Shown in pieces: positions 1 through 64,000 of a stretch of DNA of 64,000 nt (positions are counted from its first letter, which is position 1; every line of letters starts with the position of its first letter). The notes beneath the pieces are model-generated. The model ran no database searches. It had not been told where the DNA came from and worked only from the letters and a program-made list of their open reading frames with translations. A program made the translations under genes and the position numbers. Source of the stretch: Thauera sp. GDN1 (GTDB taxonomy: Bacteria > Pseudomonadota > Gammaproteobacteria > Burkholderiales > Rhodocyclaceae); the NCBI RefSeq assembly GCF_029223545.1, contig NZ_CP097870.1, positions 2,418,001 to 2,482,000 of the forward strand, in the 5' to 3' direction.

Positions 1-318
1 TCTGGCGCTTGGCGATCAGCGGACGGGCGATCGAGGTGCCGAGCAGGTACTCGCCTTCGTAGATGGTGTTGGCGCGGAACATCGGGAAGACGAAGTCGCG
101 CACGAACTCTTCGCGCAGGTCGTCGATGAAGATGTTCTCGGGCTTGATGCCGAACTTGAGCGCCTTGGTGCGCGCGGGCTCGAGCTCCTCGCCCTGGCCG
201 AGGTCGGCGGTGAAGGTGACCACTTCGCACTGGTAGGTGTCCTGCAGCCACTTCAGGATGACCGAAGTGTCCAGCCCGCCGGAGTAGGCGAGCACTACTT
301 TGTTGACGTCGCTCATGC
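1..318 (-). CDS. argG: Argininosuccinate synthase, N-terminal part (runs off the window)
   Basis: ArgG joins citrulline and aspartate with ATP to give argininosuccinate, the penultimate step of arginine synthesis, in the cytoplasm. Only the first 106 codons are inside the window. They begin [19 protein letters not shown]; the SGGLDTS loop (residues 12-18) is the pyrophosphate-binding motif of the N-type ATP pyrophosphatase fold. The ATG at 318 follows a purine-rich AGGAAACAGGAAAA stretch. The gene lies 77 bp downstream of argF and on the same strand, so argD-argF-argG is a probable operon. Confidence 0.97.
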
Positions 319-395
319 TGTTTTCCTGTTTCCTGCTGTGTTGCCGGCGCGCACGCCCGTGCGTGCCGTGATTGTCGGGTGCAAGTCCTGGCGGA

Positions 396-1319
396 TCAGT
401 TCTCGATGCGGCCGAGCACCAGGTATTCCATCAGCGCCTTCTGCGCGTGCAGGCGGTTCTCGGCCTCGTCCCACACCACCGACTGCGGGCCGTCGATGAC
501 CTCGGCGGTGACTTCCTCGCCACGGTGCGCCGGCAGGCAGTGCATGAAGACGGCGTCCTTGTTGGCCACCGACATCATGTCGGCATCCACGCACCAGTCG
601 GCGAAGGCCTTCATGCGCTCCTCGTTCTCGGCTTCGAAGCCCATCGAGGTCCACACGTCGGTGGTCACCAGGTCGGCGCCGCGGCAGGCGTCCATCGGGT
701 CGGCGAACTGTTCGAAGTTGTCGGTGCCGTAGAGGCCGGCGCGCTCGGGCTCGACCTCGTAGCCCGGCGGGGTCGACACGTGGACGTTGAAGTCCAGCAC
801 CTCGGCGGCCTGCAGCCAGGTGTTGCACATGTTGTTGCTGTCGCCGATCCACGCCACCGTCTTGCCCTGGATCGAGCCGCGATGCTCGATGAAGGTGAAG
901 ATGTCGGCCAGGATCTGGCAGGGGTGGTATTCGTTGGTCAGGCCGTTGATGACCGGCACGCGCGAGTTGGCGGCGAAGCGCTCGACGATGTCTTGCTCGA
1001 AGGTGCGGATCATCACGATGTCGCTCATGCGCGAGATCACCTGCCCGGCGTCCTCGACCGGTTCGCCGCGGCCGAGCTGCGAGTCGCGGGTGTTGAGGTA
1101 GATCGCCGAGCCGCCGAGCTGCTGCATGCCGGCCTCGAAGGACAGGCGGGTACGGGTGCTGGCCTTCTCGAAGATCATCACCAGGGTGCGGTCGAACAGC
1201 GGATGGTAGGGCTCGTAGCGCTTGAACTTGTCCTTGATCCACTTCGCGCGCGCGAACAGGTAGTCGTATTCCTCGCGCGAGAAATCCTTGAACTGCAGGT
1301 AGTGCTTGAGTGAAGTCAT
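396..1319 (-). CDS. argF: Ornithine carbamoyltransferase
   Basis: Transfers a carbamoyl group from carbamoyl phosphate to ornithine to form citrulline (arginine biosynthesis, cytoplasm). The 307-residue length is normal for the family. The carbamoyl-phosphate loop STRTR sits in [12 protein letters not shown] near residue 55, the HPCQ segment in [10 protein letters not shown] near residue 133, and the ornithine-site HCLPAHRG motif near residue 265. The start codon lies only 9 bp after the argD stop, indicating translational coupling; argG follows 77 bp downstream. Confidence 0.97.
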
Positions 1320-1328
1320 GGGCGGTCC

Positions 1329-2504
1329 TCAGCCGTTCGCGAGGAAGTCGCGGATCATCGGCGCCAGCATCGACACCAGGGTCTGCGCGTCGGCGGCGGT
1401 GAAGGTCAGCGCCGGCAGCAGGCGCACCACGCGCTCGGAGGTGACGCTGAGCAGCAGGCCCTGCTCGGCCGCGCGGTTCATCAGCACGCCGCAGGGGCGA
1501 TCGAGCTCGATGCCGATCATCAGGCCGCGGCCGCGGATGTCGACGATGCCGTGCACGCCCTGGAGCGCTTCGGCCATGCCCTTGCGGATCGCTTCGCCGA
1601 CGGCGACGGCGTTGTCCATCAGCCCTTCGTCGACGATGGTGTCGAAGGTGGCCAGGCCGGCCGCGCAGGCGAGCGGGTTGCCGCCGAAGGTGGAGCCGTG
1701 GTTGCCCGGCCCGAACAGGCCCTTGGCCTTGCCCGCGGTGACGCAGGCGCCGATCGGCACGCCGGAGGCGAGGCCCTTGGCCAGCGTCATGATGTCGGGC
1801 TGGGTGCCGGCGTGCTGCCAGCCGAACCACTTGCCGGTACGACCCATGCCGCACTGGACCTCGTCGCAGATCATCAGCCAGCCCATTTCGTCGCACAAGG
1901 CGCGCAGCTCGCGCTGGAAGGCCTCGTCGGCGACGTTGACGCCGCCCTCGCCCTGAATCATCTCGAGCATCACGGCGACGACCGTGTGGTTGTGCTCACC
2001 GACCTTGCGGATGGCCTCGATGTCCTTGTACGGCACGCGGATGAAGCCCTGCACCAGCGGCTCGAAACCGGCCTGCGCCTTGCGGTTGCCGGTGGCCGAC
2101 AGCGTCGCCATGGTGCGGCCGTGGAAGGCGCTCTCCATGACGATGATGTGCGGCACGTCGATGCCCTTGTTGTGGCCGAACATGCGCGCGAGCTTGATCG
2201 CGGCCTCGTTGGCCTCGCAGCCGGAGTTGCAGAAGAACACCTCGTCCATGCCGGAGGTCGCGGCGATGCGATCGGCGAGTTGCTCCTGCAGCGGGATGCC
2301 GTACAGGTTGGAGGTGTGCAGCACGCGCGCGGCCTGGTCGGCGATGGCCTTGACCAGGCGCGGATGCTTGTGTCCGAGGGTATTGACGGCGATGCCGGAG
2401 AGGGCATCGAGATAACGCTTGCCAGTCTCGTCGTACAGCCACACGCCCTCGCCGTGCGTGAAGGCCACCGGCAGGCGCGCGTAGGTGTTCATGACATGGG
2501 ACAT
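1329..2504 (-). CDS. argD: Acetylornithine aminotransferase (class III PLP enzyme)
   Basis: PLP-dependent transaminase that converts N-acetylglutamate semialdehyde to N-acetylornithine; ArgD enzymes often also serve as succinyldiaminopimelate transaminases. The protein has 391 residues, the usual length. Visible features are the ICDEVQCGMGRTG segment, carrying the aspartate that contacts the PLP ring, and TLAKGLASGVPIGA with the Schiff-base lysine. First gene of the probable argDFG operon. Its leader contains a perfect 11-bp hairpin at 2539-2562. Family members annotated as succinylornithine or GABA transaminase are alternatives, but the argF/argG neighbours favour ArgD. Confidence 0.95.
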   Translation of the reverse strand: MSHVMNTYARLPVAFTHGEGVWLYDETGKRYLDALSGIAVNTLGHKHPRLVKAIADQAARVLHTSNLYGIPLQEQLADRIAATSGMDEVFFCNSGCEANEAAIKLARMFGHNKGIDVPHIIVMESAFHGRTMATLSATGNRKAQAGFEPLVQGFIRVPYKDIEAIRKVGEHNHTVVAVMLEMIQGEGGVNVADEAFQRELRALCDEMGWLMICDEVQCGMGRTGKWFGWQHAGTQPDIMTLAKGLASGVPIGACVTAGKAKGLFGPGNHGSTFGGNPLACAAGLATFDTIVDEGLMDNAVAVGEAIRKGMAEALQGVHGIVDIRGRGLMIGIELDRPCGVLMNRAAEQGLLLSVTSERVVRLLPALTFTAADAQTLVSMLAPMIRDFLANG

Positions 2505-2538
2505 GGGGTACCTCGATCTGAACTGAGCCAGTAAACGC

Positions 2539-2562
2539 GCACGGCGGCAGGTGCCGCCGTGC
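2539..2562. repeat. Perfect 11-bp inverted repeat in the argD leader
   Basis: GCACGGCGGCA (2539-2549) and TGCCGCCGTGC (2552-2562) are exact reverse complements separated by 2 nt. The hairpin lies 35 bp upstream of the argD start, probably in the 5' leader. No T-run follows on either strand, so it is not a standard terminator. It could be an RNA structure or a protein site; no function is shown by the sequence. Confidence 0.6.
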
Positions 2563-2623
2563 AGGAAGAGTGCTGAATGTTAAGCCAAAACCCGGCGCCC
2601 TGTACATAAGCCCGCCCACCCCG

Positions 2624-2679
2624 CGGGAGCGGCGGCGGCCGCTATCGACACCTGCTTTCGCGGCTGCCGCCGCTCCCAC
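2624..2679. repeat. REP-like extragenic palindrome, copy 1
   Basis: Arms GGGAGCGGCGGCGGCCGC (from 2625) and GCGGCTGCCGCCGCTCCCAC (to 2679) flank a roughly 17-nt loop. The same arm core (GGGAGCGGCGGC..CCGC) occurs at 3099-3169 and 5273-5335. The element lies in the argD/DUF3579 divergent spacer. It resembles the GC-rich REP families of Pseudomonas and Rhodocyclales, which are mobilised in trans by RAYT-type transposases. Confidence 0.75.
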
Positions 2680-2782
2680 CGCAAGGGCATGCAGGGGGTT
2701 TTCTGCTAGAATGCGGCCCGTTTTGAGTCCGGCATCCAAGAACCGGAACAAGGACATCCCCGAAGCCGCCAAGGCATCACAC

Positions 2783-3073
2783 ATGAACCAGAAGATCGAG
2801 AACTTCATCATTGTCGGGGTCACGAGGGAGGGGAGGAAATTCCGTCCTAGCGACTGGGCCGACCGCCTGTGCGGCGTCATGTCCGCCTTCGGCGCCGACC
2901 ACCGGATGACGTATTCGCCGTATGTGCGCCCGGGCTGCACGCTCAAGGGCGACAAGACCGTCCTGGTCGACGCCCGCCTCTACGACGTCGAGCCGCTGGC
3001 CTACAAGTTCATGGTGAACTTCGCCAACGACAACGACCTGCAGATCGAGTGGATGGGCGACGCGCCGCTCTGA
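2783..3073 (+). CDS. DUF3579 family small protein
   Basis: A 96-residue protein beginning MNQKIENFIIVGVTREGRKF and ending WMGDAPL. It matches the small betaproteobacterial DUF3579 family, whose function is unknown. There is no signal peptide or membrane segment; conserved-looking blocks are RPSDWADRLCG and VDARLYDVEPLAYKFMVNFA. The ATG at 2783 is chosen because family similarity starts there, although the frame is open further upstream through the REP element. The gene is divergent from argD and precedes rpsT and murJ. Confidence 0.85.
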   Translation: MNQKIENFIIVGVTREGRKFRPSDWADRLCGVMSAFGADHRMTYSPYVRPGCTLKGDKTVLVDARLYDVEPLAYKFMVNFANDNDLQIEWMGDAPL

Positions 3074-3098
3074 GCGCATCCACGCCGCACCGCGCCTC

Positions 3099-3169
3099 CT
3101 GTGGGAGCGGCGGCAGCCGCGAAATCATCGACCGCACATCTTGAATCGCGGCTTCCGCCGCTCCCACAG
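3099..3169. repeat. REP-like extragenic palindrome, copy 2
   Basis: Left arm CTGTGGGAGCGGCGGCAGCC starts at 3099; the right arm, CGGCTTCCGCCGCTCCCACA followed by G, ends at 3169. It lies between the DUF3579 stop and the rpsT terminator. The left arm is identical over more than 20 bp to that of copy 3 at 5273, which shows a common origin. Confidence 0.85.
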
Positions 3170-3213
3170 CAGAGCTGCACCGCGACGCATGGCACAAGCA
3201 GAGGGTCAGACAA

Positions 3214-3243
3214 CAAAAAAGCGACCCTAAGGTCGCTTTTTTT
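3214..3243 (-). terminator. Intrinsic terminator of rpsT
   Basis: A-run, GCGACC (3221-3226), loop CTAA, GGTCGC (3231-3236), then a T-run. On the minus strand the hairpin sits just after the rpsT stop and is followed by six or more U. The A/T-symmetric flanks mean it could also stop rightward transcription from DUF3579. Confidence 0.9.
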
Positions 3244-3281
3244 GCTCCGGCGCACGAGGCGCCAGCATCGCGCAGCAAGAA

Positions 3282-3548
3282 TCAGACAGCCATCGACTTG
3301 ACGGCGGCCGACAGACGGCTCTTGTGACGAGCGGCCTTGTTCTTGTGGATGATGTTCTTGTCAGCGATGCTGTCGATGGTGCTCATCGAGGTGCGAAAGA
3401 CCGACTGAGCCGCCGCCTTGTCGCCACCCACGATGGCCTTGCGCACGGCCTTGATCGCGGTACGCAGGCGGGAACGAAGGCTGGCGTTATGGGCGCGGGC
3501 CTTGGTCGCCTGACGGGCGCGCTTGCGAGCTTGTGCCGAGTTGGCCAT
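3282..3548 (-). CDS. rpsT: 30S ribosomal protein S20
   Basis: Primary 16S rRNA-binding protein of the small subunit. The 88 residues begin [20 protein letters not shown], the lysine/arginine-rich N-terminal helix typical of S20, with [15 protein letters not shown] and [16 protein letters not shown] further on. The frame is open 23 codons upstream, but family similarity and the position of the promoter at 3589-3617 fix the start at 3548. It stands alone, with its own strong promoter and terminator. Confidence 0.98.
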
Positions 3549-3588
3549 AGATTTGAATTCCGTATTGGTGGTTCTGGAAAAGTCCGCG

Positions 3589-3617
3589 ATTATATTTGCC
3601 GATCCCGGCGAATGCAA
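3589..3617 (-). promoter_or_regulatory. Sigma-70 promoter of rpsT
   Basis: On the minus strand, TTGCAT (-35, 3612-3617), a 17-nt spacer and a perfect TATAAT (-10, 3589-3594), 41 bp before the rpsT start codon. This is the best sigma-70 match seen in the window and fits a ribosomal protein gene. Confidence 0.85.
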
Positions 3618-3638
3618 GCGTATTCTTCAAGCACGTGC

Positions 3639-3667
3639 TTATCGTCCTGCCGGCGCGAGGCTATGAT
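3639..3667 (+). promoter_or_regulatory. Possible murJ promoter
   Basis: TTATCG (3639-3644), a 17-nt spacer and TATGAT (3662-3667), 51 bp before the murJ ATG. The -10 is good and the -35 weak (3 of 6). It is back to back with the rpsT promoter. Confidence 0.4.
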
Positions 3668-3717
3668 GCGCGCTTCGCATCATTCGGAGCGCCCGTGCGG
3701 CGCCCTTCCCCACCGGC

Positions 3718-5256
3718 ATGAACCTCCTGCGCGCCCTCGCCACCGTCAGCGGCATGACGCTGCTGTCCCGCATCCTCGGTTTCGTGCGCGACTTCGTGAT
3801 CGCGCGCGCCTTCGGTGCCGGGATGGCGACCGACGCCTTCTTCGTCGCCTTCCGCCTACCCAACCTGCTGCGGCGGATGTTCGCCGAGGGCGCGTTCTCG
3901 CAGGCCTTCGTGCCCATCCTCGCCGAATACAAGAACCGCCAGGGCGATGAGGCCACACACACGCTGGTCAACCGCGTGGCCACCCTGCTCGGCCTGGTGG
4001 TCGCGGTGGTCGCGGCGCTGGGCGCGCTGGCGGCGCCGCTGATCATCTACGTGTCGGCGCCGGGCTTCTCCGGCGATCCGGGCAAGTTCGAGCTCACCGT
4101 GGAGCTCACCCGCATCACCTTCCCCTACATCTTCTTCATGTCGCTGGTGGCGCTGGCGGGTGGCGTGCTCAACACCTGGAGCCGGTTTGCGATCCCGGCG
4201 TTCACGCCGGTGCTGCTCAACCTGGCCTTCATCGGCATGGCGCTGTTCGCGGTGCCGTATTTCGACCCGCCGGTGCTGGCGCTGGCGTGGGCGGTGTTCC
4301 TGGGCGGCGCGCTGCAGCTCGTGCTGCAGGTCCGCCCGCTGCTGAAGATCGGCATGATGCCGCGCTTCGACCTGAACCTCTCGGACCCCGGCGTGCGCCG
4401 CATCATGAAGCTGATGGCACCTGCAGTCCTGGGTGTGTCGGTGAGCCAGATCTCGCTGCTGATCAACACCATCTTCGCCTCCTTCCTGGAAAGCGGCAGC
4501 GTGTCGTGGCTGTATTACGCGGATCGCCTGATGGAATTCCCCGCCGGCCTGCTCGGCGTGGCGCTGGGGACGATCCTGCTGCCCAGCCTCTCCAAACTGC
4601 ACGCCGACGACAAGGCGGACGAGTTCTCCTCGCTCCTCGACTGGGGCCTGCGCCTGACCCTGCTGCTGACCCTGCCCGCGGCGCTCGGCCTGGCGCTGCT
4701 GGCGGTGCCGCTGGTGGCGACGCTGTTCAACTATGGTGCCTTCTCGGCCGCGGACGTGATGCAGACCCGCAGCGCGCTGGTCGCCTACAGCGTGGGCCTG
4801 ACCGGGCTGATCCTGGTGAAGGTGCTGGCGCCCGGCTTCTACGCCCGCCAGGACATCCGCACGCCGGTGAAGATCGCGATCATCACGCTGATCGCCACCC
4901 AGCTGATGAACCTCGCCTTCGTCATGCCGCTGCGCCACGCGGGCCTCGCGCTGGCGATCGGGCTGGCGTCGTGCCTCAACGCGGCCCTGCTCTACCGCGG
5001 GCTGCGCAAGCGCAAGGTGTATGTGCCGCAACAGGGCTGGGGCACGTTCGCCCTCAAGCTGCTGGCGGCTCTGGCGGTGATGGGCGGCGTGCTGTGGTTC
5101 GCGAGCGGGCCGGCGGCGTTGTGGACCGAGATCGGCGGCCTGGAACGCGCCGGCCGCCTGGCGCTGGTGGTCGGTGCGGGGGCGGTGGCGTATTTCGCGA
5201 CGCTGTTCGCACTCGGCTTCCGCCTGCGCGACTTCCGCCGCCGCGGCGCCGCGTAG
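3718..5256 (+). CDS. murJ: Lipid II flippase MurJ
   Basis: Inner-membrane flippase of the MOP superfamily that moves lipid II to the periplasm for peptidoglycan synthesis. The 512 residues match the family length, and about 14 hydrophobic segments can be seen. The N-terminus [22 protein letters not shown], followed by [38 protein letters not shown], is the family hallmark, including the functionally important arginines of TM1-TM2. The gene is divergent from rpsT, an arrangement common in betaproteobacteria. REP copy 3 follows its stop. Confidence 0.96.
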
Positions 5257-5272
5257 ATCCCGTTTCGCCCCC

Positions 5273-5335
5273 CTGTGGGAGCGGCGGCAGCCGCGAAGAT
5301 CGTGCCGAGTTGATCGCGACTGCCGCCGCTCCCAC
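5273..5335. repeat. REP-like extragenic palindrome, copy 3
   Basis: The left arm CTGTGGGAGCGGCGGCAGCC starts at 5273 and the right arm, ending CTGCCGCCGCTCCCAC, stops at 5335, with an imperfect loop between. It lies between the convergent murJ and LysR genes. Its right arm continues into the 15-bp tandem repeat at 5326-5370. Confidence 0.85.
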
Positions 5336-5370
5336 GGGGGCCGCTCCCACAGGGGCCGCTCCCACAGGGG
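5326..5370. repeat. Three tandem 15-bp units grown from a REP arm
   Basis: CCGCTCCCACGGGGG (5326-5340) followed by two exact copies of CCGCTCCCACAGGGG (5341-5355 and 5356-5370), then a partial CCGCCCCAG. The unit is the outer part of the REP right arm plus five bases. This suggests local slippage or repeated insertion at the element's edge, immediately upstream of the LysR stop codon. Confidence 0.85.
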
Positions 5371-5388
5371 CCGCCCCAGTACGGCGGC

Positions 5389-6315
5389 TCAGGGCACCGG
5401 CGGCAGCGGGATCTGGTCGCTGCGCTGCGCGCCTGCGGTGAAGGCGCGGCAGTCGGCGAGGAACTGGCGAATCACCGCGCTGTGATACTTGCCGCGGTGC
5501 CAGACGAAGCTGAAACGCCGGCGCAGATCGAGCCCGGGCGTTTCCAGCGCGACCAGGCTGCCGCGGCGAAAGGCGTCGCGCAGCGCCAGCCGCGACAGGC
5601 AGCCCAGCCCGAGCCCGCTTTCGACCGCGCGCTTCACCGCTTCGGTGTGCTCGAGCTCGAGCCGCGGCACGATGCCGCCCGGCCAGTGGCGCAGCGCGGC
5701 GTCGAAGGTGCCGCGCGTGCCCGAGCCGCGCTCGCGCAGGATCCACGGCTGCTCGGCGATCTCGGCAACATCCACGCTGCCACGCCCGGCGAGCGGATGC
5801 TCCGGCGCGCAGAACACGACGAGCTCGTCCTCGACCCAGGTCTCCCCCTCGAGCTCGGCATCCACGATCTGCCCCTCCACCAGCCCGAGGTCGATCTCGT
5901 GGTGCAGCAGCATGCCGGCGATGGTCGCGGTGTTGTGCACCTGCAGGCGCACCCGGCTCTCGGGATGGCGCTGCAGGAAGTTCGACACGATCAGCGGCAG
6001 CAGGTAATTGCCGATGGTCAGCGTCGCCCCCACGCGCAGGCTGCCCAGGCCGCGCTCGCCGCGCAGCAGCGCCTCGATCTCGGCGGCGCGGTCGAGCAGC
6101 TCGACCGCATGCGGCAGCACCAGGCTTCCCTGATCGTTGAGGCGCAGGCGCTTGCCGTTGCGGTCGAAGAGCTGCTGGTCGAACTGGTTCTCCAGCTCGG
6201 CGAGTGCGGCGCTGGCGGCCGACTGCGACAGCGACAAGGCCTCGGCCGCGCGTGACACGTTCTCGCTGCGGGCGATCTCGACGAAGACCTGCATCTGGCG
6301 GAGGGTGAATCGCAT
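5389..6315 (-). CDS. LysR-family transcriptional regulator beside fpr
   Basis: A 308-residue LysR regulator. The N-terminal winged HTH (residues 1-60, MRFTLRQMQVFVEIARSENV then ALSLSQSAASAALAELE) is followed by a periplasmic-binding-protein-like effector domain (about 90-295). It is transcribed away from a ferredoxin-NADP reductase gene. The same arrangement is known for FinR and fprA of Pseudomonas, where the regulator activates the reductase under oxidative or sulfite stress. That role is inferred here from arrangement and family only. The stop codon lies 18 bp from the REP-derived tandem repeat. Confidence 0.88.
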   Translation of the reverse strand: MRFTLRQMQVFVEIARSENVSRAAEALSLSQSAASAALAELENQFDQQLFDRNGKRLRLNDQGSLVLPHAVELLDRAAEIEALLRGERGLGSLRVGATLTIGNYLLPLIVSNFLQRHPESRVRLQVHNTATIAGMLLHHEIDLGLVEGQIVDAELEGETWVEDELVVFCAPEHPLAGRGSVDVAEIAEQPWILRERGSGTRGTFDAALRHWPGGIVPRLELEHTEAVKRAVESGLGLGCLSRLALRDAFRRGSLVALETPGLDLRRRFSFVWHRGKYHSAVIRQFLADCRAFTAGAQRSDQIPLPPVP

Positions 6316-6334
6316 ATCGATCCAATCGGTAAGA

Positions 6335-6349
6335 GATAGAAATATTATC
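6335..6349. promoter_or_regulatory. Candidate LysR binding site in the LysR/fpr spacer
   Basis: AT-rich interrupted dyad GATA-N7-TATC (GATAGAAATATTATC) in an otherwise GC-rich spacer. A TAGAAT -10-like hexamer for fpr lies at 6375-6380, which places the dyad centre about 45 bp before the expected fpr start of transcription, a usual LysR activation position. The assignment is inferred. Confidence 0.4.
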
Positions 6350-6417
6350 CACTTTTGCGCTAACCAAGGACGCCTAGAATCCGCTCATCCGCAATTCCGG
6401 CACGAACGAGATATCTC

Positions 6418-7194
6418 ATGAGCAGCCTCATCACCGAACGCGTCCTCAGCGTCCATCACTGGAACGACTCCCTCTTCAGCTTCCGCACCACCCGCGACCC
6501 GGGCCTGCGCTTCGAGAACGGCCAGTTCGTGATGATCGGGCTGGACGTGAACGGCAAGCCCCTGACCCGCGCCTACAGCATCGCCAGCCCGAACTACGAG
6601 GAGCACCTGGAGTTCTTCAGCATCAAGGTGCCCGACGGCCCGCTGACCTCGCGCCTGCAGCACCTGCGCCCGGGCGACCCGATCGTGGTCAGCAAGAAGC
6701 CCACCGGCACGCTGGTGCTGCACGACCTCAACCCCGGCAAGCATCTCTACCTGCTCGCCACCGGCACCGGGCTGGCGCCCTTCCTGAGCGTGATCCAGGA
6801 CCCGGAAACCTACGAGCGCTTCGAGAAGGTGGTGCTGGTGCATGGCGTGCGTTTCGTGTCCGAGCTGGCCTACACCGACTTCATCACCCGCGAGCTGCCG
6901 CAGAACGAGTTCTTCGGCGAGCAGGTGCGCGAGCAGCTGATCTACTACCCGACCGTGACCCGCGAGCCCTTCCGCAACACCGGCCGCATCACCCACGTCA
7001 TCGAATCGGGCCGGCTGTTCGCCGACATCGGCCTGCCCGCGCTCGACCCGGCGCACGACCGCGTGATGATCTGCGGCAGCCAGGCGATGAACAAGGACTG
7101 CTGCGACCTGCTCGACGCGCACGGTTTCCAGATGTCGCCGCGCATCGGCGTCGCCGGCGATTACGTGATCGAACGCGCCTTCGTCGAGAAATGA
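6418..7194 (+). CDS. fpr: Ferredoxin-NADP(+) reductase
   Basis: FAD enzyme that exchanges electrons between NADPH and ferredoxin or flavodoxin in the cytoplasm. The protein is 258 residues, the size of the bacterial subclass I (Fpr) enzymes. The FAD motif RAYSIAS is near residue 50, the phosphate/NADP motif ATGTGLAPFLS near 115, and MICGSQAMNKD near 217. The C-terminus VIERAFVEK carries the aromatic tail region of this subclass. Regulation by the divergent LysR protein is likely. Confidence 0.93.
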   Translation: MSSLITERVLSVHHWNDSLFSFRTTRDPGLRFENGQFVMIGLDVNGKPLTRAYSIASPNYEEHLEFFSIKVPDGPLTSRLQHLRPGDPIVVSKKPTGTLVLHDLNPGKHLYLLATGTGLAPFLSVIQDPETYERFEKVVLVHGVRFVSELAYTDFITRELPQNEFFGEQVREQLIYYPTVTREPFRNTGRITHVIESGRLFADIGLPALDPAHDRVMICGSQAMNKDCCDLLDAHGFQMSPRIGVAGDYVIERAFVEK

Positions 7195-7274
7195 CCATGC
7201 CGGCCTGAACCGGCGGCAACCTTTTGCGCATGCGGGGCTCGAACGACTCCCCCCTCCTTCAGATGGAGCCCCGC

Positions 7275-7757
7275 ATGCCTTCTTCCCTCCACGACATCCA
7301 GGTCGAGCGCCTCGCCGGCGGCAGCACCAGGCTGGGCGAATACGCCGGCAAGCTGCTGCTGATCGTCAACACCGCCAGCCAGTGCGGTCTCACCCCGCAC
7401 TACGCCGGCCTCGAGAAGCTCTACCAGACCTACAAGGACCGCGGCCTGGTCGTGCTCGGTTTTCCGTGCAACCAGTTCGGTGCCCAGGAACCCGGCAACG
7501 CCGAGGAGATCGGCGCCTTCTGCACGAAGAACTACGGCGTCAGCTTCCCGATGTTCGCCAAGATCGAGGTCAACGGCGACGGCGCCCATCCGCTCTACAA
7601 GTACCTCAAGCAGCACGCCAAGGGCATCCTCGGCACCGAGGCGATCAAGTGGAACTTCACCAAGTTCCTGGTGAGCCGCGACGGCACGCGCATCGAGCGC
7701 TACGCGCCGACGACCACGCCCGAGGAACTGGTGAAGGATATCGAGGGGATGCTGTAG
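7275..7757 (+). CDS. Glutathione peroxidase-family thiol peroxidase (Cys type)
   Basis: Reduces hydroperoxides using a reactive cysteine. The 160-residue protein carries the peroxidatic cysteine in NTASQCGLTPHYAGLE (about residue 36), the GFPCNQFGAQEPG motif with a second cysteine and the catalytic glutamine, and WNFTKFLV with the catalytic tryptophan and asparagine. The ATG at 7275 is preceded at 7 nt by GGAG; an in-frame ATG at 7263 lacks such a site. Like other bacterial members it has Cys rather than selenocysteine and may prefer thioredoxin to glutathione as the reductant. Confidence 0.92.
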   Translation: MPSSLHDIQVERLAGGSTRLGEYAGKLLLIVNTASQCGLTPHYAGLEKLYQTYKDRGLVVLGFPCNQFGAQEPGNAEEIGAFCTKNYGVSFPMFAKIEVNGDGAHPLYKYLKQHAKGILGTEAIKWNFTKFLVSRDGTRIERYAPTTTPEELVKDIEGML

Positions 7758-7827
7758 CCAATGAGACCGCGAACGGGGGCGAAGAGCGCGAGTGCCGACC
7801 CACGCAGCGCATACGGCTCGGCGCACT

Positions 7828-8226
7828 TCACGGCGTCAGGAGCTCGACCGATGGGAAGTACTGCCGGTACTTGCGTGGATCTCGCGTCAGGATCGGCCAG
7901 CCTTCCACCGCGGCGTGGGCGCCAATGAAGAAGTCGGCCAGGACGCTGTTGCGCTGGCCGCCCTTGCGGCGATACGCGACGAACGCCTTCCCCGCGAGAA
8001 AGAGCGCCGGTCTGGGAAGCTCGCGGAGATCGACACCGAGGCCGCTGACCGCCTCATCCAGCGCCTCGACCGTCGAGAATGTCAGCGACAATTCGGCATA
8101 GATGATGGGGTTGATCGCAAGACGATGCACCTGCGACTGCCGGCGCAGCATGTCGATCGACCAATCCGCCCACTGCGGATCGTCTTCCAGCACGTCGACC
8201 AGGACGTCGGTGTCGACAAGCAGCAT
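7828..8226 (-). CDS. vapC: VapC-type PIN-domain toxin
   Basis: A 132-residue PIN-domain ribonuclease, the toxin of a type II toxin-antitoxin pair. It begins MLLVDTDVLVDVLE (D5/D7) and has the further acidic residues E45 (IIYAELSLTF), D98 (LADFFIGAHA) and D116 (TRDPRKYRQYFP) expected for the metal centre. The ATG overlaps the antitoxin stop by one base (TGATG), so the two are coupled. The frame is open upstream through the antitoxin gene, but similarity starts at this ATG. Confidence 0.93.
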   Translation of the reverse strand: MLLVDTDVLVDVLEDDPQWADWSIDMLRRQSQVHRLAINPIIYAELSLTFSTVEALDEAVSGLGVDLRELPRPALFLAGKAFVAYRRKGGQRNSVLADFFIGAHAAVEGWPILTRDPRKYRQYFPSVELLTP

Positions 8227-8462
8227 CAGTCGTCGCCACGCAGCAAGGCCATCAGGTCGTCCGTGCGCCACCTTACGTCGGCCTTGCCGCGCATGCGTTC
8301 GAAGCGATCATTCTCGTCGTGCAGTGTCCCGGGGCGTGTCAGTACCACCTCGCCCTCGCGGTTGATTCGAAACTCGATCGCGCAGCCGGGCTCGAGATGC
8401 AGCGCATCGCGGATGTGCTTGGGGATCGTCACCTGCCCCTTGCTCGTCAGTGTGGTGTGCAT
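8226..8462 (-). CDS. vapB: AbrB/MazE-type antitoxin of the VapBC pair
   Basis: A 78-residue swapped-hairpin (SpoVT/AbrB) DNA-binding protein: MHTTLTSKGQVTIPKHIRD is the classic N-terminal AbrB signature. The C-terminal part would wrap the toxin. The start at 8462 is supported by AGGGAGG 6 nt upstream; in-frame ATGs at 8486 and 8480 are less well placed. Such antitoxins repress their own operon, so the spacer to ettA (8463-8614) probably holds its operator. Confidence 0.92.
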   Translation of the reverse strand: MHTTLTSKGQVTIPKHIRDALHLEPGCAIEFRINREGEVVLTRPGTLHDENDRFERMRGKADVRWRTDDLMALLRGDD

Positions 8463-8614
8463 GTCGAACCTCCCTCTCATCTTCATTTCTTACACGCACG
8501 TGCAGCGTAATACCCTGATCAGCTAGCCGCAAGCGCCAAGCGTGCCTGCGGCCGCACGCTCGGGTAGACTCCCGCCTTTTCCGCCCCACCGAACACCCCA
8601 ACGAGGTACCCGTA

Positions 8615-10279
<1,665 letters not shown>

Positions 10280-10310
10280 TCGACCGACCGTTCGTCCGTC
10301 TCACCCGGCA

Positions 10311-10345
10311 AGGCCCGCTGCAGCGATGCAGCGGGCCTTTGCTTT
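10311..10345 (+). terminator. Intrinsic terminator after ettA
   Basis: GGCCCGCTGCA (10312-10322), loop GCGA, TGCAGCGGGCC (10327-10337), then TTTGCTTTT. Perfect 11-bp stem 32 bp after the ettA stop. Confidence 0.92.
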
Positions 10346-10432
10346 TGGCTCTCCACTGACCACGCCGAGCCCTCCTCCGCACTTTTCTCTCGCTGGAGGC
10401 CGTGCAACACGCTCACCCGCGATAACCACATT

Positions 10433-10467
10433 TGCATATTGACTATGCATTTGGCGTTTGCCATGAT
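10433..10467 (+). promoter_or_regulatory. Promoter of the Tad pilus operon with an overlapping dyad
   Basis: TTGACT (-35, 10439-10444), a 17-nt spacer and CATGAT (-10, 10462-10467), 32 bp before the Flp start. The -35 is embedded in the inverted repeat TGCATA-N5-TATGCA (10433-10449), the most AT-rich dyad in the region and a likely operator. No other clear promoter is seen for the 17 kb that follows. Confidence 0.55.
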
Positions 10468-10498
10468 CATGCCATCTTCATCACTGGACGGATTGATC

Positions 10499-10768
10499 AT
10501 GTCGGCACGACTCCACAACGGCAGCCAGCGCGGTCAGGGCATGACCGAGTACATCATCATCGTCGCGATGATCGCGATCGCGGCCATCGCGGTGTACCAG
10601 TACTTCGGGCAGACCGTCCGCAACCAGACGGCTGCGATCGCCCAGGAGCTGTCCGGCAAGGACGGCACCGCGGCGAAGAATGCCGCCCAGACCGCGTCCG
10701 ACAAGGCCAAGACGGTCGGTGACCAGAAGCACACGCTCGACACCTACGTGAATCAGGTCGGCAAGTAG
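10499..10768 (+). CDS. flp: Flp-type IVb pilin
   Basis: Major-pilin-like protein of a Tad (tight adherence) system. In the 89 residues, a short basic leader ends at Gly12, followed by QGMTEYIIIVAMIAIAAIAV: cleavage after Gly12 would place Glu at +5, as in type IV prepilins, ahead of a hydrophobic helix. The C-terminal half (about 40-89) is hydrophilic and alanine/lysine-rich, longer than the tail of minimal Flp pilins. The ATG at 10499 is preceded by GGACGG. First gene of the Tad operon. Confidence 0.88.
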   Translation: MSARLHNGSQRGQGMTEYIIIVAMIAIAAIAVYQYFGQTVRNQTAAIAQELSGKDGTAAKNAAQTASDKAKTVGDQKHTLDTYVNQVGK

Positions 10769-10814
10769 CCAGACCCGAGCGCACGGCTAAGCAGACCGGG
10801 TTGCGATCACGGCG

Positions 10815-12161
10815 ATGAGCACGAACGACTTGATCCGACAGGGCGGGCAGGTCCTGCCGCTGGCTGCGGTCCTGCTCGTCGCGGTGGCCGCGACCCTGCT
10901 CTACATGTTCAACAGCGGGCAGCTGGTGCAGGAGAAGCTGCGCCTGACCAACACCGCCGACGCGGTCGCCTACAGCGCCGGCGTGTTCGAGGCGCGGATG
11001 CTGAACTACGACGCCTACACCAACCGCGCGATCGTCGCCAACCAGATCGCAATCGGGCAGGCCGTGGGGCTTGCGTCGTGGGCGAAATACATGGGCACCG
11101 CGGCCGGCAACATCGGACCCTATCTCTACCTGATCCCCGGCGTCGGTCCCGCCCTGCAGACCGCGATGAGTCACGTCGAATCGGTCATGGACGTCCTCAC
11201 ACCGGCGCTGGCGGCGACCATCCCGCTTCATGACGCGGCGATCCAGGCGCTCGCGCTGTCGCAGCAGGCCATGCACGGCCCCGGCGACGCGGTGGCACTG
11301 GCCAACCGTCTCGCGCTGATGCAGCGCATCGCGCAGGAGAACGATCCGCACGCCGTGGTCGATCCCATCCCGCTCAGCGACGACTTCGTGGGCTTCACCC
11401 GCGACCATGCCTCACGCGAGGAGCGCCGCCGCATGGGCCGCATCGTCAACGCGAGCCGCGACGCCTTCCTCCAGAGCCGCAACTGGGACTTCGGCCTGGT
11501 CGTGCTGTGCACCGGCATCGAACTGCGCAAACGGGGCGGCACCGAGCTGATCGACCTCGTCGACGGCTGGAAATCGATGGACACCCTGTCGGCGCATCAC
11601 CACCGCATCCGCCGCTTGCGTTGCCGGCGCAGCGAGAACCCGCTCGGCTACGGCAGCGCCTTCTCGGACGACGGCCTGGCCGACGGCGCCTACAGCTACT
11701 CGGGCTCGCGCACCAGCAATCCACGCGCCAGCCGGCGCGCCGACTCGTCCGCCGGGACCGCCAGCGGTTTCGAGCCCGCCCCCCACAGCCTGGGCGGCGG
11801 CGCCATTCCGAGCTTCAGGGAGCTCTCGACGGATGCGCTTGCCGCACCCGACCCCGTCGCCGGCCTGAGCATCCGGGTCACCAAGGACGCCACGGACCTG
11901 CGCTTCTCGGGCGGCGCGAGCGTGGTCCGGCCCACGGGACGGCTGCAGCTCTTCGAGGGTGCGCTGCCGGGCCGGCAGGCGGCCGCGATCTCGCGCGTCG
12001 AGGTGTTCTTCGAGCGCCCGGACGGCGGCAACGGCCTGCATCCGGGCAAAGCCGAACTGGGCAGCCTGTTCAACCCCTACTGGCAGGCACGCCTGGCTCC
12101 CGTCAGCGCCACGGAGCGGGCCCAGGCACAGCTTCGCCAGGGCAGCGCACAACTTCCCTGA
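10815..12161 (+). CDS. TadG-like pilus assembly protein
   Basis: A 448-residue protein with a single N-terminal membrane segment, GGQVLPLAAVLLVAVAATLL (residues 10-29), of the putative Flp pilus assembly (Tad/TadG) type. NTADAVAYSAGVFEARMLN follows, similar to the conserved start of TadG periplasmic regions. The rest is predicted periplasmic, with an Arg/His-rich patch near residues 255-275 and a Ser/Gly-rich stretch to about 330. No catalytic motif is seen. It is the second gene of the operon and probably a minor pseudopilin or assembly factor. Confidence 0.7.
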   Translation: MSTNDLIRQGGQVLPLAAVLLVAVAATLLYMFNSGQLVQEKLRLTNTADAVAYSAGVFEARMLNYDAYTNRAIVANQIAIGQAVGLASWAKYMGTAAGNIGPYLYLIPGVGPALQTAMSHVESVMDVLTPALAATIPLHDAAIQALALSQQAMHGPGDAVALANRLALMQRIAQENDPHAVVDPIPLSDDFVGFTRDHASREERRRMGRIVNASRDAFLQSRNWDFGLVVLCTGIELRKRGGTELIDLVDGWKSMDTLSAHHHRIRRLRCRRSENPLGYGSAFSDDGLADGAYSYSGSRTSNPRASRRADSSAGTASGFEPAPHSLGGGAIPSFRELSTDALAAPDPVAGLSIRVTKDATDLRFSGGASVVRPTGRLQLFEGALPGRQAAAISRVEVFFERPDGGNGLHPGKAELGSLFNPYWQARLAPVSATERAQAQLRQGSAQLP

Positions 12162-12180
12162 CTGGACAGCGGACTTCGTG

Positions 12181-13275
12181 ATGTCACGCATAGACCATTC
12201 AAACGCCATGTTCCGCGGCCGCGACTGCCTTCGAAGCGCGGCCGCGCACACCGGACGCCCGCCGAAACCTTGCGGCCTCGGCCTCGCCTGCACTGCGTCC
12301 TCGTCCGCCCGCCGATGGCGGTCCATCGGCGGCGCGCTCATGTCCGCCGGGCTTGTTCTCGCATCCCACTGCGCCGCATCCGAGACCATCGACGGCGGCT
12401 ACGAGATCCGTCGCCAGGGATCGTCACCTCACGCGCGGCAGATCGCGGCGATGCAGCGCGACGCCGCCGAGGCCCAGTGCAGGCGGGCCGGCGAACTGTG
12501 CGCGATGATCGGCTCGACCCAGGGCGAGGCCAGGGGTGCAGAATGTCTCGCCCGCATGCGCCCCGGGCCGTTCGAACTCGTCGGCAGGCTCGACACCGTG
12601 GGCGACTACGAAGTGACCGAGTATCACCACCCCGGCCTGCACAAATCCTCGATCACCAAGCGTATTGCCGAGCTGGTCCCGGTCTCGGCCTGCCGGCTGG
12701 AGATCCTGCAGCGCGAGACCACGACCCTCATCCATTACGGCCCGCAGCGGCGCACGCTGCTCACCCGCGTCATCGACCCCCGGCGCGGCGCACAGCCCTG
12801 GTTCAGCCAGACCTTGCCGAAGCTGGACGCAGGATCGATCGCACTGGTTCGCCAGGCGCTAGCCCTCGACTCCCTTGCGCCGCTTGGATCACAGGCCGGC
12901 GGCACATCGGTCGCCGGCACGCCGGGCCCGGACGATGCCCGCATCGCGGGCCGGGACTGCCGCTGGATGGGCACCCCGCCCCCGATGCGGGGCCGGGTCT
13001 GCCTGCTCCGCCAGGGGATCGGCATGCCGATCAACGAGAGCCTCGGCGCGGAGATCAGCGGCCCCGGGGAGGAAGGCCCCGTGGTCCTGCTCCGCGAGCA
13101 GGTGGTGCGCTTCCGCGGGCCGGTGGAGCTTCCTGCCCGCGCCTTCGAGCCGGACGACATCGTCGCCAGGCCCGGACACCCGCCCGATGCCACCGGCGTT
13201 CGCTGCGCGCGCACGACAGCCCCTGCCGGCATCGACCCATGCACGGAGCTTGCCGATGAGCCTGTCGATGACTGA
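12181..13275 (+). CDS. Hypothetical exported protein in the Tad operon
   Basis: Family not recognised. The 364-residue frame starts at ATG 12181. A hydrophobic stretch RSIGGALMSAGLVLASHCAA (about residues 47-66) looks like a signal sequence, and an alternative ATG at 12340 would place it at the N-terminus. Several cysteines (in AQCRRAGELCAMI, SACRLEIL, GRDCRWMG and GVRCART) suggest disulphides in the periplasm. Its 3' end overlaps the next gene by 20 bp, so it is translated as part of the operon. The exact start is uncertain. Confidence 0.6.
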   Translation: MSRIDHSNAMFRGRDCLRSAAAHTGRPPKPCGLGLACTASSSARRWRSIGGALMSAGLVLASHCAASETIDGGYEIRRQGSSPHARQIAAMQRDAAEAQCRRAGELCAMIGSTQGEARGAECLARMRPGPFELVGRLDTVGDYEVTEYHHPGLHKSSITKRIAELVPVSACRLEILQRETTTLIHYGPQRRTLLTRVIDPRRGAQPWFSQTLPKLDAGSIALVRQALALDSLAPLGSQAGGTSVAGTPGPDDARIAGRDCRWMGTPPPMRGRVCLLRQGIGMPINESLGAEISGPGEEGPVVLLREQVVRFRGPVELPARAFEPDDIVARPGHPPDATGVRCARTTAPAGIDPCTELADEPVDD

Positions 13276-14023
13276 ACAGCGCAGATGCGTGCACGAGGTC
13301 CGCGGCCAGTCCACGGTGGAGTTCCTGGTCCTGGCGCTGGTGCTCAGCCCGCTTTTCCTGATCGTGCCCCTGCTGGGCAAGCAGCTCGACATCGCGCAGA
13401 CGGCGACCGCCGCCAGTCGCTACCTGGCTTTCGAGGGCATGGTGCATCACGGCGCCAGCCCGCTGGGCTGGAAGTCCGACGCGCTTCTCGCCGCCGAGGT
13501 CCGGCGCCGCTTCTTCGGCAACAGCGATGCGCCGATCAAGACCGGCGACGTCGCCGGCGACTTCGCCGCTCACCGCAACCCGCTCTGGCATGACCACCGC
13601 GGACGAGCCCTGCTGCCCGTCTTCGCCACCCATGTCGGCGCCACCAGCCGCAGGGAAACGATCGCCCAGCCGTTCGGCGCGATCTTCGCGTCGAGGATGG
13701 ACCTGGATGAGCGCAACCTGCATACCGGCACGGTCCGCGTCGATCTCGCCAGGATCGAGGACCTGCCGCCCTTCGACACGCTCGACCTGTCCATCGAGCG
13801 TCGCACGACCGTACTCCTCGACACCTGGGCCGCCTCGGGTCCGGACGCCGTTCGTCACGCCATACGCGCTGACGGATCGAACCCGCTGGGCCATTTCCCC
13901 TACCGCCCGCTGCAGCTGCTGGTCGCGCCCCTGAAGCCCTTCGTTGCCGTGCTCGAAGGCGCCAGTCCGCCCGAGATCGGGCGGGTCGATCCCGACATCG
14001 TCCCGGAAGACCGAATCCGATGA
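13256..14023 (+). CDS. TadE-like pseudopilin
   Basis: A 255-residue protein with a prepilin-like N-terminus: leader to Gly17, then QSTVEFLVLALVLSPLFLIV, with Glu at +5 after the likely cleavage site and a following hydrophobic helix. The remainder is a hydrophilic periplasmic domain with no recognised motif. The start at 13256 has GGAG 7 nt upstream and overlaps the preceding gene; the next gene overlaps its stop (ATGA at 14020-14023). Longer than a minimal TadE. Confidence 0.72.
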   Translation: MSLSMTEQRRCVHEVRGQSTVEFLVLALVLSPLFLIVPLLGKQLDIAQTATAASRYLAFEGMVHHGASPLGWKSDALLAAEVRRRFFGNSDAPIKTGDVAGDFAAHRNPLWHDHRGRALLPVFATHVGATSRRETIAQPFGAIFASRMDLDERNLHTGTVRVDLARIEDLPPFDTLDLSIERRTTVLLDTWAASGPDAVRHAIRADGSNPLGHFPYRPLQLLVAPLKPFVAVLEGASPPEIGRVDPDIVPEDRIR

Positions 14024-14685
14024 GGCGTCGTCTCCCCTTCCTGCTGATGCTGATCCCGGCGAGCGTCATGGCCGATCCCTGGCCAACGGTCGAGCACCCC
14101 GGCGGCGCGCGCGTCGAACGCCTCGGCCAGCACGTGCGTCTCAACGGCATCCCGATGCGCATGACGCGGGCGCTGTCCGCGGCCCCCGCGGACGAGATCG
14201 TCGCCCATTACCGCAGCGCCCTGGGCGCGCCGGTCGCACATTCGCGCGTGGGCGCCACCGAGGTGCTCGCCCAGTGGCGTGGCGAGCACTTCATCACGGT
14301 CACGATCGCACCGCTGGCCGGCGGCGCGAGCGAAGCGCTGCTCTCCATCACCGACCTGCGGGGCGCCCGCGAGGCCGCAGCGAGGCCGACCGGATTCGTG
14401 CTGCCCGGCGGCTCCGAACTGCTCTCCGACATGGAATCCATCGACGGCCCGGTGAGCGCCCGCCAGCTGGTTCTCGTGAATGCGCATGAGCTGCACGCCA
14501 ACCTCGGATCGTTCTCGGCGAGTCTCGCCGGCCGCGGCCTGCGCCCGGTCGGCCGGCCGCAGGCGGTGTCCGACGACGCGCTGGTACAGGGCTTCGAAGG
14601 CCCGAGCGGCGAGGCCAGGCTCGTCCTCGTGCGCCGCGACGGCACGACCAGCGCCGTCCTCACCCTGCTCTCACGAAACCCATGA
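14020..14685 (+). CDS. Hypothetical periplasmic protein in the Tad operon
   Basis: A 221-residue protein with a short Sec signal peptide (MRRRLPFLLMLIPASVMA, cleavage after about residue 18). The mature part begins DPWPTVEHPGGARVERLGQ; it has no membrane segment or recognised family. Repeated beta-rich segments such as LAQWRGEHFITVTIAPL and LVLVRRDGTTSAVLTLLS suggest a small periplasmic fold. It is coupled to both neighbours by 4-bp overlaps. A role in pseudopilin assembly or as a secretin partner is possible from position alone. Confidence 0.6.
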   Translation: MRRRLPFLLMLIPASVMADPWPTVEHPGGARVERLGQHVRLNGIPMRMTRALSAAPADEIVAHYRSALGAPVAHSRVGATEVLAQWRGEHFITVTIAPLAGGASEALLSITDLRGAREAAARPTGFVLPGGSELLSDMESIDGPVSARQLVLVNAHELHANLGSFSASLAGRGLRPVGRPQAVSDDALVQGFEGPSGEARLVLVRRDGTTSAVLTLLSRNP

Positions 14686-14867
14686 CGCCGCCCGCCCGAA
14701 TCCTTGAACGCGGACAGGCGCTCGCCGAATACCTCGTCGCGCTGCTCGTGCTGACGATGCTCCTCGGCATCGCCGCCGCCGGCGACGACTCCGTGGTCGA
14801 CACCCTGCTCGCCGCAATCCGCTCCGCCTTCGATCGCCAGAGTGCCTTCATCTCGCTGCCGCTATGA
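14682..14867 (+). CDS. Second, very small Flp-like pilin peptide
   Basis: Only 61 residues, overlapping both neighbours by 4 bp. The leader MTPPARILERG is followed by QALAEYLVALLVLTMLLGIA: the G-xxxx-E pattern puts Glu at +5 after Gly11, as in Flp and TadE. After the hydrophobic helix only about 27 residues remain (DDSVVDTLLAAIRSAFDR...). It is a plausible minor pilin or a filament-initiating pseudopilin and is easily missed by gene callers. Confidence 0.7.
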   Translation: MTPPARILERGQALAEYLVALLVLTMLLGIAAAGDDSVVDTLLAAIRSAFDRQSAFISLPL

Positions 14868-15715
14868 CCACACCGCAGACACCGCCAAGAACCCGCAAGA
14901 ACTGGATCGTGCTCGGCGTCGCGCTCGCGCTGGGCGCACTCGCCGCCTTTACGGCGAGCAACTACCTGTCCGAACGGATGGCTGAGATCGAGGCGCGCGC
15001 GACCGACGTCGACACCGTGCAGGTCGTCGTCGCCAAATCCGATCTCGCCAGCGGGACGCGGATCACGCCCGACACGGTGGCGGTGCGCGCGATTCCCCGC
15101 GCCTGGGCGCACTCGAGCGCGATCACGCCCGACCAGTACAGTCGCGCCGAGAGCATGGCCCTGGCCTATCCCGCCACCGCCGGCGAGCCGCTGCTGTGGA
15201 CGCAGCTCGAGGGGCGGCGCGCACCGACCTTCTCCGCACGCCTCGACGCCGGCCAGCGCGCGGTCACGGTGCCGGTGGACGAGATCAGCTCGCTCTCCGG
15301 CATGGTCGAGCCGGGAGACCGCATCGACGTCGTCGTGTCGGTACGCAATGAAACCCGCAGCTTCACCTTCACTCTGCTCCAGGCCGTGCCGGTGCTCGCG
15401 ACCGGCAGCCGGGTCGAGCTCGGCGAACGCGACCCGGAAGGCCGGCCCCGCGGCTACACCACCATCACGCTCGACACCTCGCCCGAGGACGCCAAGCGCG
15501 TCATCGCCGCGCGCGAGATCGGCCGCGTCACCGCCCTGCTCAGGGCGCCCGGCGACCTCGCGCCGGTCTCGGCCGCCATCACCGACGCCCGCAAGCTGCT
15601 CGGCCTTCCCGCGGACGACGGCCGGGGCATCAGCACCGTCCCGGTGATCTATGGCGGCGGCCCGATCACCAGCGGGCTGCACTTGCGGCCGCGCCCGGAG
15701 GACGCCCCGGACTGA
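14864..15715 (+). CDS. cpaB: Flp pilus assembly protein CpaB/RcpC
   Basis: A 283-residue inner-membrane-anchored periplasmic protein of the Tad system, thought to align the secretin with the inner-membrane complex. One N-terminal membrane helix (about 14-31) precedes a SAF domain (VVVAKSDLASGTRITPDTVAVR, about 50-115) and the RcpC C-terminal region (ARLDAGQRAVTVPVDEISSLSGMVEPGDRIDVVVS). It sits directly before the secretin gene, as in other tad loci. Confidence 0.9.
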   Translation: MTTPQTPPRTRKNWIVLGVALALGALAAFTASNYLSERMAEIEARATDVDTVQVVVAKSDLASGTRITPDTVAVRAIPRAWAHSSAITPDQYSRAESMALAYPATAGEPLLWTQLEGRRAPTFSARLDAGQRAVTVPVDEISSLSGMVEPGDRIDVVVSVRNETRSFTFTLLQAVPVLATGSRVELGERDPEGRPRGYTTITLDTSPEDAKRVIAAREIGRVTALLRAPGDLAPVSAAITDARKLLGLPADDGRGISTVPVIYGGGPITSGLHLRPRPEDAPD

Positions 15716-15806
15716 TCCGGCACGACCCGCTTCCGCCCTTGCTGTCCCTGGCTACCGACCGTCTTCGCCCGTCCATTTCACGCCCCCAAGCCCCCCGACC
15801 ACGCCG

Positions 15807-17192
15807 ATGCGCCTACTCGCCACTGCCCTCCTCCACCTCTTCGCGCTGTGCTACCCGCTGGCCGCCCTCGCCGCCGAGATGCCGGAACTGACGATGTTCC
15901 TGGGCGAGACCCGCGTCATCGGCGAGCCCAACGCCGGCCGCCTCGCGGTCGGCAACGGCAAGGTCCTGTCCGCCGCGGTGCTCGACGACCGCGAGATCCT
16001 CCTCATCGCCAACGAGGTCGGCGTCTCGTCGCTGCACATCTGGAACGCCACCGGCCGCAACCGCCGGCTCAAGGTCACCGTGGTCCCGGCCGACACCGCG
16101 CGCGTCAACCGCGAGATCGCCGCCTTCCTCGCCGCCATCCCCAACGCTCGCAGCTCGGTGATCGGCGACAAGGTGGTGGTCGAGGGCGACCGGCTGAGCA
16201 ACCGCGACCAGGCCCGCATCGCCGAACTCGCCAAGCGCTATCCACAGATCATCGACTTCACCAACCCCATCGGCTGGGAAAAGATGATCGTGATGGACGT
16301 CCACATCGTCGAGTTCCCGATCAACATGCTGCGCGAGGTCGGTCTGGCCTGGAACGCCACCGGCGGCGCCGCGATCGGCGGCGTGTGGATGCCCGGTCGC
16401 CGCGGCAACGCCCCGCTGCAGATCGACATCCGCACCGGCAGCGACAACGCCCCGCCCATCGTCAATCCGGACGGAAACGGCGGCCAGGTGCCACTGAGCT
16501 CCAGCCTCAACCTGCTGTCCGCGATCAACGCCGGCCTCAACGCCCAGTTGCGGCTGATGGAGCAGAACGGCTCGGCATCCATCCTCGCCCAGCCGGTGCT
16601 GTCGGCGCGCAACGGCGCCGAGGCGAGCTTCCTCGCCGGCGGCGAATTTCCCTACAGCGTCAGCAACATCAACGGCACCACGATCCAGTTCAAGCCCTAC
16701 GGCATCCGCCTGCAGATCACCCCCACGGTCGACCACAACGGCGTGATCCGCGCCCGCATCATGAGCGAGGTCAGCGACCTCGACCTCTCGGTGATGGGCG
16801 ACTCCGGCCCGGCACTGCGCACCCGCAAGACCGAGACCGAATTCAACGTCATGGACGGCGGCACCATCGTGCTGAGCGGCCTGCTGACCCGCGACGTCAA
16901 TGCCGCGATCGACAAGGTGCCCTTCCTCGGCGACATCCCGGTGCTGGGCGCGCTGTTCCGCTCGCGCCGCTTCCAGAACAACGAGACCGAACTCGTCGTC
17001 TTCGTCACCCCGCGAGCGGTCGACAGGCACAGCGTCGACCAGGACGAAAGCATGCTCCGCGCCCGCCAGCGCCTGGACGGTGTTCCGCGTGCCACCGAGC
17101 CCGATCTGGCCGCCGTGCCGGGCCTGCCGGCACCGGTCGAGGACCGCGTCGTTCCCGGCCAGCCCACCGGGGCCGGCAGCGAAACCATGTGA
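15807..17192 (+). CDS. rcpA: Tad secretin RcpA/CpaC
   Basis: Outer-membrane secretin through which the Flp pilus emerges. The 461 residues carry a signal peptide (about 1-22, ending LAALAA), an N-terminal pilus-secretin domain (TMFLGETRVIGEPNAGRLAVGN), a BON-like segment, and the secretin core from about 250, with VLSARNGAEASFLAGGEFPY and KTETEFNVMDGGTIVLSGLLTRD. The VPFLGDIPVLGALFRS motif near residue 370 is diagnostic of secretins. The start at ATG 15807 precedes the signal peptide. Preceded by cpaB and followed by the ATPase gene. Confidence 0.93.
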   Translation: MRLLATALLHLFALCYPLAALAAEMPELTMFLGETRVIGEPNAGRLAVGNGKVLSAAVLDDREILLIANEVGVSSLHIWNATGRNRRLKVTVVPADTARVNREIAAFLAAIPNARSSVIGDKVVVEGDRLSNRDQARIAELAKRYPQIIDFTNPIGWEKMIVMDVHIVEFPINMLREVGLAWNATGGAAIGGVWMPGRRGNAPLQIDIRTGSDNAPPIVNPDGNGGQVPLSSSLNLLSAINAGLNAQLRLMEQNGSASILAQPVLSARNGAEASFLAGGEFPYSVSNINGTTIQFKPYGIRLQITPTVDHNGVIRARIMSEVSDLDLSVMGDSGPALRTRKTETEFNVMDGGTIVLSGLLTRDVNAAIDKVPFLGDIPVLGALFRSRRFQNNETELVVFVTPRAVDRHSVDQDESMLRARQRLDGVPRATEPDLAAVPGLPAPVEDRVVPGQPTGAGSETM

Positions 17193-17222
17193 ATGAACGA
17201 CTGATCGCGGAGTACCACAGCC

Positions 17223-18941
17223 ATGTTCCAGGTCACCATCAGCCATCCCGAGAGCCCCACCCGCATAGAGGCGATCACCGACACCTCGGTGCTCATCGGC
17301 AAGGGACCCGACTGCCGCCTGCGCCTGCCGGGCTGGAAGATCGGGCGCGAGCACGCCCGCATCTACCGCACCAGGACAGGGCTTCACATCCAGGACCTGG
17401 GCCAGCTCTTCGGCACCAGCGTCAACGGCAACCGCCTGCAGCAGTACGGCCCGATCGCCCCGACCGACCAGATCACGGTGGGCCCGTTCACCCTGGTCAT
17501 CGAGGATCGCCTGCAGGCGCAGGCCGAGGGCGAAGCGCTCGAGGCCCGCGCCGTGCCGCCGGGTGAGGCCACGCCCACGGCCCCGCCCGCCGCCGGCACC
17601 GCCTCTTCACGCGGCCCCCTCCTCTCACCCGGCGCCTCACCCATCCCGGCATCGCCCACACCCCAGCAGTTCTGGCGCAAGCGCATCCACGAAGCCCTGC
17701 TCGACGCCATCGACCTGCGCCGGCGCGATCTGGTGCGCATGAGCGACGAGGAGTTGCGCGCCGAGACCGAAGCGCTGCTGATCGAACTCATCGACAAGGA
17801 AGCCGCGCTTCCGGAGAGCATCGATCGCGACACGCTGCGCCGCGAGGTGCTGAACGAGGCGGTCGGCCTCGGGCCGCTCGAAGCCCTGCTCGAAGACGAC
17901 ACGATCAGCGAGATCATGGTCAACCGCCATGACGAGATCTACGTCGAGCGCAACGGCCGCCTCGAACGGCACCCCGGCAGCTTCACCAGCGAGCGCGCGG
18001 TGCTCGGCGTCATCGAGCGCATCGTCACCCCGATCGGACGCCGCATCGACGAAGCGTCGCCGATGGTCGACGCGCGCCTGAAGGACGGCTCGCGGGTCAA
18101 CGCCATCATCCCCCCGCTCGCCATCAAGGGGCCGGCGCTGAGCATCCGCAAGTTCGGCCGCAAGCTGTTTTCCGCCGCCGACCTCGTCGCCCTCGGCGCG
18201 ATGAGCCCGCAGATGGCCGAGTTCATGCGCATCTGCGTGCTGCATCGCAAGAACATCCTGATCTCCGGCGGCACCGGCTCGGGCAAGACCACGCTGCTCA
18301 ACGTGCTGTCGAACTTCATCCCCGATGGCGAACGCATCATCACCATCGAGGACGCGGCCGAGCTGCGGCTGGCGCACTCGCACCTGATCAGCCTGGAGAC
18401 GCGCCCCGCCAACGCCGAGGGCCGGGGCCAGATCGCCATTCGCGACCTGGTCCGGAACGCCCTGCGCATGCGCCCCGACCGCATCGTCGTCGGCGAATGC
18501 CGCGGCGGCGAGGCGCTCGACATGCTGCAGGCGATGAACACCGGCCACGACGGCTCGCTCACCACGCTGCACGCCAACACCCCGCGCGACGCCCTGGCCC
18601 GCCTCGAAACCCTGGTGCTGATGGCGGGCATGGACCTGCCGTTGACGGCGATCCGCGACCAGATCGCCTCGGCCGTCGACATCGTCATCCAGCAGGCCCG
18701 GCTTCCGGACGGCCGGCGCGTCGTCACCGCGATCGTCGAAGTCGCCGGCACCGAATCCGGTCGCATCCAGATGCAGGAACTGTTCCGCCACGAACAGCTC
18801 GGTCGCGACGCCGACGGCCGCGTTCGGTCCCGCTTCACCGGCTGCGATGCCGTCCCCGCCTTCTACGAGGCGCTCGCCGAATCCGGCGTCCGCCTCGACC
18901 TGTCGCTGTTCGCCGCCCACGGCCAGGCGAGCGAGCCATGA
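17223..18941 (+). CDS. cpaF: FHA domain-CpaF/TadA secretion ATPase fusion
   Basis: Hexameric cytoplasmic ATPase that powers Flp pilus assembly, here with an N-terminal forkhead-associated domain (about residues 1-95; GPDCRLRLPGWKIGREHARIYR and QDLGQLFGTSVNGNRL) that would bind a phosphothreonine partner. A Pro/Ala-rich linker follows (about 100-150). The CpaF part has SGGTGSGKTTLLNVLSNF (Walker A, about 348-356), the Asp box EDAAELRLAHSHLISLETRP, Walker B region RIVVGECRGGEALDM and the His box GHDGSLTTLHANTPRDAL. Total 572 residues. The stop overlaps tadB by 4 bp. Confidence 0.93.
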   Translation: MFQVTISHPESPTRIEAITDTSVLIGKGPDCRLRLPGWKIGREHARIYRTRTGLHIQDLGQLFGTSVNGNRLQQYGPIAPTDQITVGPFTLVIEDRLQAQAEGEALEARAVPPGEATPTAPPAAGTASSRGPLLSPGASPIPASPTPQQFWRKRIHEALLDAIDLRRRDLVRMSDEELRAETEALLIELIDKEAALPESIDRDTLRREVLNEAVGLGPLEALLEDDTISEIMVNRHDEIYVERNGRLERHPGSFTSERAVLGVIERIVTPIGRRIDEASPMVDARLKDGSRVNAIIPPLAIKGPALSIRKFGRKLFSAADLVALGAMSPQMAEFMRICVLHRKNILISGGTGSGKTTLLNVLSNFIPDGERIITIEDAAELRLAHSHLISLETRPANAEGRGQIAIRDLVRNALRMRPDRIVVGECRGGEALDMLQAMNTGHDGSLTTLHANTPRDALARLETLVLMAGMDLPLTAIRDQIASAVDIVIQQARLPDGRRVVTAIVEVAGTESGRIQMQELFRHEQLGRDADGRVRSRFTGCDAVPAFYEALAESGVRLDLSLFAAHGQASEP

Positions 18942-19786
18942 ACCTCACCCTCGTCCTCGTCGTCGTCGCCGTCACCATCGCGCTGCTGGTGTGGGCGCTG
19001 GCCGACATCGCCATCCGCCTGCTGCACGCCTGGCGCGACCGCTTCACGCGCGAGACCGGCTTCCACCTGCACGAGCTGTTCCTGTCCCTCGATCCGGCGC
19101 GCCTGTACACGCTGAACCTCGCGCTGACGCTGCTGATCGCCGGTGCGGCCTGGCTGCTCACCGCCAACTTCGTCGTCGCGCTGGTTGTCGCCACCGGGCT
19201 GGCCCTCGCCCCGGGCGCGGTCCTCCGCCGCCTGCGCGCGCGCCGCTGCGAACGCATCGAGCAGCAACTGCCCGACGCCCTGCAGATGCTCGCCGGCACT
19301 GCGCGTGCAGGACTGTCCCTGCCGGCGGCGCTGCGCCAGGTCACCACCGAGCTCGCCCCACCGCTGGCACAGGAGCTGCTGCTGGTGCAGCACGAGCAGC
19401 GCCTGGGGGTGAGCCTGGACGACGCGCTCGAGAACCTCGCCCTGCGCGTGCCGGCGCAGCCGGTCAAGCTGATGGTGTCGGCCATGCGCATCGCCAACGA
19501 GACCGGCGGCGGCCTGGCCGAAACGCTCGAGCGCACCGCCACCACGCTGCGCAGCCAGCAGGCGATGGAACTCAAGATCCGCGCACTCACCGCGCAAGGC
19601 AAGCTCCAGGCCTGGGTCGTCGGGCTGCTGCCGATCTTCCTGCTGTGGGTGCTCAGCCGGATGGAGCCGGACGCGATGGCGATGCTGTGGACCACGCGGC
19701 TGGGCTGGGGCGTGCTCGCCGCCGTGCTGGTCATGGAATTCATCGGCGTGCTGCTGATCCGCCGCATCGTCGCCATCGACATATGA
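18938..19786 (+). CDS. tadB: Inner-membrane platform protein TadB
   Basis: A 282-residue T2SSF-domain membrane protein that couples the ATPase to the pilin platform. Hydrophobic segments lie at about 3-25, 55-90 and two near the C-terminus. The central cytoplasmic domain has QLPDALQMLAGTARAGLSLPAALRQV and RIANETGGGLAETLERTATTLR, typical of the GspF/TadB fold. ATGA overlaps link it to cpaF upstream and tadC downstream. Confidence 0.92.
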   Translation: MNLTLVLVVVAVTIALLVWALADIAIRLLHAWRDRFTRETGFHLHELFLSLDPARLYTLNLALTLLIAGAAWLLTANFVVALVVATGLALAPGAVLRRLRARRCERIEQQLPDALQMLAGTARAGLSLPAALRQVTTELAPPLAQELLLVQHEQRLGVSLDDALENLALRVPAQPVKLMVSAMRIANETGGGLAETLERTATTLRSQQAMELKIRALTAQGKLQAWVVGLLPIFLLWVLSRMEPDAMAMLWTTRLGWGVLAAVLVMEFIGVLLIRRIVAIDI

Positions 19787-20697
19787 ACGCCGACACCTCG
19801 CCCCCGCTCCTCGCGCTCGATCCGGGCGTGATCATCGCCGCCATCGCGCTCGCCGCCGGCCTGTCGGTCGCACTGCTCGGCTGGCTGATCTCGCGCGCGG
19901 CGGCCAGCGTCCCGCGCCAGGACCGCGTGTGGCTCGATCCCCCGCCGCTCGCCTACCGCATCGTGTGGTGGCCGGTGCACTGGCTGGCGCACTACCTGCG
20001 TGCCGTGTTGCCGGAACGCCAGCTGCAGGCCAGCCTCGTGCGCCTGCGTCTGGGGGGACTCGACTACGCGCTGGATCCGGCCCAGTTCCTCGCCGGACAA
20101 CTGGTCTGGGCACTGCTGTGCGGCGCCTTCGGCGCGTGGCTGGCAAGCGCCTTCGCGCAACCGGTTCACTGGCCGCTGCTGGCCGGTTTCGCCAGCGGGT
20201 TCCTGCTGCCGCCGGTGTGGCTGCGCGACCGCATCGAGGTGCGTCGCCGCCACACCTTCAAGGCCCTGCCCTTCATGCTCGACCTGATCACCCTGTGCGT
20301 GGAATCTGGGCTGAACCTCAACAGCGCGCTCGCGCAGGCGGTGGCCAAGGGGCCGGCCAGCCCGCTCAGGGACGAGCTCGCCCGCCTGATGCGCGACGTG
20401 CGCGCGGGGCGTCCGCGCAGCGAAGCCCTGCGCGATCTCGCCGACCGGCTCGACATGGCCCCGGTGAGCAACTTCGTCTCCACCCTGATCCAGGCCGAGG
20501 CCACCGGCATGAGCCTCGGCCCCATCCTGCGCGCCCAAGCCGAGCAGCGCCGCACCGAGCGCTTCGCCGGCGCCGAGAAGCTCGCCATGCAGGCCCCGGT
20601 CAAGCTGCTGTTCCCCTTGCTGTTCTTCATCTTTCCGTGCGTGTTCGCGATCCTGATGTTCCCGATCGTGATGAAGTTCATGGCGGCGGGCGTATGA
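19783..20697 (+). CDS. tadC: Inner-membrane platform protein TadC
   Basis: A 304-residue second T2SSF-domain protein, the usual partner of TadB. The domain shows ALPFMLDLITLCVESGLNLNSALAQAV and SNFVSTLIQAEATGMSLGPILRAQAEQRR, with a C-terminal membrane pair (LLFPLLFFIFPCVFAILMFPIVMKF). It is coupled by 4-bp overlaps to tadB and to the DUF192-TadE gene. Confidence 0.92.
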   Translation: MNADTSPPLLALDPGVIIAAIALAAGLSVALLGWLISRAAASVPRQDRVWLDPPPLAYRIVWWPVHWLAHYLRAVLPERQLQASLVRLRLGGLDYALDPAQFLAGQLVWALLCGAFGAWLASAFAQPVHWPLLAGFASGFLLPPVWLRDRIEVRRRHTFKALPFMLDLITLCVESGLNLNSALAQAVAKGPASPLRDELARLMRDVRAGRPRSEALRDLADRLDMAPVSNFVSTLIQAEATGMSLGPILRAQAEQRRTERFAGAEKLAMQAPVKLLFPLLFFIFPCVFAILMFPIVMKFMAAGV

Positions 20698-22148
20698 GCG
20701 CATGCCCTGCATCTGCCCGTGGTCCGGTGCGCCCTGCCCCCGTGGCGCCGGTCTCGCAGCAGCCTGACGCGCCTCCGCCGCTGGCCATACAACGCGCCGA
20801 ACGCTGGTTCGACCGCCTGCGCGGCCTGCTCGGGTCGCCTCCGCCTGCGCCCGGCCACGCGCTGCTGATCGCCCCTTGCGCATCCGTCCACACCGCCTTC
20901 ATGCGCTATCCGATCGACGTCGTCTTTCTCGACCGCCGGGGCCGAATCCTCGAGGTGATCGAGGCCCTGCCGCCATGGCGAATGGCGGCGTGCTGGCGGG
21001 CTCGCCAGACCCTGGAGCTGGCCGCGGGCGAGGCGCGACGGCTCGGGCTGGCACCTGGCACGTCTGTCGTCATCCCGGACTCGATCGCACACGGCGCGAG
21101 CACCGTGGGAGCGGTCAAGCCCGCCCCCACAAACGCTACGCCGGCATCGTCTGCCGCTGCCTGTGCATCCGCGCAGGCGCCTTCAGAAACCGAGACGGCA
21201 GCCCGCCGTGATCCGGCGCCTCGCGCACAACGCGGCGCCACCCTGGTCGAGTTCGTCGTCGCCGGGCCGCTGGCGCTGTTCATCCTGCTCGTGCTGATGC
21301 AGTACGCGCTGCTCTTCCACGCCAGGAGCCAGCTCAACTACGCCGCCTTCGAGGCCGCCCGCGCGGGCACGGTCGCCAACGCGCGACTGCCGGCGATCCG
21401 CGCCGCCTTCGACCGCGCCATGACCGGCTATCACGGCGGCGGCACGACCACGGCCGAACTCGCCGCCGCGCGCAGCCGCGCCCTCGCCGAGGCCCCCTTC
21501 GCCCGCATCGAGATCCTCTCGCCCACCCGGGAGAGCTTCGACGATTATCACAGCCCGGCACTGGCGGCGCGCATGGGACTGAGCGCGCGCGTGATTCCCA
21601 ACACCAATCTCGCCCACCTCGACTGCCCCGTCGACCGCTCCGGCTGCGCACGCGACCCCGCCGGCAACGCCAGCGGACAGACACTGCAGGACGCCAACCT
21701 GCTCAAGTTGCGCATCACCTACGGCATCCCGGTGGCCAGGCAAATCCCGCTCGCCGGCCCCTTCATGGCCCGCGCGCTCGCCGTGCTCGACCCGAACGAC
21801 GGCGACGCCTTCCGCGCCGGCCTGGTCGCCGCCGGACGCATCCCGGTGGTGACGCACACGGTCATGCGCATGCAGTCGCCTGCAATCGAGGCGGGCAACG
21901 CGTCGCTTCCGGGCCCCGGCAATGCCGGCACGCCCAGCGATCCTGGGCCGCCGCCCGAGGGTCCGGGCCTGCCCGCCTGCCCGCTGACCGATCCGGCCTG
22001 CACCGAGCCTCCCGCCCCCGTGCCCGAACCGGAGCCCCTCCCCGATGGCTGCAATCCGCTCACCGATCCCGCCTGCTCGTCCTATCCCTCCTGCCAGGCC
22101 CCGGCCGACTGGCTCAGCGGCATCCCCGACGCTGCTCCGCGCCGCTGA
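20694..22148 (+). CDS. DUF192-TadE fusion protein
   Basis: One 484-residue reading frame with two parts. Residues about 30-130 form a DUF192 domain (RLRGLLGSPP, HTAFMRYPIDVVFLDRRGRI, LELAAGEARRLGLAPG). After an Ala/Pro-rich linker (about 135-180), a TadE-type pseudopilin begins: RAQRG then ATLVEFVVAGPLALFILL, with Glu186 at +5 of a G181|A cleavage site, a membrane helix and a periplasmic part ending in a Pro-rich, Cys-containing tail with two PLTDPAC repeats. DUF192 is usually a separate exported protein; here prepilin processing would cut it off on the cytoplasmic side. The linker contains a REP-like palindrome, which suggests two genes became joined. Confidence 0.8.
   Translation: MSACPASARGPVRPAPVAPVSQQPDAPPPLAIQRAERWFDRLRGLLGSPPPAPGHALLIAPCASVHTAFMRYPIDVVFLDRRGRILEVIEALPPWRMAACWRARQTLELAAGEARRLGLAPGTSVVIPDSIAHGASTVGAVKPAPTNATPASSAAACASAQAPSETETAARRDPAPRAQRGATLVEFVVAGPLALFILLVLMQYALLFHARSQLNYAAFEAARAGTVANARLPAIRAAFDRAMTGYHGGGTTTAELAAARSRALAEAPFARIEILSPTRESFDDYHSPALAARMGLSARVIPNTNLAHLDCPVDRSGCARDPAGNASGQTLQDANLLKLRITYGIPVARQIPLAGPFMARALAVLDPNDGDAFRAGLVAAGRIPVVTHTVMRMQSPAIEAGNASLPGPGNAGTPSDPGPPPEGPGLPACPLTDPACTEPPAPVPEPEPLPDGCNPLTDPACSSYPSCQAPADWLSGIPDAAPRR
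21105..21130. repeat. REP-like palindrome inside a coding linker
   Basis: GTGGGAGCGG (21105-21114), loop TCAAGC, CCGCCCCCAC (21121-21130); 9 of 10 arm positions pair. The left arm is identical to the core of the three intergenic REP copies at 2624, 3099 and 5273. It codes for residues about 138-146 of the DUF192-TadE protein, in the low-complexity linker. Confidence 0.55.
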
Positions 22149-22167
22149 GCACAAGGGCCCTCTACCC

Positions 22168-25100
22168 ATGACCTCGTCCCGGCAACCCATCCGCAGCATG
22201 CTGATCCGCGTCCTCCTTGGCCTGCTGCTCATGACCCCCGCAGCCGCGATCGCGCAGTTCTCGGCTGGCGGAGGGCAATCCCCGCCTCAATCCACGCTAT
22301 CGCAAAGCGATTGCCTTGCCGGCGATGGCGGCGATCCGGGCGCAAACCCGTGCGCAGGCGCCGGACCGGCGAGCCAGGAGGACGACAGCGGTGTCGAGCA
22401 CGGCGCGGGCAATCCGATCGACGTCCTCACCGGCAACAAGTACCAGCGCGAGACCGACCTTCCCGCCCTGCCCGGCGTGCTGGGCATCGAGATCGTGCGC
22501 CACTACAACAGCGCACAGGCGGGTACCGACGCGCCGCTCGGCCTGCTCGGGCGCGGCTGGCGGCTGTCCTACGAGACGGATCTGTACGCACTCGAGCACG
22601 AGCTGCACATCGTGCAGGCGGATGGCCGACGCCACGTCTTCACCCGGGACCCCAAGGCGCAGGACCGCTACACGAGTGCCGACCCGGCGCGCGGCTGGGT
22701 CACGAGCACGGCCTCCGCATCCCTTGAAGGACGGATGCGCTACCGGTGGACCTGGCCTGACGGACGCACGCTCGACTTCGATGCGCGCGGAAAACTCGTG
22801 CAGATCCGGGTACCCAGCGGCGAATTCCTCAGCCTCACGCGCGGCCCGCGTGGCGAGCTGATGAAGGTCACCGACCCGCAGGGGCGCAGCCTCAGCTTCG
22901 AGTACGCGCCCCGCGACCGCGCAGGTTTCCGCGGTGTCGTCGCGATCACCAGTCCGCTCGGGCGTTTCAGCTATGCGCACCAGAACGACCACGGCCGACC
23001 CGGATTGAGCAACCTCGTCGGCGTCACGCATCCGGACGGAGGCCTGCGGCGCTACCACTATGGCGCCGACGACGGCGAAGGGGCGCCGGCCTGGCCCCAC
23101 CACCTCACCGGTGTCAGCCTGGTCGACGCAGCGCCGGACGGTCGGCCAGAACACGCGCCGCAGCAAGAGCGCCTGTCGACCTACGCCTACGACCACCAGG
23201 GACGCGCCGTCATGAGTGTGCGCGGGGCGCCGCGGCGCGTGGACGGATCCGGCAAGACGCTACCCGGCACCGGCATCGAGCAGGTGGATCTGGACTTCCC
23301 GACCCCGGGCCGCACCGTGCTCACCAACGCCCTGGGCCAGCGCACCACCTACCGCCATGCCCTCGTCGGCGGCCAACCGCGCCTGCTGGAGATCATCGGT
23401 CCCGGCTGTGCCAGCTGCGGTGAAACCAGGCTGCGCTACGCCTACGACACGCTCGGCCGCACGATCGCGATCACCCGTCTCGACCTCGCCGCCAAGGCGC
23501 TCGCCACCACCACGATCGAACGCGACGCAGCCGGCCGCGTGCAGCGCGAGTCCCTCCGCCGCCATGCCGACGGCAAGCCCTCGCCGGTGCGCCAGATCGT
23601 TCGCTACGAGTACGCCGGCGATAGCCCGCGACCTGCGCTCGTCGCACGCCCAAGCGTCGTGCCCGGGCGCGAAGTTCAGCGCCGTTACACCTACAACGAG
23701 GCCGGGCAGCTCGCCCGCATCACCGAGACCGGCTTCAGCCCGCTCGACGCCTCGGGCGAGCCGATCGGGAGCGCCAGCGATGCCACCCCGATCGAACGCT
23801 CGACCACCTTCACCTACACCCGGATCAATGGGCGCTCGCTGCTGGCCGCGATCGATGGCCCGCTACCGAACGGGCCGCAGGCATCGCCGCTCGACTCCGA
23901 CATCACGACCCTGGAATGGGACGGGCAAGGAAACCACCCGGTGGCGGTCACGCAGCCCGGCGGGCGGCGGAGCACGCTCGAGCACGCGACGGCAACCGGA
24001 CTGCTGCAGGCGGTAACGAACCACGAGGGGTACGCGACCCGCTTTTCGTACGACCTGCACCAACGCGTCGTCACCGTGCGCAGCCACGGCCCGGGTGGGA
24101 CAAGGCAGCAGGAACGGCAGATCCGCTACGACGCCCTGGGACGTCCGGTCGAGTCACTGGACCCGGCGCGTCCGGCGTCGAACTGGCTGCGTGCATGGGA
24201 CGAGCGCGGTCGCCTGCTCTGGCACGCGAGCGCGCTGGGCGTCCTCGACCGCTTCTCCTACGACAACGAGGGGCGCCTGATCGAGCACGGCCGGCGCAGC
24301 GCCAGCTTCGACCGGACGCACTGGCGCCGTTACGATCATGAGGGCCGGGTCGAAGCCGTGCTGGACAACGCCGGGCGCGGCCGGCAATGGCATCGCGACA
24401 CCCACGGACGGCTGCAGTACGCTGTCGATGCCGACGGACTCGTCCATCCCGGCCCTGCAGCCCTTGCGCCGCGGACCAGGAGTCAGCCGCTGCCCCCCGC
24501 GCCCCGGACGCTTCACGACGACTTCGGACGTGCCGTGTGGAAGCAGGACGCCGACCGCGGTGCCGAAGTGCGCGAATACAATGCCGGCGACCGGCTCATC
24601 GCGATGCAGGATGCGCGCGGCAACCGCGCCCGATACGAGTACGACGTCCGCGGGCGCATCCACCGCCAGTCGATCACCGACGCCCGCAGCGGTACCGTCG
24701 AGGAAACCCGCTGGCACTACACCGGCGACCGTCTGAGCGAGATCCTTCATCCCACCCAGCGCGAACGCTACGAATACGATGCGAACGGATTTCGCAGCGC
24801 ACGCATCGTCACCCTGCCCACTGCACAGGGCGAGCTGACGACGGTCACCCGCTACGAACACGACGACTCGGGCCGGCTGATCGCAACCACGCTGCCCGAC
24901 GGCAGCCGCCTGCGCTACGAGCGCAACGGCCAGGGCCAGGTCGTCGCGTTGAAACGCGAAACGGCGGGCACGCCCTGGCTGCCCTGGATGAGCTCCGATC
25001 GGCTCATCGCCGGCGAGTTCGAGCGCGACCTCGCCGGCCTGCGCGGCTACGTGAGCGGCAACGGCATCCAGACCCTGTTGCAGCGCAGTCCCGAAGGCGT

Positions 25101-27414
25101 GCTCGCGCGCATCGTGCATCGCCACCACCGCCCCGAAACCAGCCGATCCGCAAGTAGGTCACTGCTCGAACACCGCTACGTCTGGGACGGACGCGGCAAC
25201 CTCCTGCACAGCCGCCAGCACGCAACTGGCGGTGGCGCCCAACCCGGCCTCACCAGCCACGCCTACGACCGTGGTAACCGCCTGCTCGCCTCCGTCCGGT
25301 GGCGGACGCGGAGCGACACCGTGGCCGAGCAGTCGGTGTGGCGCTTCGCCTACGATCCTGCCCAGCGCCGTGTTCTGGCGCAGCAGGATGTCGCTTCGCA
25401 GGATGAACTGCACGCCGGAACCCGGCGAGCCGCGTTCGAGCCCGGCTCCCACCGTCAGTCGCCCACGGCCGACCGCCTCGTTCGTCACGACGCCGGCGGC
25501 CAGCCCGAGCGGATCGGCGAGCGGGAATACACCTGGGACGCACGCGGCCGCCTCGTCGAGGTGCGCGTGCGCGGCGCGACGCTGGCCCGCTACGGCTACG
25601 ACCACCGCGGCCTGCGCAACACCCGGCAAACAGCTGGCGGAACGATCCACACCATCTACGACGAGCACCGCCAGCCTCTGGCCGAACTCGACACGAACGG
25701 ACGCATCCTGCGCCAGTACATCTGGCTGGCCGACCTGCCGCTGGCCGTCATCGACACCCCGCAGGGCATCGCCCCGGCCAAGGCCGATTCCACCCCCATG
25801 TCGGACTTCATGAACGAGATCGGAAAACTGCTGCGCGCGAGTTTCACCGAAGACGAAGCCATTGCCTGGCTGCACGCCAACCACCTCGGCGCCCCGGAGC
25901 TCGCCACCGGCGCGGACGGCCGGGTCCTGTGGCGGGCGACCTACGCCCCCTTCGGCGCCGCCAAGATCGAGAGCCAGGGATTCACGCTCAACCTGCGCCT
26001 GCCCGGCCAGCACTTCGACCCGGAGACCGGGCTGCACTACAACCGCGCGCGCTACTACGACCCCGAACTGGGCCAGTACCTCACTCCCGACCCCCTCGGC
26101 ACGCCCGACGGGCCGAATCCTTACGCATACGTCGCATTCAACCCCCTGCGCTACGTCGATCCGGATGGGCTGGTGCTGTTCGCGTTCGATGGCACGGGGA
26201 ACAGCGATGACCGCAACGATCCCGCGATGGCGGGCAGTGGCTTCAGCAACGTGGTTAACTTCCTGCGCGCCTACGAGGATGGAAATCGACGTTACGTGAG
26301 CGGGGTCGGCACGGTGCATCGCGACATCGAGTACGGCGACATCCGCCCCGAAGACTACGCGAGCCGCACCCTGCTGTGGTGGCTCACGCCCGGCGACCCG
26401 ACCTACATCAACGACATGGGTGGCAACTATTCCGGGCCGGCACGCATCGCCCGCATGATGCTGTACCTGCGCGACGAAGCGGACCAGCTCGAAGACGACG
26501 AGGTCCTGGACATCGACATCATCGGCTTCAGCCGCGGCGGCGCGCAGGCGCGCGATTTCGCCAACCGCATCGTCGCGGATGCGGCGGACTACGAGGGCGC
26601 GACCTACTACAGCTACACGAAGAAGGACGGCACGCCCGGTTGCCAGCCGGTCAACTTCCGCTTCATGGGTCTGTTCGACACGGTGCTATCGACCAACATG
26701 AGCGGAACGGGCTACAGGCTCGGCATTCCGGACAACTTCACGTATGTCGCCCAGGCCATCGCACTCAATGAGCATCGATCCGACTCTTTGCAGGAGTTCG
26801 GGTATCGCAACCCGAAACCGCACAGCATGCACTGGGGCGGATTCCCGCTGGAGTCCATCGGCGCCAGCAGCGACGAACCGGGGCAGATCCGCGTCGAGAA
26901 GGGCTTCATCGGGGCGCACGCGGACATCGGCGGGGGCTATCCGGACGATGAGCAGGGACTTTCTCTCGTCGCGCTGAACTGGATGGTCGAGCAGGCACGC
27001 CTGGCGGGTGTAAGTATGAAAAGTATCGATCCGATCCCCGCCCACGAAGTGGTGCTGCACGACCAGAGCAACGTGATTCAGGCGGGCAATCCGCAGAATG
27101 TGGTCCCCCGCCAGATGACCCAGGGCGACCTGCCCTGGATCGACTATGTCTTTCCCGAGGACCGCAGCGTCAATGGCGCCATCGCCGGGGATCGTCAGCG
27201 CAACATGGGCTTCGACAACGGCAGCTTGACGCACGCCGACACCCACCAGTTCATCACCTGGCGAGCGCGCGATATCGACCAGCTCGGCACTGGCTCAACC
27301 CTCGACCCTCGCGAACTCGACAACGTCACCGGCACGGTCGACATGCGGCAATATGTGAAATGGTTGTGCGCGAACGCCTATTTCGACAAGAACGCTCCTC
27401 AATGTGCTTCGTGA
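22168..27414 (+). CDS. Secreted RHS-repeat protein with C-terminal DUF2235 (Tle1-like) hydrolase domain
   Basis: A 1748-residue protein. A Sec signal peptide (SMLIRVLLGLLLMTPAAAIA, about residues 10-30) is followed by a DUF6531-like start (GNPIDVLTGNKYQRETDLP) and many RHS/YD repeats (e.g. YEYDVRGRIHRQSITD, RFSYDNEGRLIEHGR). The RHS core hallmark HFDPETGLHYNRARYYDPEL is near residue 1280, ending YVDPDGL near 1335. The C-terminal 410 residues begin LFAFDGTGNSDDRND and carry the nucleophile elbow GFSRGG (Ser1455), matching DUF2235/Tle1-type alpha/beta-hydrolases, which include phospholipase effectors. It starts 19 bp after the DUF192-TadE stop. The RHS shell probably encloses a toxic enzyme; activity is inferred. 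Confidence 0.88.
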   Translation: MTSSRQPIRSMLIRVLLGLLLMTPAAAIAQFSAGGGQSPPQSTLSQSDCLAGDGGDPGANPCAGAGPASQEDDSGVEHGAGNPIDVLTGNKYQRETDLPALPGVLGIEIVRHYNSAQAGTDAPLGLLGRGWRLSYETDLYALEHELHIVQADGRRHVFTRDPKAQDRYTSADPARGWVTSTASASLEGRMRYRWTWPDGRTLDFDARGKLVQIRVPSGEFLSLTRGPRGELMKVTDPQGRSLSFEYAPRDRAGFRGVVAITSPLGRFSYAHQNDHGRPGLSNLVGVTHPDGGLRRYHYGADDGEGAPAWPHHLTGVSLVDAAPDGRPEHAPQQERLSTYAYDHQGRAVMSVRGAPRRVDGSGKTLPGTGIEQVDLDFPTPGRTVLTNALGQRTTYRHALVGGQPRLLEIIGPGCASCGETRLRYAYDTLGRTIAITRLDLAAKALATTTIERDAAGRVQRESLRRHADGKPSPVRQIVRYEYAGDSPRPALVARPSVVPGREVQRRYTYNEAGQLARITETGFSPLDASGEPIGSASDATPIERSTTFTYTRINGRSLLAAIDGPLPNGPQASPLDSDITTLEWDGQGNHPVAVTQPGGRRSTLEHATATGLLQAVTNHEGYATRFSYDLHQRVVTVRSHGPGGTRQQERQIRYDALGRPVESLDPARPASNWLRAWDERGRLLWHASALGVLDRFSYDNEGRLIEHGRRSASFDRTHWRRYDHEGRVEAVLDNAGRGRQWHRDTHGRLQYAVDADGLVHPGPAALAPRTRSQPLPPAPRTLHDDFGRAVWKQDADRGAEVREYNAGDRLIAMQDARGNRARYEYDVRGRIHRQSITDARSGTVEETRWHYTGDRLSEILHPTQRERYEYDANGFRSARIVTLPTAQGELTTVTRYEHDDSGRLIATTLPDGSRLRYERNGQGQVVALKRETAGTPWLPWMSSDRLIAGEFERDLAGLRGYVSGNGIQTLLQRSPEGVLARIVHRHHRPETSRSASRSLLEHRYVWDGRGNLLHSRQHATGGGAQPGLTSHAYDRGNRLLASVRWRTRSDTVAEQSVWRFAYDPAQRRVLAQQDVASQDELHAGTRRAAFEPGSHRQSPTADRLVRHDAGGQPERIGEREYTWDARGRLVEVRVRGATLARYGYDHRGLRNTRQTAGGTIHTIYDEHRQPLAELDTNGRILRQYIWLADLPLAVIDTPQGIAPAKADSTPMSDFMNEIGKLLRASFTEDEAIAWLHANHLGAPELATGADGRVLWRATYAPFGAAKIESQGFTLNLRLPGQHFDPETGLHYNRARYYDPELGQYLTPDPLGTPDGPNPYAYVAFNPLRYVDPDGLVLFAFDGTGNSDDRNDPAMAGSGFSNVVNFLRAYEDGNRRYVSGVGTVHRDIEYGDIRPEDYASRTLLWWLTPGDPTYINDMGGNYSGPARIARMMLYLRDEADQLEDDEVLDIDIIGFSRGGAQARDFANRIVADAADYEGATYYSYTKKDGTPGCQPVNFRFMGLFDTVLSTNMSGTGYRLGIPDNFTYVAQAIALNEHRSDSLQEFGYRNPKPHSMHWGGFPLESIGASSDEPGQIRVEKGFIGAHADIGGGYPDDEQGLSLVALNWMVEQARLAGVSMKSIDPIPAHEVVLHDQSNVIQAGNPQNVVPRQMTQGDLPWIDYVFPEDRSVNGAIAGDRQRNMGFDNGSLTHADTHQFITWRARDIDQLGTGSTLDPRELDNVTGTVDMRQYVKWLCANAYFDKNAPQCAS

Positions 27415-27425
27415 GGCTCCACTGC

Positions 27426-28139
27426 ATGAATCCGAGACTTCCATCGCCGTCCCGCCGTGCCCTGCTGGCACTGGGCGCCCTTGTCCTCGCCGGCTGCCGA
27501 ACCGCACCGCCGCCGCCCGAGAAGCCGGTGACGCCGGAACAGGCCAGATACCTGGAGAGCCGCCAACGCATGCTGGAGCGATTCGGGCGGGCCGGCTTCG
27601 AACTGGTGGTCGATGCGATGCGGGGGCAGGAATTCCTGGGTGTCGAGTTCTTCCCCGAAAACGCCAAGTATGAGTTTTATGCCTCTAGCGTTCAGACCCT
27701 TAGAAATCAGACGAAGATGATGCTCTCCCAGCCCGTCCCCGAGCGCGTCCGCATCCTGTGGCGGGATTCTTCCGATCGGCGTTTCATCGAGGGCGTTGGC
27801 AGTCGCTACATTGGTCGAATCATCGGCGACGAAACCATCGAAGTCGGCTCCCGCATCCCGCAGGCGCTCATCGACGACCTCAAGCGCGACCCGCGCGGAA
27901 ACCTGCGCCTGAAGTTCCGCATGAGCAATCAGGGCACGCTGTTCGGCTGGGACATCCAGAGGCGCCCAGGATACGATCCGCGCGAACGCGACCGTAAGGG
28001 ACGGCCCCTCCATGTCAGCCCCGTCCATTCCTTTGCCGGCGGGGACTTTCGGGAGGCCGAGATCTCCAACGGCAAGGTCGTGCGCAAGGGCTGGTACATC
28101 GACAGGCGCACGGGACAGACAATCGAAACCGACTATTGA
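27426..28139 (+). CDS. Lipoprotein after the RHS gene, candidate immunity protein
   Basis: A 237-residue protein with a lipoprotein signal (LLALGALVLAGC, lipobox Cys at about residue 22) and a Pro-rich start of the mature part (RTAPPPPEKPVTPEQ). The family is not recognised. The start at 27426 has GAGG overlapping the RHS stop 9 nt upstream, so it is coupled to RHS. Immunity proteins for Tle-type lipases are commonly periplasmic lipoproteins, hence the proposed role. A short AT-rich stretch (27660-27725) with codons rare in the neighbourhood (TTT, TAT, TCT, AGA, AAT) hints at foreign origin. Confidence 0.7.
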   Translation: MNPRLPSPSRRALLALGALVLAGCRTAPPPPEKPVTPEQARYLESRQRMLERFGRAGFELVVDAMRGQEFLGVEFFPENAKYEFYASSVQTLRNQTKMMLSQPVPERVRILWRDSSDRRFIEGVGSRYIGRIIGDETIEVGSRIPQALIDDLKRDPRGNLRLKFRMSNQGTLFGWDIQRRPGYDPRERDRKGRPLHVSPVHSFAGGDFREAEISNGKVVRKGWYIDRRTGQTIETDY

Positions 28140-28254
28140 AACCCCGCTCGCGTGTCACCTGCGGCGCGAGGCGGCCCACGTCCCTCTTCGGGATTGTCGA
28201 TGCCCCCGTATCCCCTCCTGCACCCCGACAAGCACGCAAGCGCATGGAGACCGA

Positions 28255-28575
28255 TCAGCCCCGCGCCTGCCCCATCTCCTGCAGCTGGACGATCAGCATC
28301 GCCAGCCGCCGGCGCAGCTGGCGATGGCGTTCGCTGCCCGCCTCCTGCGCCGCGATCTCCGCCCGCAGCGCGGCGATCTCCTTGCGCAGCCCGATCTCCG
28401 GCGGGATGAATCCGGCGTTGCGCAGGATCTTGTTGACCATGCGCTGCTCGGGCGACACGAAGAGTTCGTCCTCGAACACCAGCGGCCGGCCGGCGCCGGG
28501 CAGGCCGACGAATTCGCCCCTGCGCTCGGCATCGAGGATGCGCTGCTCGGCGAGGATGTCGAAGATCGAGGCCAC
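28255..28575 (-). CDS. DUF1992 (DnaJ-related) small protein
   Basis: A 106-residue protein: SIFDILAEQRILDAERRGEFVGLPGAGRPLVFEDE is the family hallmark (DUF1992, DnaJ homologue subfamily C member 28-like, without a J domain). The C-terminal half is a charged helix (RKEIAALRAEIAAQEAG) likely to form a coiled coil. The start is taken at GTG 28575, where similarity begins, 14 bp after the DUF364 stop; the frame is open further upstream over that gene. Function unknown. Last gene of the ravA-viaA operon. Confidence 0.75.
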   Translation of the reverse strand: MASIFDILAEQRILDAERRGEFVGLPGAGRPLVFEDELFVSPEQRMVNKILRNAGFIPPEIGLRKEIAALRAEIAAQEAGSERHRQLRRRLAMLIVQLQEMGQARG

Positions 28576-28589
28576 GGCCAGCGTGTCGC

Positions 28590-29453
28590 TCAGCGTCCGG
28601 CCGACAGGCCGGGCCAGTCGGCGGCGCTGAGTGCGAACTTGTAGGCGAAGGCACTCCACGACTCGCCGCGGCACAGGGCGTCGATGAAGCCGGCGCGGTC
28701 GGTGACCCAGCTTCCGCCAACCACGGTGACGCCGCGCGCGAACAACGGGTCGGGCAGGCAGCCGGCGCTGGGGCCGATCAGCACGATACGCTCGGCGCCG
28801 CGGCAGTGGGCGAGCATGCGGTCCACCGAGTGATTGAGCAGGATGGAGCTGGTGGAGAGCACCTTGTTGCAGCCTTCGAGTTCGCCGGCATCGAGCGTGA
28901 CGCGATAGCCGTCGTAATGGCCGGCGTAGTCCGGATTGAGTTCGATCACCGTCAGGCGCGCGCCGGCGGCGGTGACCTGCTTCAGCAGGGGCGAGAACAG
29001 CCCGACCATGCCGACGTGGTCGCCCGCCCGCGGGTCGATGCCGCCGATGGAGTCGGTGGCGCGCGGCGGGGCGAAGCCCATGCGCTCCATGACCGTGCGC
29101 GACAACGCATTCGCGGCGGCGAAGCCGAGCGTGCGGCGCAGGTCGCGCACCTCGGTCTCCACCCGCCTCACGCCGCTGCCCGGGGGCGCGGCGGCGAACT
29201 CCCTCGCCAGCGCGAGCGCATCCATGCCGACGATGCCGCCGCGATCGGGCGCATCGATCAGTCGCTGCAGCGTGTCGTCGAGCAGCACGTAGGAGATCCC
29301 GAGCGCGCCGTCGTCGAGCTCCAGCGCGCAGAACTCGCCGTTCTTGGAGGCCGCGGCCGCGGCGGGCGGCAGATGCAGGGCGCGGACGCGGGGGACCGGG
29401 TGGCCGGCGGTGGCGCGTTCGAGCTCGGCGACGAGATCGGTGGCGAAACTCAT
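28590..29453 (-). CDS. DUF364 putative heavy-metal-chelation protein
   Basis: A 287-residue cytoplasmic protein with the DUF4213/DUF364 fold. An N-terminal enolase-like part (EFCALELDDGALGISYVLLDD) is followed by a Rossmann-like part with VGMVGLFSPLLKQV, KVLSTSSILLNHSVDRML and IGPSAGCLPDPLFARGVTVVGGSWVTD, the family's most conserved block. Members are found with molybdenum, tungsten or metal-cofactor genes; the substrate is unknown. It overlaps the viaA stop by 4 bp, so a link with RavA/ViaA is likely. Confidence 0.85.
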   Translation of the reverse strand: MSFATDLVAELERATAGHPVPRVRALHLPPAAAAASKNGEFCALELDDGALGISYVLLDDTLQRLIDAPDRGGIVGMDALALAREFAAAPPGSGVRRVETEVRDLRRTLGFAAANALSRTVMERMGFAPPRATDSIGGIDPRAGDHVGMVGLFSPLLKQVTAAGARLTVIELNPDYAGHYDGYRVTLDAGELEGCNKVLSTSSILLNHSVDRMLAHCRGAERIVLIGPSAGCLPDPLFARGVTVVGGSWVTDRAGFIDALCRGESWSAFAYKFALSAADWPGLSAGR

Positions 29454-31078
29454 GCGGGGTCTCCTCGGTGCAGCCCGGCGCGCACCGCGGCCGCGGCGGT
29501 CTCGGGACTGACGGTGCGGGCGCGGTTCTCGGGGTTGCGCAGCGCGCCAGGGAAATAACTGGCGGTCAGGCTCTGCGAATGCACCGGCGAGCCGCCGGCC
29601 TCCAGGCCTTCGCCGCGCACATGCCCGCCGGCGGCGGCAGGCGTTCCCTCAGGCGATGCTACTCCGGCGTAGCGCCGCCAGTCTCGCACCCAGTGGATAT
29701 CGTCGGCCAGCTCCAGCAGGCCGATGGTCTCGCGGTCGCCGATCAGGATGCCCTGCACGCGCAGGCCCTGCTCGCGGCGCGCCGTCAGCAGGCGCTCGGC
29801 GAGCACCGGGGTGGCACCGAACTCGCCATCGGAGGCGATCAGCAGGTCCGCGAGCTGCCACTCGGCCACCTCCAGGCGGGCGATCGCGCTCTCCAGCGGC
29901 GCGCCGATGTCGGTGCCGCCGCCGAAGCCCTGGCCGAGGAAGCGCGCCAGCCGGCCGACGCCCTCGACGTCCACGCTCACCGCCATCTCCAGCACCTCGT
30001 CCGGCCCACCGAACGTGAACACGTGGCACGCCCGTCCCTGCGCATGCGCACTGCGCGCCGCCTCGAGCACGACCGCCTTCGCCACCGCCTCCGCGCCGCC
30101 GCGCATCGAGCCGGAAGTATCGACGCAGATCAGCATCGGCCCCATCTCCAGGCGCTTTGCCGATGCCGGGCGCGGACTCGGTCGGAGCACCGGCGCGCGC
30201 GCCTGGCGGGTCTCCTGCAGGTGGTCGTCGTCTTCGTAGGCGAGCAGCGTGCGCTCGGCATGACGGGCATGCCACACCAGGCGCAGTTGCGGATGGCCGA
30301 GCAGCATGGCCTCGGCGGGCAGCATGCGCGCGATCCGCCCCGATCGATGCACGCCACGCGTCTCGCCCGGCATGTCGGGGACGCGCAGGCGGCGGGCGCA
30401 CGGGGATTGCAATTCGGCCGCCTCGATCACCGTGTTCAGGGGCTGGCTGGATGCGTCGTCGACGTCGGTCTGGCGCGCGCGGCCGAGGCCACGGATGATG
30501 CGGGCGAGTTCGGGCAGGCGCTCGATCAGGCGGCGGATGCGCACCAGCTCGCGCCATTCGCTGCTGCGCAGCAGGCCGCGCAGGGCGTCCCAGCGCGTAT
30601 TCTTGAGCAGGTCGCCGAGATCGCCGAAGGCGCCGATCAGCTCGTCCAGCTCGCCGCAGCGCTCGGCCCAGTCGGCGGCGAAGGCCTCGACCGCCATGGC
30701 GTCGGCCTCGGCCTCGCCAGCCCCACGGTCGCGGTAGTCGACGATCAGGTCGAGGTGGAAGAGCAGGCCCTGCAGCACGGTGTCGGCCAGTTCGTCGCGA
30801 TGCGCGCAATAGTCGGCCAGCTTCAGGCGGGCGAGGACTTCACGCACCCCCACCTGCAGCGCGGACGCCGGCCAGGCGGGTGCCGGCTCCGGCAGCGCTC
30901 CCCGTAGCAGCGCGTCCCGCCACGCCGCCAGCGCCGCGAGCCGCGACGCCAGCTCGCCGCCGGCGTGGGTCATGCCGCCCAGCCACAGGCTGCGGGGCAG
31001 GCGGTCGAGCGCCGCCAGCGGCGCCTCCTGCGCCTCGAACAGGCGGGGCGTGACGGCACGGACGGCGGGCGCGCTCAC
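29450..31078 (-). CDS. viaA: VWA-domain protein, ViaA-like
   Basis: A 542-residue protein with a C-terminal von Willebrand A domain. The MIDAS motif lies in LICVDTSGSMRGG (about residues 315-327), with further metal-site residues in GFGGGTDIGAPLES and ASDGEFGAT. The N-terminal half is helical. ViaA proteins pair with the AAA ATPase RavA in E. coli, where they act on respiratory or fumarate-reductase and Fe-S functions. Directly downstream of the ravA-like gene (9 bp). A generic CoxE/VWA partner is the alternative name. Confidence 0.85.
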   Translation of the reverse strand: MSAPAVRAVTPRLFEAQEAPLAALDRLPRSLWLGGMTHAGGELASRLAALAAWRDALLRGALPEPAPAWPASALQVGVREVLARLKLADYCAHRDELADTVLQGLLFHLDLIVDYRDRGAGEAEADAMAVEAFAADWAERCGELDELIGAFGDLGDLLKNTRWDALRGLLRSSEWRELVRIRRLIERLPELARIIRGLGRARQTDVDDASSQPLNTVIEAAELQSPCARRLRVPDMPGETRGVHRSGRIARMLPAEAMLLGHPQLRLVWHARHAERTLLAYEDDDHLQETRQARAPVLRPSPRPASAKRLEMGPMLICVDTSGSMRGGAEAVAKAVVLEAARSAHAQGRACHVFTFGGPDEVLEMAVSVDVEGVGRLARFLGQGFGGGTDIGAPLESAIARLEVAEWQLADLLIASDGEFGATPVLAERLLTARREQGLRVQGILIGDRETIGLLELADDIHWVRDWRRYAGVASPEGTPAAAGGHVRGEGLEAGGSPVHSQSLTASYFPGALRNPENRARTVSPETAAAAVRAGLHRGDPA

Positions 31079-31087
31079 GGCCGGCGC

Positions 31088-32632
31088 TCAATCCGGAAAG
31101 GGTTCGTGCTCGACCGCCGGCGGCCGGGCGCCGTCCGCATCCAGCCGCGGCAGCGCCTCGAAGCCGGCCCGGGCGTCACCGGCGCGCCGGTCCAGCGCGG
31201 CCAGTGCGGCTGCGACGCCGGCCAGATTCGCCTGCGCGGCGGTCACGAAGCCCGGATCGGCCCACAGCGCCTGCGCCGACCATTCAGCCAGCGACTCGCA
31301 CCGCGCCGCCAGTTCGTCGCTGCAGGCCGCCAGGCGCTGCAGCAAGGCGTCGATCTGCTCCACGCGCGCGGCGATGTGCAAACTGCCGTAGCGGCGCCTG
31401 CGGGAGTAGGTCATGCGCAGCGCGGCGGAGCCGCCCTTGGCGTCGCCGATCGCCCCCGCCAGCGCACCGGCCTGTCCGGCTGTCCCCGGCTCGCCCAGGG
31501 CTTCTGCCGCCTGGGCCGCCGCATCGAGCGCGGAAAAGCGCAGGCGTCCGGCCTCGTCGTAATCGAGATCGTTGGCCTCGCGCTCGGCCTTCAACTGCGC
31601 CTCGAAAGCCTCCACCACCCGTGTCAGCCGCGGCGGCGAAAAGGCCTCGCGGATGCCCAGCCGGATCGTCAGCCAGTCGGCGACCGCCTGCTGCAGCGCC
31701 GGATCGGCAGCGATGCAGGGCGGCACCAGGCCCAGATCCCACTCTTCCACCGCCGCCCTGCCCTCGCTCGCCGCCGCCACCCGCAGCAGGTGGCCGATCT
31801 TGACCCAGCGCCGGTCCGATACGTAGTGCCGTTCCGCCGCCAGCCAGGTGCGCAGCTCGGCAAGTCGCGCGCGCACCTCGTCCGGCAGCGCGATCTGCTG
31901 TGCGGCGGCGGTCAGCGCGGCACGCTCGGCAGCGCCGAGCTGTAGCCCGCCGAGCCGTGCGTGGCCGCTCGGACTGCCGCCATCGCCCGGAGCAGGCCGG
32001 ACATCGAACTCACCCGAGGCGCCGAGATTCATCGCTCCCGCGTCGAGGCGCCCGGCCCCTTGCGCGCCATCCCGCCCCGCCTGCGCCAGCAGGGCACGGA
32101 AGCCGTCCGCGCTCACCGGTCCCACCGTCAGACGCAGCAGGAAGCGGTCGAAGAAGGCCTCCGCCACCTCGTCCTCGGGCACCTGGTTGGTGGCCCCGAT
32201 CACGCTGATCAGCGGACAGTGCACCCGGCCCGCGCCGTTGTCGAACTCGCGCTCGTTGAGCAGGGTCAGGAGGGCGTTGAGGATCGCGCTGTTGGCCTTG
32301 AACACCTCGTCGATGAAGGCGACCTCGGCGTCGGGCAGAAAACCGGCCACATGGCGCTCGTAGCGGTCCTCCTCCAGCGCGCGGATCGACAGCGGGCCGA
32401 ACAGCTCTTCCGGGACGGTGAAGCGGGTGAGCAGGCGCTCGAAGTAGCGCGCCTCGCGAAACGCCAGGTGGATGCGGCGCGCCAGCGCGCTCTTGGCGGT
32501 GCCGGGCGGTCCGATCAGCAGCGTGTGTTCGCCGGCGAGCGCGGCCAGCAGGCTCAGGCGCAGCACCTGACGGCGCTCCACCAGGCCGGCTTCGAGGGAC
32601 TCCAGCAGGCGGGCCAGGCGGGCGCGATCCAT
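31088..32632 (-). CDS. ravA: MoxR-class AAA+ ATPase, RavA-like
   Basis: A 514-residue ATPase. Walker A GPPGTAKSA at 41-49, Walker B VAFIDEV with D108/E109, sensor 1 GATNQVPE near 155, and an arginine-finger region (FFDRFLLRL). The N-terminal region RQVLRLSLLAALAGEHTLLI and FTVPEELFGPLSIRALEEDRYERH closely resembles RavA. The C-terminal half is a helical/triple-helical domain characteristic of RavA. It probably acts with the downstream VWA protein as a chaperone-like remodelling machine for metal or respiratory enzymes. Confidence 0.88.
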   Translation of the reverse strand: MDRARLARLLESLEAGLVERRQVLRLSLLAALAGEHTLLIGPPGTAKSALARRIHLAFREARYFERLLTRFTVPEELFGPLSIRALEEDRYERHVAGFLPDAEVAFIDEVFKANSAILNALLTLLNEREFDNGAGRVHCPLISVIGATNQVPEDEVAEAFFDRFLLRLTVGPVSADGFRALLAQAGRDGAQGAGRLDAGAMNLGASGEFDVRPAPGDGGSPSGHARLGGLQLGAAERAALTAAAQQIALPDEVRARLAELRTWLAAERHYVSDRRWVKIGHLLRVAAASEGRAAVEEWDLGLVPPCIAADPALQQAVADWLTIRLGIREAFSPPRLTRVVEAFEAQLKAEREANDLDYDEAGRLRFSALDAAAQAAEALGEPGTAGQAGALAGAIGDAKGGSAALRMTYSRRRRYGSLHIAARVEQIDALLQRLAACSDELAARCESLAEWSAQALWADPGFVTAAQANLAGVAAALAALDRRAGDARAGFEALPRLDADGARPPAVEHEPFPD

Positions 32633-32645
32633 CCCCGCTCTCCGC

Positions 32646-33032
32646 TCAGGCGCGCGGACCGTGCGTGGCGCCGTAGGCGTGGGCCTTCAGCGTGTCGAGA
32701 TCGACGATACGCAAGGCGGCTTCGTGGGTGGCCTCCAGCACCACCGGCGGCGCCACGCCCGCCTCCAGCGCCTCCTTCCAGCGCAGCGCACACAGGCACC
32801 AGCGATCGCCCGGCTGCAGTCCGGCGAAACGGAATTCGGGGCGCGGCGTGGACAGATCGTTGCCCACGGTGCGCGAGAACGCCAGGAAGTCCGCCGTCAC
32901 CCGCACGCAGACGATGTGCCGGCCGAGGTCGTCGGGTCCGGTCTCGCAGCATCCGGTGCGGTAGAAACCGGTCAATGGCGAGTAGCTGCAGGCGAGCAGT
33001 GCGCCGCCCAGCACGTTCTTCGATCCGTTCAT
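32646..33032 (-). CDS. DUF2237 family protein
   Basis: A 128-residue protein beginning MNGSKNVLGGALLACSYSPL. The blocks PLTGFYRTGCCETGPDDLG, FLAFSRTVGNDLSTPRPEF and GLQPGDRWCLCALRWKEAL are the DUF2237 signature, with conserved cysteines (CC, WCLCA) that could bind metal. No function is established. The start at 33032 is fixed by family similarity although the frame is open upstream. It ends 13 bp before the ravA start and is likely the first gene of that operon. Confidence 0.88.
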   Translation of the reverse strand: MNGSKNVLGGALLACSYSPLTGFYRTGCCETGPDDLGRHIVCVRVTADFLAFSRTVGNDLSTPRPEFRFAGLQPGDRWCLCALRWKEALEAGVAPPVVLEATHEAALRIVDLDTLKAHAYGATHGPRA

Positions 33033-33236
33033 GCCCACGCTTCCCACTTCGATGTAGTTGATGGCCGCCCGCACATCGGCGCACGCGCGCGCCTCGTGCT
33101 GATACCGAGCGCACATTGTAGCGCCAGGCTCCATTGCCGGCCGCCGCCGCCTTCTGCACCGCGGGAGCTTCTTGCAGTGCACCGAAGGGCCGTTGTTTCT
33201 GCTATTTTTCTTTCTTTTAGTCGAATCGCAACACCC

Positions 33237-33857
33237 ATGGCCGACAAGTCCGACTCAACCCGTGAGTTCATCAGCACGGCACAGGCCGCCAGACAGCTCG
33301 GTCTGTCTCTCGGCGCCGTACAGCAGATGGTCGAGTGCGGGACCCTGGCAGGCTGGAAGACGGCCGGCGGACACCGCCGGATCCGCCAGGACTCGGTGGA
33401 TGCGCTGCTCGCCAAGGCCCGCGCACCGGGGCTGCAGGCGCGCAGCACCAGCGCGGGCAGCAAGCTGCGGGTGCTGGTCGTCGAGGACGATCGCCTGCTG
33501 CAGGGCATCTATCGCGAGACGTTCGCCAACTGGGAAGCGCCGCTGGACGTGCACGTCATCGGCCACGGCCTCGATGCGATGGTCGAGATCGGTCGCGAGC
33601 CGCCCGACCTGCTGATCGTCGACCTGCGCATTCCCGGCATCGACGGCTTCGAGATGATCCGCCGCCTGCGCGAGAACCCGCTGTGCGCCGACGTCGCCAT
33701 CGTCGTGGTGTCCGCCCTGACCGCCAAGGAGATCGCAGCGGCAGGAGGCTTGCCGCCTGACGTCACGGTATATCGCAAGCCGATCCCGTTCCAGGAACTC
33801 CGCGGCTACGTCCAGTCCCTGATCGCGCTGCGCCGGCGGCAGCGCAACGCGGGCTGA
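33237..33857 (+). CDS. HTH (excisionase/MerR-like)-REC two-domain regulator
   Basis: A 206-residue protein with an unusual order: an N-terminal excisionase-type helix-turn-helix (residues 10-62; STAQAARQLGLSLGAVQQMV, TAGGHRRIRQDSVDALL), a short linker, then a C-terminal receiver domain (about 76-200) with acidic pocket VVEDD (82-85), phospho-acceptor D129 (LLIVDLRIPG) and lysine in VYRKPIPF near 185. Typical response regulators have REC first. Next to it lie a single-REC gene and an Hpt gene on the same strand, so it is probably part of a phosphorelay whose kinase is elsewhere. Confidence 0.87.
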   Translation: MADKSDSTREFISTAQAARQLGLSLGAVQQMVECGTLAGWKTAGGHRRIRQDSVDALLAKARAPGLQARSTSAGSKLRVLVVEDDRLLQGIYRETFANWEAPLDVHVIGHGLDAMVEIGREPPDLLIVDLRIPGIDGFEMIRRLRENPLCADVAIVVVSALTAKEIAAAGGLPPDVTVYRKPIPFQELRGYVQSLIALRRRQRNAG

Positions 33858-33873
33858 GCGGGCCGGGAACGAC

Positions 33874-34257
33874 ATGAACAAGCTTGCGTTCATCATCGAC
33901 GACAGCGCGGTCAACATCGCCGTCGGCCGCCTGCTGCTGCAGCGTCTCGGGTGGAAAGTGGAGGAGTTCTCGAGCGCGGCGGCGATGCTCGAGCGCCTCG
34001 GCGAGGTCACCCCGGCCTTCATGCTGCTCGACATCTCCATGCCCGACATGAGTGGCATGGAAGCCTGTCGGCGCATCCGCAGCAACCCGGCGTGGAAGGA
34101 CATCCGCGTCATCGCCTACACCGCCCACGCCCACGATGACGAACGCCAGCGCTACCTTTCCGCGGGCTTCGACGAAATCATCACCAAGCCGGTGACCGTC
34201 GGATCGCTGACCGCCGCCGTCGGCGAGGCCAGCGCCAGATCGCCATCGCAGCCCTGA
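33874..34257 (+). CDS. Stand-alone receiver (REC) domain protein
   Basis: A 127-residue single-domain response regulator: acidic pair DD (9-10), phospho-acceptor D53 (FMLLDISMPDMSG), T83 (IAYTAHA) and K105 (EIITKPVT). There is no output domain, as in CheY- or Spo0F-type relay proteins. It is 16 bp downstream of the HTH-REC gene and 18 bp upstream of the Hpt gene. Confidence 0.92.
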   Translation: MNKLAFIIDDSAVNIAVGRLLLQRLGWKVEEFSSAAAMLERLGEVTPAFMLLDISMPDMSGMEACRRIRSNPAWKDIRVIAYTAHAHDDERQRYLSAGFDEIITKPVTVGSLTAAVGEASARSPSQP

Positions 34258-34275
34258 AGCGGAAGTCCGACGAGC

Positions 34276-34683
34276 GTGTCCGTGCCCGAGCAGCCGAAGG
34301 CCCATTTCGACCCGGCCGCCCTGTGCGCCGACCTGTGCGGCAGCATGTCCGCCGTGGTCAAGGTGCTGGAGACCTTCGAACCCTGGCTCGAGGACATGCG
34401 CGCCCGGCTGAACACCGCGGTCGGCGCGCGTGACATGCCCCAGGTCTCCGCACTCGCCCACGCCCTGCGCGGCAGCCTCGCCCAGCTGCGGTCGCAAGCG
34501 GCGGTCGAACGCGTGCACGCACTCGAGGCGCTGTGCAAGACCGAGCCGGGAATCCTGCTGCCCGCCGATCATCCGGACCTGCTGGCCCTCGACCTGGAAC
34601 TCGACGCGCTTGCCGCCGAGGTCGCGCAATTCCTCACCGCCGCCCGCTCCGCGGCGCAGGCGGGACCACACGATCCGGCATAA
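34276..34683 (+). CDS. Histidine phosphotransfer (Hpt) domain protein
   Basis: A 135-residue helical protein. The phospho-histidine is H62 in SALAHALRGSLAQLRS, a good match to the Hpt consensus H-x-L-K/R-G. Translation starts at GTG 34276. Together with the two preceding receiver proteins it would form a phosphorelay, passing phosphate between a distant hybrid kinase and the HTH-REC regulator. It could instead act as a phosphate sink. Confidence 0.82.
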   Translation: MSVPEQPKAHFDPAALCADLCGSMSAVVKVLETFEPWLEDMRARLNTAVGARDMPQVSALAHALRGSLAQLRSQAAVERVHALEALCKTEPGILLPADHPDLLALDLELDALAAEVAQFLTAARSAAQAGPHDPA

Positions 34684-34688
34684 AACAC

Positions 34689-34717
34689 TTTCAACGCCCG
34701 AACCTTGCCGCTATAAT
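34689..34717 (+). promoter_or_regulatory. Promoter of tRNA-Ser
   Basis: TTTCAA (-35, 34689-34694), 17-nt spacer, perfect TATAAT (-10, 34712-34717), 13 bp before the mature tRNA 5' end. Confidence 0.75.
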
Positions 34718-34730
34718 GTGCGGCTTCGTC

Positions 34731-34821
34731 GGACAGGTGGATGAGTGGTTTAAGTCGCACGCCTGGAAAGCGTGTTTGGGATAATATCCCAACGCGGGTT
34801 CGAATCCCGCCCTGTCCGCCA
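34731..34821 (+). tRNA. tRNA-Ser (anticodon GGA)
   Basis: 91 nt including an encoded CCA end. Acceptor arms GGACAGG / CCTGTCC, anticodon loop CTGGAAA between CACGC and GCGTG (anticodon GGA, reads UCC/UCU), a long variable arm (GTTTGGGATAATATCCCAAC) typical of class II tRNA-Ser, and T-arm GCGGGTTCGAATCCCGC. Confidence 0.97.
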
Positions 34822-34830
34822 GAACACCTT

Positions 34831-34870
34831 AAAAAGCCCTGCAAATCATAAACTTGCGGGGTTTTTTCTT
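34831..34870 (+). terminator. Terminator after tRNA-Ser
   Basis: AAAAAGCCCTGCAA, a loop, TTGCGGGGTTTTTTC: an 8-bp GC-rich stem (one G-U pair) extended by A-U pairs and followed by a T-run. Confidence 0.82.
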
Positions 34871-34921
34871 TTTCCCGAACGTCATCGTCGGCAGGCAGTC
34901 ACGCGCTCAAAAAAGAGGGAC

Positions 34922-35000
34922 GGGACACATTCAGTGTCCCCGAGTCGTCCCGCGTTTGTCCCCCTTCGCTCCTCTATTGGTGTCCCCAAATTGTCCCGTG
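34922..35000. repeat. GTCCC-type repeats in a gene-free stretch
   Basis: The 337-bp stretch 34822-35158 has no gene. It holds the tRNA terminator and then GGGACAC-ATTCA-GTGTCCC (34922-34940), a perfect 7-bp hairpin. A direct repeat follows: TGTCCCCGAGTCGTCCCGCG (34935-34954) and TGTCCCCAAATTGTCCCGTG (34981-35000), 15 of 20 identical. The pattern resembles extragenic repeat families but is different from the REP copies at 2.6-5.3 kb. Nothing else is seen up to the TetR gene. Confidence 0.5.
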
Positions 35001-35158
35001 GAGCGTCATCGCGCGCCCTTCCGGGAGTGACCCGTCGTCCGGCCCCCTCCCGCCCCCCTCAGCAAGATCCACCACGCCCCCGACCTACTTCGGTGAGCGC
35101 GCTCTACGCACAGAAACCTCAAAGCGAGCAACGGAGCGCTCACGATGGGGGCCGGGAC

Positions 35159-35767
35159 TCAGATCCTGTTTGCGTAAAGCGTTGCCTCGATGATGCGGAC
35201 GATCCGGCTGGTCAAAGCCTCCGAATCGAGCCCCGGATTGGTGATGCTGCGAAGAAGGACGCCTCCGAACAACGCCGAGAAGAGCTCCACGATCCCTTCG
35301 ATGATGGACTCATCGTCGATGTAGCCTGATCGCGACCGGATCTCACGTATGGCTGCGGCAAGCCCCTTCCGCCCGACAGCATCCGCCTCTCTCACGATCT
35401 GCGCGACTTTCGGATTCCGCCCGGCCTCCGCAACGATCTCGACCTTCAACGCCGCCGCATAGGGGTCAAGTTGTTTCGTGATGGCTTCGGCAACGTGCGC
35501 TCGCAGTCCACATCGGGTATTGGCAACCTCACGAAGAATCTCGGTCAGTGCAAGCCGATGCTCGAGATCCTGCGCAACGATGGCCCCGATGATTGCATCC
35601 TTGTTCTCGAAGTAATGGTAGATGTGCCCCGGACTCATGCCGGCGGCTTTCGAGATCTGCGAGATGCTGGCACCGTGAAATCCGTGTTCGCAGAAGCAAC
35701 GCGCTGCGGCCGCCAGGATCTGCAGGCGACGCGCATCGCCACGCTTGCAGTCAATGAGCTGTTCCAT
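35159..35767 (-). CDS. TetR/AcrR-family regulator (downstream of ETF-QO)
   Basis: A 202-residue regulator: N-terminal HTH (about 12-58; RRLQILAAAARCFCEHGFHGASISQISKAAGMSPGHIYHYFENKDAI is the classic TetR start) and a helical ligand domain. It is 36 bp downstream of ETF-QO on the same strand, so it is probably the third gene of the SDR-ETF-QO-TetR operon and thus under the dyad at 38396. The ligand may be an acyl-CoA or pathway intermediate; this is inferred. Confidence 0.88.
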   Translation of the reverse strand: MEQLIDCKRGDARRLQILAAAARCFCEHGFHGASISQISKAAGMSPGHIYHYFENKDAIIGAIVAQDLEHRLALTEILREVANTRCGLRAHVAEAITKQLDPYAAALKVEIVAEAGRNPKVAQIVREADAVGRKGLAAAIREIRSRSGYIDDESIIEGIVELFSALFGGVLLRSITNPGLDSEALTSRIVRIIEATLYANRI

Positions 35768-35803
35768 CGGAATGTAGTCCTCCTGGCGACCGGGCGCGAA
35801 GCC

Positions 35804-37447
35804 CTACATCCCCTGGTAGATCGGTCCTTCGCCGCCCTGCGGCACGACCCAGTTGATGTTCTGGGTCGGGTCCTTGATGTCGCAGGTCTTGCAGTGCACG
35901 CAGTTCTGCGCGTTGATCTGCAGGCGCGGGCCGGCCTCGGCCTGAACGATCTCGTACACCCCGGCCGGGCAGTAGCGCTGCTCGGGGGCGTCGTATTTCG
36001 CCAGGTTGATCGCGATCGGCACCGAGGCGTCTTTCAACTGCAGGTGGCAGGGCTGTTCTTCCTCGTGGTTGGTGTTCGACAGGAACACCGACGACAGCCG
36101 ATCGAAGGTGAGCACGCCGTCGGGCTTGGGGTAGGCGATCTTCGCGCACGCGGCCGCCGGCTTGAGCTTGTCGTGGTCGGCCGTGTTGTGCAGGGTCCAC
36201 GGCACCTTGCCCTTGAACAGCACCTGGTCGATGCCGAACAGCAGCGAACCCAGGACCAGGCCTTTCTTCATGTAGGGCTTGAAGTTGCGCGTCTTGTGCA
36301 GCTCGGCGTGCAGCCAGGAGCACTGGAAGGCAGCGGGATAGGCCTCGAGCGCGTCGCGCTGGCGGTCCTGGGCCAAGGCCTCGAAGGCGGCCTCGGCGGC
36401 GAGCATGCCGGACTTGATCGCGGCGTGGCTGCCCTTGATGCGCGCTGCGTTCAGGAAACCGGCGTCGTCGCCGATCAGCCCGCCGCCCGGGAACACCAGC
36501 TTGGGCAGGCTCTGCAGGCCGCCGGCGGCAATCGCGCGCGCGCCGTACTGCAGGCGCTTGCCGCCTTCCAGGTACTTGCGGATCTCGGGGTGGGTCTTCC
36601 AGCGCTGCATCTCCTCGAACGGCGACAGGTGCGGGTTCTCGTAGTTGAGCCCGACCACGAAGCCGAGCGCGACCAGGTTGTCCTCGAGGTGGTAGAGGAA
36701 GCCGCCGCCATAGGTGCGGTTGTCCATCGGCCAGCCGGCGGTGTGCACGACCAGGCCGGGGCGATGCATCTCGGGCTTGACCTCCCACAGCTCCTTGATG
36801 CCGATGCCGTAGGTCTGGGGGTCGACGCCGTCGCGTAGGTTGAACCTCGCCTCGAGCTGCTTGCCGAGGTGGCCGCGGCAGCCCTCGGCGAACAGCGTGT
36901 ACTTGGCGTGCAGCTCCATGCCGAGCTGGTGATGCGGACCGGGGGTGCCGTCTCGGTTCAGACCCATGTCGCCGGTGGCCACGCCCTTCACCGCGCCGGC
37001 CTCGTCATAGAGGATCTCGGCGCCGGCGAAGCCCGGATAGACCTCGACGCCGGCGACTTCGGCCTGCTCGCCAAGCCACTTCACGACGTTGCCCAGGCGG
37101 ACGATGTAGTTGCCGTGGTTCACGAGGCAGTCGGGCAGCAGGCCGTTGGGGGCCTGGCGGGCGCCGGTCTCGGACAGGAACAGCACCTTGTCCTCGGTGA
37201 CTTCGGTGTTGAGCGGCGCGCCCTGTTCCTTCCAGTTCGGGATCAGCTCGGTGAGCGCCTTGGGGTCCATCACCGCGCCCGACAGGATGTGGGCGCCGAT
37301 CTCGGCCGCCTTCTCGATCAGGCACACCGAGATCTCCTGGCCCTTCCCGGCGGCCAGCTGCTTCAGGCGGATCGCGGCCGACAGCCCCGCGGGGCCGCCG
37401 CCGACGATCAGCACGTCGAATTCCATCGACTCGCGTTCGATGCTCAT
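35804..37447 (-). CDS. Electron transfer flavoprotein:ubiquinone oxidoreductase
   Basis: Membrane-associated FAD and [4Fe-4S] enzyme that passes electrons from ETF to quinone. The 547 residues match the family. The FAD motif DVLIVGGGPAGLSAA is at about 10-24, with GEQ..HLEDNLVALGFVVGLNYENPHLSPFEEMQRWK-type ETF-QO core segments, and the C-terminal cluster ligands in RYCPAGVYE and NCVHCKTCDIKDP. It lies 33 bp after an SDR gene. With the EtfBA pair at 41.5-43.3 kb it provides a respiratory outlet for the acyl-CoA dehydrogenases of the island. Confidence 0.95.
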   Translation of the reverse strand: MSIERESMEFDVLIVGGGPAGLSAAIRLKQLAAGKGQEISVCLIEKAAEIGAHILSGAVMDPKALTELIPNWKEQGAPLNTEVTEDKVLFLSETGARQAPNGLLPDCLVNHGNYIVRLGNVVKWLGEQAEVAGVEVYPGFAGAEILYDEAGAVKGVATGDMGLNRDGTPGPHHQLGMELHAKYTLFAEGCRGHLGKQLEARFNLRDGVDPQTYGIGIKELWEVKPEMHRPGLVVHTAGWPMDNRTYGGGFLYHLEDNLVALGFVVGLNYENPHLSPFEEMQRWKTHPEIRKYLEGGKRLQYGARAIAAGGLQSLPKLVFPGGGLIGDDAGFLNAARIKGSHAAIKSGMLAAEAAFEALAQDRQRDALEAYPAAFQCSWLHAELHKTRNFKPYMKKGLVLGSLLFGIDQVLFKGKVPWTLHNTADHDKLKPAAACAKIAYPKPDGVLTFDRLSSVFLSNTNHEEEQPCHLQLKDASVPIAINLAKYDAPEQRYCPAGVYEIVQAEAGPRLQINAQNCVHCKTCDIKDPTQNINWVVPQGGEGPIYQGM

Positions 37448-37480
37448 GAAAACGAAACTCCCGTATCGAAAAAAGCCGGC

Positions 37481-38335
37481 TCAGACACTGGCCGGGATCG
37501 TCGCACGCCAGTCCGGCACGATGCCTTGCTCGAGGGCGAAAGGCTGAGCCTGGATGGTCCGGCGCTGAAAGGCCGGCGCCTCGGGCGAGGTTGCCAGCCA
37601 GCACAGCACGGCCGCCGGTACCTCCGGCGGGGCCACGCCCTTGCGCATGGCGAGCACGCCCTTCTCGCCAATGGTGGCGCGCAAGGCCTCGGTGGTGACG
37701 ACGCCCGGATTGATGGTGTAGGCAAGGATGCCCTGATCGCCGAACTCCGCCGCCAGCACGCCCGACAGGCGCGACACCGCCGCCTTGCCGGCGCCGTAGG
37801 CGTAGCCCCAGCCGCCCTTGCCCGCCGCGACCGGCGGATCGCTCTCGCCCGCGCCCGAGCTGACGTTGATGACCGTGCCGCCGCCCTGCGCCAGCATCGC
37901 GGGCAGCAGGCACTGCGTCAGCACCACCGGCGCCATCACATAGCCCTGGAAGACGCGCTGGAGGGTATCGATGCCTAGCGACATGAACGGCAGGTTGAGG
38001 TCGCTGCCCTGGTAGATGGCGTTATTGACAAGCACATCGACCCGGCCGAAGCGCGCCAGCACCGCCGCCGCCGCCGCCCGCACCGATTGTTCATCGAGCA
38101 GGTCCATGCGTACGGCGAAGGCCTCGCGGCCCATTTCCCTTATGGCGCCCGCGGTACTGGCTAGGCTCCCGGCCAGGGGCCGCCCGTCGGCATGGGTCAG
38201 GGCATGCGCATGTGATTCGCCCTCTTCCAGCGTCCGCGCGCTGATCGCCACGTCGAAGCCCGCCCGCGCGAAGGCGATCGCCGCTTCACGCCCGATCCCC
38301 CGGCTGGCACCGGTTATGAAGGCCACCTTGTTCAT
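37481..38335 (-). CDS. Short-chain dehydrogenase/reductase (SDR) 1
   Basis: A 284-residue classical SDR: TGASRGIG cofactor motif (residues 9-16), NNA motif (104-106), catalytic S160, Y180 and K184 (YGAGK). The C-terminus is longer than in minimal SDRs. Start at 38335 is supported by GAGAGGGA upstream and by the position of the promoter dyad at 38396-38413, which rules out the in-frame ATG at 38398. The substrate is unknown; the island suggests a hydroxyacyl-CoA or cyclic alcohol/ketone. First gene of the SDR1-ETF-QO-TetR operon. Confidence 0.9.
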   Translation of the reverse strand: MNKVAFITGASRGIGREAAIAFARAGFDVAISARTLEEGESHAHALTHADGRPLAGSLASTAGAIREMGREAFAVRMDLLDEQSVRAAAAAVLARFGRVDVLVNNAIYQGSDLNLPFMSLGIDTLQRVFQGYVMAPVVLTQCLLPAMLAQGGGTVINVSSGAGESDPPVAAGKGGWGYAYGAGKAAVSRLSGVLAAEFGDQGILAYTINPGVVTTEALRATIGEKGVLAMRKGVAPPEVPAAVLCWLATSPEAPAFQRRTIQAQPFALEQGIVPDWRATIPASV

Positions 38336-38369
38336 CACGTCCCTCTCTTCAGAAATATTCCCTGCGCAC

Positions 38370-38413
38370 AGTCTAGTGACCGGCTCCTTGCGCTCCATCG
38401 TCGGTTCGGACCA
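38370..38413 (-). promoter_or_regulatory. Shared dyad, site C, with -10 (SDR1 operon)
   Basis: Plus-strand reading CATCGTCGGTTCGGACCA (38396-38413). In the direction of transcription (minus) the -10-like TAGACT lies at 38370-38375, its first base 21 nt beyond the dyad. One base of the left half (G for C) departs from site A. It controls the operon starting at 38335, 60 bp away. Confidence 0.75.
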
Positions 38414-38440
38414 TTAAAAACCGGCCACGGGGGCCGGTCT
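38414..38440 (-). terminator. Terminator of the SDR2 gene
   Basis: Reading the minus strand: ACCGGCC, short loop, GGCCGGT, then TTTTTAA (plus-strand arms 38420-38426 and 38432-38438). It ends right at promoter dyad C, so SDR2 and the SDR1 operon are separate transcripts. Confidence 0.8.
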
Positions 38441-38478
38441 GCGAAACGCGGGCGCCATGCGCACGGTTCAGCGGACGC

Positions 38479-39246
38479 TCAGAAGCGGTCGCTGCGGCTC
38501 ATCGCGTCCATGCCGCCATCGACGAAGACCACCGTGCCGTGCACGAAGCTGGCCTGCTCCGACTGCAGGAAGGACACCACGTTCGCAATCTCGTCAGGGG
38601 CGCTGTTGCGCCCGATCGGCGCGACGAACTTGCGGATCGCCTCGCCATAGCGGGCATCGGCCCGCGAGGCGTCCAGCAGCGGCGTCTCGACCGCACCCGG
38701 CGCGATCACGTTGATGCGGATCCCCTTCGGCCCGAGTTCGACCGCCTTCTTGCGCGCGTACACGGCGACCGCGTACTTGGAGCCGGCGTAAGCGGCCTGC
38801 GGGACGGCCATCGCGTCGGCCTGCGCCAGCGCCCCCGCCTCGTCGCCGGCCAGCATCGCGGCCACCATCGGCAGCTTGTCCATACCGGGGTGCACCGAGG
38901 CGACCGACCCGATCAGCACCACGGACGGCTTGTTCCCTCGCGCCAGCGCGCCCGCCAGGCCGTCCACCAGTTCGGTCATGCCAAAATAATTGACACCGAC
39001 GATCACGCTGCTCGAAGGCGCGGTCGGCCCCAGTCCGGCACAGCAAACCAGTCCATCGAGCACGCCCTCGCACGCCGCGAGTGCGCGCTCGACCGCCGCC
39101 TTGCGACCGGCCGCGGTGGACAGGTCGGCGACGATGTCGGCGTCCTGCCGGTCGATGCCGATGACGCGATGACCCGCGCGTTTCAGTTGCTCGCATACGG
39201 CTGCGCCGATGCCCGAAGCGGAGCCGGTGACGACGGTGACGGTCAT
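38479..39246 (-). CDS. SDR 2, 3-alpha-hydroxysteroid dehydrogenase/carbonyl reductase-like
   Basis: A 255-residue SDR that resembles HsdA of Comamonas testosteroni along its whole length: TGSASGIGAA, DRQDADIVADLSTAAGRK, LDGLVCCAGLGPTAPSS, VGVNYFGMTELVDGL, YGEAIRKFVAPIGR, the ending VDGGMDAMSR. Catalytic S114, Y153 and K157 nearly keep HsdA numbering, and the extra helical segment before the YxxxK (about 123-150) is present. HsdA interconverts 3-alpha-hydroxy and 3-keto steroids with NAD(H). The similarity is recalled, not computed; other carbonyl substrates are possible. Its own promoter and terminator make it monocistronic. Confidence 0.85.
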   Translation of the reverse strand: MTVTVVTGSASGIGAAVCEQLKRAGHRVIGIDRQDADIVADLSTAAGRKAAVERALAACEGVLDGLVCCAGLGPTAPSSSVIVGVNYFGMTELVDGLAGALARGNKPSVVLIGSVASVHPGMDKLPMVAAMLAGDEAGALAQADAMAVPQAAYAGSKYAVAVYARKKAVELGPKGIRINVIAPGAVETPLLDASRADARYGEAIRKFVAPIGRNSAPDEIANVVSFLQSEQASFVHGTVVFVDGGMDAMSRSDRF

Positions 39247-39291
39247 GAAACACTCCTCGATGCCCTAGACGGGCCAGAACGATGATGCGCC

Positions 39292-39338
39292 AGTATCCCG
39301 GCCCCCTGGCGCCGCCCGCATCGTCCGGGCGGACTAAA
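39292..39338 (-). promoter_or_regulatory. Shared dyad, site A, with -10 (SDR2 gene)
   Basis: Plus-strand CATCGTCCGGGCGGACTAAA (39319-39338), containing the perfect inverted repeat GTCCG-GG-CGGAC. Reading the minus strand, GATACT (39292-39297) starts 22 nt past the dyad as -10. The SDR2 start codon is 72 bp away. This is the most symmetrical copy and defines the consensus. Confidence 0.8.
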
Positions 39339-39409
39339 CGCAGCCCCGGCCATTCGTCCTAAAATGCCCGCACCGCCACGCTCACCACGTTTTTCGAGGA
39401 CCACGCGTC

Positions 39410-40300
39410 ATGACTCAGCTGAAGACCCTCATCGTCGCCATGATGCTCGGCGGCACCGTATTGACGAGCCCCCTCCAGGCCGCGGATACCCCTGCGACGG
39501 CGACCTCCGCAGTCACCAAGGCGAGCAGCGAGTTCGCGCGCGCGCAAGCGCTGCTCGACCGCGCCGAAGCCCACCTGCAGGAAAAGGGCGATCAGGCGAT
39601 GGCCAGCTTCAGCCAGGCCGGCGAGTTCGTCGATGGCGAACTTTACGTCTATGTGATCGACACGAAGGGGAATTTTCTCGCCAGCGGCGGCAGCTCGACC
39701 ACGCTGATCGGGCGCAATGTCCTCGACCTCACCGACTCGGAGGGACGCCACTTCATCCGCGAGATCCTCGACGGCGCCAAGGTGAAGCCGAACGGGCGTG
39801 TCGAGTATCGCTGGAACAACCCGATCAGGGGTGGCAACGAACCCAAGATCGCCACCTACCGTAAAGTGGGCGAGCGCATCCTGGTCGTCGGCAACTACGC
39901 CCCCAACGCCAGCTTTGAGCTGGCGAAATCGCTTGTGTGGCGCGCGGCGCACGAGCTGAAGGTCGGCGGCGAGGCAGCGTTTGCCCGCCTGGGCAGCCTG
40001 AATGGCGGCTTTGTTCAAGACGATCTCTACGTGTTCGTGATCGGCGTAAACGATGGGGTCGTGCACGTGCACGGCGGCCAGCCCCGCCAGGTCGGGCGCA
40101 AGGCGGCCGACATCGTGGATGTGAATGGCAAGCGCTTCCTGTTGGAAATGATCGAACTGGCCCGGCAGAAGGGCGAAGGCGAGGTTCGCTACGTATTCCG
40201 CAATCCGCTCACGCTCAAGAACGAGAACAAGCGCAGCTACATCGTGCGCGTGGGCGATTACCTCGTCGGTGCCGGCAGCTACGAAAACGCTGCACGCTGA
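39410..40300 (+). CDS. Periplasmic tandem Cache-domain protein
   Basis: A 296-residue protein with a signal peptide (about 1-25, ending SPLQAA) and two sCache_2-type domains: about 55-165 (ELYVYVIDTKGNFLASGGSS, LIGRNVLDLTDSEGRHFIREI, VEYRWNNP) and about 180-290 (DLYVFVIGVNDGVVHVHGG, VGRKAADIVDVNGKRFLLEM, VRYVFRNP). There is no membrane helix after the signal peptide and no signalling output domain, so it is probably a soluble periplasmic ligand-binding protein. It faces the catabolic genes on the opposite strand; a sensory or ligand-delivery role is inferred. Confidence 0.85.
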   Translation: MTQLKTLIVAMMLGGTVLTSPLQAADTPATATSAVTKASSEFARAQALLDRAEAHLQEKGDQAMASFSQAGEFVDGELYVYVIDTKGNFLASGGSSTTLIGRNVLDLTDSEGRHFIREILDGAKVKPNGRVEYRWNNPIRGGNEPKIATYRKVGERILVVGNYAPNASFELAKSLVWRAAHELKVGGEAAFARLGSLNGGFVQDDLYVFVIGVNDGVVHVHGGQPRQVGRKAADIVDVNGKRFLLEMIELARQKGEGEVRYVFRNPLTLKNENKRSYIVRVGDYLVGAGSYENAAR

Positions 40301-40309
40301 AGCGTGCAG
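40290..40309 (+). terminator. Hairpin over the stop codon of the Cache gene
   Basis: CTGCACGCT (40290-40298), loop GA, AGCGTGCAG (40301-40309): a perfect 9-bp stem that includes the TGA stop. There is no T-run, so termination is uncertain; it lies between convergent genes. Confidence 0.4.
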
Positions 40310-40359
40310 GATACGCGGCCGGAGAGGGTGCGGGCTGCGGCGGCCCCTTCCCTCTCTGG

Positions 40360-41499
40360 TCAGTCGTTCCGGCTCAGCGCCGCGACGCTGTTGAGCATGA
40401 TGCGGACCAGTTCCGTCTGGCGGCGGACCCCGGTCTTGGAGAAGATGGAGCGCAAATGGGCACGCGCGGTGTTGCGCCGGATGTTCAGCGCTTCCGCAGC
40501 TTCTTCCAGAGACAGGCCGTTGGCCAGCTCCATCGCCAGCGCCGTCTCGGCGGGCGTGAGGTTGAAAAGCTGCTTCGCCGCAGCCGTGCTCGCCAGCGAT
40601 TTGCCGGTTGCATCGCGGATGTAGACCACCACCGACGGCTGCCCCTTGCCCTCCGCCCACTCTTGCGAGGGAACGGGCTCGACCACCACGCCGAGGCTCA
40701 CCTGGCCGGATGGCCGCGACACCGACATCGCCGACGCCACCGCCAGCGGATCGCCAGAGTGGCGCGCGAAGGCGCTGCGAATAAGCTGCTGGAGCTCGCG
40801 GTTATCGCTCGGGTAGGACGCTTCCAGCCGCCCGCCCACCAGTTTCAAACCGTCGTTGACCGCGAGCAGCTCGCGCGCGATGAGGTTCTGCTCGAGCACC
40901 TTGCCGTTCTCGTCGAGCACGAGCGTGCCGACCGACAGCCTGCCGATCGCCTGCGAATAAAGGGTTCCGAGCGATTCGCTGCGATCGAGCAGATTGTGGA
41001 TGTGCAGTGCGCGGCGAAGATGTGGCAGCAGCGCCTCGCAGCGCCCCCGATCCAGCGCGTCGAACTTCGGCGCCGCTTCGCTGCGCGTGATGCGGAAGCG
41101 CAGCTTGCCCGAATCGGGGGTCGCGATATCGACGCCCATGACGTGGAACACGTCGACCGGCGCGCACCAGTGCTCGTAATAGGGCATGCGCCGCCACTCG
41201 GACTCGGTCATCAGGTCCTCGACGGTAAACACCTTGTCGACCGGCTGATTGACGAAGGGCGTCATCGAATGCCCGTAAGGCAGGTAGGTGACCTTGTCGC
41301 CGCCTTCCACGCCGACGGCGATCATCATGCCAAGGTTGCTTTCGTCCGGACTGCGCAGGATCAGGGTGACGTAGTTCGCCTGGAACAGGACGCGGAACAT
41401 CTCCAGCGCCTCGCCCCAGCGCCGGCTGTCGAGCGATGCATCGTAAAGCGCCGACACGATGCGATCGTATTCGTCGAGTTCCAGTTCGATCTTGTTCAA
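40360..41499 (-). CDS. LuxR-family transcriptional regulator, likely activator of the island
   Basis: A 379-residue regulator with a C-terminal LuxR/FixJ HTH (about 315-375; LTPAETALAMELANGLSLEEAAEALNIRRNTARAHLRSIFSKTG) and a long N-terminal sensory region with a PAS-like part (about 185-300, GTLVLDENGKVLEQNLIARELL). There is no receiver domain, so it is probably ligand-responsive. Size and layout recall TeiR, the LuxR-type steroid regulator of C. testosteroni. It is the last gene of the SDR3-OYE-MaoC-EtfBA operon, 48 bp after etfA, and so would be under its own dyad (site B). Confidence 0.87.
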   Translation of the reverse strand: MNKIELELDEYDRIVSALYDASLDSRRWGEALEMFRVLFQANYVTLILRSPDESNLGMMIAVGVEGGDKVTYLPYGHSMTPFVNQPVDKVFTVEDLMTESEWRRMPYYEHWCAPVDVFHVMGVDIATPDSGKLRFRITRSEAAPKFDALDRGRCEALLPHLRRALHIHNLLDRSESLGTLYSQAIGRLSVGTLVLDENGKVLEQNLIARELLAVNDGLKLVGGRLEASYPSDNRELQQLIRSAFARHSGDPLAVASAMSVSRPSGQVSLGVVVEPVPSQEWAEGKGQPSVVVYIRDATGKSLASTAAAKQLFNLTPAETALAMELANGLSLEEAAEALNIRRNTARAHLRSIFSKTGVRRQTELVRIMLNSVAALSRND

Positions 41500-41547
41500 A
41501 TCCCTTCCCCTTGAATTTCACACCGGCAGCCCAGACGTCTCGCACCC

Positions 41548-42492
41548 TCAGGTTGCGGCAAGACTCGCCGTCAGCGCCGGTACCGCCTCGAAAAGGTCAG
41601 CCACCAGACCGTAATCGGCCACCTGAAAGATCGGCGCATCGGGATCCTTGTTGATCGCCACGATCACCCTGGAATCCTTCATGCCCGCCAGGTGCTGGAT
41701 GGCGCCGGAAATCCCGACCGCGACATAGAGTCCCGGGGCGACGATCTTTCCGGTCTGGCCCACCTGATAGTCGTTGGGCACGTACCCGGCATCGACCGCC
41801 GCACGCGATGCGCCCAGGGCGGCGCCAAGGCTGTCGGCCAGCGGCTCGAGCACCCGGCGGTAATTGTCGCCGCTGCCCAATCCGCGGCCACCAGATACGA
41901 CGATCGCCGCAGCGCCGAGTTCCGGGCGCTCGGACTTGCTGAGTTCGCGACCGACGACCCGCGACAGGCCCAGATCCGGGCCGGCGGCGATGGTCTCCAC
42001 CGCCGCGCCGCCACCGGCGCCCGCAGCATCGAAGGCCGTCGTACGCACGGTGAGCACGTCGAGTGTCTGGTCCGACTCCACCGCAACCATCACGTTGCCC
42101 GCGTAGATCGGGCGCAGATAGCGCCCGGGCGCCTCGATCGCGACCACGTCCGAAACGGCCGCCACGTCGAGCAGCGCAGCCACGCGGGGGCCGAGATTCT
42201 TGCCGAAACTGGAAGCGCCGGCAAGCACGGCCCGATAGCCGCCCTCGCCTGCCAGCCGCTGCACCAGAATCGCGAGATTCTCGGCCAGCGGCTCGGCGTA
42301 ATGCACGGCATCCACCTTCAGCACGCGAGTCACCCCGCCGACGGCCTGCGCCTGCGCCACGACGGCTTCGCAGCCATGGCCGGCGACCAGCACGTCGATC
42401 TCGCCGCCGAAACGCGCCGCGGCGGTGACCGCATTGAGCGTTGCCGTCGCCAGGCGCTCGTTGTCGTGTTCTGCAATGACCAGTGTCTTCAT
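41548..42492 (-). CDS. etfA: Electron transfer flavoprotein alpha subunit
   Basis: A 314-residue FAD-binding ETF subunit. The N-terminal part begins [20 protein letters not shown]; the C-terminal FAD domain holds [61 protein letters not shown] and [21 protein letters not shown], the family's cofactor-binding signature. It accepts electrons from acyl-CoA dehydrogenases and passes them to ETF-QO. It lies 8 bp after etfB. Confidence 0.96.
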
Positions 42493-42500
42493 CGTACGCC

Positions 42501-43250
42501 TCAGATCACCTTCGCTTCGTTGCGAAGCTTGTTCACCAGCTCGGCCACGTCGGCCACCTTCACCCCTCCCTTGCGCGCGGCCGGCTCGGCATGACGCACA
42601 TGGCGCAGCCGCAGCGCGATGTCGACGCCCGTCTCCGCGGCCGGAAGCACATCCAGCGGCTTCTTCTTCGCCTTCATGATGTTCGGCAGGGTGGCGTAGC
42701 GCGGCTCGTTCAAACGAAGGTCTGCGGTGACCACCGCCGGCAGCTTCAGCTCGACCGTCTCCAGGCCGCCGTCGACCTCGCGTGTCACGGCAGCCACGCC
42801 CTCGCCCACCGCCACCTTGGAGGCGAAGGTCGCCTGCGGCCAGCCCATCAGGGCAGCGAGCATCTGGCCGGTCTGGTTGGCGTCGTCGTCGATCGCCTGC
42901 TTGCCGCAGATCACGATCTGCGGCTGCTCGCGATCGGCGACCGCCTTCAGCAGCTTGGCCACCGCCAGCGGCTGCAGCTCGGCATCCGTCTCGACCAGGA
43001 TGGCGCGGTCTGCGCCCATCGCCAACGCGCTGCGCAGGGTCTCCTGGCAGGCGGTGCTGCCGCAACTCACCGCGACCACCTCGGTGGCCACGCCAGCTTC
43101 CTTGAGGCGCACCGCTTCCTCGACGGCGATCTCGTCGAAGGGGTTGATCGACATCTTCACGCCGGCCAGCTCGACCCCGCTCTGGTCGGACTTGACCCGC
43201 ACCTTCACGTTGTAATCGACGACCCGCTTCACCGGGACAAGAATCTTCAA
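42501..43250 (-). CDS. etfB: Electron transfer flavoprotein beta subunit
   Basis: A 249-residue AMP-binding ETF subunit: [36 protein letters not shown], the [22 protein letters not shown] block and the [22 protein letters not shown] segment, which matches the ETF-beta recognition loop. It is placed between MaoC and etfA in a catabolic operon, so this ETF is dedicated to the pathway rather than a housekeeping copy. Confidence 0.96.
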
Positions 43251-43289
43251 GGCGTTCTCCTTGCAAATTTTCGGAATCTGGACGCTGGC

Positions 43290-43742
43290 TCAGACCGCGA
43301 GCGGCTCGCGGCGCAGCATCACGACATGCGCATCGAAGCTGATCAGCAGCTCATCGCGCTGGTTGAGCAGTTCGAAGCGCGAAACCAGCACGCCGCGCTC
43401 GGGGCGGCTGCCCGGACTGCGCTCGACATGGGTGACGCGGGCGCGCAGCTCGTCGCCCGCGACGCCCGGCCGGTGAAAGCGCAGCTTTTCCCAGCCGCGA
43501 CCGGCGATAGAGGCGGTCTCATCGGTGGGAATGCTGTGGCTCAGGCGGATCGTTACCGAGAGCAAATGCACACCGGCCGCGAACAGCTGGCCGATCGGCG
43601 ATTTCGCCGCTGCGGCTTCGTCCACGTGCGGCGGGAACGGGTCCCACTCGGCAGCAAAGCCCTTGATGTTCTCGGCGGTGAGCAGGTAGCGCTCGGACGA
43701 TTCGCGCGGTTCGTCGAGAATGACGTCTTCCCAGTAGATCAT
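43290..43742 (-). CDS. MaoC-like hot-dog hydratase
   Basis: A 150-residue single hot-dog protein of the MaoC dehydratase type. The hydratase motif D34-P-F-P-P-H39-V-D is present in AAEWDPFPPHVDEAAAAKSP, and the long helix continues IGQLFAAGVHLLS. Such enzymes add water to 2-enoyl-CoA thioesters. The stop is 39 bp before etfB, and the start overlaps the OYE stop by 4 bp. Confidence 0.87.
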   Translation of the reverse strand: MIYWEDVILDEPRESSERYLLTAENIKGFAAEWDPFPPHVDEAAAAKSPIGQLFAAGVHLLSVTIRLSHSIPTDETASIAGRGWEKLRFHRPGVAGDELRARVTHVERSPGSRPERGVLVSRFELLNQRDELLISFDAHVVMLRREPLAV

Positions 43743-44821
43743 GCGCTCACCCCCTCGGCGGTGGGGTAATCGGTGTAGCCCTCGACGCCCGGCGTGTACA
43801 AGGTTTTGCGGTCGAAGCGGGCGAGCGGCAAGCCGTCCCGCAAACGGCGCACCAGATCGGGGTTGCCGATGAAGTCGCGGGCAAAGGACACCGCCGCGCC
43901 CAGACCAGACGCAATCGCGGCATCCGCAGAAACCCCGTCAAAGCTGTCGTTCAGGATCAGTTTGCCGTCGAAGCCATCACGGGCGAGCGCAAACGCATCG
44001 ATCTCCGGCGCCTCGGCACGCATCACGTGCGCGTAGGCCAGGCCCATGTCCTTCACCTGGCGCAGCAACTCGGCGTGGGTGGCGACCGTGTCCGCGTCCT
44101 TGATGTCGTTGTAGCTGTTGCCGACGCGGAAACGCAGGCCGACACGCCCGGCGCCGATCGCAGCGGCCATCGCCTGCAGGCACTCCGCCGCGAAGCGCAC
44201 GCGATTTGCGACGCTGCCGCCATACTCGTCGGTGCGCTGGTTGGTCCCCGAGCACATGAACTGCATCGGCAGGTAGCCGCTGGTGCAGTGCAGCTCGACA
44301 CCGTCGAAGCCGGCCTCGCGGGCCTTGATCGCCGCCTGCGCATGTTCCGCCACCACGGCGCGCACCTCTTCGGTGGAGAGCGCGTGCGGCAGGTCATAGG
44401 GCTGCATGCCGGCGCTGTCGGTGAAGACCTCCCCCGCGGCACGGATCGCCGACGGCGCGACGGTGGCGACCCCCTCGCCCTTGATGTGGTGACTGCCGAT
44501 GCGGCCGGCGTGCATGATCTGCAACACGATGAGCCCGCCGCGCGCATGCACGGCGTCCGTCACCTTGCGCCATCCGGCGACCTGCGCCGCGGTGGCGATG
44601 CCCGGCTGGCGGCAATAGGCCTGGCCGGTGGCGCTCGGCCATGCGCCCTCGGCAACGATCAGGCCGGCCTCGCCGCGCTGAGCGTAGTATTCGACCATCA
44701 GCTCACCGGGCACGCCCTGCGCGTCCGCGCGGTTGCGCGTCATCGGTGCCATCACGATACGGTTGGCGAGTTCGAGCTCGCCCATCCGCACCGGACTGAA
44801 GAGATTCGGAAGTGCTGCCAT
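43739..44821 (-). CDS. Old Yellow Enzyme-family NADH:flavin oxidoreductase
   Basis: A 360-residue FMN TIM barrel of the alkene/2-enoate reductase type: NLFSPVRMGELELANRIVMAPMTRNRA, QIMHAGRIG, TNQRTDEYGGSVANRVRF and the phosphate-binding region near FARDFIGNPDLVRRL. The substrate-carbonyl pair normally H-x-x-N or H-x-x-H reads H178-C-T-S181 (VELHCTSGYLPMQF), an unusual change. It probably reduces an activated C=C bond or a ring enone. The ATG at 44821 is 8 bp after the SDR3 stop; the frame continues upstream over SDR3. Confidence 0.9.
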   Translation of the reverse strand: MAALPNLFSPVRMGELELANRIVMAPMTRNRADAQGVPGELMVEYYAQRGEAGLIVAEGAWPSATGQAYCRQPGIATAAQVAGWRKVTDAVHARGGLIVLQIMHAGRIGSHHIKGEGVATVAPSAIRAAGEVFTDSAGMQPYDLPHALSTEEVRAVVAEHAQAAIKAREAGFDGVELHCTSGYLPMQFMCSGTNQRTDEYGGSVANRVRFAAECLQAMAAAIGAGRVGLRFRVGNSYNDIKDADTVATHAELLRQVKDMGLAYAHVMRAEAPEIDAFALARDGFDGKLILNDSFDGVSADAAIASGLGAAVSFARDFIGNPDLVRRLRDGLPLARFDRKTLYTPGVEGYTDYPTAEGVSA

Positions 44822-44829
44822 GACTGCGC

Positions 44830-45597
44830 TCACAGCGCGGTGACCAGCACCGAAGAGCGGCCACCGTCGACCGGCAGGCTGGCCCCGGTGATGTAGGACG
44901 CCTCGTCGCTGGCGAGGAACAGGATCGCGTTGGCGAGCTCTTCCGGCTGGCCCACGCGGCCCATCGGGATCAGCTTCTCGGTGTTCTTGCGCGAAGCCTC
45001 GTCGGCCAGCATGCCGGCGGTCGCCGGGGTTTCCACCACGGCCGGGATCACCACATTGACGCGGATGCCGTGCGGCGCGCCTTCGGCCGCCGCGGCGCGC
45101 GAGAAGTTGTCGATGGCCGCCTTGGCCGCCGAATAGCCCGCCATCCACGGCGTGCCGAGCTGGCCGCAGATCGAGGACACATTGACGATCGCGCCGCCCT
45201 TGCCCTTCATCAGCCGCATCGCGGCACGCGTGCCCCAGAAGGTGCCATCCACCGAGGTCGCGAAGTTGGCATGCCAGTCGGCGGTGCTCATCTCCTCGAT
45301 GCTGCCCCAGGTATAGGCCATGGCGTTGTTCACCAGCACGTCCAGCCGGCCGTGGCGCTGGGACGCCGCCTCGAGCGCGGCGGTGAAGCCCGCCTCGTCG
45401 CTGACGTCGGCCACTGCCGCCTCGGCCTTGCCGCCAGCGGCGACGATGCCAGCGACAACCTCGTCCAGCGGTTCGCGCCGCCGACCGCACACCACCACGG
45501 TCGCGCCTTCCTGCGCCAGACGCTGCGCAGTCGCTGCGCCAATCCCGCTGCCCCCGCCCGTCACGAACGCCACCTTGCCCTGCATACGACCTGCCAT
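44830..45597 (-). CDS. Short-chain dehydrogenase/reductase (SDR) 3
   Basis: A 255-residue classical SDR: TGGGSGIG (13-20), NNA (90-92), catalytic S142, Y155 and K159 (YSAAK), and C-terminal ASYITGASLPVDGG typical of the FabG-like subclass. It is the first gene of the operon SDR3-OYE-MaoC-EtfB-EtfA-LuxR. The substrate is unknown; FabG-like members often oxidise hydroxyacyl-CoA or cyclic alcohols. Confidence 0.92.
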   Translation of the reverse strand: MAGRMQGKVAFVTGGGSGIGAATAQRLAQEGATVVVCGRRREPLDEVVAGIVAAGGKAEAAVADVSDEAGFTAALEAASQRHGRLDVLVNNAMAYTWGSIEEMSTADWHANFATSVDGTFWGTRAAMRLMKGKGGAIVNVSSICGQLGTPWMAGYSAAKAAIDNFSRAAAAEGAPHGIRVNVVIPAVVETPATAGMLADEASRKNTEKLIPMGRVGQPEELANAILFLASDEASYITGASLPVDGGRSSVLVTAL

Positions 45598-45657
45598 GTC
45601 CCGTCTCCTCGTGGCTAGCGCCGCGCCGTGCGCGGCCCATGTGTTGTGATTGCACGA

Positions 45658-45694
45658 CCCGCCCGATCGGCGTGCCAGCCCGCCCGATACGGCG
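45658..45694 (-). repeat. Direct repeat in the leader of the SDR3 operon
   Basis: CCCGCCCGATCGGCG (45658-45672) and CCCGCCCGATACGGCG (45679-45694), 21 bp apart, about two helical turns. In the direction of transcription they lie just downstream of the -10 (45708-45713), where a repressor could act. They stand in the 287-bp gene-free stretch 45598-45884, which also holds dyad B. Confidence 0.5.
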
Positions 45695-45707
45695 AGCTTG
45701 TGAAGCT

Positions 45708-45753
45708 AGGGTAGAAAAACAGCCCCGGGGCGCCATCGTCCGATGGGACTAAA
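45708..45753 (-). promoter_or_regulatory. Shared dyad, site B, with -10 (SDR3-OYE-MaoC-EtfBA-LuxR operon)
   Basis: Plus-strand CATCGTCCGATGGGACTAAA (45734-45753). Reading the minus strand, TACCCT (45708-45713) begins 21 nt past the dyad. The leader to the SDR3 start is 136 bp, longer than at the other sites, and contains the direct repeat at 45658-45694. Confidence 0.78.
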
Positions 45754-45884
45754 GAGTGGCAATGGACGCGCCCCGCGGGCACAGGGGCGGGCAGCGCAAA
45801 CGACAGCGAGGGGCAACGGGCGAATTCGCCCCCCCTCGAAAAATGATCCTGGCCACCTGCCTGCCCGGGCACGCCGGGCCCCGC

Positions 45885-46928
45885 TCACCCCGGGAAGCGC
45901 ACCCTGACGCGTTCGGTGGTGGGCAGCGCCTGGCAGCTCAGCGTCCAGCGCTTGGCGAGATCCTTGGCGTCGAGCACCTCGTTGTGACGAAGATGCACCT
46001 CACCTTCGACCACCTGGCACATGCACGACGCGCACATGCCGGCCTGGCATGAATGCGGCGCGTTGATGCCGGCCTTGAGCGCAGCATCGAGCAGGGTCTC
46101 GGTGCCGGCCACCTCAAGCGTGTGCACCTCGCCGTCGAGCTCGATCTCCACCCTGGCGCGCTCGACCGTCGCCGCTGGCGCAGGAGCGGCAGCGTTGATG
46201 GCGGCGACGTCCTCCTCGTCCGGCAGCGACACGAAACGCTCGACGTGAACGTGCTCGCCCGCCATGCCGGCCTTGTCAAGCGCCGACACCATGGCGTCCA
46301 TGAACAGGCCCGGGCCGCAGATGAAGGCCTGCGCCTGCGCCCAAGGGCGGGCAAGTTCCGCGAGCTGCGCCACCGAGGGCACGCCTTGCACCGAATCCAG
46401 CCAGTGGATGATCTGCAGCCGGGCCGGATGCGCGGCGGCGAGCGCGTTCAGCTCGTCGCGGAAGATGACCGAACGCTCGTCGCGGTTGGCGTACAGCAGG
46501 CAGATGCGACCCTGGCCGTGCGCCAGCGCCGAACGCAGGATCGAGAACACGGGGGTGATGCCGCTGCCACCGGCGCACAGCAGGAACTCACCCTGCAGCG
46601 AGGCCGGCGTGAACACCCCCGCCGGCGCCATGACCTCGAGCGTGTCGCCCGGGCGCACACGGTCGCACACCCAGTTCGAGCCACGGCCGTCCTTCACGCG
46701 CTTGACCGTCACCCTAAGGTGCGCGTCGAGCGTCGGCGCGCTCGACATCGAATAGCATCGGGGCAGATGACGCCCCAGCACCGGCAAGCGCAGGGTCAGG
46801 AACTGGCCGGATCGATACTTGAAGGTCTCGGCCAGCTCGGGCGGCACCTCGAACACGACCGACTTAGCGTCGTGCGTTTCCTCGGTCACCGCCCTCACCT
46901 TGAGGGCGTGGTAGCGCTGGGCTGTCAT
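45885..46928 (-). CDS. KshB-like ferredoxin reductase (FAD, NAD, 2Fe-2S)
   Basis: A 347-residue electron-transfer component: FAD motif RCYSMSS (57-63), NAD motif GGSGITP (120-126), CGPGLFM near 204-210 and a C-terminal plant-type ferredoxin with C294, C299, C302 and C332 (CX4CX2CX29C). Blocks such as FKYRSGQFLTLRLP, DGRGSNWVCD, LYANRDERSVIF and IIHWLDSVQGVPS strongly recall KshB, the reductase of 3-ketosteroid 9-alpha-hydroxylase; phenylacetyl-CoA oxygenase (PaaE)-type reductases are the wider family. It is 31 bp downstream of the flavin hydroxylase gene and is likely co-transcribed with it. Confidence 0.88.
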   Translation of the reverse strand: MTAQRYHALKVRAVTEETHDAKSVVFEVPPELAETFKYRSGQFLTLRLPVLGRHLPRCYSMSSAPTLDAHLRVTVKRVKDGRGSNWVCDRVRPGDTLEVMAPAGVFTPASLQGEFLLCAGGSGITPVFSILRSALAHGQGRICLLYANRDERSVIFRDELNALAAAHPARLQIIHWLDSVQGVPSVAQLAELARPWAQAQAFICGPGLFMDAMVSALDKAGMAGEHVHVERFVSLPDEEDVAAINAAAPAPAATVERARVEIELDGEVHTLEVAGTETLLDAALKAGINAPHSCQAGMCASCMCQVVEGEVHLRHNEVLDAKDLAKRWTLSCQALPTTERVRVRFPG

Positions 46929-46959
46929 CTCGCGTCGTTCTCCAGTGGCAGCCGGTCGA

Positions 46960-48183
46960 TCAGATGTACGGATCGGCGTTGGGCAGGCCCAGCATCACCG
47001 CACCGTGCGCGCGCGCATACGTGTCGGTGTTGTTGGCGATGTGACCGCGCGCCTGGTGGATGTCGCGGAACACGCGTTCGATCGGGTTGCTCTTGTACGT
47101 GCCGGACGCAGCGCAGGCCCGCATCAGCTCGCTCGCCGCGGTCGCGCACTGCTTGGGCACCTGCGAGGCCTGGGCGCGCTGCATCAGGCGCTCCTCCACC
47201 GGCATGCGCTCGCCGGTCTTGGCGCACTCGACGATGCGGGCGTAGTTGCGGAACAGCACCAGCTTGAGCTGGTCGGTGGTCATCATCGCCTCGGACACCG
47301 TCTGCTGGGCGTTGACGTCCTCGGCCGTCTTCGCGCCGTGCTTGCCGACGTGCGCCGCCGCGCGTTCGCGGAAGTGGGCGATCGCGCCGTCGAGCGCGCC
47401 GATGCAGGCCGACGACACCGCGCGCTGGAAGACCTGGGTGAAGGGAATCTTGTAGACCCAGCCCGGATTGGTCTGACGTCCGGGGCAGCCGGCGTCGCTA
47501 TGGTCGTTGGTGCGGTGCGTGCGGTGCTCGGGGACGAAACAGCCATCGACCACGATGTCGTGGCTGCCGGTGGCGCGCAGGCCGAGCACGTCCCAGTTCT
47601 TCTCGACGCGGAAGTCCGACTTCGGCAGCAGGAAGGTGGTGTGCTCCATCTGACCCGAACCGTCCTTCTTCGGAAGCAGGCCGCCGAGGAAGATCCAGTC
47701 GCAGTGCTCGACACCGCTCGAGAAACCCCAGCGCCCGGAGAATCGGTAGCCGCCCTCGACCGGCTCGGCCTTGCCGGTGGGCATGTAGGTCGAGGCGATC
47801 AGCACGCCGGTGTCCTTGGCCCAAACGTCCTGTTGCGCCTGCTCGGGGAACAGCGGGAGCTGCCAGTTATGGACGCCGATCACGCCATAGATCCAGGCGG
47901 TCGACATGCAGCCCTCGGCAAGCGCCATCTGCACCCGGTAGAACACCCGCGGGTCGAGCTCGTAGCCGCCGAAGCGCTTGGGTTGCAGCACGCGGAACAG
48001 GCCCGCCTCCTTCATTTCCTGCACCGTCTCGACCGGCACCATGCCCGCGGCCTCGGCAGCGCGAGCACGCTCGGCGAGTCGCGGCGCCATCGCCCTGGCC
48101 CGCGCCACCAGATCTACCGCCTCCGGCGTCATGTAATCTTCGGCCAGAATGCCGAGAACCTGATCCTTGTCCATCGCGCCCAT
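46960..48183 (-). CDS. Acyl-CoA-dehydrogenase-fold flavin hydroxylase (HsaA/TesA2-like)
   Basis: A 407-residue protein of the acyl-CoA dehydrogenase type 2 / group D flavin monooxygenase family. AGLFRVLQPKRFGGYELDP, GRWGFSSGVEHCDWIFLGGL, NWDVLGLRATGSHDIVVDGCFVPEHRT and the end HIANNTDTYARAHGAVMLG follow the pattern of HsaA/TesA2, which hydroxylate a phenolic seco-steroid with reduced flavin. A p-hydroxyphenylacetate hydroxylase-like or desulfurisation-type activity is an alternative. The start at 48183 has GGAGG 8 nt upstream; ATGs at 48258 and 48189 are less likely because the first would lie only 16 bp from dyad D. Confidence 0.85.
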   Translation of the reverse strand: MGAMDKDQVLGILAEDYMTPEAVDLVARARAMAPRLAERARAAEAAGMVPVETVQEMKEAGLFRVLQPKRFGGYELDPRVFYRVQMALAEGCMSTAWIYGVIGVHNWQLPLFPEQAQQDVWAKDTGVLIASTYMPTGKAEPVEGGYRFSGRWGFSSGVEHCDWIFLGGLLPKKDGSGQMEHTTFLLPKSDFRVEKNWDVLGLRATGSHDIVVDGCFVPEHRTHRTNDHSDAGCPGRQTNPGWVYKIPFTQVFQRAVSSACIGALDGAIAHFRERAAAHVGKHGAKTAEDVNAQQTVSEAMMTTDQLKLVLFRNYARIVECAKTGERMPVEERLMQRAQASQVPKQCATAASELMRACAASGTYKSNPIERVFRDIHQARGHIANNTDTYARAHGAVMLGLPNADPYI

Positions 48184-48249
48184 CTCCATGTCCTCCGTGA
48201 TCGCCAACCTAGGCGTTTTTCGGGTGATATCCCTACTGCGATGAGCGAA

Positions 48250-48292
48250 ATGTTCCATACGACAACCCGACCATCATCGTCTGAACGGACTA
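48250..48292 (-). promoter_or_regulatory. Shared dyad, site D, with weak -10 (flavin hydroxylase operon)
   Basis: Plus-strand CATCGTCTGAACGGACTA (48275-48292). Reading the minus strand, GAACAT (48250-48255) starts 20 nt past the dyad; TATGGA (48254-48259) is an alternative -10. The hydroxylase start codon is 91 bp away. It lies in the 322-bp divergent stretch 48184-48505, which also holds site E and no gene. Confidence 0.72.
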
Positions 48293-48403
48293 CCGTAAAT
48301 GGCTGACCCATAAAGACTCTTTCCCTTCAGGCACAAGGGCCTGAGGGCATCCCGGGCAATGCGCACCCGGAACCGTCTCGCCAGCCGGGGCGCATCCGGG
48401 CCG

Positions 48404-48446
48404 TAACCCTTTTGGACGATGCCCCCGAACGCCACGCGCCAATAAT
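48404..48446 (+). promoter_or_regulatory. Degenerate shared dyad, site E, with -10 (YCF48-RND operon)
   Basis: Plus-strand TAACCCTTTTGGACGATG (48404-48421). The right half GGACGATG is a full match to the reverse-oriented consensus and the left half keeps TA..CC. AATAAT (48441-48446) begins 20 nt past it as -10, and the YCF48 start codon is 84 bp from the site. Orientation and spacing match sites A, C and D. Confidence 0.5.
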
Positions 48447-48505
48447 GGACGCACCCTGCCGCCCACCCTGGCGGACGGCACCCGGAACAACAAAGGAGAC
48501 GCCCC

Positions 48506-49495
48506 ATGCTCGCCCCCGTAGGCATGGCCATGGCATTGATTGTCACAGCGGCCAGCATCTATTCGTTCTCACCCAGGCACGTGCCGCCGCTGCAGGAAAC
48601 GCGCATCCCCGTTGACCGCATGCAGCTCACCACCATCGAGCGCAGCAAGGCGGGACTCGTCATCGCCGGTGAGCTCGGCTCGATCCTGGTTTCCGCAGAC
48701 GAAGGCCAGAGCTGGAAGCCGGCCACCATCTCCCACGACCGCCAGGCGCTGATCACCCGCATCGTGTTCGCCGACCCGGCGCGCGGGCTGGCATTGGGCC
48801 ACGAGGGCTGGATCCTGCGTACCGAGGATGGCGGGCTGACCTGGAAGGAGGTGAACTTCGACGAGTCCAACGGCGAGCCGCTGATGTCCGCACGCCAGCT
48901 GCCCTCCGGCGACTGGCTGGCCGTCGGCGCCTTCGGGCGCGTCCTGCGCTCGACCGACGACGGCCGGAGCTGGCAGGCCGACAGCCTGCCCGGCCTGACC
49001 GACTGGCACCTCAACGACATCGCCTCCTCCGCCGACGGGCAGCAATGGATGATCGTCGGCGAAGCCGGCACCGCGCTGTCGTCGTCGGACGGCGGCCAGA
49101 GCTGGCAGGCCATCGAGCCGTTCTACAACGGCTCGCTCTATGGCGCGGCCCACCTCGGCGGCGACCGCTGGGTGGCCTACGGCATGCGCGGCAACGTCTT
49201 CTTCAGCGCCGACCGTGGCGCATCCTGGCAGCAGGCCAAAGTCCCCGCGCCGATCTCCATCTACGGCCACGCCGTGCTGCCGGACGGCGAGCTGCTGCTG
49301 GTCGGCCAGGGCGGCATCGTGCTGTCGAGCCGGGACGGCGGCACGAACCTGAACATCGTGCGCCGCGAGGGCCGCGCCAGCCTGACCGACATCGTCGTCA
49401 CCGGCGATGGCCGCTGGATGCTGTCCAGCGACGGCGGCCTGCAGGTCCGCACCCCCGCATCCGCCAACCAGACCCAGAACGACGGAGCCGCCTGA
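48506..49495 (+). CDS. YCF48-type beta-propeller protein
   Basis: A 329-residue protein with an N-terminal hydrophobic anchor or signal (MLAPVGMAMALIVTAASIY) and repeated propeller motifs of the YCF48/BNR type (VSADEGQSWKPA, RTEDGGLTWKEV, RSTDDGRSWQAD, SSSDGGQSWQAI, FSADRGASWQQA). Homologues next to RND/MMPL genes are common in hydrocarbon- and steroid-degrading proteobacteria; a periplasmic accessory role in transport is inferred. AAGGAG lies 6 nt upstream; the stop overlaps the RND start (TGATG). Confidence 0.88.
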   Translation: MLAPVGMAMALIVTAASIYSFSPRHVPPLQETRIPVDRMQLTTIERSKAGLVIAGELGSILVSADEGQSWKPATISHDRQALITRIVFADPARGLALGHEGWILRTEDGGLTWKEVNFDESNGEPLMSARQLPSGDWLAVGAFGRVLRSTDDGRSWQADSLPGLTDWHLNDIASSADGQQWMIVGEAGTALSSSDGGQSWQAIEPFYNGSLYGAAHLGGDRWVAYGMRGNVFFSADRGASWQQAKVPAPISIYGHAVLPDGELLLVGQGGIVLSSRDGGTNLNIVRREGRASLTDIVVTGDGRWMLSSDGGLQVRTPASANQTQNDGAA

Positions 49496-51948
49496 TGAAC
49501 GCAGCCCACACCATCACCCGAACCGACGCCCTCGTCGCGGTCCTGGCCCGCATGCTGATCAAGTGGCGCAAGCCGCTTGGCCTGTTCTTCCTCCTGCTCA
49601 CGCTCGGCCTGGGCTATTCGGCGCTGAACACCCGCCTCGACCCCGGATTCAACAAGCTGATCCCGCTCAAGCACCCCTACATGGCGGCCTTCCTCGAGCA
49701 CTCGAGCACCTTCTCGGGCGCCAACCGGATCCTGGTCAGCGTCGAGTGGAAGGGCGAAGGGGACATCTACAACGCCGAATTCCTGCCGGTGCTGCGCAAG
49801 GTCAATGACGAGGTGTTCTTCACGCCGGGCGTCAACCGCGCCAGCGTGCGCTCGATCTTCACCCCCAACGTGCGCTACATCGAGGTGACCGAAGAGGGCT
49901 TCAACGGCGACGTCGTGATTCCCGCTCGCTTCGAGACCACCGAAGCCGGCCTCAACCAGGTGCGCGCCAACGTCGCCAAGTCGGGCGTCGTCGGCCGCCT
50001 GGTGGCGAACGACCTGAAATCGGCGCTGGTGCAGGCCGACCTGCTCGAGGTCAGCCCGGAGACCGGCGAGAAGCTCGACTACGCCGAGGTGGCCAAGCGC
50101 CTCGAGGCCATCCGCGCCGAGTTCGCCAAGGACAAGGTCGACATCCAGATCGTCGGCTTCGCCAAGGTCATGGGCGACGTGATGGAAGGCCTGTTCACCG
50201 TGGTGACGTTCTTCGCCATCGCCTTCGTCATCACCTCGCTGCTGCTGTGGCTGTATTCGCGCTCGCTCAAGCTCACCGTGCTCGCGATCGCGGTGGCCCT
50301 GCTGCCGGTGATCTGGCTGCTCGGCATCCTGCCCCTGATCGGCTACGGCATCGACCCGATGTCGGTGCTGGTGCCCTTCCTGATCTTCTCCATCGGTGTG
50401 TCGCACGCGGTGCAGATGACCAACGCCTGGAAGCAGGACGTGCTCGCCGGCGAGACCGCGATGGAGGCCGCCGAGGGCGCGTTCCGCAAGCTCGCCATCC
50501 CCGGCATCATGGCCCTGCTCGCCAACGCCCTGGGCTTCCTGGTGATCATGGTGATCGACATCCCGATCGTGCACGAGCTCGGCCTCACCGCCTGCCTCGG
50601 CGTCGCGCTGATGATCATGACCAACAAGATGTTCATGCCCATCATCCTGTCGCACCTGCATCTCGAGCGCATGGCGCTGGACCAGCCGGTCGACAACAAG
50701 GAGAAGCACCCCACCTGGTGGAAGGTGTCCGCGCTGTCCGAGCCGCGTCCGGCGCTCGTCACCTTCGCCGTCATGCTCGTGCTGCTCACCGCGGCCACCT
50801 ACTACTCGCGCCAGCTTCAGACCGGCGACATCGGCAGCGGCGTCCCCGAGCTGCGCGCGGACTCCCGCTACAACAAGGACAACGACAGGATCATCAGCAA
50901 CTACTCCATCGGCATGGACGTGCTGTCGGTGTACGTCGAGACCCGCAACCTGGACGAGGCCTGCCTGAACTGGGAGGTGATGAACGCGGTGGAGCGCTTC
51001 GACCTCCACATGCGCGGAGTCGATGGCGTGCAATCGGTGAGCACGGTCGCGGGCATGGCCAAGCTGTACGCCGCGGGCAACAACGAGGCCAATCCGCGCT
51101 GGGCTGCGCTGCAGCGCAGCGAGGCCGCCCTGCGCACCGGCGGCCGCGCCGCCAACCCGGAGAACGGCCTCAACTCCCACGGCTGCAAGACGATCCACAT
51201 CGCCGTCTACCTCACCGACCACCAGGGCCCGACGCTCAAGCACGTGGTCGATGAAGTGCAGAAGTTCATCGCCGCAGACAAGACCGCCAACGCCACCTTC
51301 CGCCTCGCCGGGGGCAACGGGGGCGTCGCCATCGCCACCAACGAGGCGGTGGAAAAGGCCGAAGTGCAGATGCTGGCCTCGATCTTCGCGTCGATCTCGC
51401 TGCTGTGCTGGCTGACCTTCCGCTCCTGGCGCGCCGTGCTGTGCGTGATCGTGCCGCTGATGCTGGTGACGATCATGTGCAACGCGCTGATGGCGATCCT
51501 CGGGATCGGTCTCAAGGTCGCCACCCTGCCTGTGATCGCGCTCGGCGTGGGCGTGGGGGTCGACTATGGCATCTACATCTATGAGCGCATGCAGCACGAG
51601 ATGGCCGAGCACGGCTACGGCCTGCGCGAAGCCTTCTACGAGGCGATGCGCCAGCGCGGCACGGCGGCGGTGTTCACCGCGGTGACGATGTCGATCGGCG
51701 TCGGCACCTGGGCGTTCTCGGCGCTCAAGTTCCAGGCCGACATGGGCATCCTGCTGGCCTTCATGTTCCTGGTGAACGTGCTCGGCGCGATCTTCCTGCT
51801 GCCTGCGCTGGCCTGCTGGCTGGGCATAGGACGCAAGGCCCCGGTGGGCCAGCACCGGCCGCAGGAGGCTCATCCTGCCCCGTCGAAGGATTCCGCCCTG
51901 ATGAGGACTAGCGAAGCCGGCGCCGTCGCCGAGCCGCTGCGCTCCTGA
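49495..51948 (+). CDS. RND/MMPL-family transporter
   Basis: An 817-residue inner-membrane protein with the two-half RND layout: an N-terminal helix (about 25-44), a large periplasmic loop, a bundle of about five helices (about 225-390), a second loop and another helix bundle (about 625-770). Segments include FLIFSIGVSHAVQMTNAW, IALGVGVGVDYGIYIYERM and AVFTAVTMSIGVGTWAFS. It resembles HAE-3/MMPL proteins implicated in uptake or export of hydrophobic compounds. Coupled to the YCF48 gene; probably moves the hydrophobic substrate of the island across the envelope. Confidence 0.88.
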   Translation: MNAAHTITRTDALVAVLARMLIKWRKPLGLFFLLLTLGLGYSALNTRLDPGFNKLIPLKHPYMAAFLEHSSTFSGANRILVSVEWKGEGDIYNAEFLPVLRKVNDEVFFTPGVNRASVRSIFTPNVRYIEVTEEGFNGDVVIPARFETTEAGLNQVRANVAKSGVVGRLVANDLKSALVQADLLEVSPETGEKLDYAEVAKRLEAIRAEFAKDKVDIQIVGFAKVMGDVMEGLFTVVTFFAIAFVITSLLLWLYSRSLKLTVLAIAVALLPVIWLLGILPLIGYGIDPMSVLVPFLIFSIGVSHAVQMTNAWKQDVLAGETAMEAAEGAFRKLAIPGIMALLANALGFLVIMVIDIPIVHELGLTACLGVALMIMTNKMFMPIILSHLHLERMALDQPVDNKEKHPTWWKVSALSEPRPALVTFAVMLVLLTAATYYSRQLQTGDIGSGVPELRADSRYNKDNDRIISNYSIGMDVLSVYVETRNLDEACLNWEVMNAVERFDLHMRGVDGVQSVSTVAGMAKLYAAGNNEANPRWAALQRSEAALRTGGRAANPENGLNSHGCKTIHIAVYLTDHQGPTLKHVVDEVQKFIAADKTANATFRLAGGNGGVAIATNEAVEKAEVQMLASIFASISLLCWLTFRSWRAVLCVIVPLMLVTIMCNALMAILGIGLKVATLPVIALGVGVGVDYGIYIYERMQHEMAEHGYGLREAFYEAMRQRGTAAVFTAVTMSIGVGTWAFSALKFQADMGILLAFMFLVNVLGAIFLLPALACWLGIGRKAPVGQHRPQEAHPAPSKDSALMRTSEAGAVAEPLRS

Positions 51949-51964
51949 GCCCCATCCGTCCAGC

Positions 51965-52002
51965 GAGGGCGCCGACCATCCGGGCGGCGCCCTCGCCTTT
52001 TG
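51965..52002 (+). terminator. Terminator after the RND gene
   Basis: GAGGGCGCC (51965-51973), a 12-nt loop, GGCGCCCTC (51986-51994), then GCCTTTTG. Perfect 9-bp stem between convergent RND and TetR genes. Confidence 0.85.
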
Positions 52003-52020
52003 TGCCTTGACCGCGCGACT

Positions 52021-52755
52021 TCAAGCCGTCGGCCCGTCCCCCACCCGCAGGCCGCACATCGCGCGCGCGATGCGCACCAGCATCGGCTCCAGCGAGGGCG
52101 AATCGAGCAGCTCCGGACGCTCCTCCACGAGCGTCGCCAACAGAATGCGGATGCCGCGCACCAGCATGAAGGCGGCAATCTCGGTGTCCGGCTCCCCCAC
52201 CTCGTCCGCATGCTGCTGCAGCAGGCGTGCCATGTTCGCCACCAGCTGCTCCGAAGTGCAGTCACCGCGCCCGAGGCCCTGCGCCCGGCCGAACTGCATC
52301 TGCCGCGCGTACTTGCGATAGAAGTCCTTGCCCAGGGACAGCAGGCGCTTCTCGGTCTCGACCGTGCTGCGGAAGAGGGCCTGCAGCAGTTCGTCCAGCG
52401 ACTGGCGATGCAGGCGGAAAAGCTCGGGCGACGCCGCAACCGACGCCTCGTCCATGATCCGCTTGCTAATCTCGACCAGGATCGCTTCCTTGTCGGGGAA
52501 GTACTGGTAGATCGCGCCAACCGAAACCCCCGCCCGCTGCGCAATGTTGCGGGTGGTGACCGCATCCACGCCCTGCGTGCGCAGGATCTCGTCGGCCGCG
52601 CCGAGGATCGCCTCGACGGTGAAGCGTGCCCGCGCCTGCGTGGGCCGGGTGCGCAGCATCGAATCGATGCGCCCGGCGCCCGGCACGCTCCGTGCCGACG
52701 CATCCGTCTTGCCCTTCCCGGCCGCAGTTACGACCTTCGAACCCCGACTGCTCAT
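52021..52755 (-). CDS. TetR-family regulator divergent from the beta-oxidation operon
   Basis: A 244-residue TetR regulator with a 40-residue basic extension before the HTH (about 42-92; ARFTVEAILGAADEILRTQG, TTRNIAQRAGVSVGAIYQYFPDKEAI). The C-terminal ligand domain is helical. It is divergent from the thiolase-led operon across a 278-bp spacer and is the natural candidate for its repressor, probably relieved by an acyl-CoA. No clear dyad for it was recognised in the spacer (52756-53033), which is comparatively AT-rich around 52805-52900. Confidence 0.9.
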   Translation of the reverse strand: MSSRGSKVVTAAGKGKTDASARSVPGAGRIDSMLRTRPTQARARFTVEAILGAADEILRTQGVDAVTTRNIAQRAGVSVGAIYQYFPDKEAILVEISKRIMDEASVAASPELFRLHRQSLDELLQALFRSTVETEKRLLSLGKDFYRKYARQMQFGRAQGLGRGDCTSEQLVANMARLLQQHADEVGEPDTEIAAFMLVRGIRILLATLVEERPELLDSPSLEPMLVRIARAMCGLRVGDGPTA

Positions 52756-53033
52756 CGCCCCTCCTCGACACCCATCATGCAGCGCTCGTCCACGGACTGG
52801 AGCCAGGGTTTTGTTCGGTTTTTTGCATTGCAGAAAACCACTTAACTTTCCTCATATTACGCATCCTAATCCGCTTGCGTTCAGTTTCGCGCTCATATTT
52901 CCTCGAGGCGCCGGCCCTTGCCCTAGGATTGTTCCTGCTCCCTGCCTGCAGGTCCATGGAAACCGCCCGCTGCGGACGCCCATGCCCCGGTGCGGCAGCC
53001 CATTCCGATCATCGAACACAGCAAAGGACAGTC

Positions 53034-54242
53034 ATGACCGACGTCTTCATTTTCGACCATGTGCGCACCCCCCGCGGCAAGGGCAGAGCCGACGGCGCGC
53101 TCGCCGAGATCACCCCGGTGCAACTGGCTGCACAGATGCTGGAGGCGGTCCGCGACCGCAACAACCTCGACAGCACGCTGATCGAGGATGTGCTCCTCGG
53201 CTGCGTGGTGCCGGTGGGCGAACAGGGCGGCAACATCGCCCGCGTCGCCGCACTGGTAGCCGGTTTCGACGACAGCGTGCCCGGCATGCAGATCAACCGC
53301 TATTGCGGCTCCGGCCTGGAAGCGGTGAACTTCGCCGCTTCCAAGGTGGGCTCGGGCCAGGTCGACATGGCGATCGGCGGTGGTGTCGAGAGCATGTCGC
53401 GCGTGCCGATGGGCAGCGACGGCGGCGCCATGGCGCTCGACCCGCAGGTCGCGTTCAAGATGTATTTCACCATGCAGGGCGTCAGTGCCGACCTGCTCGC
53501 CTCGCTGCATGGCTTCACCCGCGAACAGTGCGACGCCTATGCGGTGGAGAGCCAGCGTCGTGCCGCCCAGGCCTGGGCCAATGGCTGGTTCGACCGCTCG
53601 GTGGTGCCGGTCAAGGACGTGCTCGGCCTGCCGGTGCTGGCGAAGGACGAGGCAATCCGCCCCGAGACCACGCTGGCGTCGCTCGCCGCGCTCAAGCCCT
53701 CCTTCCTCGAGATGGGGACGCAGTACGGCTTCGACGGCGTCGCGCTGCTCAAGTACCCGCAGCTCGAAGCCATCGCCCACATGCACCACGCCGGCAACAG
53801 CTCGGGCATCGTCGACGGCGCCGCCGCCGTGCTGGTGGGCAATGCCGAAGCCGGCAAGCGCGCCGGCCTCAAGCCGCGCGCGCGCATCCGCTCGGTCGCC
53901 ACCGTCGGCTCCGAGCCGACGCTGATGCTCGACGCCCCCAGCTATGCCGCGCAGAAGGCACTGAAGAAGGCCGGCATGACCGCCTCCGACATCGGACTGT
54001 GGGAACTCAACGAAGCCTTCTCCTCGGTGGTGCTGTGCCTGATGGAGCGCCTCAACGTCCCCCACGACCGCATCAACGTCAATGGCGGCGCCATCGCCAT
54101 GGGCCATCCGCTGGGCGCCACCGGCGCCATGATCCTCGGCACCCTGCTCGACGAGATGGAGCGCCGCCAGGTCGGCACCGGCCTGGTCACGCTGTGCGAG
54201 GCCGCCGGCATGGGCACCGCCACCATCATCGAGCTCGTCTGA
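53034..54242 (+). CDS. Acetyl-CoA acyltransferase (thiolase)
   Basis: A 402-residue thiolase for the last step of a beta-oxidation round. The acyl-accepting Cys91 is in INRYCGSGLEAVN, His358 in AIAMGHPLGATGA and the general-base Cys388 in TLCEAAGMGTATI; the usual CxG here reads CEA, a small deviation. The start at 53034 is set by similarity (MTDVFIFDHVRTPRGKGR); AAAGGACA lies upstream. First gene of the operon thiolase-FadB-ACAD1-ACAD2-CaiB-ligase. Confidence 0.94.
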   Translation: MTDVFIFDHVRTPRGKGRADGALAEITPVQLAAQMLEAVRDRNNLDSTLIEDVLLGCVVPVGEQGGNIARVAALVAGFDDSVPGMQINRYCGSGLEAVNFAASKVGSGQVDMAIGGGVESMSRVPMGSDGGAMALDPQVAFKMYFTMQGVSADLLASLHGFTREQCDAYAVESQRRAAQAWANGWFDRSVVPVKDVLGLPVLAKDEAIRPETTLASLAALKPSFLEMGTQYGFDGVALLKYPQLEAIAHMHHAGNSSGIVDGAAAVLVGNAEAGKRAGLKPRARIRSVATVGSEPTLMLDAPSYAAQKALKKAGMTASDIGLWELNEAFSSVVLCLMERLNVPHDRINVNGGAIAMGHPLGATGAMILGTLLDEMERRQVGTGLVTLCEAAGMGTATIIELV

Positions 54243-54275
54243 GCGCCACCGGACCACATCAAGGAATCGACAGTC

Positions 54276-56459
54276 ATGACTGAAGTCATCCACATCTCGG
54301 TGGACGCCGACGGCATCGCCACCCTGCTCTTCGATCGCACCGACAGCAACATGAACACCATGGACATGAAGTTCATGGCCGAGATCGAGGCCGCGATCGA
54401 GCGCCTCGCCACCGACGACGCCATCAAGGGCGCCATCTTCACCTCGGGCAAGCCGGTGTTCGCCGCCGGCGCCGACCTCAAGGAGATGGAAGCCAACCTC
54501 GACAAGGCGGAAGAAATCCCGGTGGCCGAGCGCCTGAAGATGAACGCCTCGCTGTCGAAGCTGCTGCGCCGCATGGAGACCTGCGGCAAGCCGGTGGCCT
54601 GCGCAATCAACGGCACGGCGCTGGGCGGCGGCACCGAGATCGCGCTCGCCTGCCACTACCGCGTGGTGTCCGACGCCCGCGGCATCCAGCTCGGCCTGCC
54701 CGAAGTGCAGGTCGGCCTGCTGCCCGGCGGCGGCGGCACCCAGCGCGTATCGCGCCTGATCGGCATCCAGGCGGCGATGCCGGTGGTGATGGAAGGCCAG
54801 GCCCTGTCCGCCGAGAAGGCGCTGAAGATGGGCCTGATCCACAAGATCGTCCCTGCCGCCGAGCTGCTCGCCGAGGCGAAGCGCTGGCTCGTCGAGCAAG
54901 GCGACCCGGTGCAGCCCTGGGACAAGAAGGGTTTCAAGGTGCCCGGCGGCGCCGGCCCCTCGGCCCCCGCGGTCGCGCAGATGCTGGTGGTCAGCAACGC
55001 CATGCTGCAGGCCAGGACCTTCCACAACCTGCCGGCACCCAAGGCCATCCTGTCCTGCCTGTACGAGGGCCCGCAACTGCCGATGGACAAGGCGCTCGAG
55101 GTCGAGGCCAAGTACTTCACCCTGCTGCAGCTCGACCCGGTGTCGCGCAACATGATCCGCACGCTCTTCATCAACAAGGGCAAGGCGGACAAGCTGATGC
55201 ACCGCCCCGAAGGCGTGCCGAAGACGACTTTCCGCAAGATCGGCGTGGTCGGCGCCGGCCTGATGGGCGCGGGCATCGCCTACCACTGCGCCAAGCTCGG
55301 CATCGAGACGGTGCTGATCGACCGCGACCAGGCCGCCGCCGACAAGGGCAAGGCCTATTCCAGCAAGCGCCTGGAGAAGGACATCGCCAAGGGCCGCATG
55401 ACGCAGGACAAGGCCGACGCCATCCTCGCCCGCATCCACCCCACCACCGAGTACGCCGGCCTGGCCGACGTCGAGCTGGTGGTGGAGGCGGTGTTCGAGG
55501 ACCGCGGCCTCAAGGCCGAGATCACGCGCAAGCTCGACGCGGTGCTGCCGCCGCACGCGGTGATCGCCTCCAACACCTCCGGGCTGCCGATCAGCGAACT
55601 CGCCGAAGCCGGCGCCCACCCCGAGAACTTCATCGGCATGCACTTCTTCTCGCCGGTGGAGCGCATGCCGCTGGTCGAGGTCATCCGCGGCCGCAAGACT
55701 TCGCCCGCGACGCTGGCGCGCGCGCTCGACCTGGTGCAGGCGATGAAGAAGACGCCGATCGTGGTCAACGACGGTCCCGGCTTCTTCACCAGCCGCTTCA
55801 TCGGCGCCTACATCAACGAGAGCCTGGCGATGGTCACCGAGGGCGTGAATCCGGCGCTGATCGAGAACGCGGCGAAGATGGCCGGCATCCCGGTCGGCCC
55901 GCTCACCGTGTCCGACGAGATCGGCCTCGACACTGCCTACCACGCCAGCCAGCAGCGCAAGAAGGACGAGGGCGAGGCCTTCAAGCCGACGCCCACCTTC
56001 AAGCTGGTGGAAAAGCTCGTCGGCGAGCTCGGCCGCCACGGCCGCAAGAACGGCAAGGGCTTCTTCGAGTACGCCGCGGACGGCACCAAGAAGTTGTGGC
56101 CCAGCCTGGCCGAACGGTTCCCACCGCTCGCCGAGCAGCCCGGCGTGGACGAAGTGAAGGCGCGCATGCTCTACGCCCAGCTCGTCGATGCCGCGAAGGC
56201 GATGGCCGAGGGCGTGGTCATCGATCCCGCCGACGGCGACGTGGGCTCCATCCTCGGCGTCGGCTTCCCGGCCTACCTCGGCGGCCCGTTCTCGATGATG
56301 GACACGATCGGGCTCGACAAGGTGGTGGCCGAGTGCGACCGCCTGGCCGCGCGCTACGGCGAGCAGTACGCCGCACCGCAGCTGCTGCGCGACATGGCGG
56401 CCCGCGGACAGCGCTTCTACGGCGCGAACCGCGTCACCCCGCCGGCCGCCCTGCGCTGA
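54276..56459 (+). CDS. Bifunctional enoyl-CoA hydratase/3-hydroxyacyl-CoA dehydrogenase (FadB/FadJ type)
   Basis: A 727-residue two-domain enzyme. The N-terminal crotonase (about 1-190) has oxyanion-hole and catalytic segments FAAGADLKEME, INGTALGGGTEIALACHYR and GLPEVQVGLLPGGGGTQR. The NAD domain starts near 317 (IGVVGAGLMGAGIAYHCAKLG), with the catalytic His/Glu region MHFFSPVERMPLVEVI and the C-terminal NDGPGFFTSRF and KNGKGFFEY segments. It hydrates enoyl-CoA and oxidises the hydroxyacyl-CoA, then hands it to the thiolase encoded just upstream. Confidence 0.95.
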   Translation: MTEVIHISVDADGIATLLFDRTDSNMNTMDMKFMAEIEAAIERLATDDAIKGAIFTSGKPVFAAGADLKEMEANLDKAEEIPVAERLKMNASLSKLLRRMETCGKPVACAINGTALGGGTEIALACHYRVVSDARGIQLGLPEVQVGLLPGGGGTQRVSRLIGIQAAMPVVMEGQALSAEKALKMGLIHKIVPAAELLAEAKRWLVEQGDPVQPWDKKGFKVPGGAGPSAPAVAQMLVVSNAMLQARTFHNLPAPKAILSCLYEGPQLPMDKALEVEAKYFTLLQLDPVSRNMIRTLFINKGKADKLMHRPEGVPKTTFRKIGVVGAGLMGAGIAYHCAKLGIETVLIDRDQAAADKGKAYSSKRLEKDIAKGRMTQDKADAILARIHPTTEYAGLADVELVVEAVFEDRGLKAEITRKLDAVLPPHAVIASNTSGLPISELAEAGAHPENFIGMHFFSPVERMPLVEVIRGRKTSPATLARALDLVQAMKKTPIVVNDGPGFFTSRFIGAYINESLAMVTEGVNPALIENAAKMAGIPVGPLTVSDEIGLDTAYHASQQRKKDEGEAFKPTPTFKLVEKLVGELGRHGRKNGKGFFEYAADGTKKLWPSLAERFPPLAEQPGVDEVKARMLYAQLVDAAKAMAEGVVIDPADGDVGSILGVGFPAYLGGPFSMMDTIGLDKVVAECDRLAARYGEQYAAPQLLRDMAARGQRFYGANRVTPPAALR

Positions 56460-56535
56460 GCTGCCCACCACAACGAACCCCGCATCCGCCGCCGCCTCTC
56501 CAGGGAGCCGGCGGCGGCTTGCCAAGGAGTAAAGC

Positions 56536-57636
56536 GTGAACTTCGATTTTTCCGACGATCAGCGCCTGCTGCAGGACGCAGTGCGCACCATGCTCGCCGA
56601 CACCAGCACCTCGCAGGCGGTGCGCGAGGTGCTCGAGGGCCGGGCGAGCCATTCCGAAGCCGTCTGGCGCAACCTGATCGAGATGGGCGCCGCCGCCGCC
56701 GCCATCCCCGAGCAATACGGCGGCGCCGGACTGGGCTACCTGGAACTGTGCCTGGTCGCCGAGGAAGCCGGCCGCCACCTCGCCGCCGTGCCCCTCTCGT
56801 CGAGCTTCTACCTCGCGGCCGAGGCCATCCTGCGCGCCGGCAGCGATGCGCAGAAGCAGCGCTGGCTGCCGCAGATCGCCGGTGGCGAGCTCGTCGCCAC
56901 CGCCGCGCTTGGCAGCCGCGAGCGCTATCGCACCCCCGCCCCGCTCGCCTTCGACGGCGCGACGCTCACCGGCACCAGCCCCGCGCTGGTCGACGGCGGC
57001 ATCGCCGGGCTGGCGGTGCTGCGGGTGGCCGACGAGCTGGTGCTGGTGGACCTCGCCGGCGCCGGCGTGAGCCGCACGCCCGTGCCTACCCTCGACCCGA
57101 CCCGCCCGCTCGCCGTGCTCCACTTCGATCGCACGCCTGCCGACCGCCTGCCGGCCGCCGAGGCTGCCACCAATGCTGCCACCGTCGCCGCCCGCGTGCT
57201 CGACGGTGCCGCCGTGCTGCTCGCCTTCGAGCAGGTTGGCGGTGCCGCCCGCATCCTGGAGGCGACGCGCGACTACTCGCTCGAGCGCAAGGCCTTCGGC
57301 CGCCAGATCGGCAGTTTCCAGGCCCTCAAGCACAAGATGGCCGAGATCTACACCGCGATCGAACTCGCCCGGGTGCACGCCTACTACGGCGCCTGGGCGC
57401 TGTCCTCCGACGCCCCCGAGCTGCCCAGGGCCGCCGCCGCCGCGCGCGTGTCCGCCACCCGCGCCTACGTGGTCGCCGCCGAGGAAGGCATCGAGCTGCA
57501 CGGCGGCATCGGCTTCACCTGGGAGATGGACTGCCACCTCCACTACCGCCGCGCCCGCCATCTCGGCCAGCTCATCGGCAGCGAACACGCCTGGCGCGCG
57601 CGCCTGGCGGACGAACTCATCAAGGAGGCCGCGTAA
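56536..57636 (+). CDS. Acyl-CoA dehydrogenase, short type (subunit 1 of a pair)
   Basis: A 366-residue acyl-CoA dehydrogenase starting at GTG 56536 (AAGGAG upstream): MNFDFSDDQRLLQDAVRTML, PEQYGGAGLGYLELCLVAEEAGR, then the C-terminal FAD domain with YSLERKAFGRQIGSFQALKHKMAEI and GIELHGGIGFTWEMDCHLHYRRA. The middle beta-domain is short and poorly conserved. Side-by-side short ACAD genes such as this and the next are typical of the heterotetrameric enzymes of steroid side-chain degradation (ChsE/Scd type). 15 bp precede the next gene. Confidence 0.9.
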   Translation: MNFDFSDDQRLLQDAVRTMLADTSTSQAVREVLEGRASHSEAVWRNLIEMGAAAAAIPEQYGGAGLGYLELCLVAEEAGRHLAAVPLSSSFYLAAEAILRAGSDAQKQRWLPQIAGGELVATAALGSRERYRTPAPLAFDGATLTGTSPALVDGGIAGLAVLRVADELVLVDLAGAGVSRTPVPTLDPTRPLAVLHFDRTPADRLPAAEAATNAATVAARVLDGAAVLLAFEQVGGAARILEATRDYSLERKAFGRQIGSFQALKHKMAEIYTAIELARVHAYYGAWALSSDAPELPRAAAAARVSATRAYVVAAEEGIELHGGIGFTWEMDCHLHYRRARHLGQLIGSEHAWRARLADELIKEAA

Positions 57637-57651
57637 GCGGAACACGCCCAC

Positions 57652-58881
57652 ATGGACTTCAGAGACACCCCCGAAGAAGCCGCCTTCCGCGCCGAAGTGC
57701 GCGCCTGGCTGGAAGCCAACGGCCAGAAACGCAGCCGCCCCGACGAAGTCTTCGGCGAAGGCCTGGACGACGCCGCGCGGCTCGCCGCCGCCAAGGCCTG
57801 GCAGGCGAAGAAGGCCGCAGCCGGCTATGCCGCGATCACCTGGCCGAAGGCGGCCGGCGGCCGCGGCGGCACCGCGATGCAGCATGTGATCTACCAGCAG
57901 GAGGAAGCCGCCTTCGTGGTGCCGGGCATGATCTTCGAGATCAGCATCGGCATGGGCCTGCCCACGGTGATGACCTGGGCCGCGCCCGAGCTCAAGGCCC
58001 GCTTCCTGCGCCCCGGCCTCGCCGGCGAGCAGATCTGGTGCCAGCTCTTCTCCGAGCCCGGCGCCGGGTCGGACACCGGCGGCGTGCGCACGCGCGCGGT
58101 GCGCGACGGCGACGACTGGGTCGTCAACGGCCAGAAGGTATGGACCTCGGGCGCCCACTTCTGCGACTACGGCATCCTGCTCACCCGCAGCGACTGGGAC
58201 AAGCCCAAGCAGGAAGGCCTGACGATGTTCATCGTCGACATGAAGGCCCCCGGCGTCGAGGTCCGTCCGATCCACCAGATGTCGGGCGACTCGGAGTTCA
58301 ACGAGGTCTTCTTCACCGACGTGCGCATCCCCGACACCTACCGCCTCGGCCCCGAATGCGGCGGCTGGAAGGTGATGCTGAGCACGCTGATGCAGGAGCG
58401 CCTGTCGGTCGGCGGCAACCTGCCCACCGACCTGCACGAACATCTCGTCGCGCTGGCGCGGAAGTGCGCATGGGATGAGCGTCCGGCGATCGAGGACGAT
58501 CGCGTGCGCGCCCGCATCGCCGACGCCTACCTGCAGCAGAAAGGCGTCGAACTCGTCATCGCCCGCGGCCTCACGGCGATCTCGAAGGGCAAGGCGCCCG
58601 GCCCCGAGATGTCGATCACCAAGCTGGTCGCCGGCAAGGCGATGCAGGACATCGCCGCCTTCGCGCTCGAGCTCGCCGGCCCCGAGGGCATGATCGGCCA
58701 CGAGGCCTTGGGCGGCGACTGGCGCTACATGCAGCGGCTGTGGCTGGGTTCGCCCGGCGCGCGCATGGGCGGCGGCACCGACGAGATCCTGAAGAACGTG
58801 ATCGCCGAGCGCGTGCTCGGCCTGCCCGGCGAGGTCCGCAGCGACCGCAAGATCCCGTTCCGCGAACTGGAACACGGCTGA
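57652..58881 (+). CDS. Acyl-CoA dehydrogenase (subunit 2 of a pair)
   Basis: A 409-residue acyl-CoA dehydrogenase: MDFRDTPEEAAFRAEVRAWLEANG, WPKAAGGRGGTAMQHVIYQQEEA, the flavin/substrate strand CQLFSEPGAGSDTGGVRTRA, WTSGAHFCDYGILLTR, and the C-terminus MGGGTDEILKNVIAERVLGLPGE. It resembles FadE26/FadE27-like steroid and branched-chain members. Probably forms an alpha2beta2 enzyme with the preceding gene product; electrons go to EtfBA. Confidence 0.93.
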   Translation: MDFRDTPEEAAFRAEVRAWLEANGQKRSRPDEVFGEGLDDAARLAAAKAWQAKKAAAGYAAITWPKAAGGRGGTAMQHVIYQQEEAAFVVPGMIFEISIGMGLPTVMTWAAPELKARFLRPGLAGEQIWCQLFSEPGAGSDTGGVRTRAVRDGDDWVVNGQKVWTSGAHFCDYGILLTRSDWDKPKQEGLTMFIVDMKAPGVEVRPIHQMSGDSEFNEVFFTDVRIPDTYRLGPECGGWKVMLSTLMQERLSVGGNLPTDLHEHLVALARKCAWDERPAIEDDRVRARIADAYLQQKGVELVIARGLTAISKGKAPGPEMSITKLVAGKAMQDIAAFALELAGPEGMIGHEALGGDWRYMQRLWLGSPGARMGGGTDEILKNVIAERVLGLPGEVRSDRKIPFRELEHG

Positions 58882-58906
58882 AGCCCCTCGAGGAGGAGAC
58901 AAGACG

Positions 58907-60079
58907 ATGGCAAGCAAACCCCTGAGTGGCGTGAAGGTGCTCGACTTCACCCAGCTCCTGCCCGGGCCGATGTGCACCCTGCATCTGGCCGACATGGGCG
59001 CGGACGTGATCAAGATCGAGCCGCCCGGCGGCGAAGCCGGACGCGGCCCGGCCGGCACGCCGATCTCGCACTTCTTTCTCGCGGTGAACCGCAACAAGCG
59101 CTCGCTGGCGATCAACCTGCGCGCGCCCGGCGCACGCGAGCTCATCTACGCCCTGGCCAAGGACGCCGACATCGTGGTCGAGGGCTTCCGCCCCGGCGTG
59201 ATGAGCCGGCTCGGCATCGGTTTTGACGACCTCAAGGCGATCAACCCGAAGCTGGTGTACTGCGCGATCAGCGGCTACGGCCAGGACGGACCGCTTGCCG
59301 AGCTCGGCGGCCACGACATCAACTACCAGAGCTACGCCGGCATCCTCGAGCAGAGCGCGGCGCCCGGCGGCAAGCCGCATCCGGGCAACTTCCCGATCGC
59401 CGATCTGGCCGGCGGCGCGCTGTCGGCGGCAATGGCGATCCTGGCCGCGCTGTTCGATGCGCAACGCAGCGGCCAGGGGCGCTTCATCGACGTGTCGATG
59501 ACCGACTGCGCCATGGCGCTCAACGTCCAGCCGCTCGCCAGCCTGCACAGCTGGAAGCAGCCGGTGCCCGCCGGTCACGACACCTTGTCGGGCGGGCTGC
59601 CCTGCTATGGCACCTACGAGACCGCCGATGGTCGCCATCTGGCGGTCGGGGCACTGGAGCCCAAGTTCTGGCAGGCCTTCTGCACCGCTGCCGGTTGTCC
59701 CGAACTGAGCAAGAGCGGCTGGGCGGCGGGCAAGGCCGGCGCGGCGGTCGAAGCGCAGGTGGCGGAGATCATCAAGGCGCGCACGCTGGCCGAATGGACC
59801 GAAGCCCTGGCCGGGGTCGATGCCTGCGTGAGCCCGGTGCTGCGCATCGACGAGGTCCTCGCCCACCCGCTGACCCGCGCGCGCGGCATGACGGTGGAGA
59901 CGCCGCTGCCCGATGGCGGCAGCGCGCCCTACTTCGCCTTCCCGGTGAAGATGAGCGACTACGCCTTCAGCCTCGACCGTCCGCCGCCTGCTGCCGGCGA
60001 GCACAACGAGGCGGTGCTGCGCGCGCTCGGCTACGGCGAAGAGGCGATGGCCACGCTGAAGGCCGCCGGCGCGATCTGA
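58907..60079 (+). CDS. Alpha-methylacyl-CoA racemase-like CaiB/BaiF family protein
   Basis: A 390-residue family III CoA-transferase fold. The AMACR catalytic residues appear conserved: H136 in LGGHDINYQSYAG, D166 in FPIADLAGGALSAA and E251 in AVGALEPKFW, at the same spacing as H126/D156/E241 of the mycobacterial racemase MCR. The CoA-binding FTQLLPGPMCTLHLADMGADVIKIEPPGG start is typical. A racemase would convert 2R- to 2S-methylacyl-CoA so that branched (isoprenoid or sterol side-chain) acids can be oxidised. CoA transferase activity is the alternative. Confidence 0.85.
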   Translation: MASKPLSGVKVLDFTQLLPGPMCTLHLADMGADVIKIEPPGGEAGRGPAGTPISHFFLAVNRNKRSLAINLRAPGARELIYALAKDADIVVEGFRPGVMSRLGIGFDDLKAINPKLVYCAISGYGQDGPLAELGGHDINYQSYAGILEQSAAPGGKPHPGNFPIADLAGGALSAAMAILAALFDAQRSGQGRFIDVSMTDCAMALNVQPLASLHSWKQPVPAGHDTLSGGLPCYGTYETADGRHLAVGALEPKFWQAFCTAAGCPELSKSGWAAGKAGAAVEAQVAEIIKARTLAEWTEALAGVDACVSPVLRIDEVLAHPLTRARGMTVETPLPDGGSAPYFAFPVKMSDYAFSLDRPPPAAGEHNEAVLRALGYGEEAMATLKAAGAI

Positions 60080-60147
60080 CGCCGCCGCGGACGGCCAGCC
60101 CGTCCGCTCCCGCTTCCAATCACAACGATCACAATACGGAGACAATC

Positions 60148-61773
60148 ATGAACCCACGCAGCTACAGCCTCGCGGACCTGTTCGCGATCACGGCCGAGAC
60201 CGTTCCCGAGCGCGACGCGCTCATCATCGGCGACGTCCGCCGGACCTACCGCCAGATGGCCGAGCGCATCGACCGCCTCGCCGCCTGGCTGCACGCGCAG
60301 GGCATCGGCCAGGGGGACGTCGTCGGCCTGCAGATGTACAACTCGCCGGAATATCTCGAAGCCTTTCTCGCCGCCTGCCGCGTGCGCGCGGTGCCGGCCA
60401 ACATCAACTACCGCTACGTCGCCGACGAGCTGCGCTACATCTACGACAACGCCGGCATCAAGGCCCTGTTCTACAGCGCCGAGCTCGAGCCTGAGGTCGC
60501 CGAGGTGCTCGATGCCGCGCCGGGGCTGAAGGTGAAGGTGCGCACCGGCGGCGGCGCGCCCGCGCTCGCCGGGGCCACGGCCTACGAAAACGCCCTGGCG
60601 GACGATACGAGCGCCCTGCGCGCGATCCGCTGCGACGACAACGACATCTCCCTGCTCTACACCGGTGGCACCACCGGCAAGCCCAAGGGCGTGATGTGGC
60701 CGCACAAGGACCTTTTCTTCGGCTGCCTGGGCGGCGGCAGCTTCTACGCCCCCGCCGACGGCCCGGTGGCGACCCCGGAGCAACTCGCCGACCGCATCCG
60801 CAAGGGCCACCCGATGCGCTTCATGCCGGTCGCGCCGCTGATGCACGGCGCCGCCCACTGGGCGACGATGGTGTCGCTGTTCGCCGGCCACACGGTGGTG
60901 CTCAACGACCAGCATCACTTCAACGCCGAGCATGTGCTCGACATCGCCGCGCAACAGAAGCTCAACGGCATCACTCTCGTGGGCGATGCCATGGCCCTGC
61001 CGATCCTCGATGCGCTCAAGGCCGACCCGGGCCGCTGGGACCTGTCCTCGCTGCTCCTGTTCGGCAACGGCGGCGCGGTGATGTCGGCGCACATCAAGGA
61101 GGCGCTCAAGCCCTTCCTGCCGCCGAACGTGTATTTCAGCGACGGCATCGGCTCGTCCGAGGGCGGCCAGCTCGGCATGGGCGCCAAGCCCGTCGAGGGC
61201 GGCATGATCAAGATCGCCGCCCGGCCCGACCTCAAGGTCGTCGTCGACGGCCAGCGCATCGCCGCCTCGGGCGAATCCGGCATCCTCGCCCGCAGCGGCT
61301 ATCTGCCGCTCGGCTACTACCGCGACCCGGTGAAGACCGCCGAGACCTTCGTCACCATCGAGGGCACGCGCTATGCGATCACCGGCGATGCCGCCAAGCT
61401 CGCCGACGACGGCTCGATCATCGTCTTCGGCCGCGGCAACAACTGCATCAATACCGGCGGCGAGAAGGTCTTCCCGGAAGAGGTGGAAGAGGCCCTGCGC
61501 ATGAGCCCGCAGATCCTCGACGCCGTCGTCGTCGGCCTCCCCGACCCGCGCTGGGGGCAGCGGGTCACGGCAGTGGTCTCGGTACGCCCCGGGATGGCGC
61601 TCGACGTCGATGCGCTCAAGGCCCTGTGCCACGCCCACCTGGCCGGCTACAAGGTGCCGAAGGAAATCGTGACGGTGCCCGAGGTCTTCCGCTCGGCCGC
61701 GGGCAAGGCGAACTACGTGTGGGCGAAGGAAGTCGCACAGAAGGCCTCGTCCGCCGCCGCGCCGAGCGCATGA
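60148..61773 (+). CDS. Acyl-CoA synthetase (FadD19/FadD17-like)
   Basis: A 541-residue adenylate-forming ligase that activates a carboxylic acid with ATP and CoA. P-loop YTGGTTGKPKG at 171-181, followed by VMWPHKDLFF as in the steroid side-chain ligases; RYAITGDAAKLADDGSI (motif with catalytic Asp), GRGNNCINTGGEKVFPEEVEEAL hinge and catalytic lysine in SAAGKANY near 520. Start by similarity (MNPRSYSLADLFAITAETVP). Last gene of the beta-oxidation operon, followed by a terminator. Confidence 0.92.
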   Translation: MNPRSYSLADLFAITAETVPERDALIIGDVRRTYRQMAERIDRLAAWLHAQGIGQGDVVGLQMYNSPEYLEAFLAACRVRAVPANINYRYVADELRYIYDNAGIKALFYSAELEPEVAEVLDAAPGLKVKVRTGGGAPALAGATAYENALADDTSALRAIRCDDNDISLLYTGGTTGKPKGVMWPHKDLFFGCLGGGSFYAPADGPVATPEQLADRIRKGHPMRFMPVAPLMHGAAHWATMVSLFAGHTVVLNDQHHFNAEHVLDIAAQQKLNGITLVGDAMALPILDALKADPGRWDLSSLLLFGNGGAVMSAHIKEALKPFLPPNVYFSDGIGSSEGGQLGMGAKPVEGGMIKIAARPDLKVVVDGQRIAASGESGILARSGYLPLGYYRDPVKTAETFVTIEGTRYAITGDAAKLADDGSIIVFGRGNNCINTGGEKVFPEEVEEALRMSPQILDAVVVGLPDPRWGQRVTAVVSVRPGMALDVDALKALCHAHLAGYKVPKEIVTVPEVFRSAAGKANYVWAKEVAQKASSAAAPSA

Positions 61774-61823
61774 GCCGAAGGCCCGGCAGGTTGCCGACCG
61801 GCTGAAGCCTCACGGCCACGAGA

Positions 61824-61858
61824 AACGCCACTGCGCCGCTGCGCCAGTGGCGTTCTTC
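61824..61858 (+). terminator. Terminator after the acyl-CoA synthetase gene
   Basis: AACGCCACTG (61824-61833), 11-nt loop, CAGTGGCGTT (61845-61854), then CTTC. Perfect 10-bp stem, modest T content. It lies in the 308-bp stretch 61774-62081 between convergent operons, which otherwise holds only the opposite terminator. Confidence 0.8.
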
Positions 61859-62023
61859 GTGTACGCCGGGAACGCTCGGGTGGCGATGCGTTGCGGCGGC
61901 CTCGATCGCCCGCATCCCCGGTCGGGCGACCATCGCTCGCCGACCGCCGCCTATGCCCCCAGGGGGTCGGCGAACGCAGCACCACCCGCATCCGAGCAAG
62001 CGACACCCGCGACGGCACGGACG

Positions 62024-62060
62024 TGAAAAAGCCCGCCGGGCGTAATGACCGGCGGGCTTC
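62024..62060 (-). terminator. Terminator of the DUF1329-DUF1302 operon
   Basis: Minus-strand hairpin: plus-strand arms AGCCCGCCGG (62030-62039) and CCGGCGGGCT (62049-62058), with the T-run formed by the A-run at 62026-62030. It lies 22 bp after the DUF1302 stop. Confidence 0.88.
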
Positions 62061-62081
62061 GGGGACTGCTTCAGGACGGGC

Positions 62082-63743
62082 TCAGAAGGTGTACTTCACC
62101 ACCAGGGAGAGCTGGTCGCGGTCGGTCAGCTGGCGGTTCTTGACCGGATCCAGGCTGGCATCGCCGAAGTAGCCCAGGTAGGTCAGGCCGACCTGCAGGT
62201 TGCGGCGATAGGTCATCGTCGCGCCCACGCTCAGGCGATGGTCACCCTCGCCCATGCCGAGGTTGCCCTGCAGCGTGCGCCCCTTGAGCTGGCGCGAATA
62301 GCTGATCGGCACGCCCAGTTCCCAGTTCTCGATGATGCCCGGGTAGGTCAGGCTGAGCGTCGACGCGAAGGCCAGGCCGTAGCTGCCGAAGTTCAGCGAG
62401 TCGGACTCAAGTGAGGGCACCGAGACAAAACCGGGCGGCGGCGCCAGCGGGCTATACGTTGCGGAGGTATTCCCCGTGGCACCGGGAACGCGTCGCGCCT
62501 CTGGGTTGCGGACATCCACATATGCCAGCTCGGCCAGGAAGTTGGCCTGCGGAGCCAGGAAGGTGCGGCCCAGGTTGATGAATGTGTTGATGTTCGTCTG
62601 CAACACGTCAGCCGTGGTCGCCGTCGGGATAGGCTTGGCGCTCGCCGGGCCAAGCCTCGTGTTTACCAGAGCCGGCGCGTCCTTACGGTAGGAGATCTCG
62701 CCACCGAGCGTCGCAATGCCAAAACTGGTGCTGAATGTGGCGCCCAGCATCTTGATGTCTTCGAAGTAGCGATGGTTGAAGCCAAAGCCGCTGCCATCCG
62801 AGACCACCGAGTCGACATCCACCATCGGAGCTCGATCGTGGTAGTTGAGGTAGATCAGGCCCACCTCGGTCTCGTCCGTTACGCGGTACTTTGCGCCGAC
62901 ACCCCACTGCCCCGTGTTCCCCGGTTTCTCGTCAGCCCTTCGCAGAGCGCTGCAGGTCGGCCCAGGGGTGAGGCAGATGGAACCCGGCCCAACAACGTCG
63001 GACGTACTCATGAACGAACCGGGGGCATTTACAAGCGTCTTATGCCAACCGTACTGCACATGCGCCATTAGCGATAACTTGTCATTGACCTCGTACAAGG
63101 CCGAGATCTGGTCTTCCGGCAGCAGTTGGTCCTTCACCTCGGTGCCCGGAATGCCCGCCTTGGTGCCGTCCGCAGGGCCCTGCGCACCCGAGATGCCGGG
63201 GATGAACAGGGTCTCACCCCAGGAGACGACATGCTTGCCGAGACGGACCGTCGCGCGCCCCTCCTGACCGACATCGAACGAGGTGTAGCCGTAAGCGTCG
63301 AGCAGACGGCTGTAGCCGCCGTGGTAACGCTTGGCGCCGCTGGTGAAACGATTAGCCGGCCCGCCGATCTTGTTCGGGAACGACGTGCCGTCGTTGTCGT
63401 TCGAGCTGTGATAGACGTCGTCGTAGAAGGTGCTGGCCGACAGGATGAAGCCCGAGCTCCCCTTCTTGAAATGGGTGTCGAGCAGCAGGCTCACGCGGTT
63501 CGACGTCAGTGCCCCCTTGTCGAAGTTGTTGTCGCCGTCGTTGCCCGACGAGTTCGTTAGGTTCGATGAAAGCACCGGATCCCGCTCCTCGAGCCGGGTC
63601 GAGAGCGTATAGGTCGTGGTGATGCGCGACTCCAGCACCGCCCCGTTGTCGAACTCGACCGCATCGAAGGCCATTGCCGGCGCGGCGATCCCCATCCCGA
63701 TCACGGCCAGTGCGATCGCCTTCATTTTCTTGTGCAGTTTCAT
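62082..63743 (-). CDS. DUF1302 outer-membrane beta-barrel protein
   Basis: A 553-residue exported protein: signal peptide MKLHKKMKAIALAVIGMGIAAPAMA, mature start FDAVEFDNGAVLESRITTTY, alternating beta strands and a C-terminal aromatic residue (VVKYTF) as needed for barrel insertion. VRLGKHVVSWGETLFIPGIS is a typical DUF1302 block. Members are paired with DUF1329 proteins and linked to hydrophobic substrates (steroids, hydrocarbons, aromatics), probably as channels. It is 29 bp downstream of DUF1329. Confidence 0.9.
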   Translation of the reverse strand: MKLHKKMKAIALAVIGMGIAAPAMAFDAVEFDNGAVLESRITTTYTLSTRLEERDPVLSSNLTNSSGNDGDNNFDKGALTSNRVSLLLDTHFKKGSSGFILSASTFYDDVYHSSNDNDGTSFPNKIGGPANRFTSGAKRYHGGYSRLLDAYGYTSFDVGQEGRATVRLGKHVVSWGETLFIPGISGAQGPADGTKAGIPGTEVKDQLLPEDQISALYEVNDKLSLMAHVQYGWHKTLVNAPGSFMSTSDVVGPGSICLTPGPTCSALRRADEKPGNTGQWGVGAKYRVTDETEVGLIYLNYHDRAPMVDVDSVVSDGSGFGFNHRYFEDIKMLGATFSTSFGIATLGGEISYRKDAPALVNTRLGPASAKPIPTATTADVLQTNINTFINLGRTFLAPQANFLAELAYVDVRNPEARRVPGATGNTSATYSPLAPPPGFVSVPSLESDSLNFGSYGLAFASTLSLTYPGIIENWELGVPISYSRQLKGRTLQGNLGMGEGDHRLSVGATMTYRRNLQVGLTYLGYFGDASLDPVKNRQLTDRDQLSLVVKYTF

Positions 63744-63772
63744 GCTGCGTTACTCCCTGAATGACGAGTCGA

Positions 63773-64000
63773 TCACTGGCCCATGGCGCGCAGTGCGGCC
63801 GGGGTATACATGTCCGAAGTCAGGTCGCCCTTGTTGAGGACGAAGGCCTTGTCGCGTTCCTGGATCAGGTTGAAGCCGACGTAGGAGCCCGAGTTCAGGT
63901 CATGGAAGAAAGAGGTGCCCGCCTGCCACGCGTTGAGGTCGAAGGCGTAGTAGTGGTTGATGAAGGCGTGCTGCCACAGCTGCCCGCGCGTGTCGTAGTA
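63773..64000 (-). CDS. DUF1329 family exported protein, C-terminal part (runs off the window)
   Basis: The last 75 residues are visible: YYDTRGQLWQHAFINHYYAF near the edge, then FFHDLNSGSYVGFNLIQERD and a tail ending PAALRAMGQ before the TGA. The Y-D-x-RGQLW block and the position upstream of a DUF1302 gene identify the DUF1329 family, outer-membrane-associated or periplasmic proteins with a lipoprotein-carrier-like fold. The start, signal peptide and promoter lie outside the window. Confidence 0.78.
   Translation of the reverse strand, partial: YYDTRGQLWQHAFINHYYAFDLNAWQAGTSFFHDLNSGSYVGFNLIQERDKAFVLNKGDLTSDMYTPAALRAMGQ

Follow-up and report, generated by a model that had tools for sequence, protein, structure and literature searches.

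Proteobacteria that break down steroids rid water and soil of hormones and bile salts, and the regulation of this breakdown in bile-acid degraders was called "largely unknown" in a 2021 review (PMC8399759). In Comamonas testosteroni, TesR was reported to be necessary for the tesB, tesA1 and tesA2 clusters in a 2019 paper that also repeats a report of tesR-like genes being confined to that species (PMC6895838), and TeiR was described as a polar membrane kinase (PMC6678751). Deletion of a TeiR-like gene in P. stutzeri Chol1 delays growth on cholate, according to unpublished data cited in the review (PMC8399759). No description of a TeiR/TesR operator was found in the literature searched, the text of the 2004 TeiR paper (PMC344414) lying outside that search.

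The locus analysed here lies in a 64,000-nucleotide stretch of Thauera sp. GDN1, referred to as a whole as the window. The LuxR-type regulator of the window resembles TeiR/TesR in its helix-turn-helix, its clade and the kinds of genes it would control; unlike the membrane kinase reported for TeiR, only its helix-turn-helix is recognised by Pfam. The class II-type tra boxes of TraR in Agrobacterium are alike in architecture, with a LuxR-type helix-turn-helix acting on an 18-20 bp dyad about 45 nt upstream that overlaps the -35 region, and with one tra box serving divergent operons (PMC3907764). However, TraR differs in its box sequence and target genes, and the window LuxR lacks a match to the acyl-homoserine-lactone domain. 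The KstR/KstR2 and EdcR regulons likewise have palindromic operators in front of steroid catabolic operons (that of EdcR being TnnCnnTACnAnTnGTAnnGnnA; PMC8700777), but these regulators are TetR repressors. The 20-bp dyad described below is very likely the operator of a TeiR/TesR-family LuxR-type activator that unites a steroid-degradation regulon, and most likely represents the TeiR/TesR box of proteobacterial steroid catabolism, as judged from sequence.

Dyad sites and predicted promoters

The following dyads were located in the window:
38396..38415, minus strand: site C, 20-mer dyad facing SDR1, ETF-QO and TetR, with one mismatch, conserved in four relatives
39319..39338, minus strand: site A, dyad in front of SDR2 and perhaps of a divergent Cache-domain gene as well
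45734..45753, minus strand: site B, dyad facing a six-gene operon with luxR last
48275..48294, minus strand: site D, dyad facing an HsaA-like and ferredoxin-reductase pair
48402..48421, plus strand: site E, weaker dyad facing YCF48-like and MMPL-transporter genes (matrix score 14.0)

The consensus of the 20-bp box is about YKTAGTCYGNNNGGACGATG, with the half-site GGACGATG. The motif given in an earlier note on this DNA, CATCGTCYGNNSGGACYA, occurs exactly at sites A, B and D, but site C carries one mismatch (CATCGTCGG...). As printed there, 13 of the 18 positions are invariant across A-D, and site A contains the perfect repeat GTCCG-GG-CGGAC. The orientation given for all four sites (TTTAGTCCG...) is literal in A only, B reading TTTAGTCCC, C AATGGTCCG and D GGTAGTCCG. 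The same note spoke of five promoters, and the end of its finding at 48421 coincides with the end of dyad E, which is taken to be the fifth; this dyad is indeed present, weaker and conserved, but the regulon extends far beyond five promoters.

Hexamers resembling -10 elements were found at these positions:
38370..38375, minus strand: TAGACT of site C, offset 21-26, kept in four relatives with spacing varying by a base
39292..39297, minus strand: GATACT of site A, from offset and alignment of relatives
39360..39365, plus strand: TAAAAT, belonging to the divergent Cache-domain gene and lying at 22-27 nt from the dyad, with related bases equally distant in relatives
45708..45713, minus strand: TACCCT of site B, from offset and alignment of relatives
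48250..48255, minus strand: GAACAT of site D, from offset
48441..48446, plus strand: AATAAT of site E, from offset and a matrix test upstream of YCF48-like matches

The hexamers of A, B, C and D begin 22, 21, 21 and 20 nt beyond the 20-mer, as had been claimed. With the hexamer at about 21-26 nt past the 20-mer and assumed to occupy the usual -12 to -7 of a predicted start, the dyad is centred near -42.5, the class II placement proposed before; a centre near -42 and a constant distance to the -10 element both match a class II activator promoter. Of 21 site-directions in the island, 16 have A at base 22 and 14 have T at base 26, the corresponding values among less related sites (n=163) being 70% and 66%. 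Asymmetric dyads are followed by a -10 element mostly in one direction, and symmetric dyads often on both sides.

Target genes

The operons named previously (SDR2; SDR1-ETF-QO-TetR; SDR3 to LuxR; the HsaA-like pair) are each headed by a site, as are further ones, and 18 site-directions in the island head inferred operons totalling 64 genes. The genes predicted to be served in the window are:
35159..35767, minus strand: TetR regulator, last gene of operon C (Pfam)
35804..37447, minus strand: ETF-ubiquinone oxidoreductase (Pfam)
37481..38335, minus strand: SDR1, first gene of operon C (Pfam and gene start)
38479..39246, minus strand: SDR2 (Pfam), with a box upstream in 54/65 matches
40360..41499, minus strand: LuxR-type regulator of the TeiR/TesR family, 379 aa (GerE domain, TeiR identity, tree)
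41548..45597, minus strand: EtfA, EtfB, MaoC, OYE-like and SDR3, the remainder of operon B (MaoC and SDR by Pfam)
45885..46928, minus strand: ferredoxin-NAD(P)-reductase-like protein, earlier called KshB-like (Pfam Fer2, NAD_binding_1, FAD_binding_6)
46960..48183, minus strand: HsaA-like flavin monooxygenase with acyl-CoA dehydrogenase fold (Pfam Acyl-CoA_dh_2)
48506..49495, plus strand: YCF48/BNR-like protein (Pfam)
49495..51948, plus strand: MMPL-family transporter with a sterol-sensing-domain match (Pfam)

The EtfB label derives from an annotated Vibrio gene that matches at 64%, and the OYE and EtfA labels denote sequence resemblance only. No NCBIfam model named the SDR and transporter genes decisively. 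Steroid genes of the island include HsaA-, HsaB-, HsaC- and ChsH2-like genes, the HsaB and HsaC models (NCBIfam) scoring below their curated cut-offs. F420 cofactor genes in this genome also stand behind a strong box.

Genome-wide search

Within the window alone the excess of matches is modest: 11 were found at up to 3 mismatches against a shuffle mean of 5.36 (sd 2.40), a number reached by 1 of 100 shuffles. In the whole 3.87-Mb genome, CATCGTCNGNNNGGACNA gave 8 matches, 6 of them in the island, and TTTAGTCCGNNCGGACGATG at up to 3 mismatches gave 10, all between 2457319 and 2604149 (147 kb). The 18 matches to TMGTCYNNNNNGACGATG comprised 14 in the 147-kb stretch, one at 2274792 and three elsewhere; the control gave 0 in each of these searches. 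The 10 matches to TTTAGTCCGNNCGGACGATG are clustered in the island, and 25 of the 26 listed site-directions are intergenic; three weak matches (island positions 68236, 76677 and 192365) were left out of the site count. The match at 2274792 has flanks in common with the box at 2533170 yet lacks an HsaC-like ORF behind it, and looks like a displaced copy.

Conservation in other genomes

Footprint alignments of sites A-D (9, 10, 5 and 11 sequences) gave mean majority-base frequencies of 0.91-0.96 in the 20-mer, whereas flanks and spacer reached 0.48-0.64. An origin of the box in a mobile or repeated element was rejected, since conservation is confined to the 20-mer and, to a lesser degree, the -10 element. 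A matrix search identified 182 sites in 80 LuxR-bearing loci, compared with 2 for the reversed matrix and 0, 1, 4, 2, 5 and 0 for permuted matrices; chance was rejected on this ground and on the clustering in the genome with a control of 0.

The search of related genomes that the earlier note had proposed placed boxes ahead of orthologues in Comamonas, Vibrio and Pseudomonas too. A box precedes 49/50 matches of the HsaA-like gene, 54/65 of SDR2, 44/59 of SDR3 and 12/12 of the Cache-domain gene (controls 0), and, at a score of at least 10, 62/65 YCF48-like matches (control 0), a count in which two loci (L031 and L046) contribute only dyad D read backwards. Frequencies were low upstream of SDR1 (14/72) and EtfB (4/29), and none of 13 DUF1329 matches had a box upstream. 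Eleven Pseudomonas loci were siteless at threshold 16, 10 of which have variant boxes at threshold 9, the exception being a 5-kb contig (L101) without a box even then. Because reversed-matrix controls score similarly in several of these loci, support for the variant boxes comes from their common position upstream of the YCF48-like gene (9 loci).

At least two exact matches were found in 4/101 genomes of the family and 2/349 of the order, each with a LuxR match of E <1e-80, and single exact matches without such a LuxR in 8/94 and 8/345, with whole-set controls of 1 and 5 matches. One genome (G378) has a LuxR (E 4.8e-103) and no exact match, yet matrix sites lie near that LuxR; two others (G060, G083) have weaker LuxR matches and no exact box match. 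Genome G191 encodes a LuxR with 97% identity to TeiR; extradiol-dioxygenase, HsaA-like, SDR, thiolase-like and DUF1329 genes have boxes in front of them there, in agreement with the reported need of the tesB, tesA1 and tesA2 clusters for TesR (PMC6895838).

Identity of the regulator

The window LuxR and TeiR of Comamonas testosteroni share 49% identity over 369 residues, their helix-turn-helices are almost the same, and both fall in one clade of 48 rows (support 100/98). The kinship of the window LuxR with TeiR is full-length and its gene lies amid steroid-degradation genes, which places it in the TeiR/TesR family. The regulon had been called undescribed; this holds insofar as no published operator was found, but the regulator is already known, because the window LuxR belongs to that family. 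Pfam recognised GerE only, plus HTH_30 below the cut-off, a result still compatible with the kinase activity and polar membrane site reported for TeiR; a quorum-sensing (acyl-homoserine-lactone) LuxR was rejected, the autoinducer-binding domain having no Pfam match. The proposal that this LuxR is the ligand of the dyad thereby gains independent sequence evidence from clustering, the 182 sites in LuxR loci and TeiR kinship.

It is possible, though unlikely, that a second TeiR-family LuxR elsewhere in this genome, which belongs to clade II (C1:2675989-2677107), is the main binder, or that both proteins share or divide the sites. Two genomes (G027, G087) with a LuxR match (E <=1e-30) of clade II only carry 4 exact box matches each, boxes lie near clade II genes of Burkholderia and Cupriavidus, and boxes also stand upstream of an SDR adjoining the paralogue. 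However, it is the window LuxR that groups with the TeiR clade and whose operon is headed by a box, the paralogue is only 37% identical to TeiR as against 49%, and its recognition helix differs (NTARCQLRAIFAKTGV vs NTARAHLRSIFSKTGV). Repression at the box, with LuxR blocking the -35 region until released by a steroid, appears improbable: the dyad overlies the -35 region and a hydroxysteroid dehydrogenase gene of C. testosteroni was reported to be repressed by a LuxR-type protein (PMC8700777), but the constant distance from dyad to -10 and a GC-rich spacing in which no clear -35 is seen fit activation, and TeiR and TesR are positive regulators in published reports. A TetR regulator of the island is a highly improbable ligand, even though TetR proteins govern actinobacterial and estrogen steroid genes (PMC8700777) and one TetR gene sits in box-headed operon C: the two TetR proteins of the window were found in 1 and 0 of 84 LuxR-bearing loci (tblastn, E 1e-20) and, as their genes do not travel with the box, it was rejected as their operator, while in the Vibrio stretch LuxR is the sole gene annotated as a transcriptional regulator, save two antitoxins.

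Proposed mode of action

From the box, its spacing, conservation, co-occurrence and target genes, all read from the DNA itself, we infer binding and activation by the TeiR-type LuxR, its ligand and its feedback. A LuxR dimer would bind the dyad centred near -42.5, in place of a -35 box, upon sensing through its N-terminal part a ligand that is presumably a steroid or catabolite, and would recruit RNA polymerase to the -10 hexamer, 21-26 nt beyond the 20-mer. On the side of the predicted promoter lies the GACGA half-site; GACTA on the far side would direct transcription mostly one way, and GACGA on both sides may allow a single dyad to serve two divergent promoters. As luxR is the last gene of an operon headed by its own box, positive feedback would result. 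The self-regulation proposed earlier is therefore possible via the entire SDR3-to-LuxR operon, but not through a direct promoter site of its own, because a site within the 320 bp immediately ahead of the gene accompanies only 1 of 83 LuxR matches.

A searchable box would predict entire regulons, pathway genes not yet assigned and the direction of promoters across many genera, makes the mode of action of TeiR/TesR directly testable and offers parts for steroid biosensors. A broader, joint reading, which we regard as evenly balanced, would make the box a general steroid operator of Proteobacteria that predates the split of the two TeiR-type LuxR clades, TeiR a soluble ligand-sensing class II activator and not part of a membrane kinase cascade, the far half-site a code for direction (GACTA mostly one-way, GACGA two-way) and the F420 cofactor genes of this genome members of the regulon. 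The box is found beside TeiR-type genes in Rhodocyclaceae-type bacteria, Comamonas, Burkholderia/Cupriavidus, Pseudomonas, Marinobacterium, Halomonas and Vibrio, and by a single site in Sphingobium.

Distribution of the box

It is nearly certain that the 20-bp dyad (box) and its regulon are real, and the strength of the case rests on genome-wide and comparative tests more than on counts within the window. The following features were considered:

39319 (-), site A, exact match, upstream of SDR2
45734 (-), site B, exact match, upstream of SDR3
38396 (-), site C, one mismatch, upstream of SDR1
48275 (-), site D, exact match, upstream of the HsaA-like gene
48402-48421 (+), site E, upstream of the YCF48-like and MMPL genes
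40360-41499 (-), LuxR-type protein, last gene of operon B

The occurrences claimed in the earlier note were thereby reproduced exactly at A, B and D and with one mismatch at C. Its expectation that matches would not be scattered genome-wide was borne out when the entire genome (a single contig of 3.87 Mb, with the window at 2418001-2482000) was searched with the 20-mer at up to three mismatches, yielding 10 matches, all within 2457319-2604149, and none with the reversed pattern as control. A looser pattern gave 18 matches genome-wide (control 0), comprising 14 within the same interval, one at 2274792 and three elsewhere. In the window, 11 matches with up to three mismatches were found versus a shuffle mean of 5.36, a modest excess. 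The flanks of the box at 2274792 resemble those of the box heading the HsaC-like operon; no HsaC-like gene was found behind it, and it looks like a displaced copy.

Putative target genes

A scoring matrix was built from ten sites and run across 202 kb (the box-rich island, own coordinates). Since the best scores in three 202-kb shuffles were 12.6, 14.8 and 13.3, scores of at least 16 were treated as solid. In line with the proposed association with promoters, 25 of the 26 listed site-to-gene directions were intergenic by a simple gene call. The single exception, site 182851, runs into the start of a predicted ORF; the best family match of that ORF begins only at residue 70. Operons were inferred using gaps of up to 120 bp and leaving out three weak matches, and those headed by 18 site-directions hold 64 genes in total; these directions include sites C and E, which are weak by the ten-site matrix yet conserved. 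Box-headed first genes include those for an extradiol dioxygenase resembling HsaC and a flavin reductase resembling HsaB (each scoring under the curated NCBIfam cut-off), a ChsH2-type protein, an HsaA-like protein with its reductase, DUF1329, an enoyl-CoA hydratase, SDRs and MFS transporters, and the gene at island 181083 reads, by eye, like a 3-ketosteroid dehydrogenase. We take this gene set to be that of the 9,10-seco steroid pathway.

Behind site E, the MMPL-family protein (49495-51948) carries a sterol-sensing-domain match and is a candidate steroid transporter. In the stretch 2561954-2564465 (L023:1954-4465), a strong, near-symmetric box (score 31.9) precedes genes for an F420 reductase (npdG model, scoring above its cut-off) and for an F420 gamma-glutamyl-ligase, as well as a CofD-type gene, with a luciferase-like gene in the same locus (L023:17932-18960); F420 cofactor genes would be unexpected inside a steroid regulon of this group.

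Conservation across relatives

Genomes were scanned with a LuxR alignment and the best 80 of 420 relatives were kept. The motif search in relatives called for earlier gave 182 distinct sites at threshold 16 in these 80; the reversed matrix gave 2 and six column-permuted matrices 0, 1, 4, 2, 5 and 0. A site was present in 69 of the 80 loci and low-scoring variants in 10 of the remaining 11, although the loci are not independent because many are from Pseudomonas.

Box upstream of tblastn matches (320 bp, threshold 13, either orientation, controls 0 throughout; last two rows 400 bp, threshold 10, control 0)
HsaA-like: 49/50
SDR2: 54/65
SDR3: 44/59
Cache: 12/12
SDR1: 14/72
EtfB: 4/29
MMPL: 0/67
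LuxR itself: 1/83
YCF48-like: 62/65, two of them showing only dyad D read backwards
DUF1329: 0/13

Footprints of A-D gave 0.91-0.96 for the 20-mer, 0.48-0.64 for flanks and spacer, and 0.91, 0.88, 0.60 and 0.76 for the -10, the ungapped figure for C being lowered because its spacing varies by a base.

Promoter geometry and direction

Of 21 island site-directions, two of them weak, 16 carry A at base 22 beyond the 20-mer and 14 carry T at base 26. The same preferences (70% and 66%) were seen in 163 less related sites, which remained of 225 once sites whose flanks were over 60% alike had been dropped. These preferences place the -10 hexamer about 21-26 past the 20-mer. With the hexamer numbered -12 to -7, the dyad would span roughly -52 to -33, so that the class II placement suggested previously is recovered with a predicted centre of -42.5. 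Class II-type TraR promoters have the same layout (PMC3907764).

The far half-site among the 163 was AGTC in 117, CGTC in 24 and neither in 22. A22 and T26 occurred together in 69% on the near side and 7% on the far side with AGTC (controls 3%), and in 42% and 46% with CGTC (controls 2.5%). The far-side difference (11/24 vs 8/117; Fisher p about 1e-5, counts rebuilt from percentages) is a guide only, because related sequences are not independent. A symmetry rule is put forward as a prediction, by which the far half-site would set direction. Island site 175521 and a Vibrio site (L026:22161) are each flanked by an enoyl-CoA hydratase gene and an SDR gene that are transcribed divergently. Site A breaks the pattern: its far half is GACTA-like, but the divergent Cache-domain gene (39410-40300) also has a conserved -10-like element on its side, 22-27 nt from the dyad, and is perhaps a regulon member as well.

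The probable LuxR regulator

A TeiR-family LuxR protein is very likely the ligand of the box, and the window's own LuxR is its likely main activator. The latter contains a GerE domain, is 49% identical to TeiR of Comamonas testosteroni (Q6URL0) and falls with it in a clade of 48 (100/98) in a tree of 60 rows. The own genome's paralogue (37% identical to TeiR) sits with Burkholderia, Cupriavidus and others in a second group of 10 (88/89); the box occurs with both groups. A Sphingobium protein and the island's third, diverged LuxR lie outside both on long branches.

At least two exact box matches were found in 4 of 101 family genomes, all with a LuxR at E below 1e-80, and in 2 of 349 order genomes, both with LuxR. 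Single exact matches lacking such a LuxR occur in 8/94 family and 8/345 order genomes. As the reversed pattern gives 1 match in the family and 5 in the order, these counts are close to chance for the order and somewhat higher than chance for the family. One relative (G378) has the LuxR and no exact match, but two sites scoring 27.7 and 19.2 by the matrix lie close to the LuxR. In another (G191), where the LuxR shares 97% identity with TeiR, boxes head TesB-like dioxygenase, HsaA/TesA2-like, SDR, thiolase-like and DUF1329 genes (names assigned from family matches and resemblance). This agrees with the need for TesR at the tesB, tesA1 and tesA2 clusters reported in PMC6895838.

In the literature consulted, TeiR/TesR is reported to regulate positively and to be a polar membrane kinase (PMC6678751 for the kinase), and several repressors are listed beside it; no published TeiR operator was found there, the 2004 TeiR paper lying outside its scope.

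In the predicted model of the window LuxR (mean pLDDT 77.7, pTM 0.49), two alpha/beta parts are followed by an HTH at the C-terminus. Among the matches returned by Foldseek are phytochromes, other proteins with GAF domains and VqmA, a PAS-HTH protein; those named here have TM-scores of 0.22-0.38 to the model, so possible GAF-PAS parts are a lead and no proof. The third LuxR-type protein (island 85308-86453) is strongly diverged and has a GerE domain. The paralogue (2675989-2677107), a second LuxR of the TeiR family, differs in its recognition helix, and the SDR gene beside it has boxes upstream.
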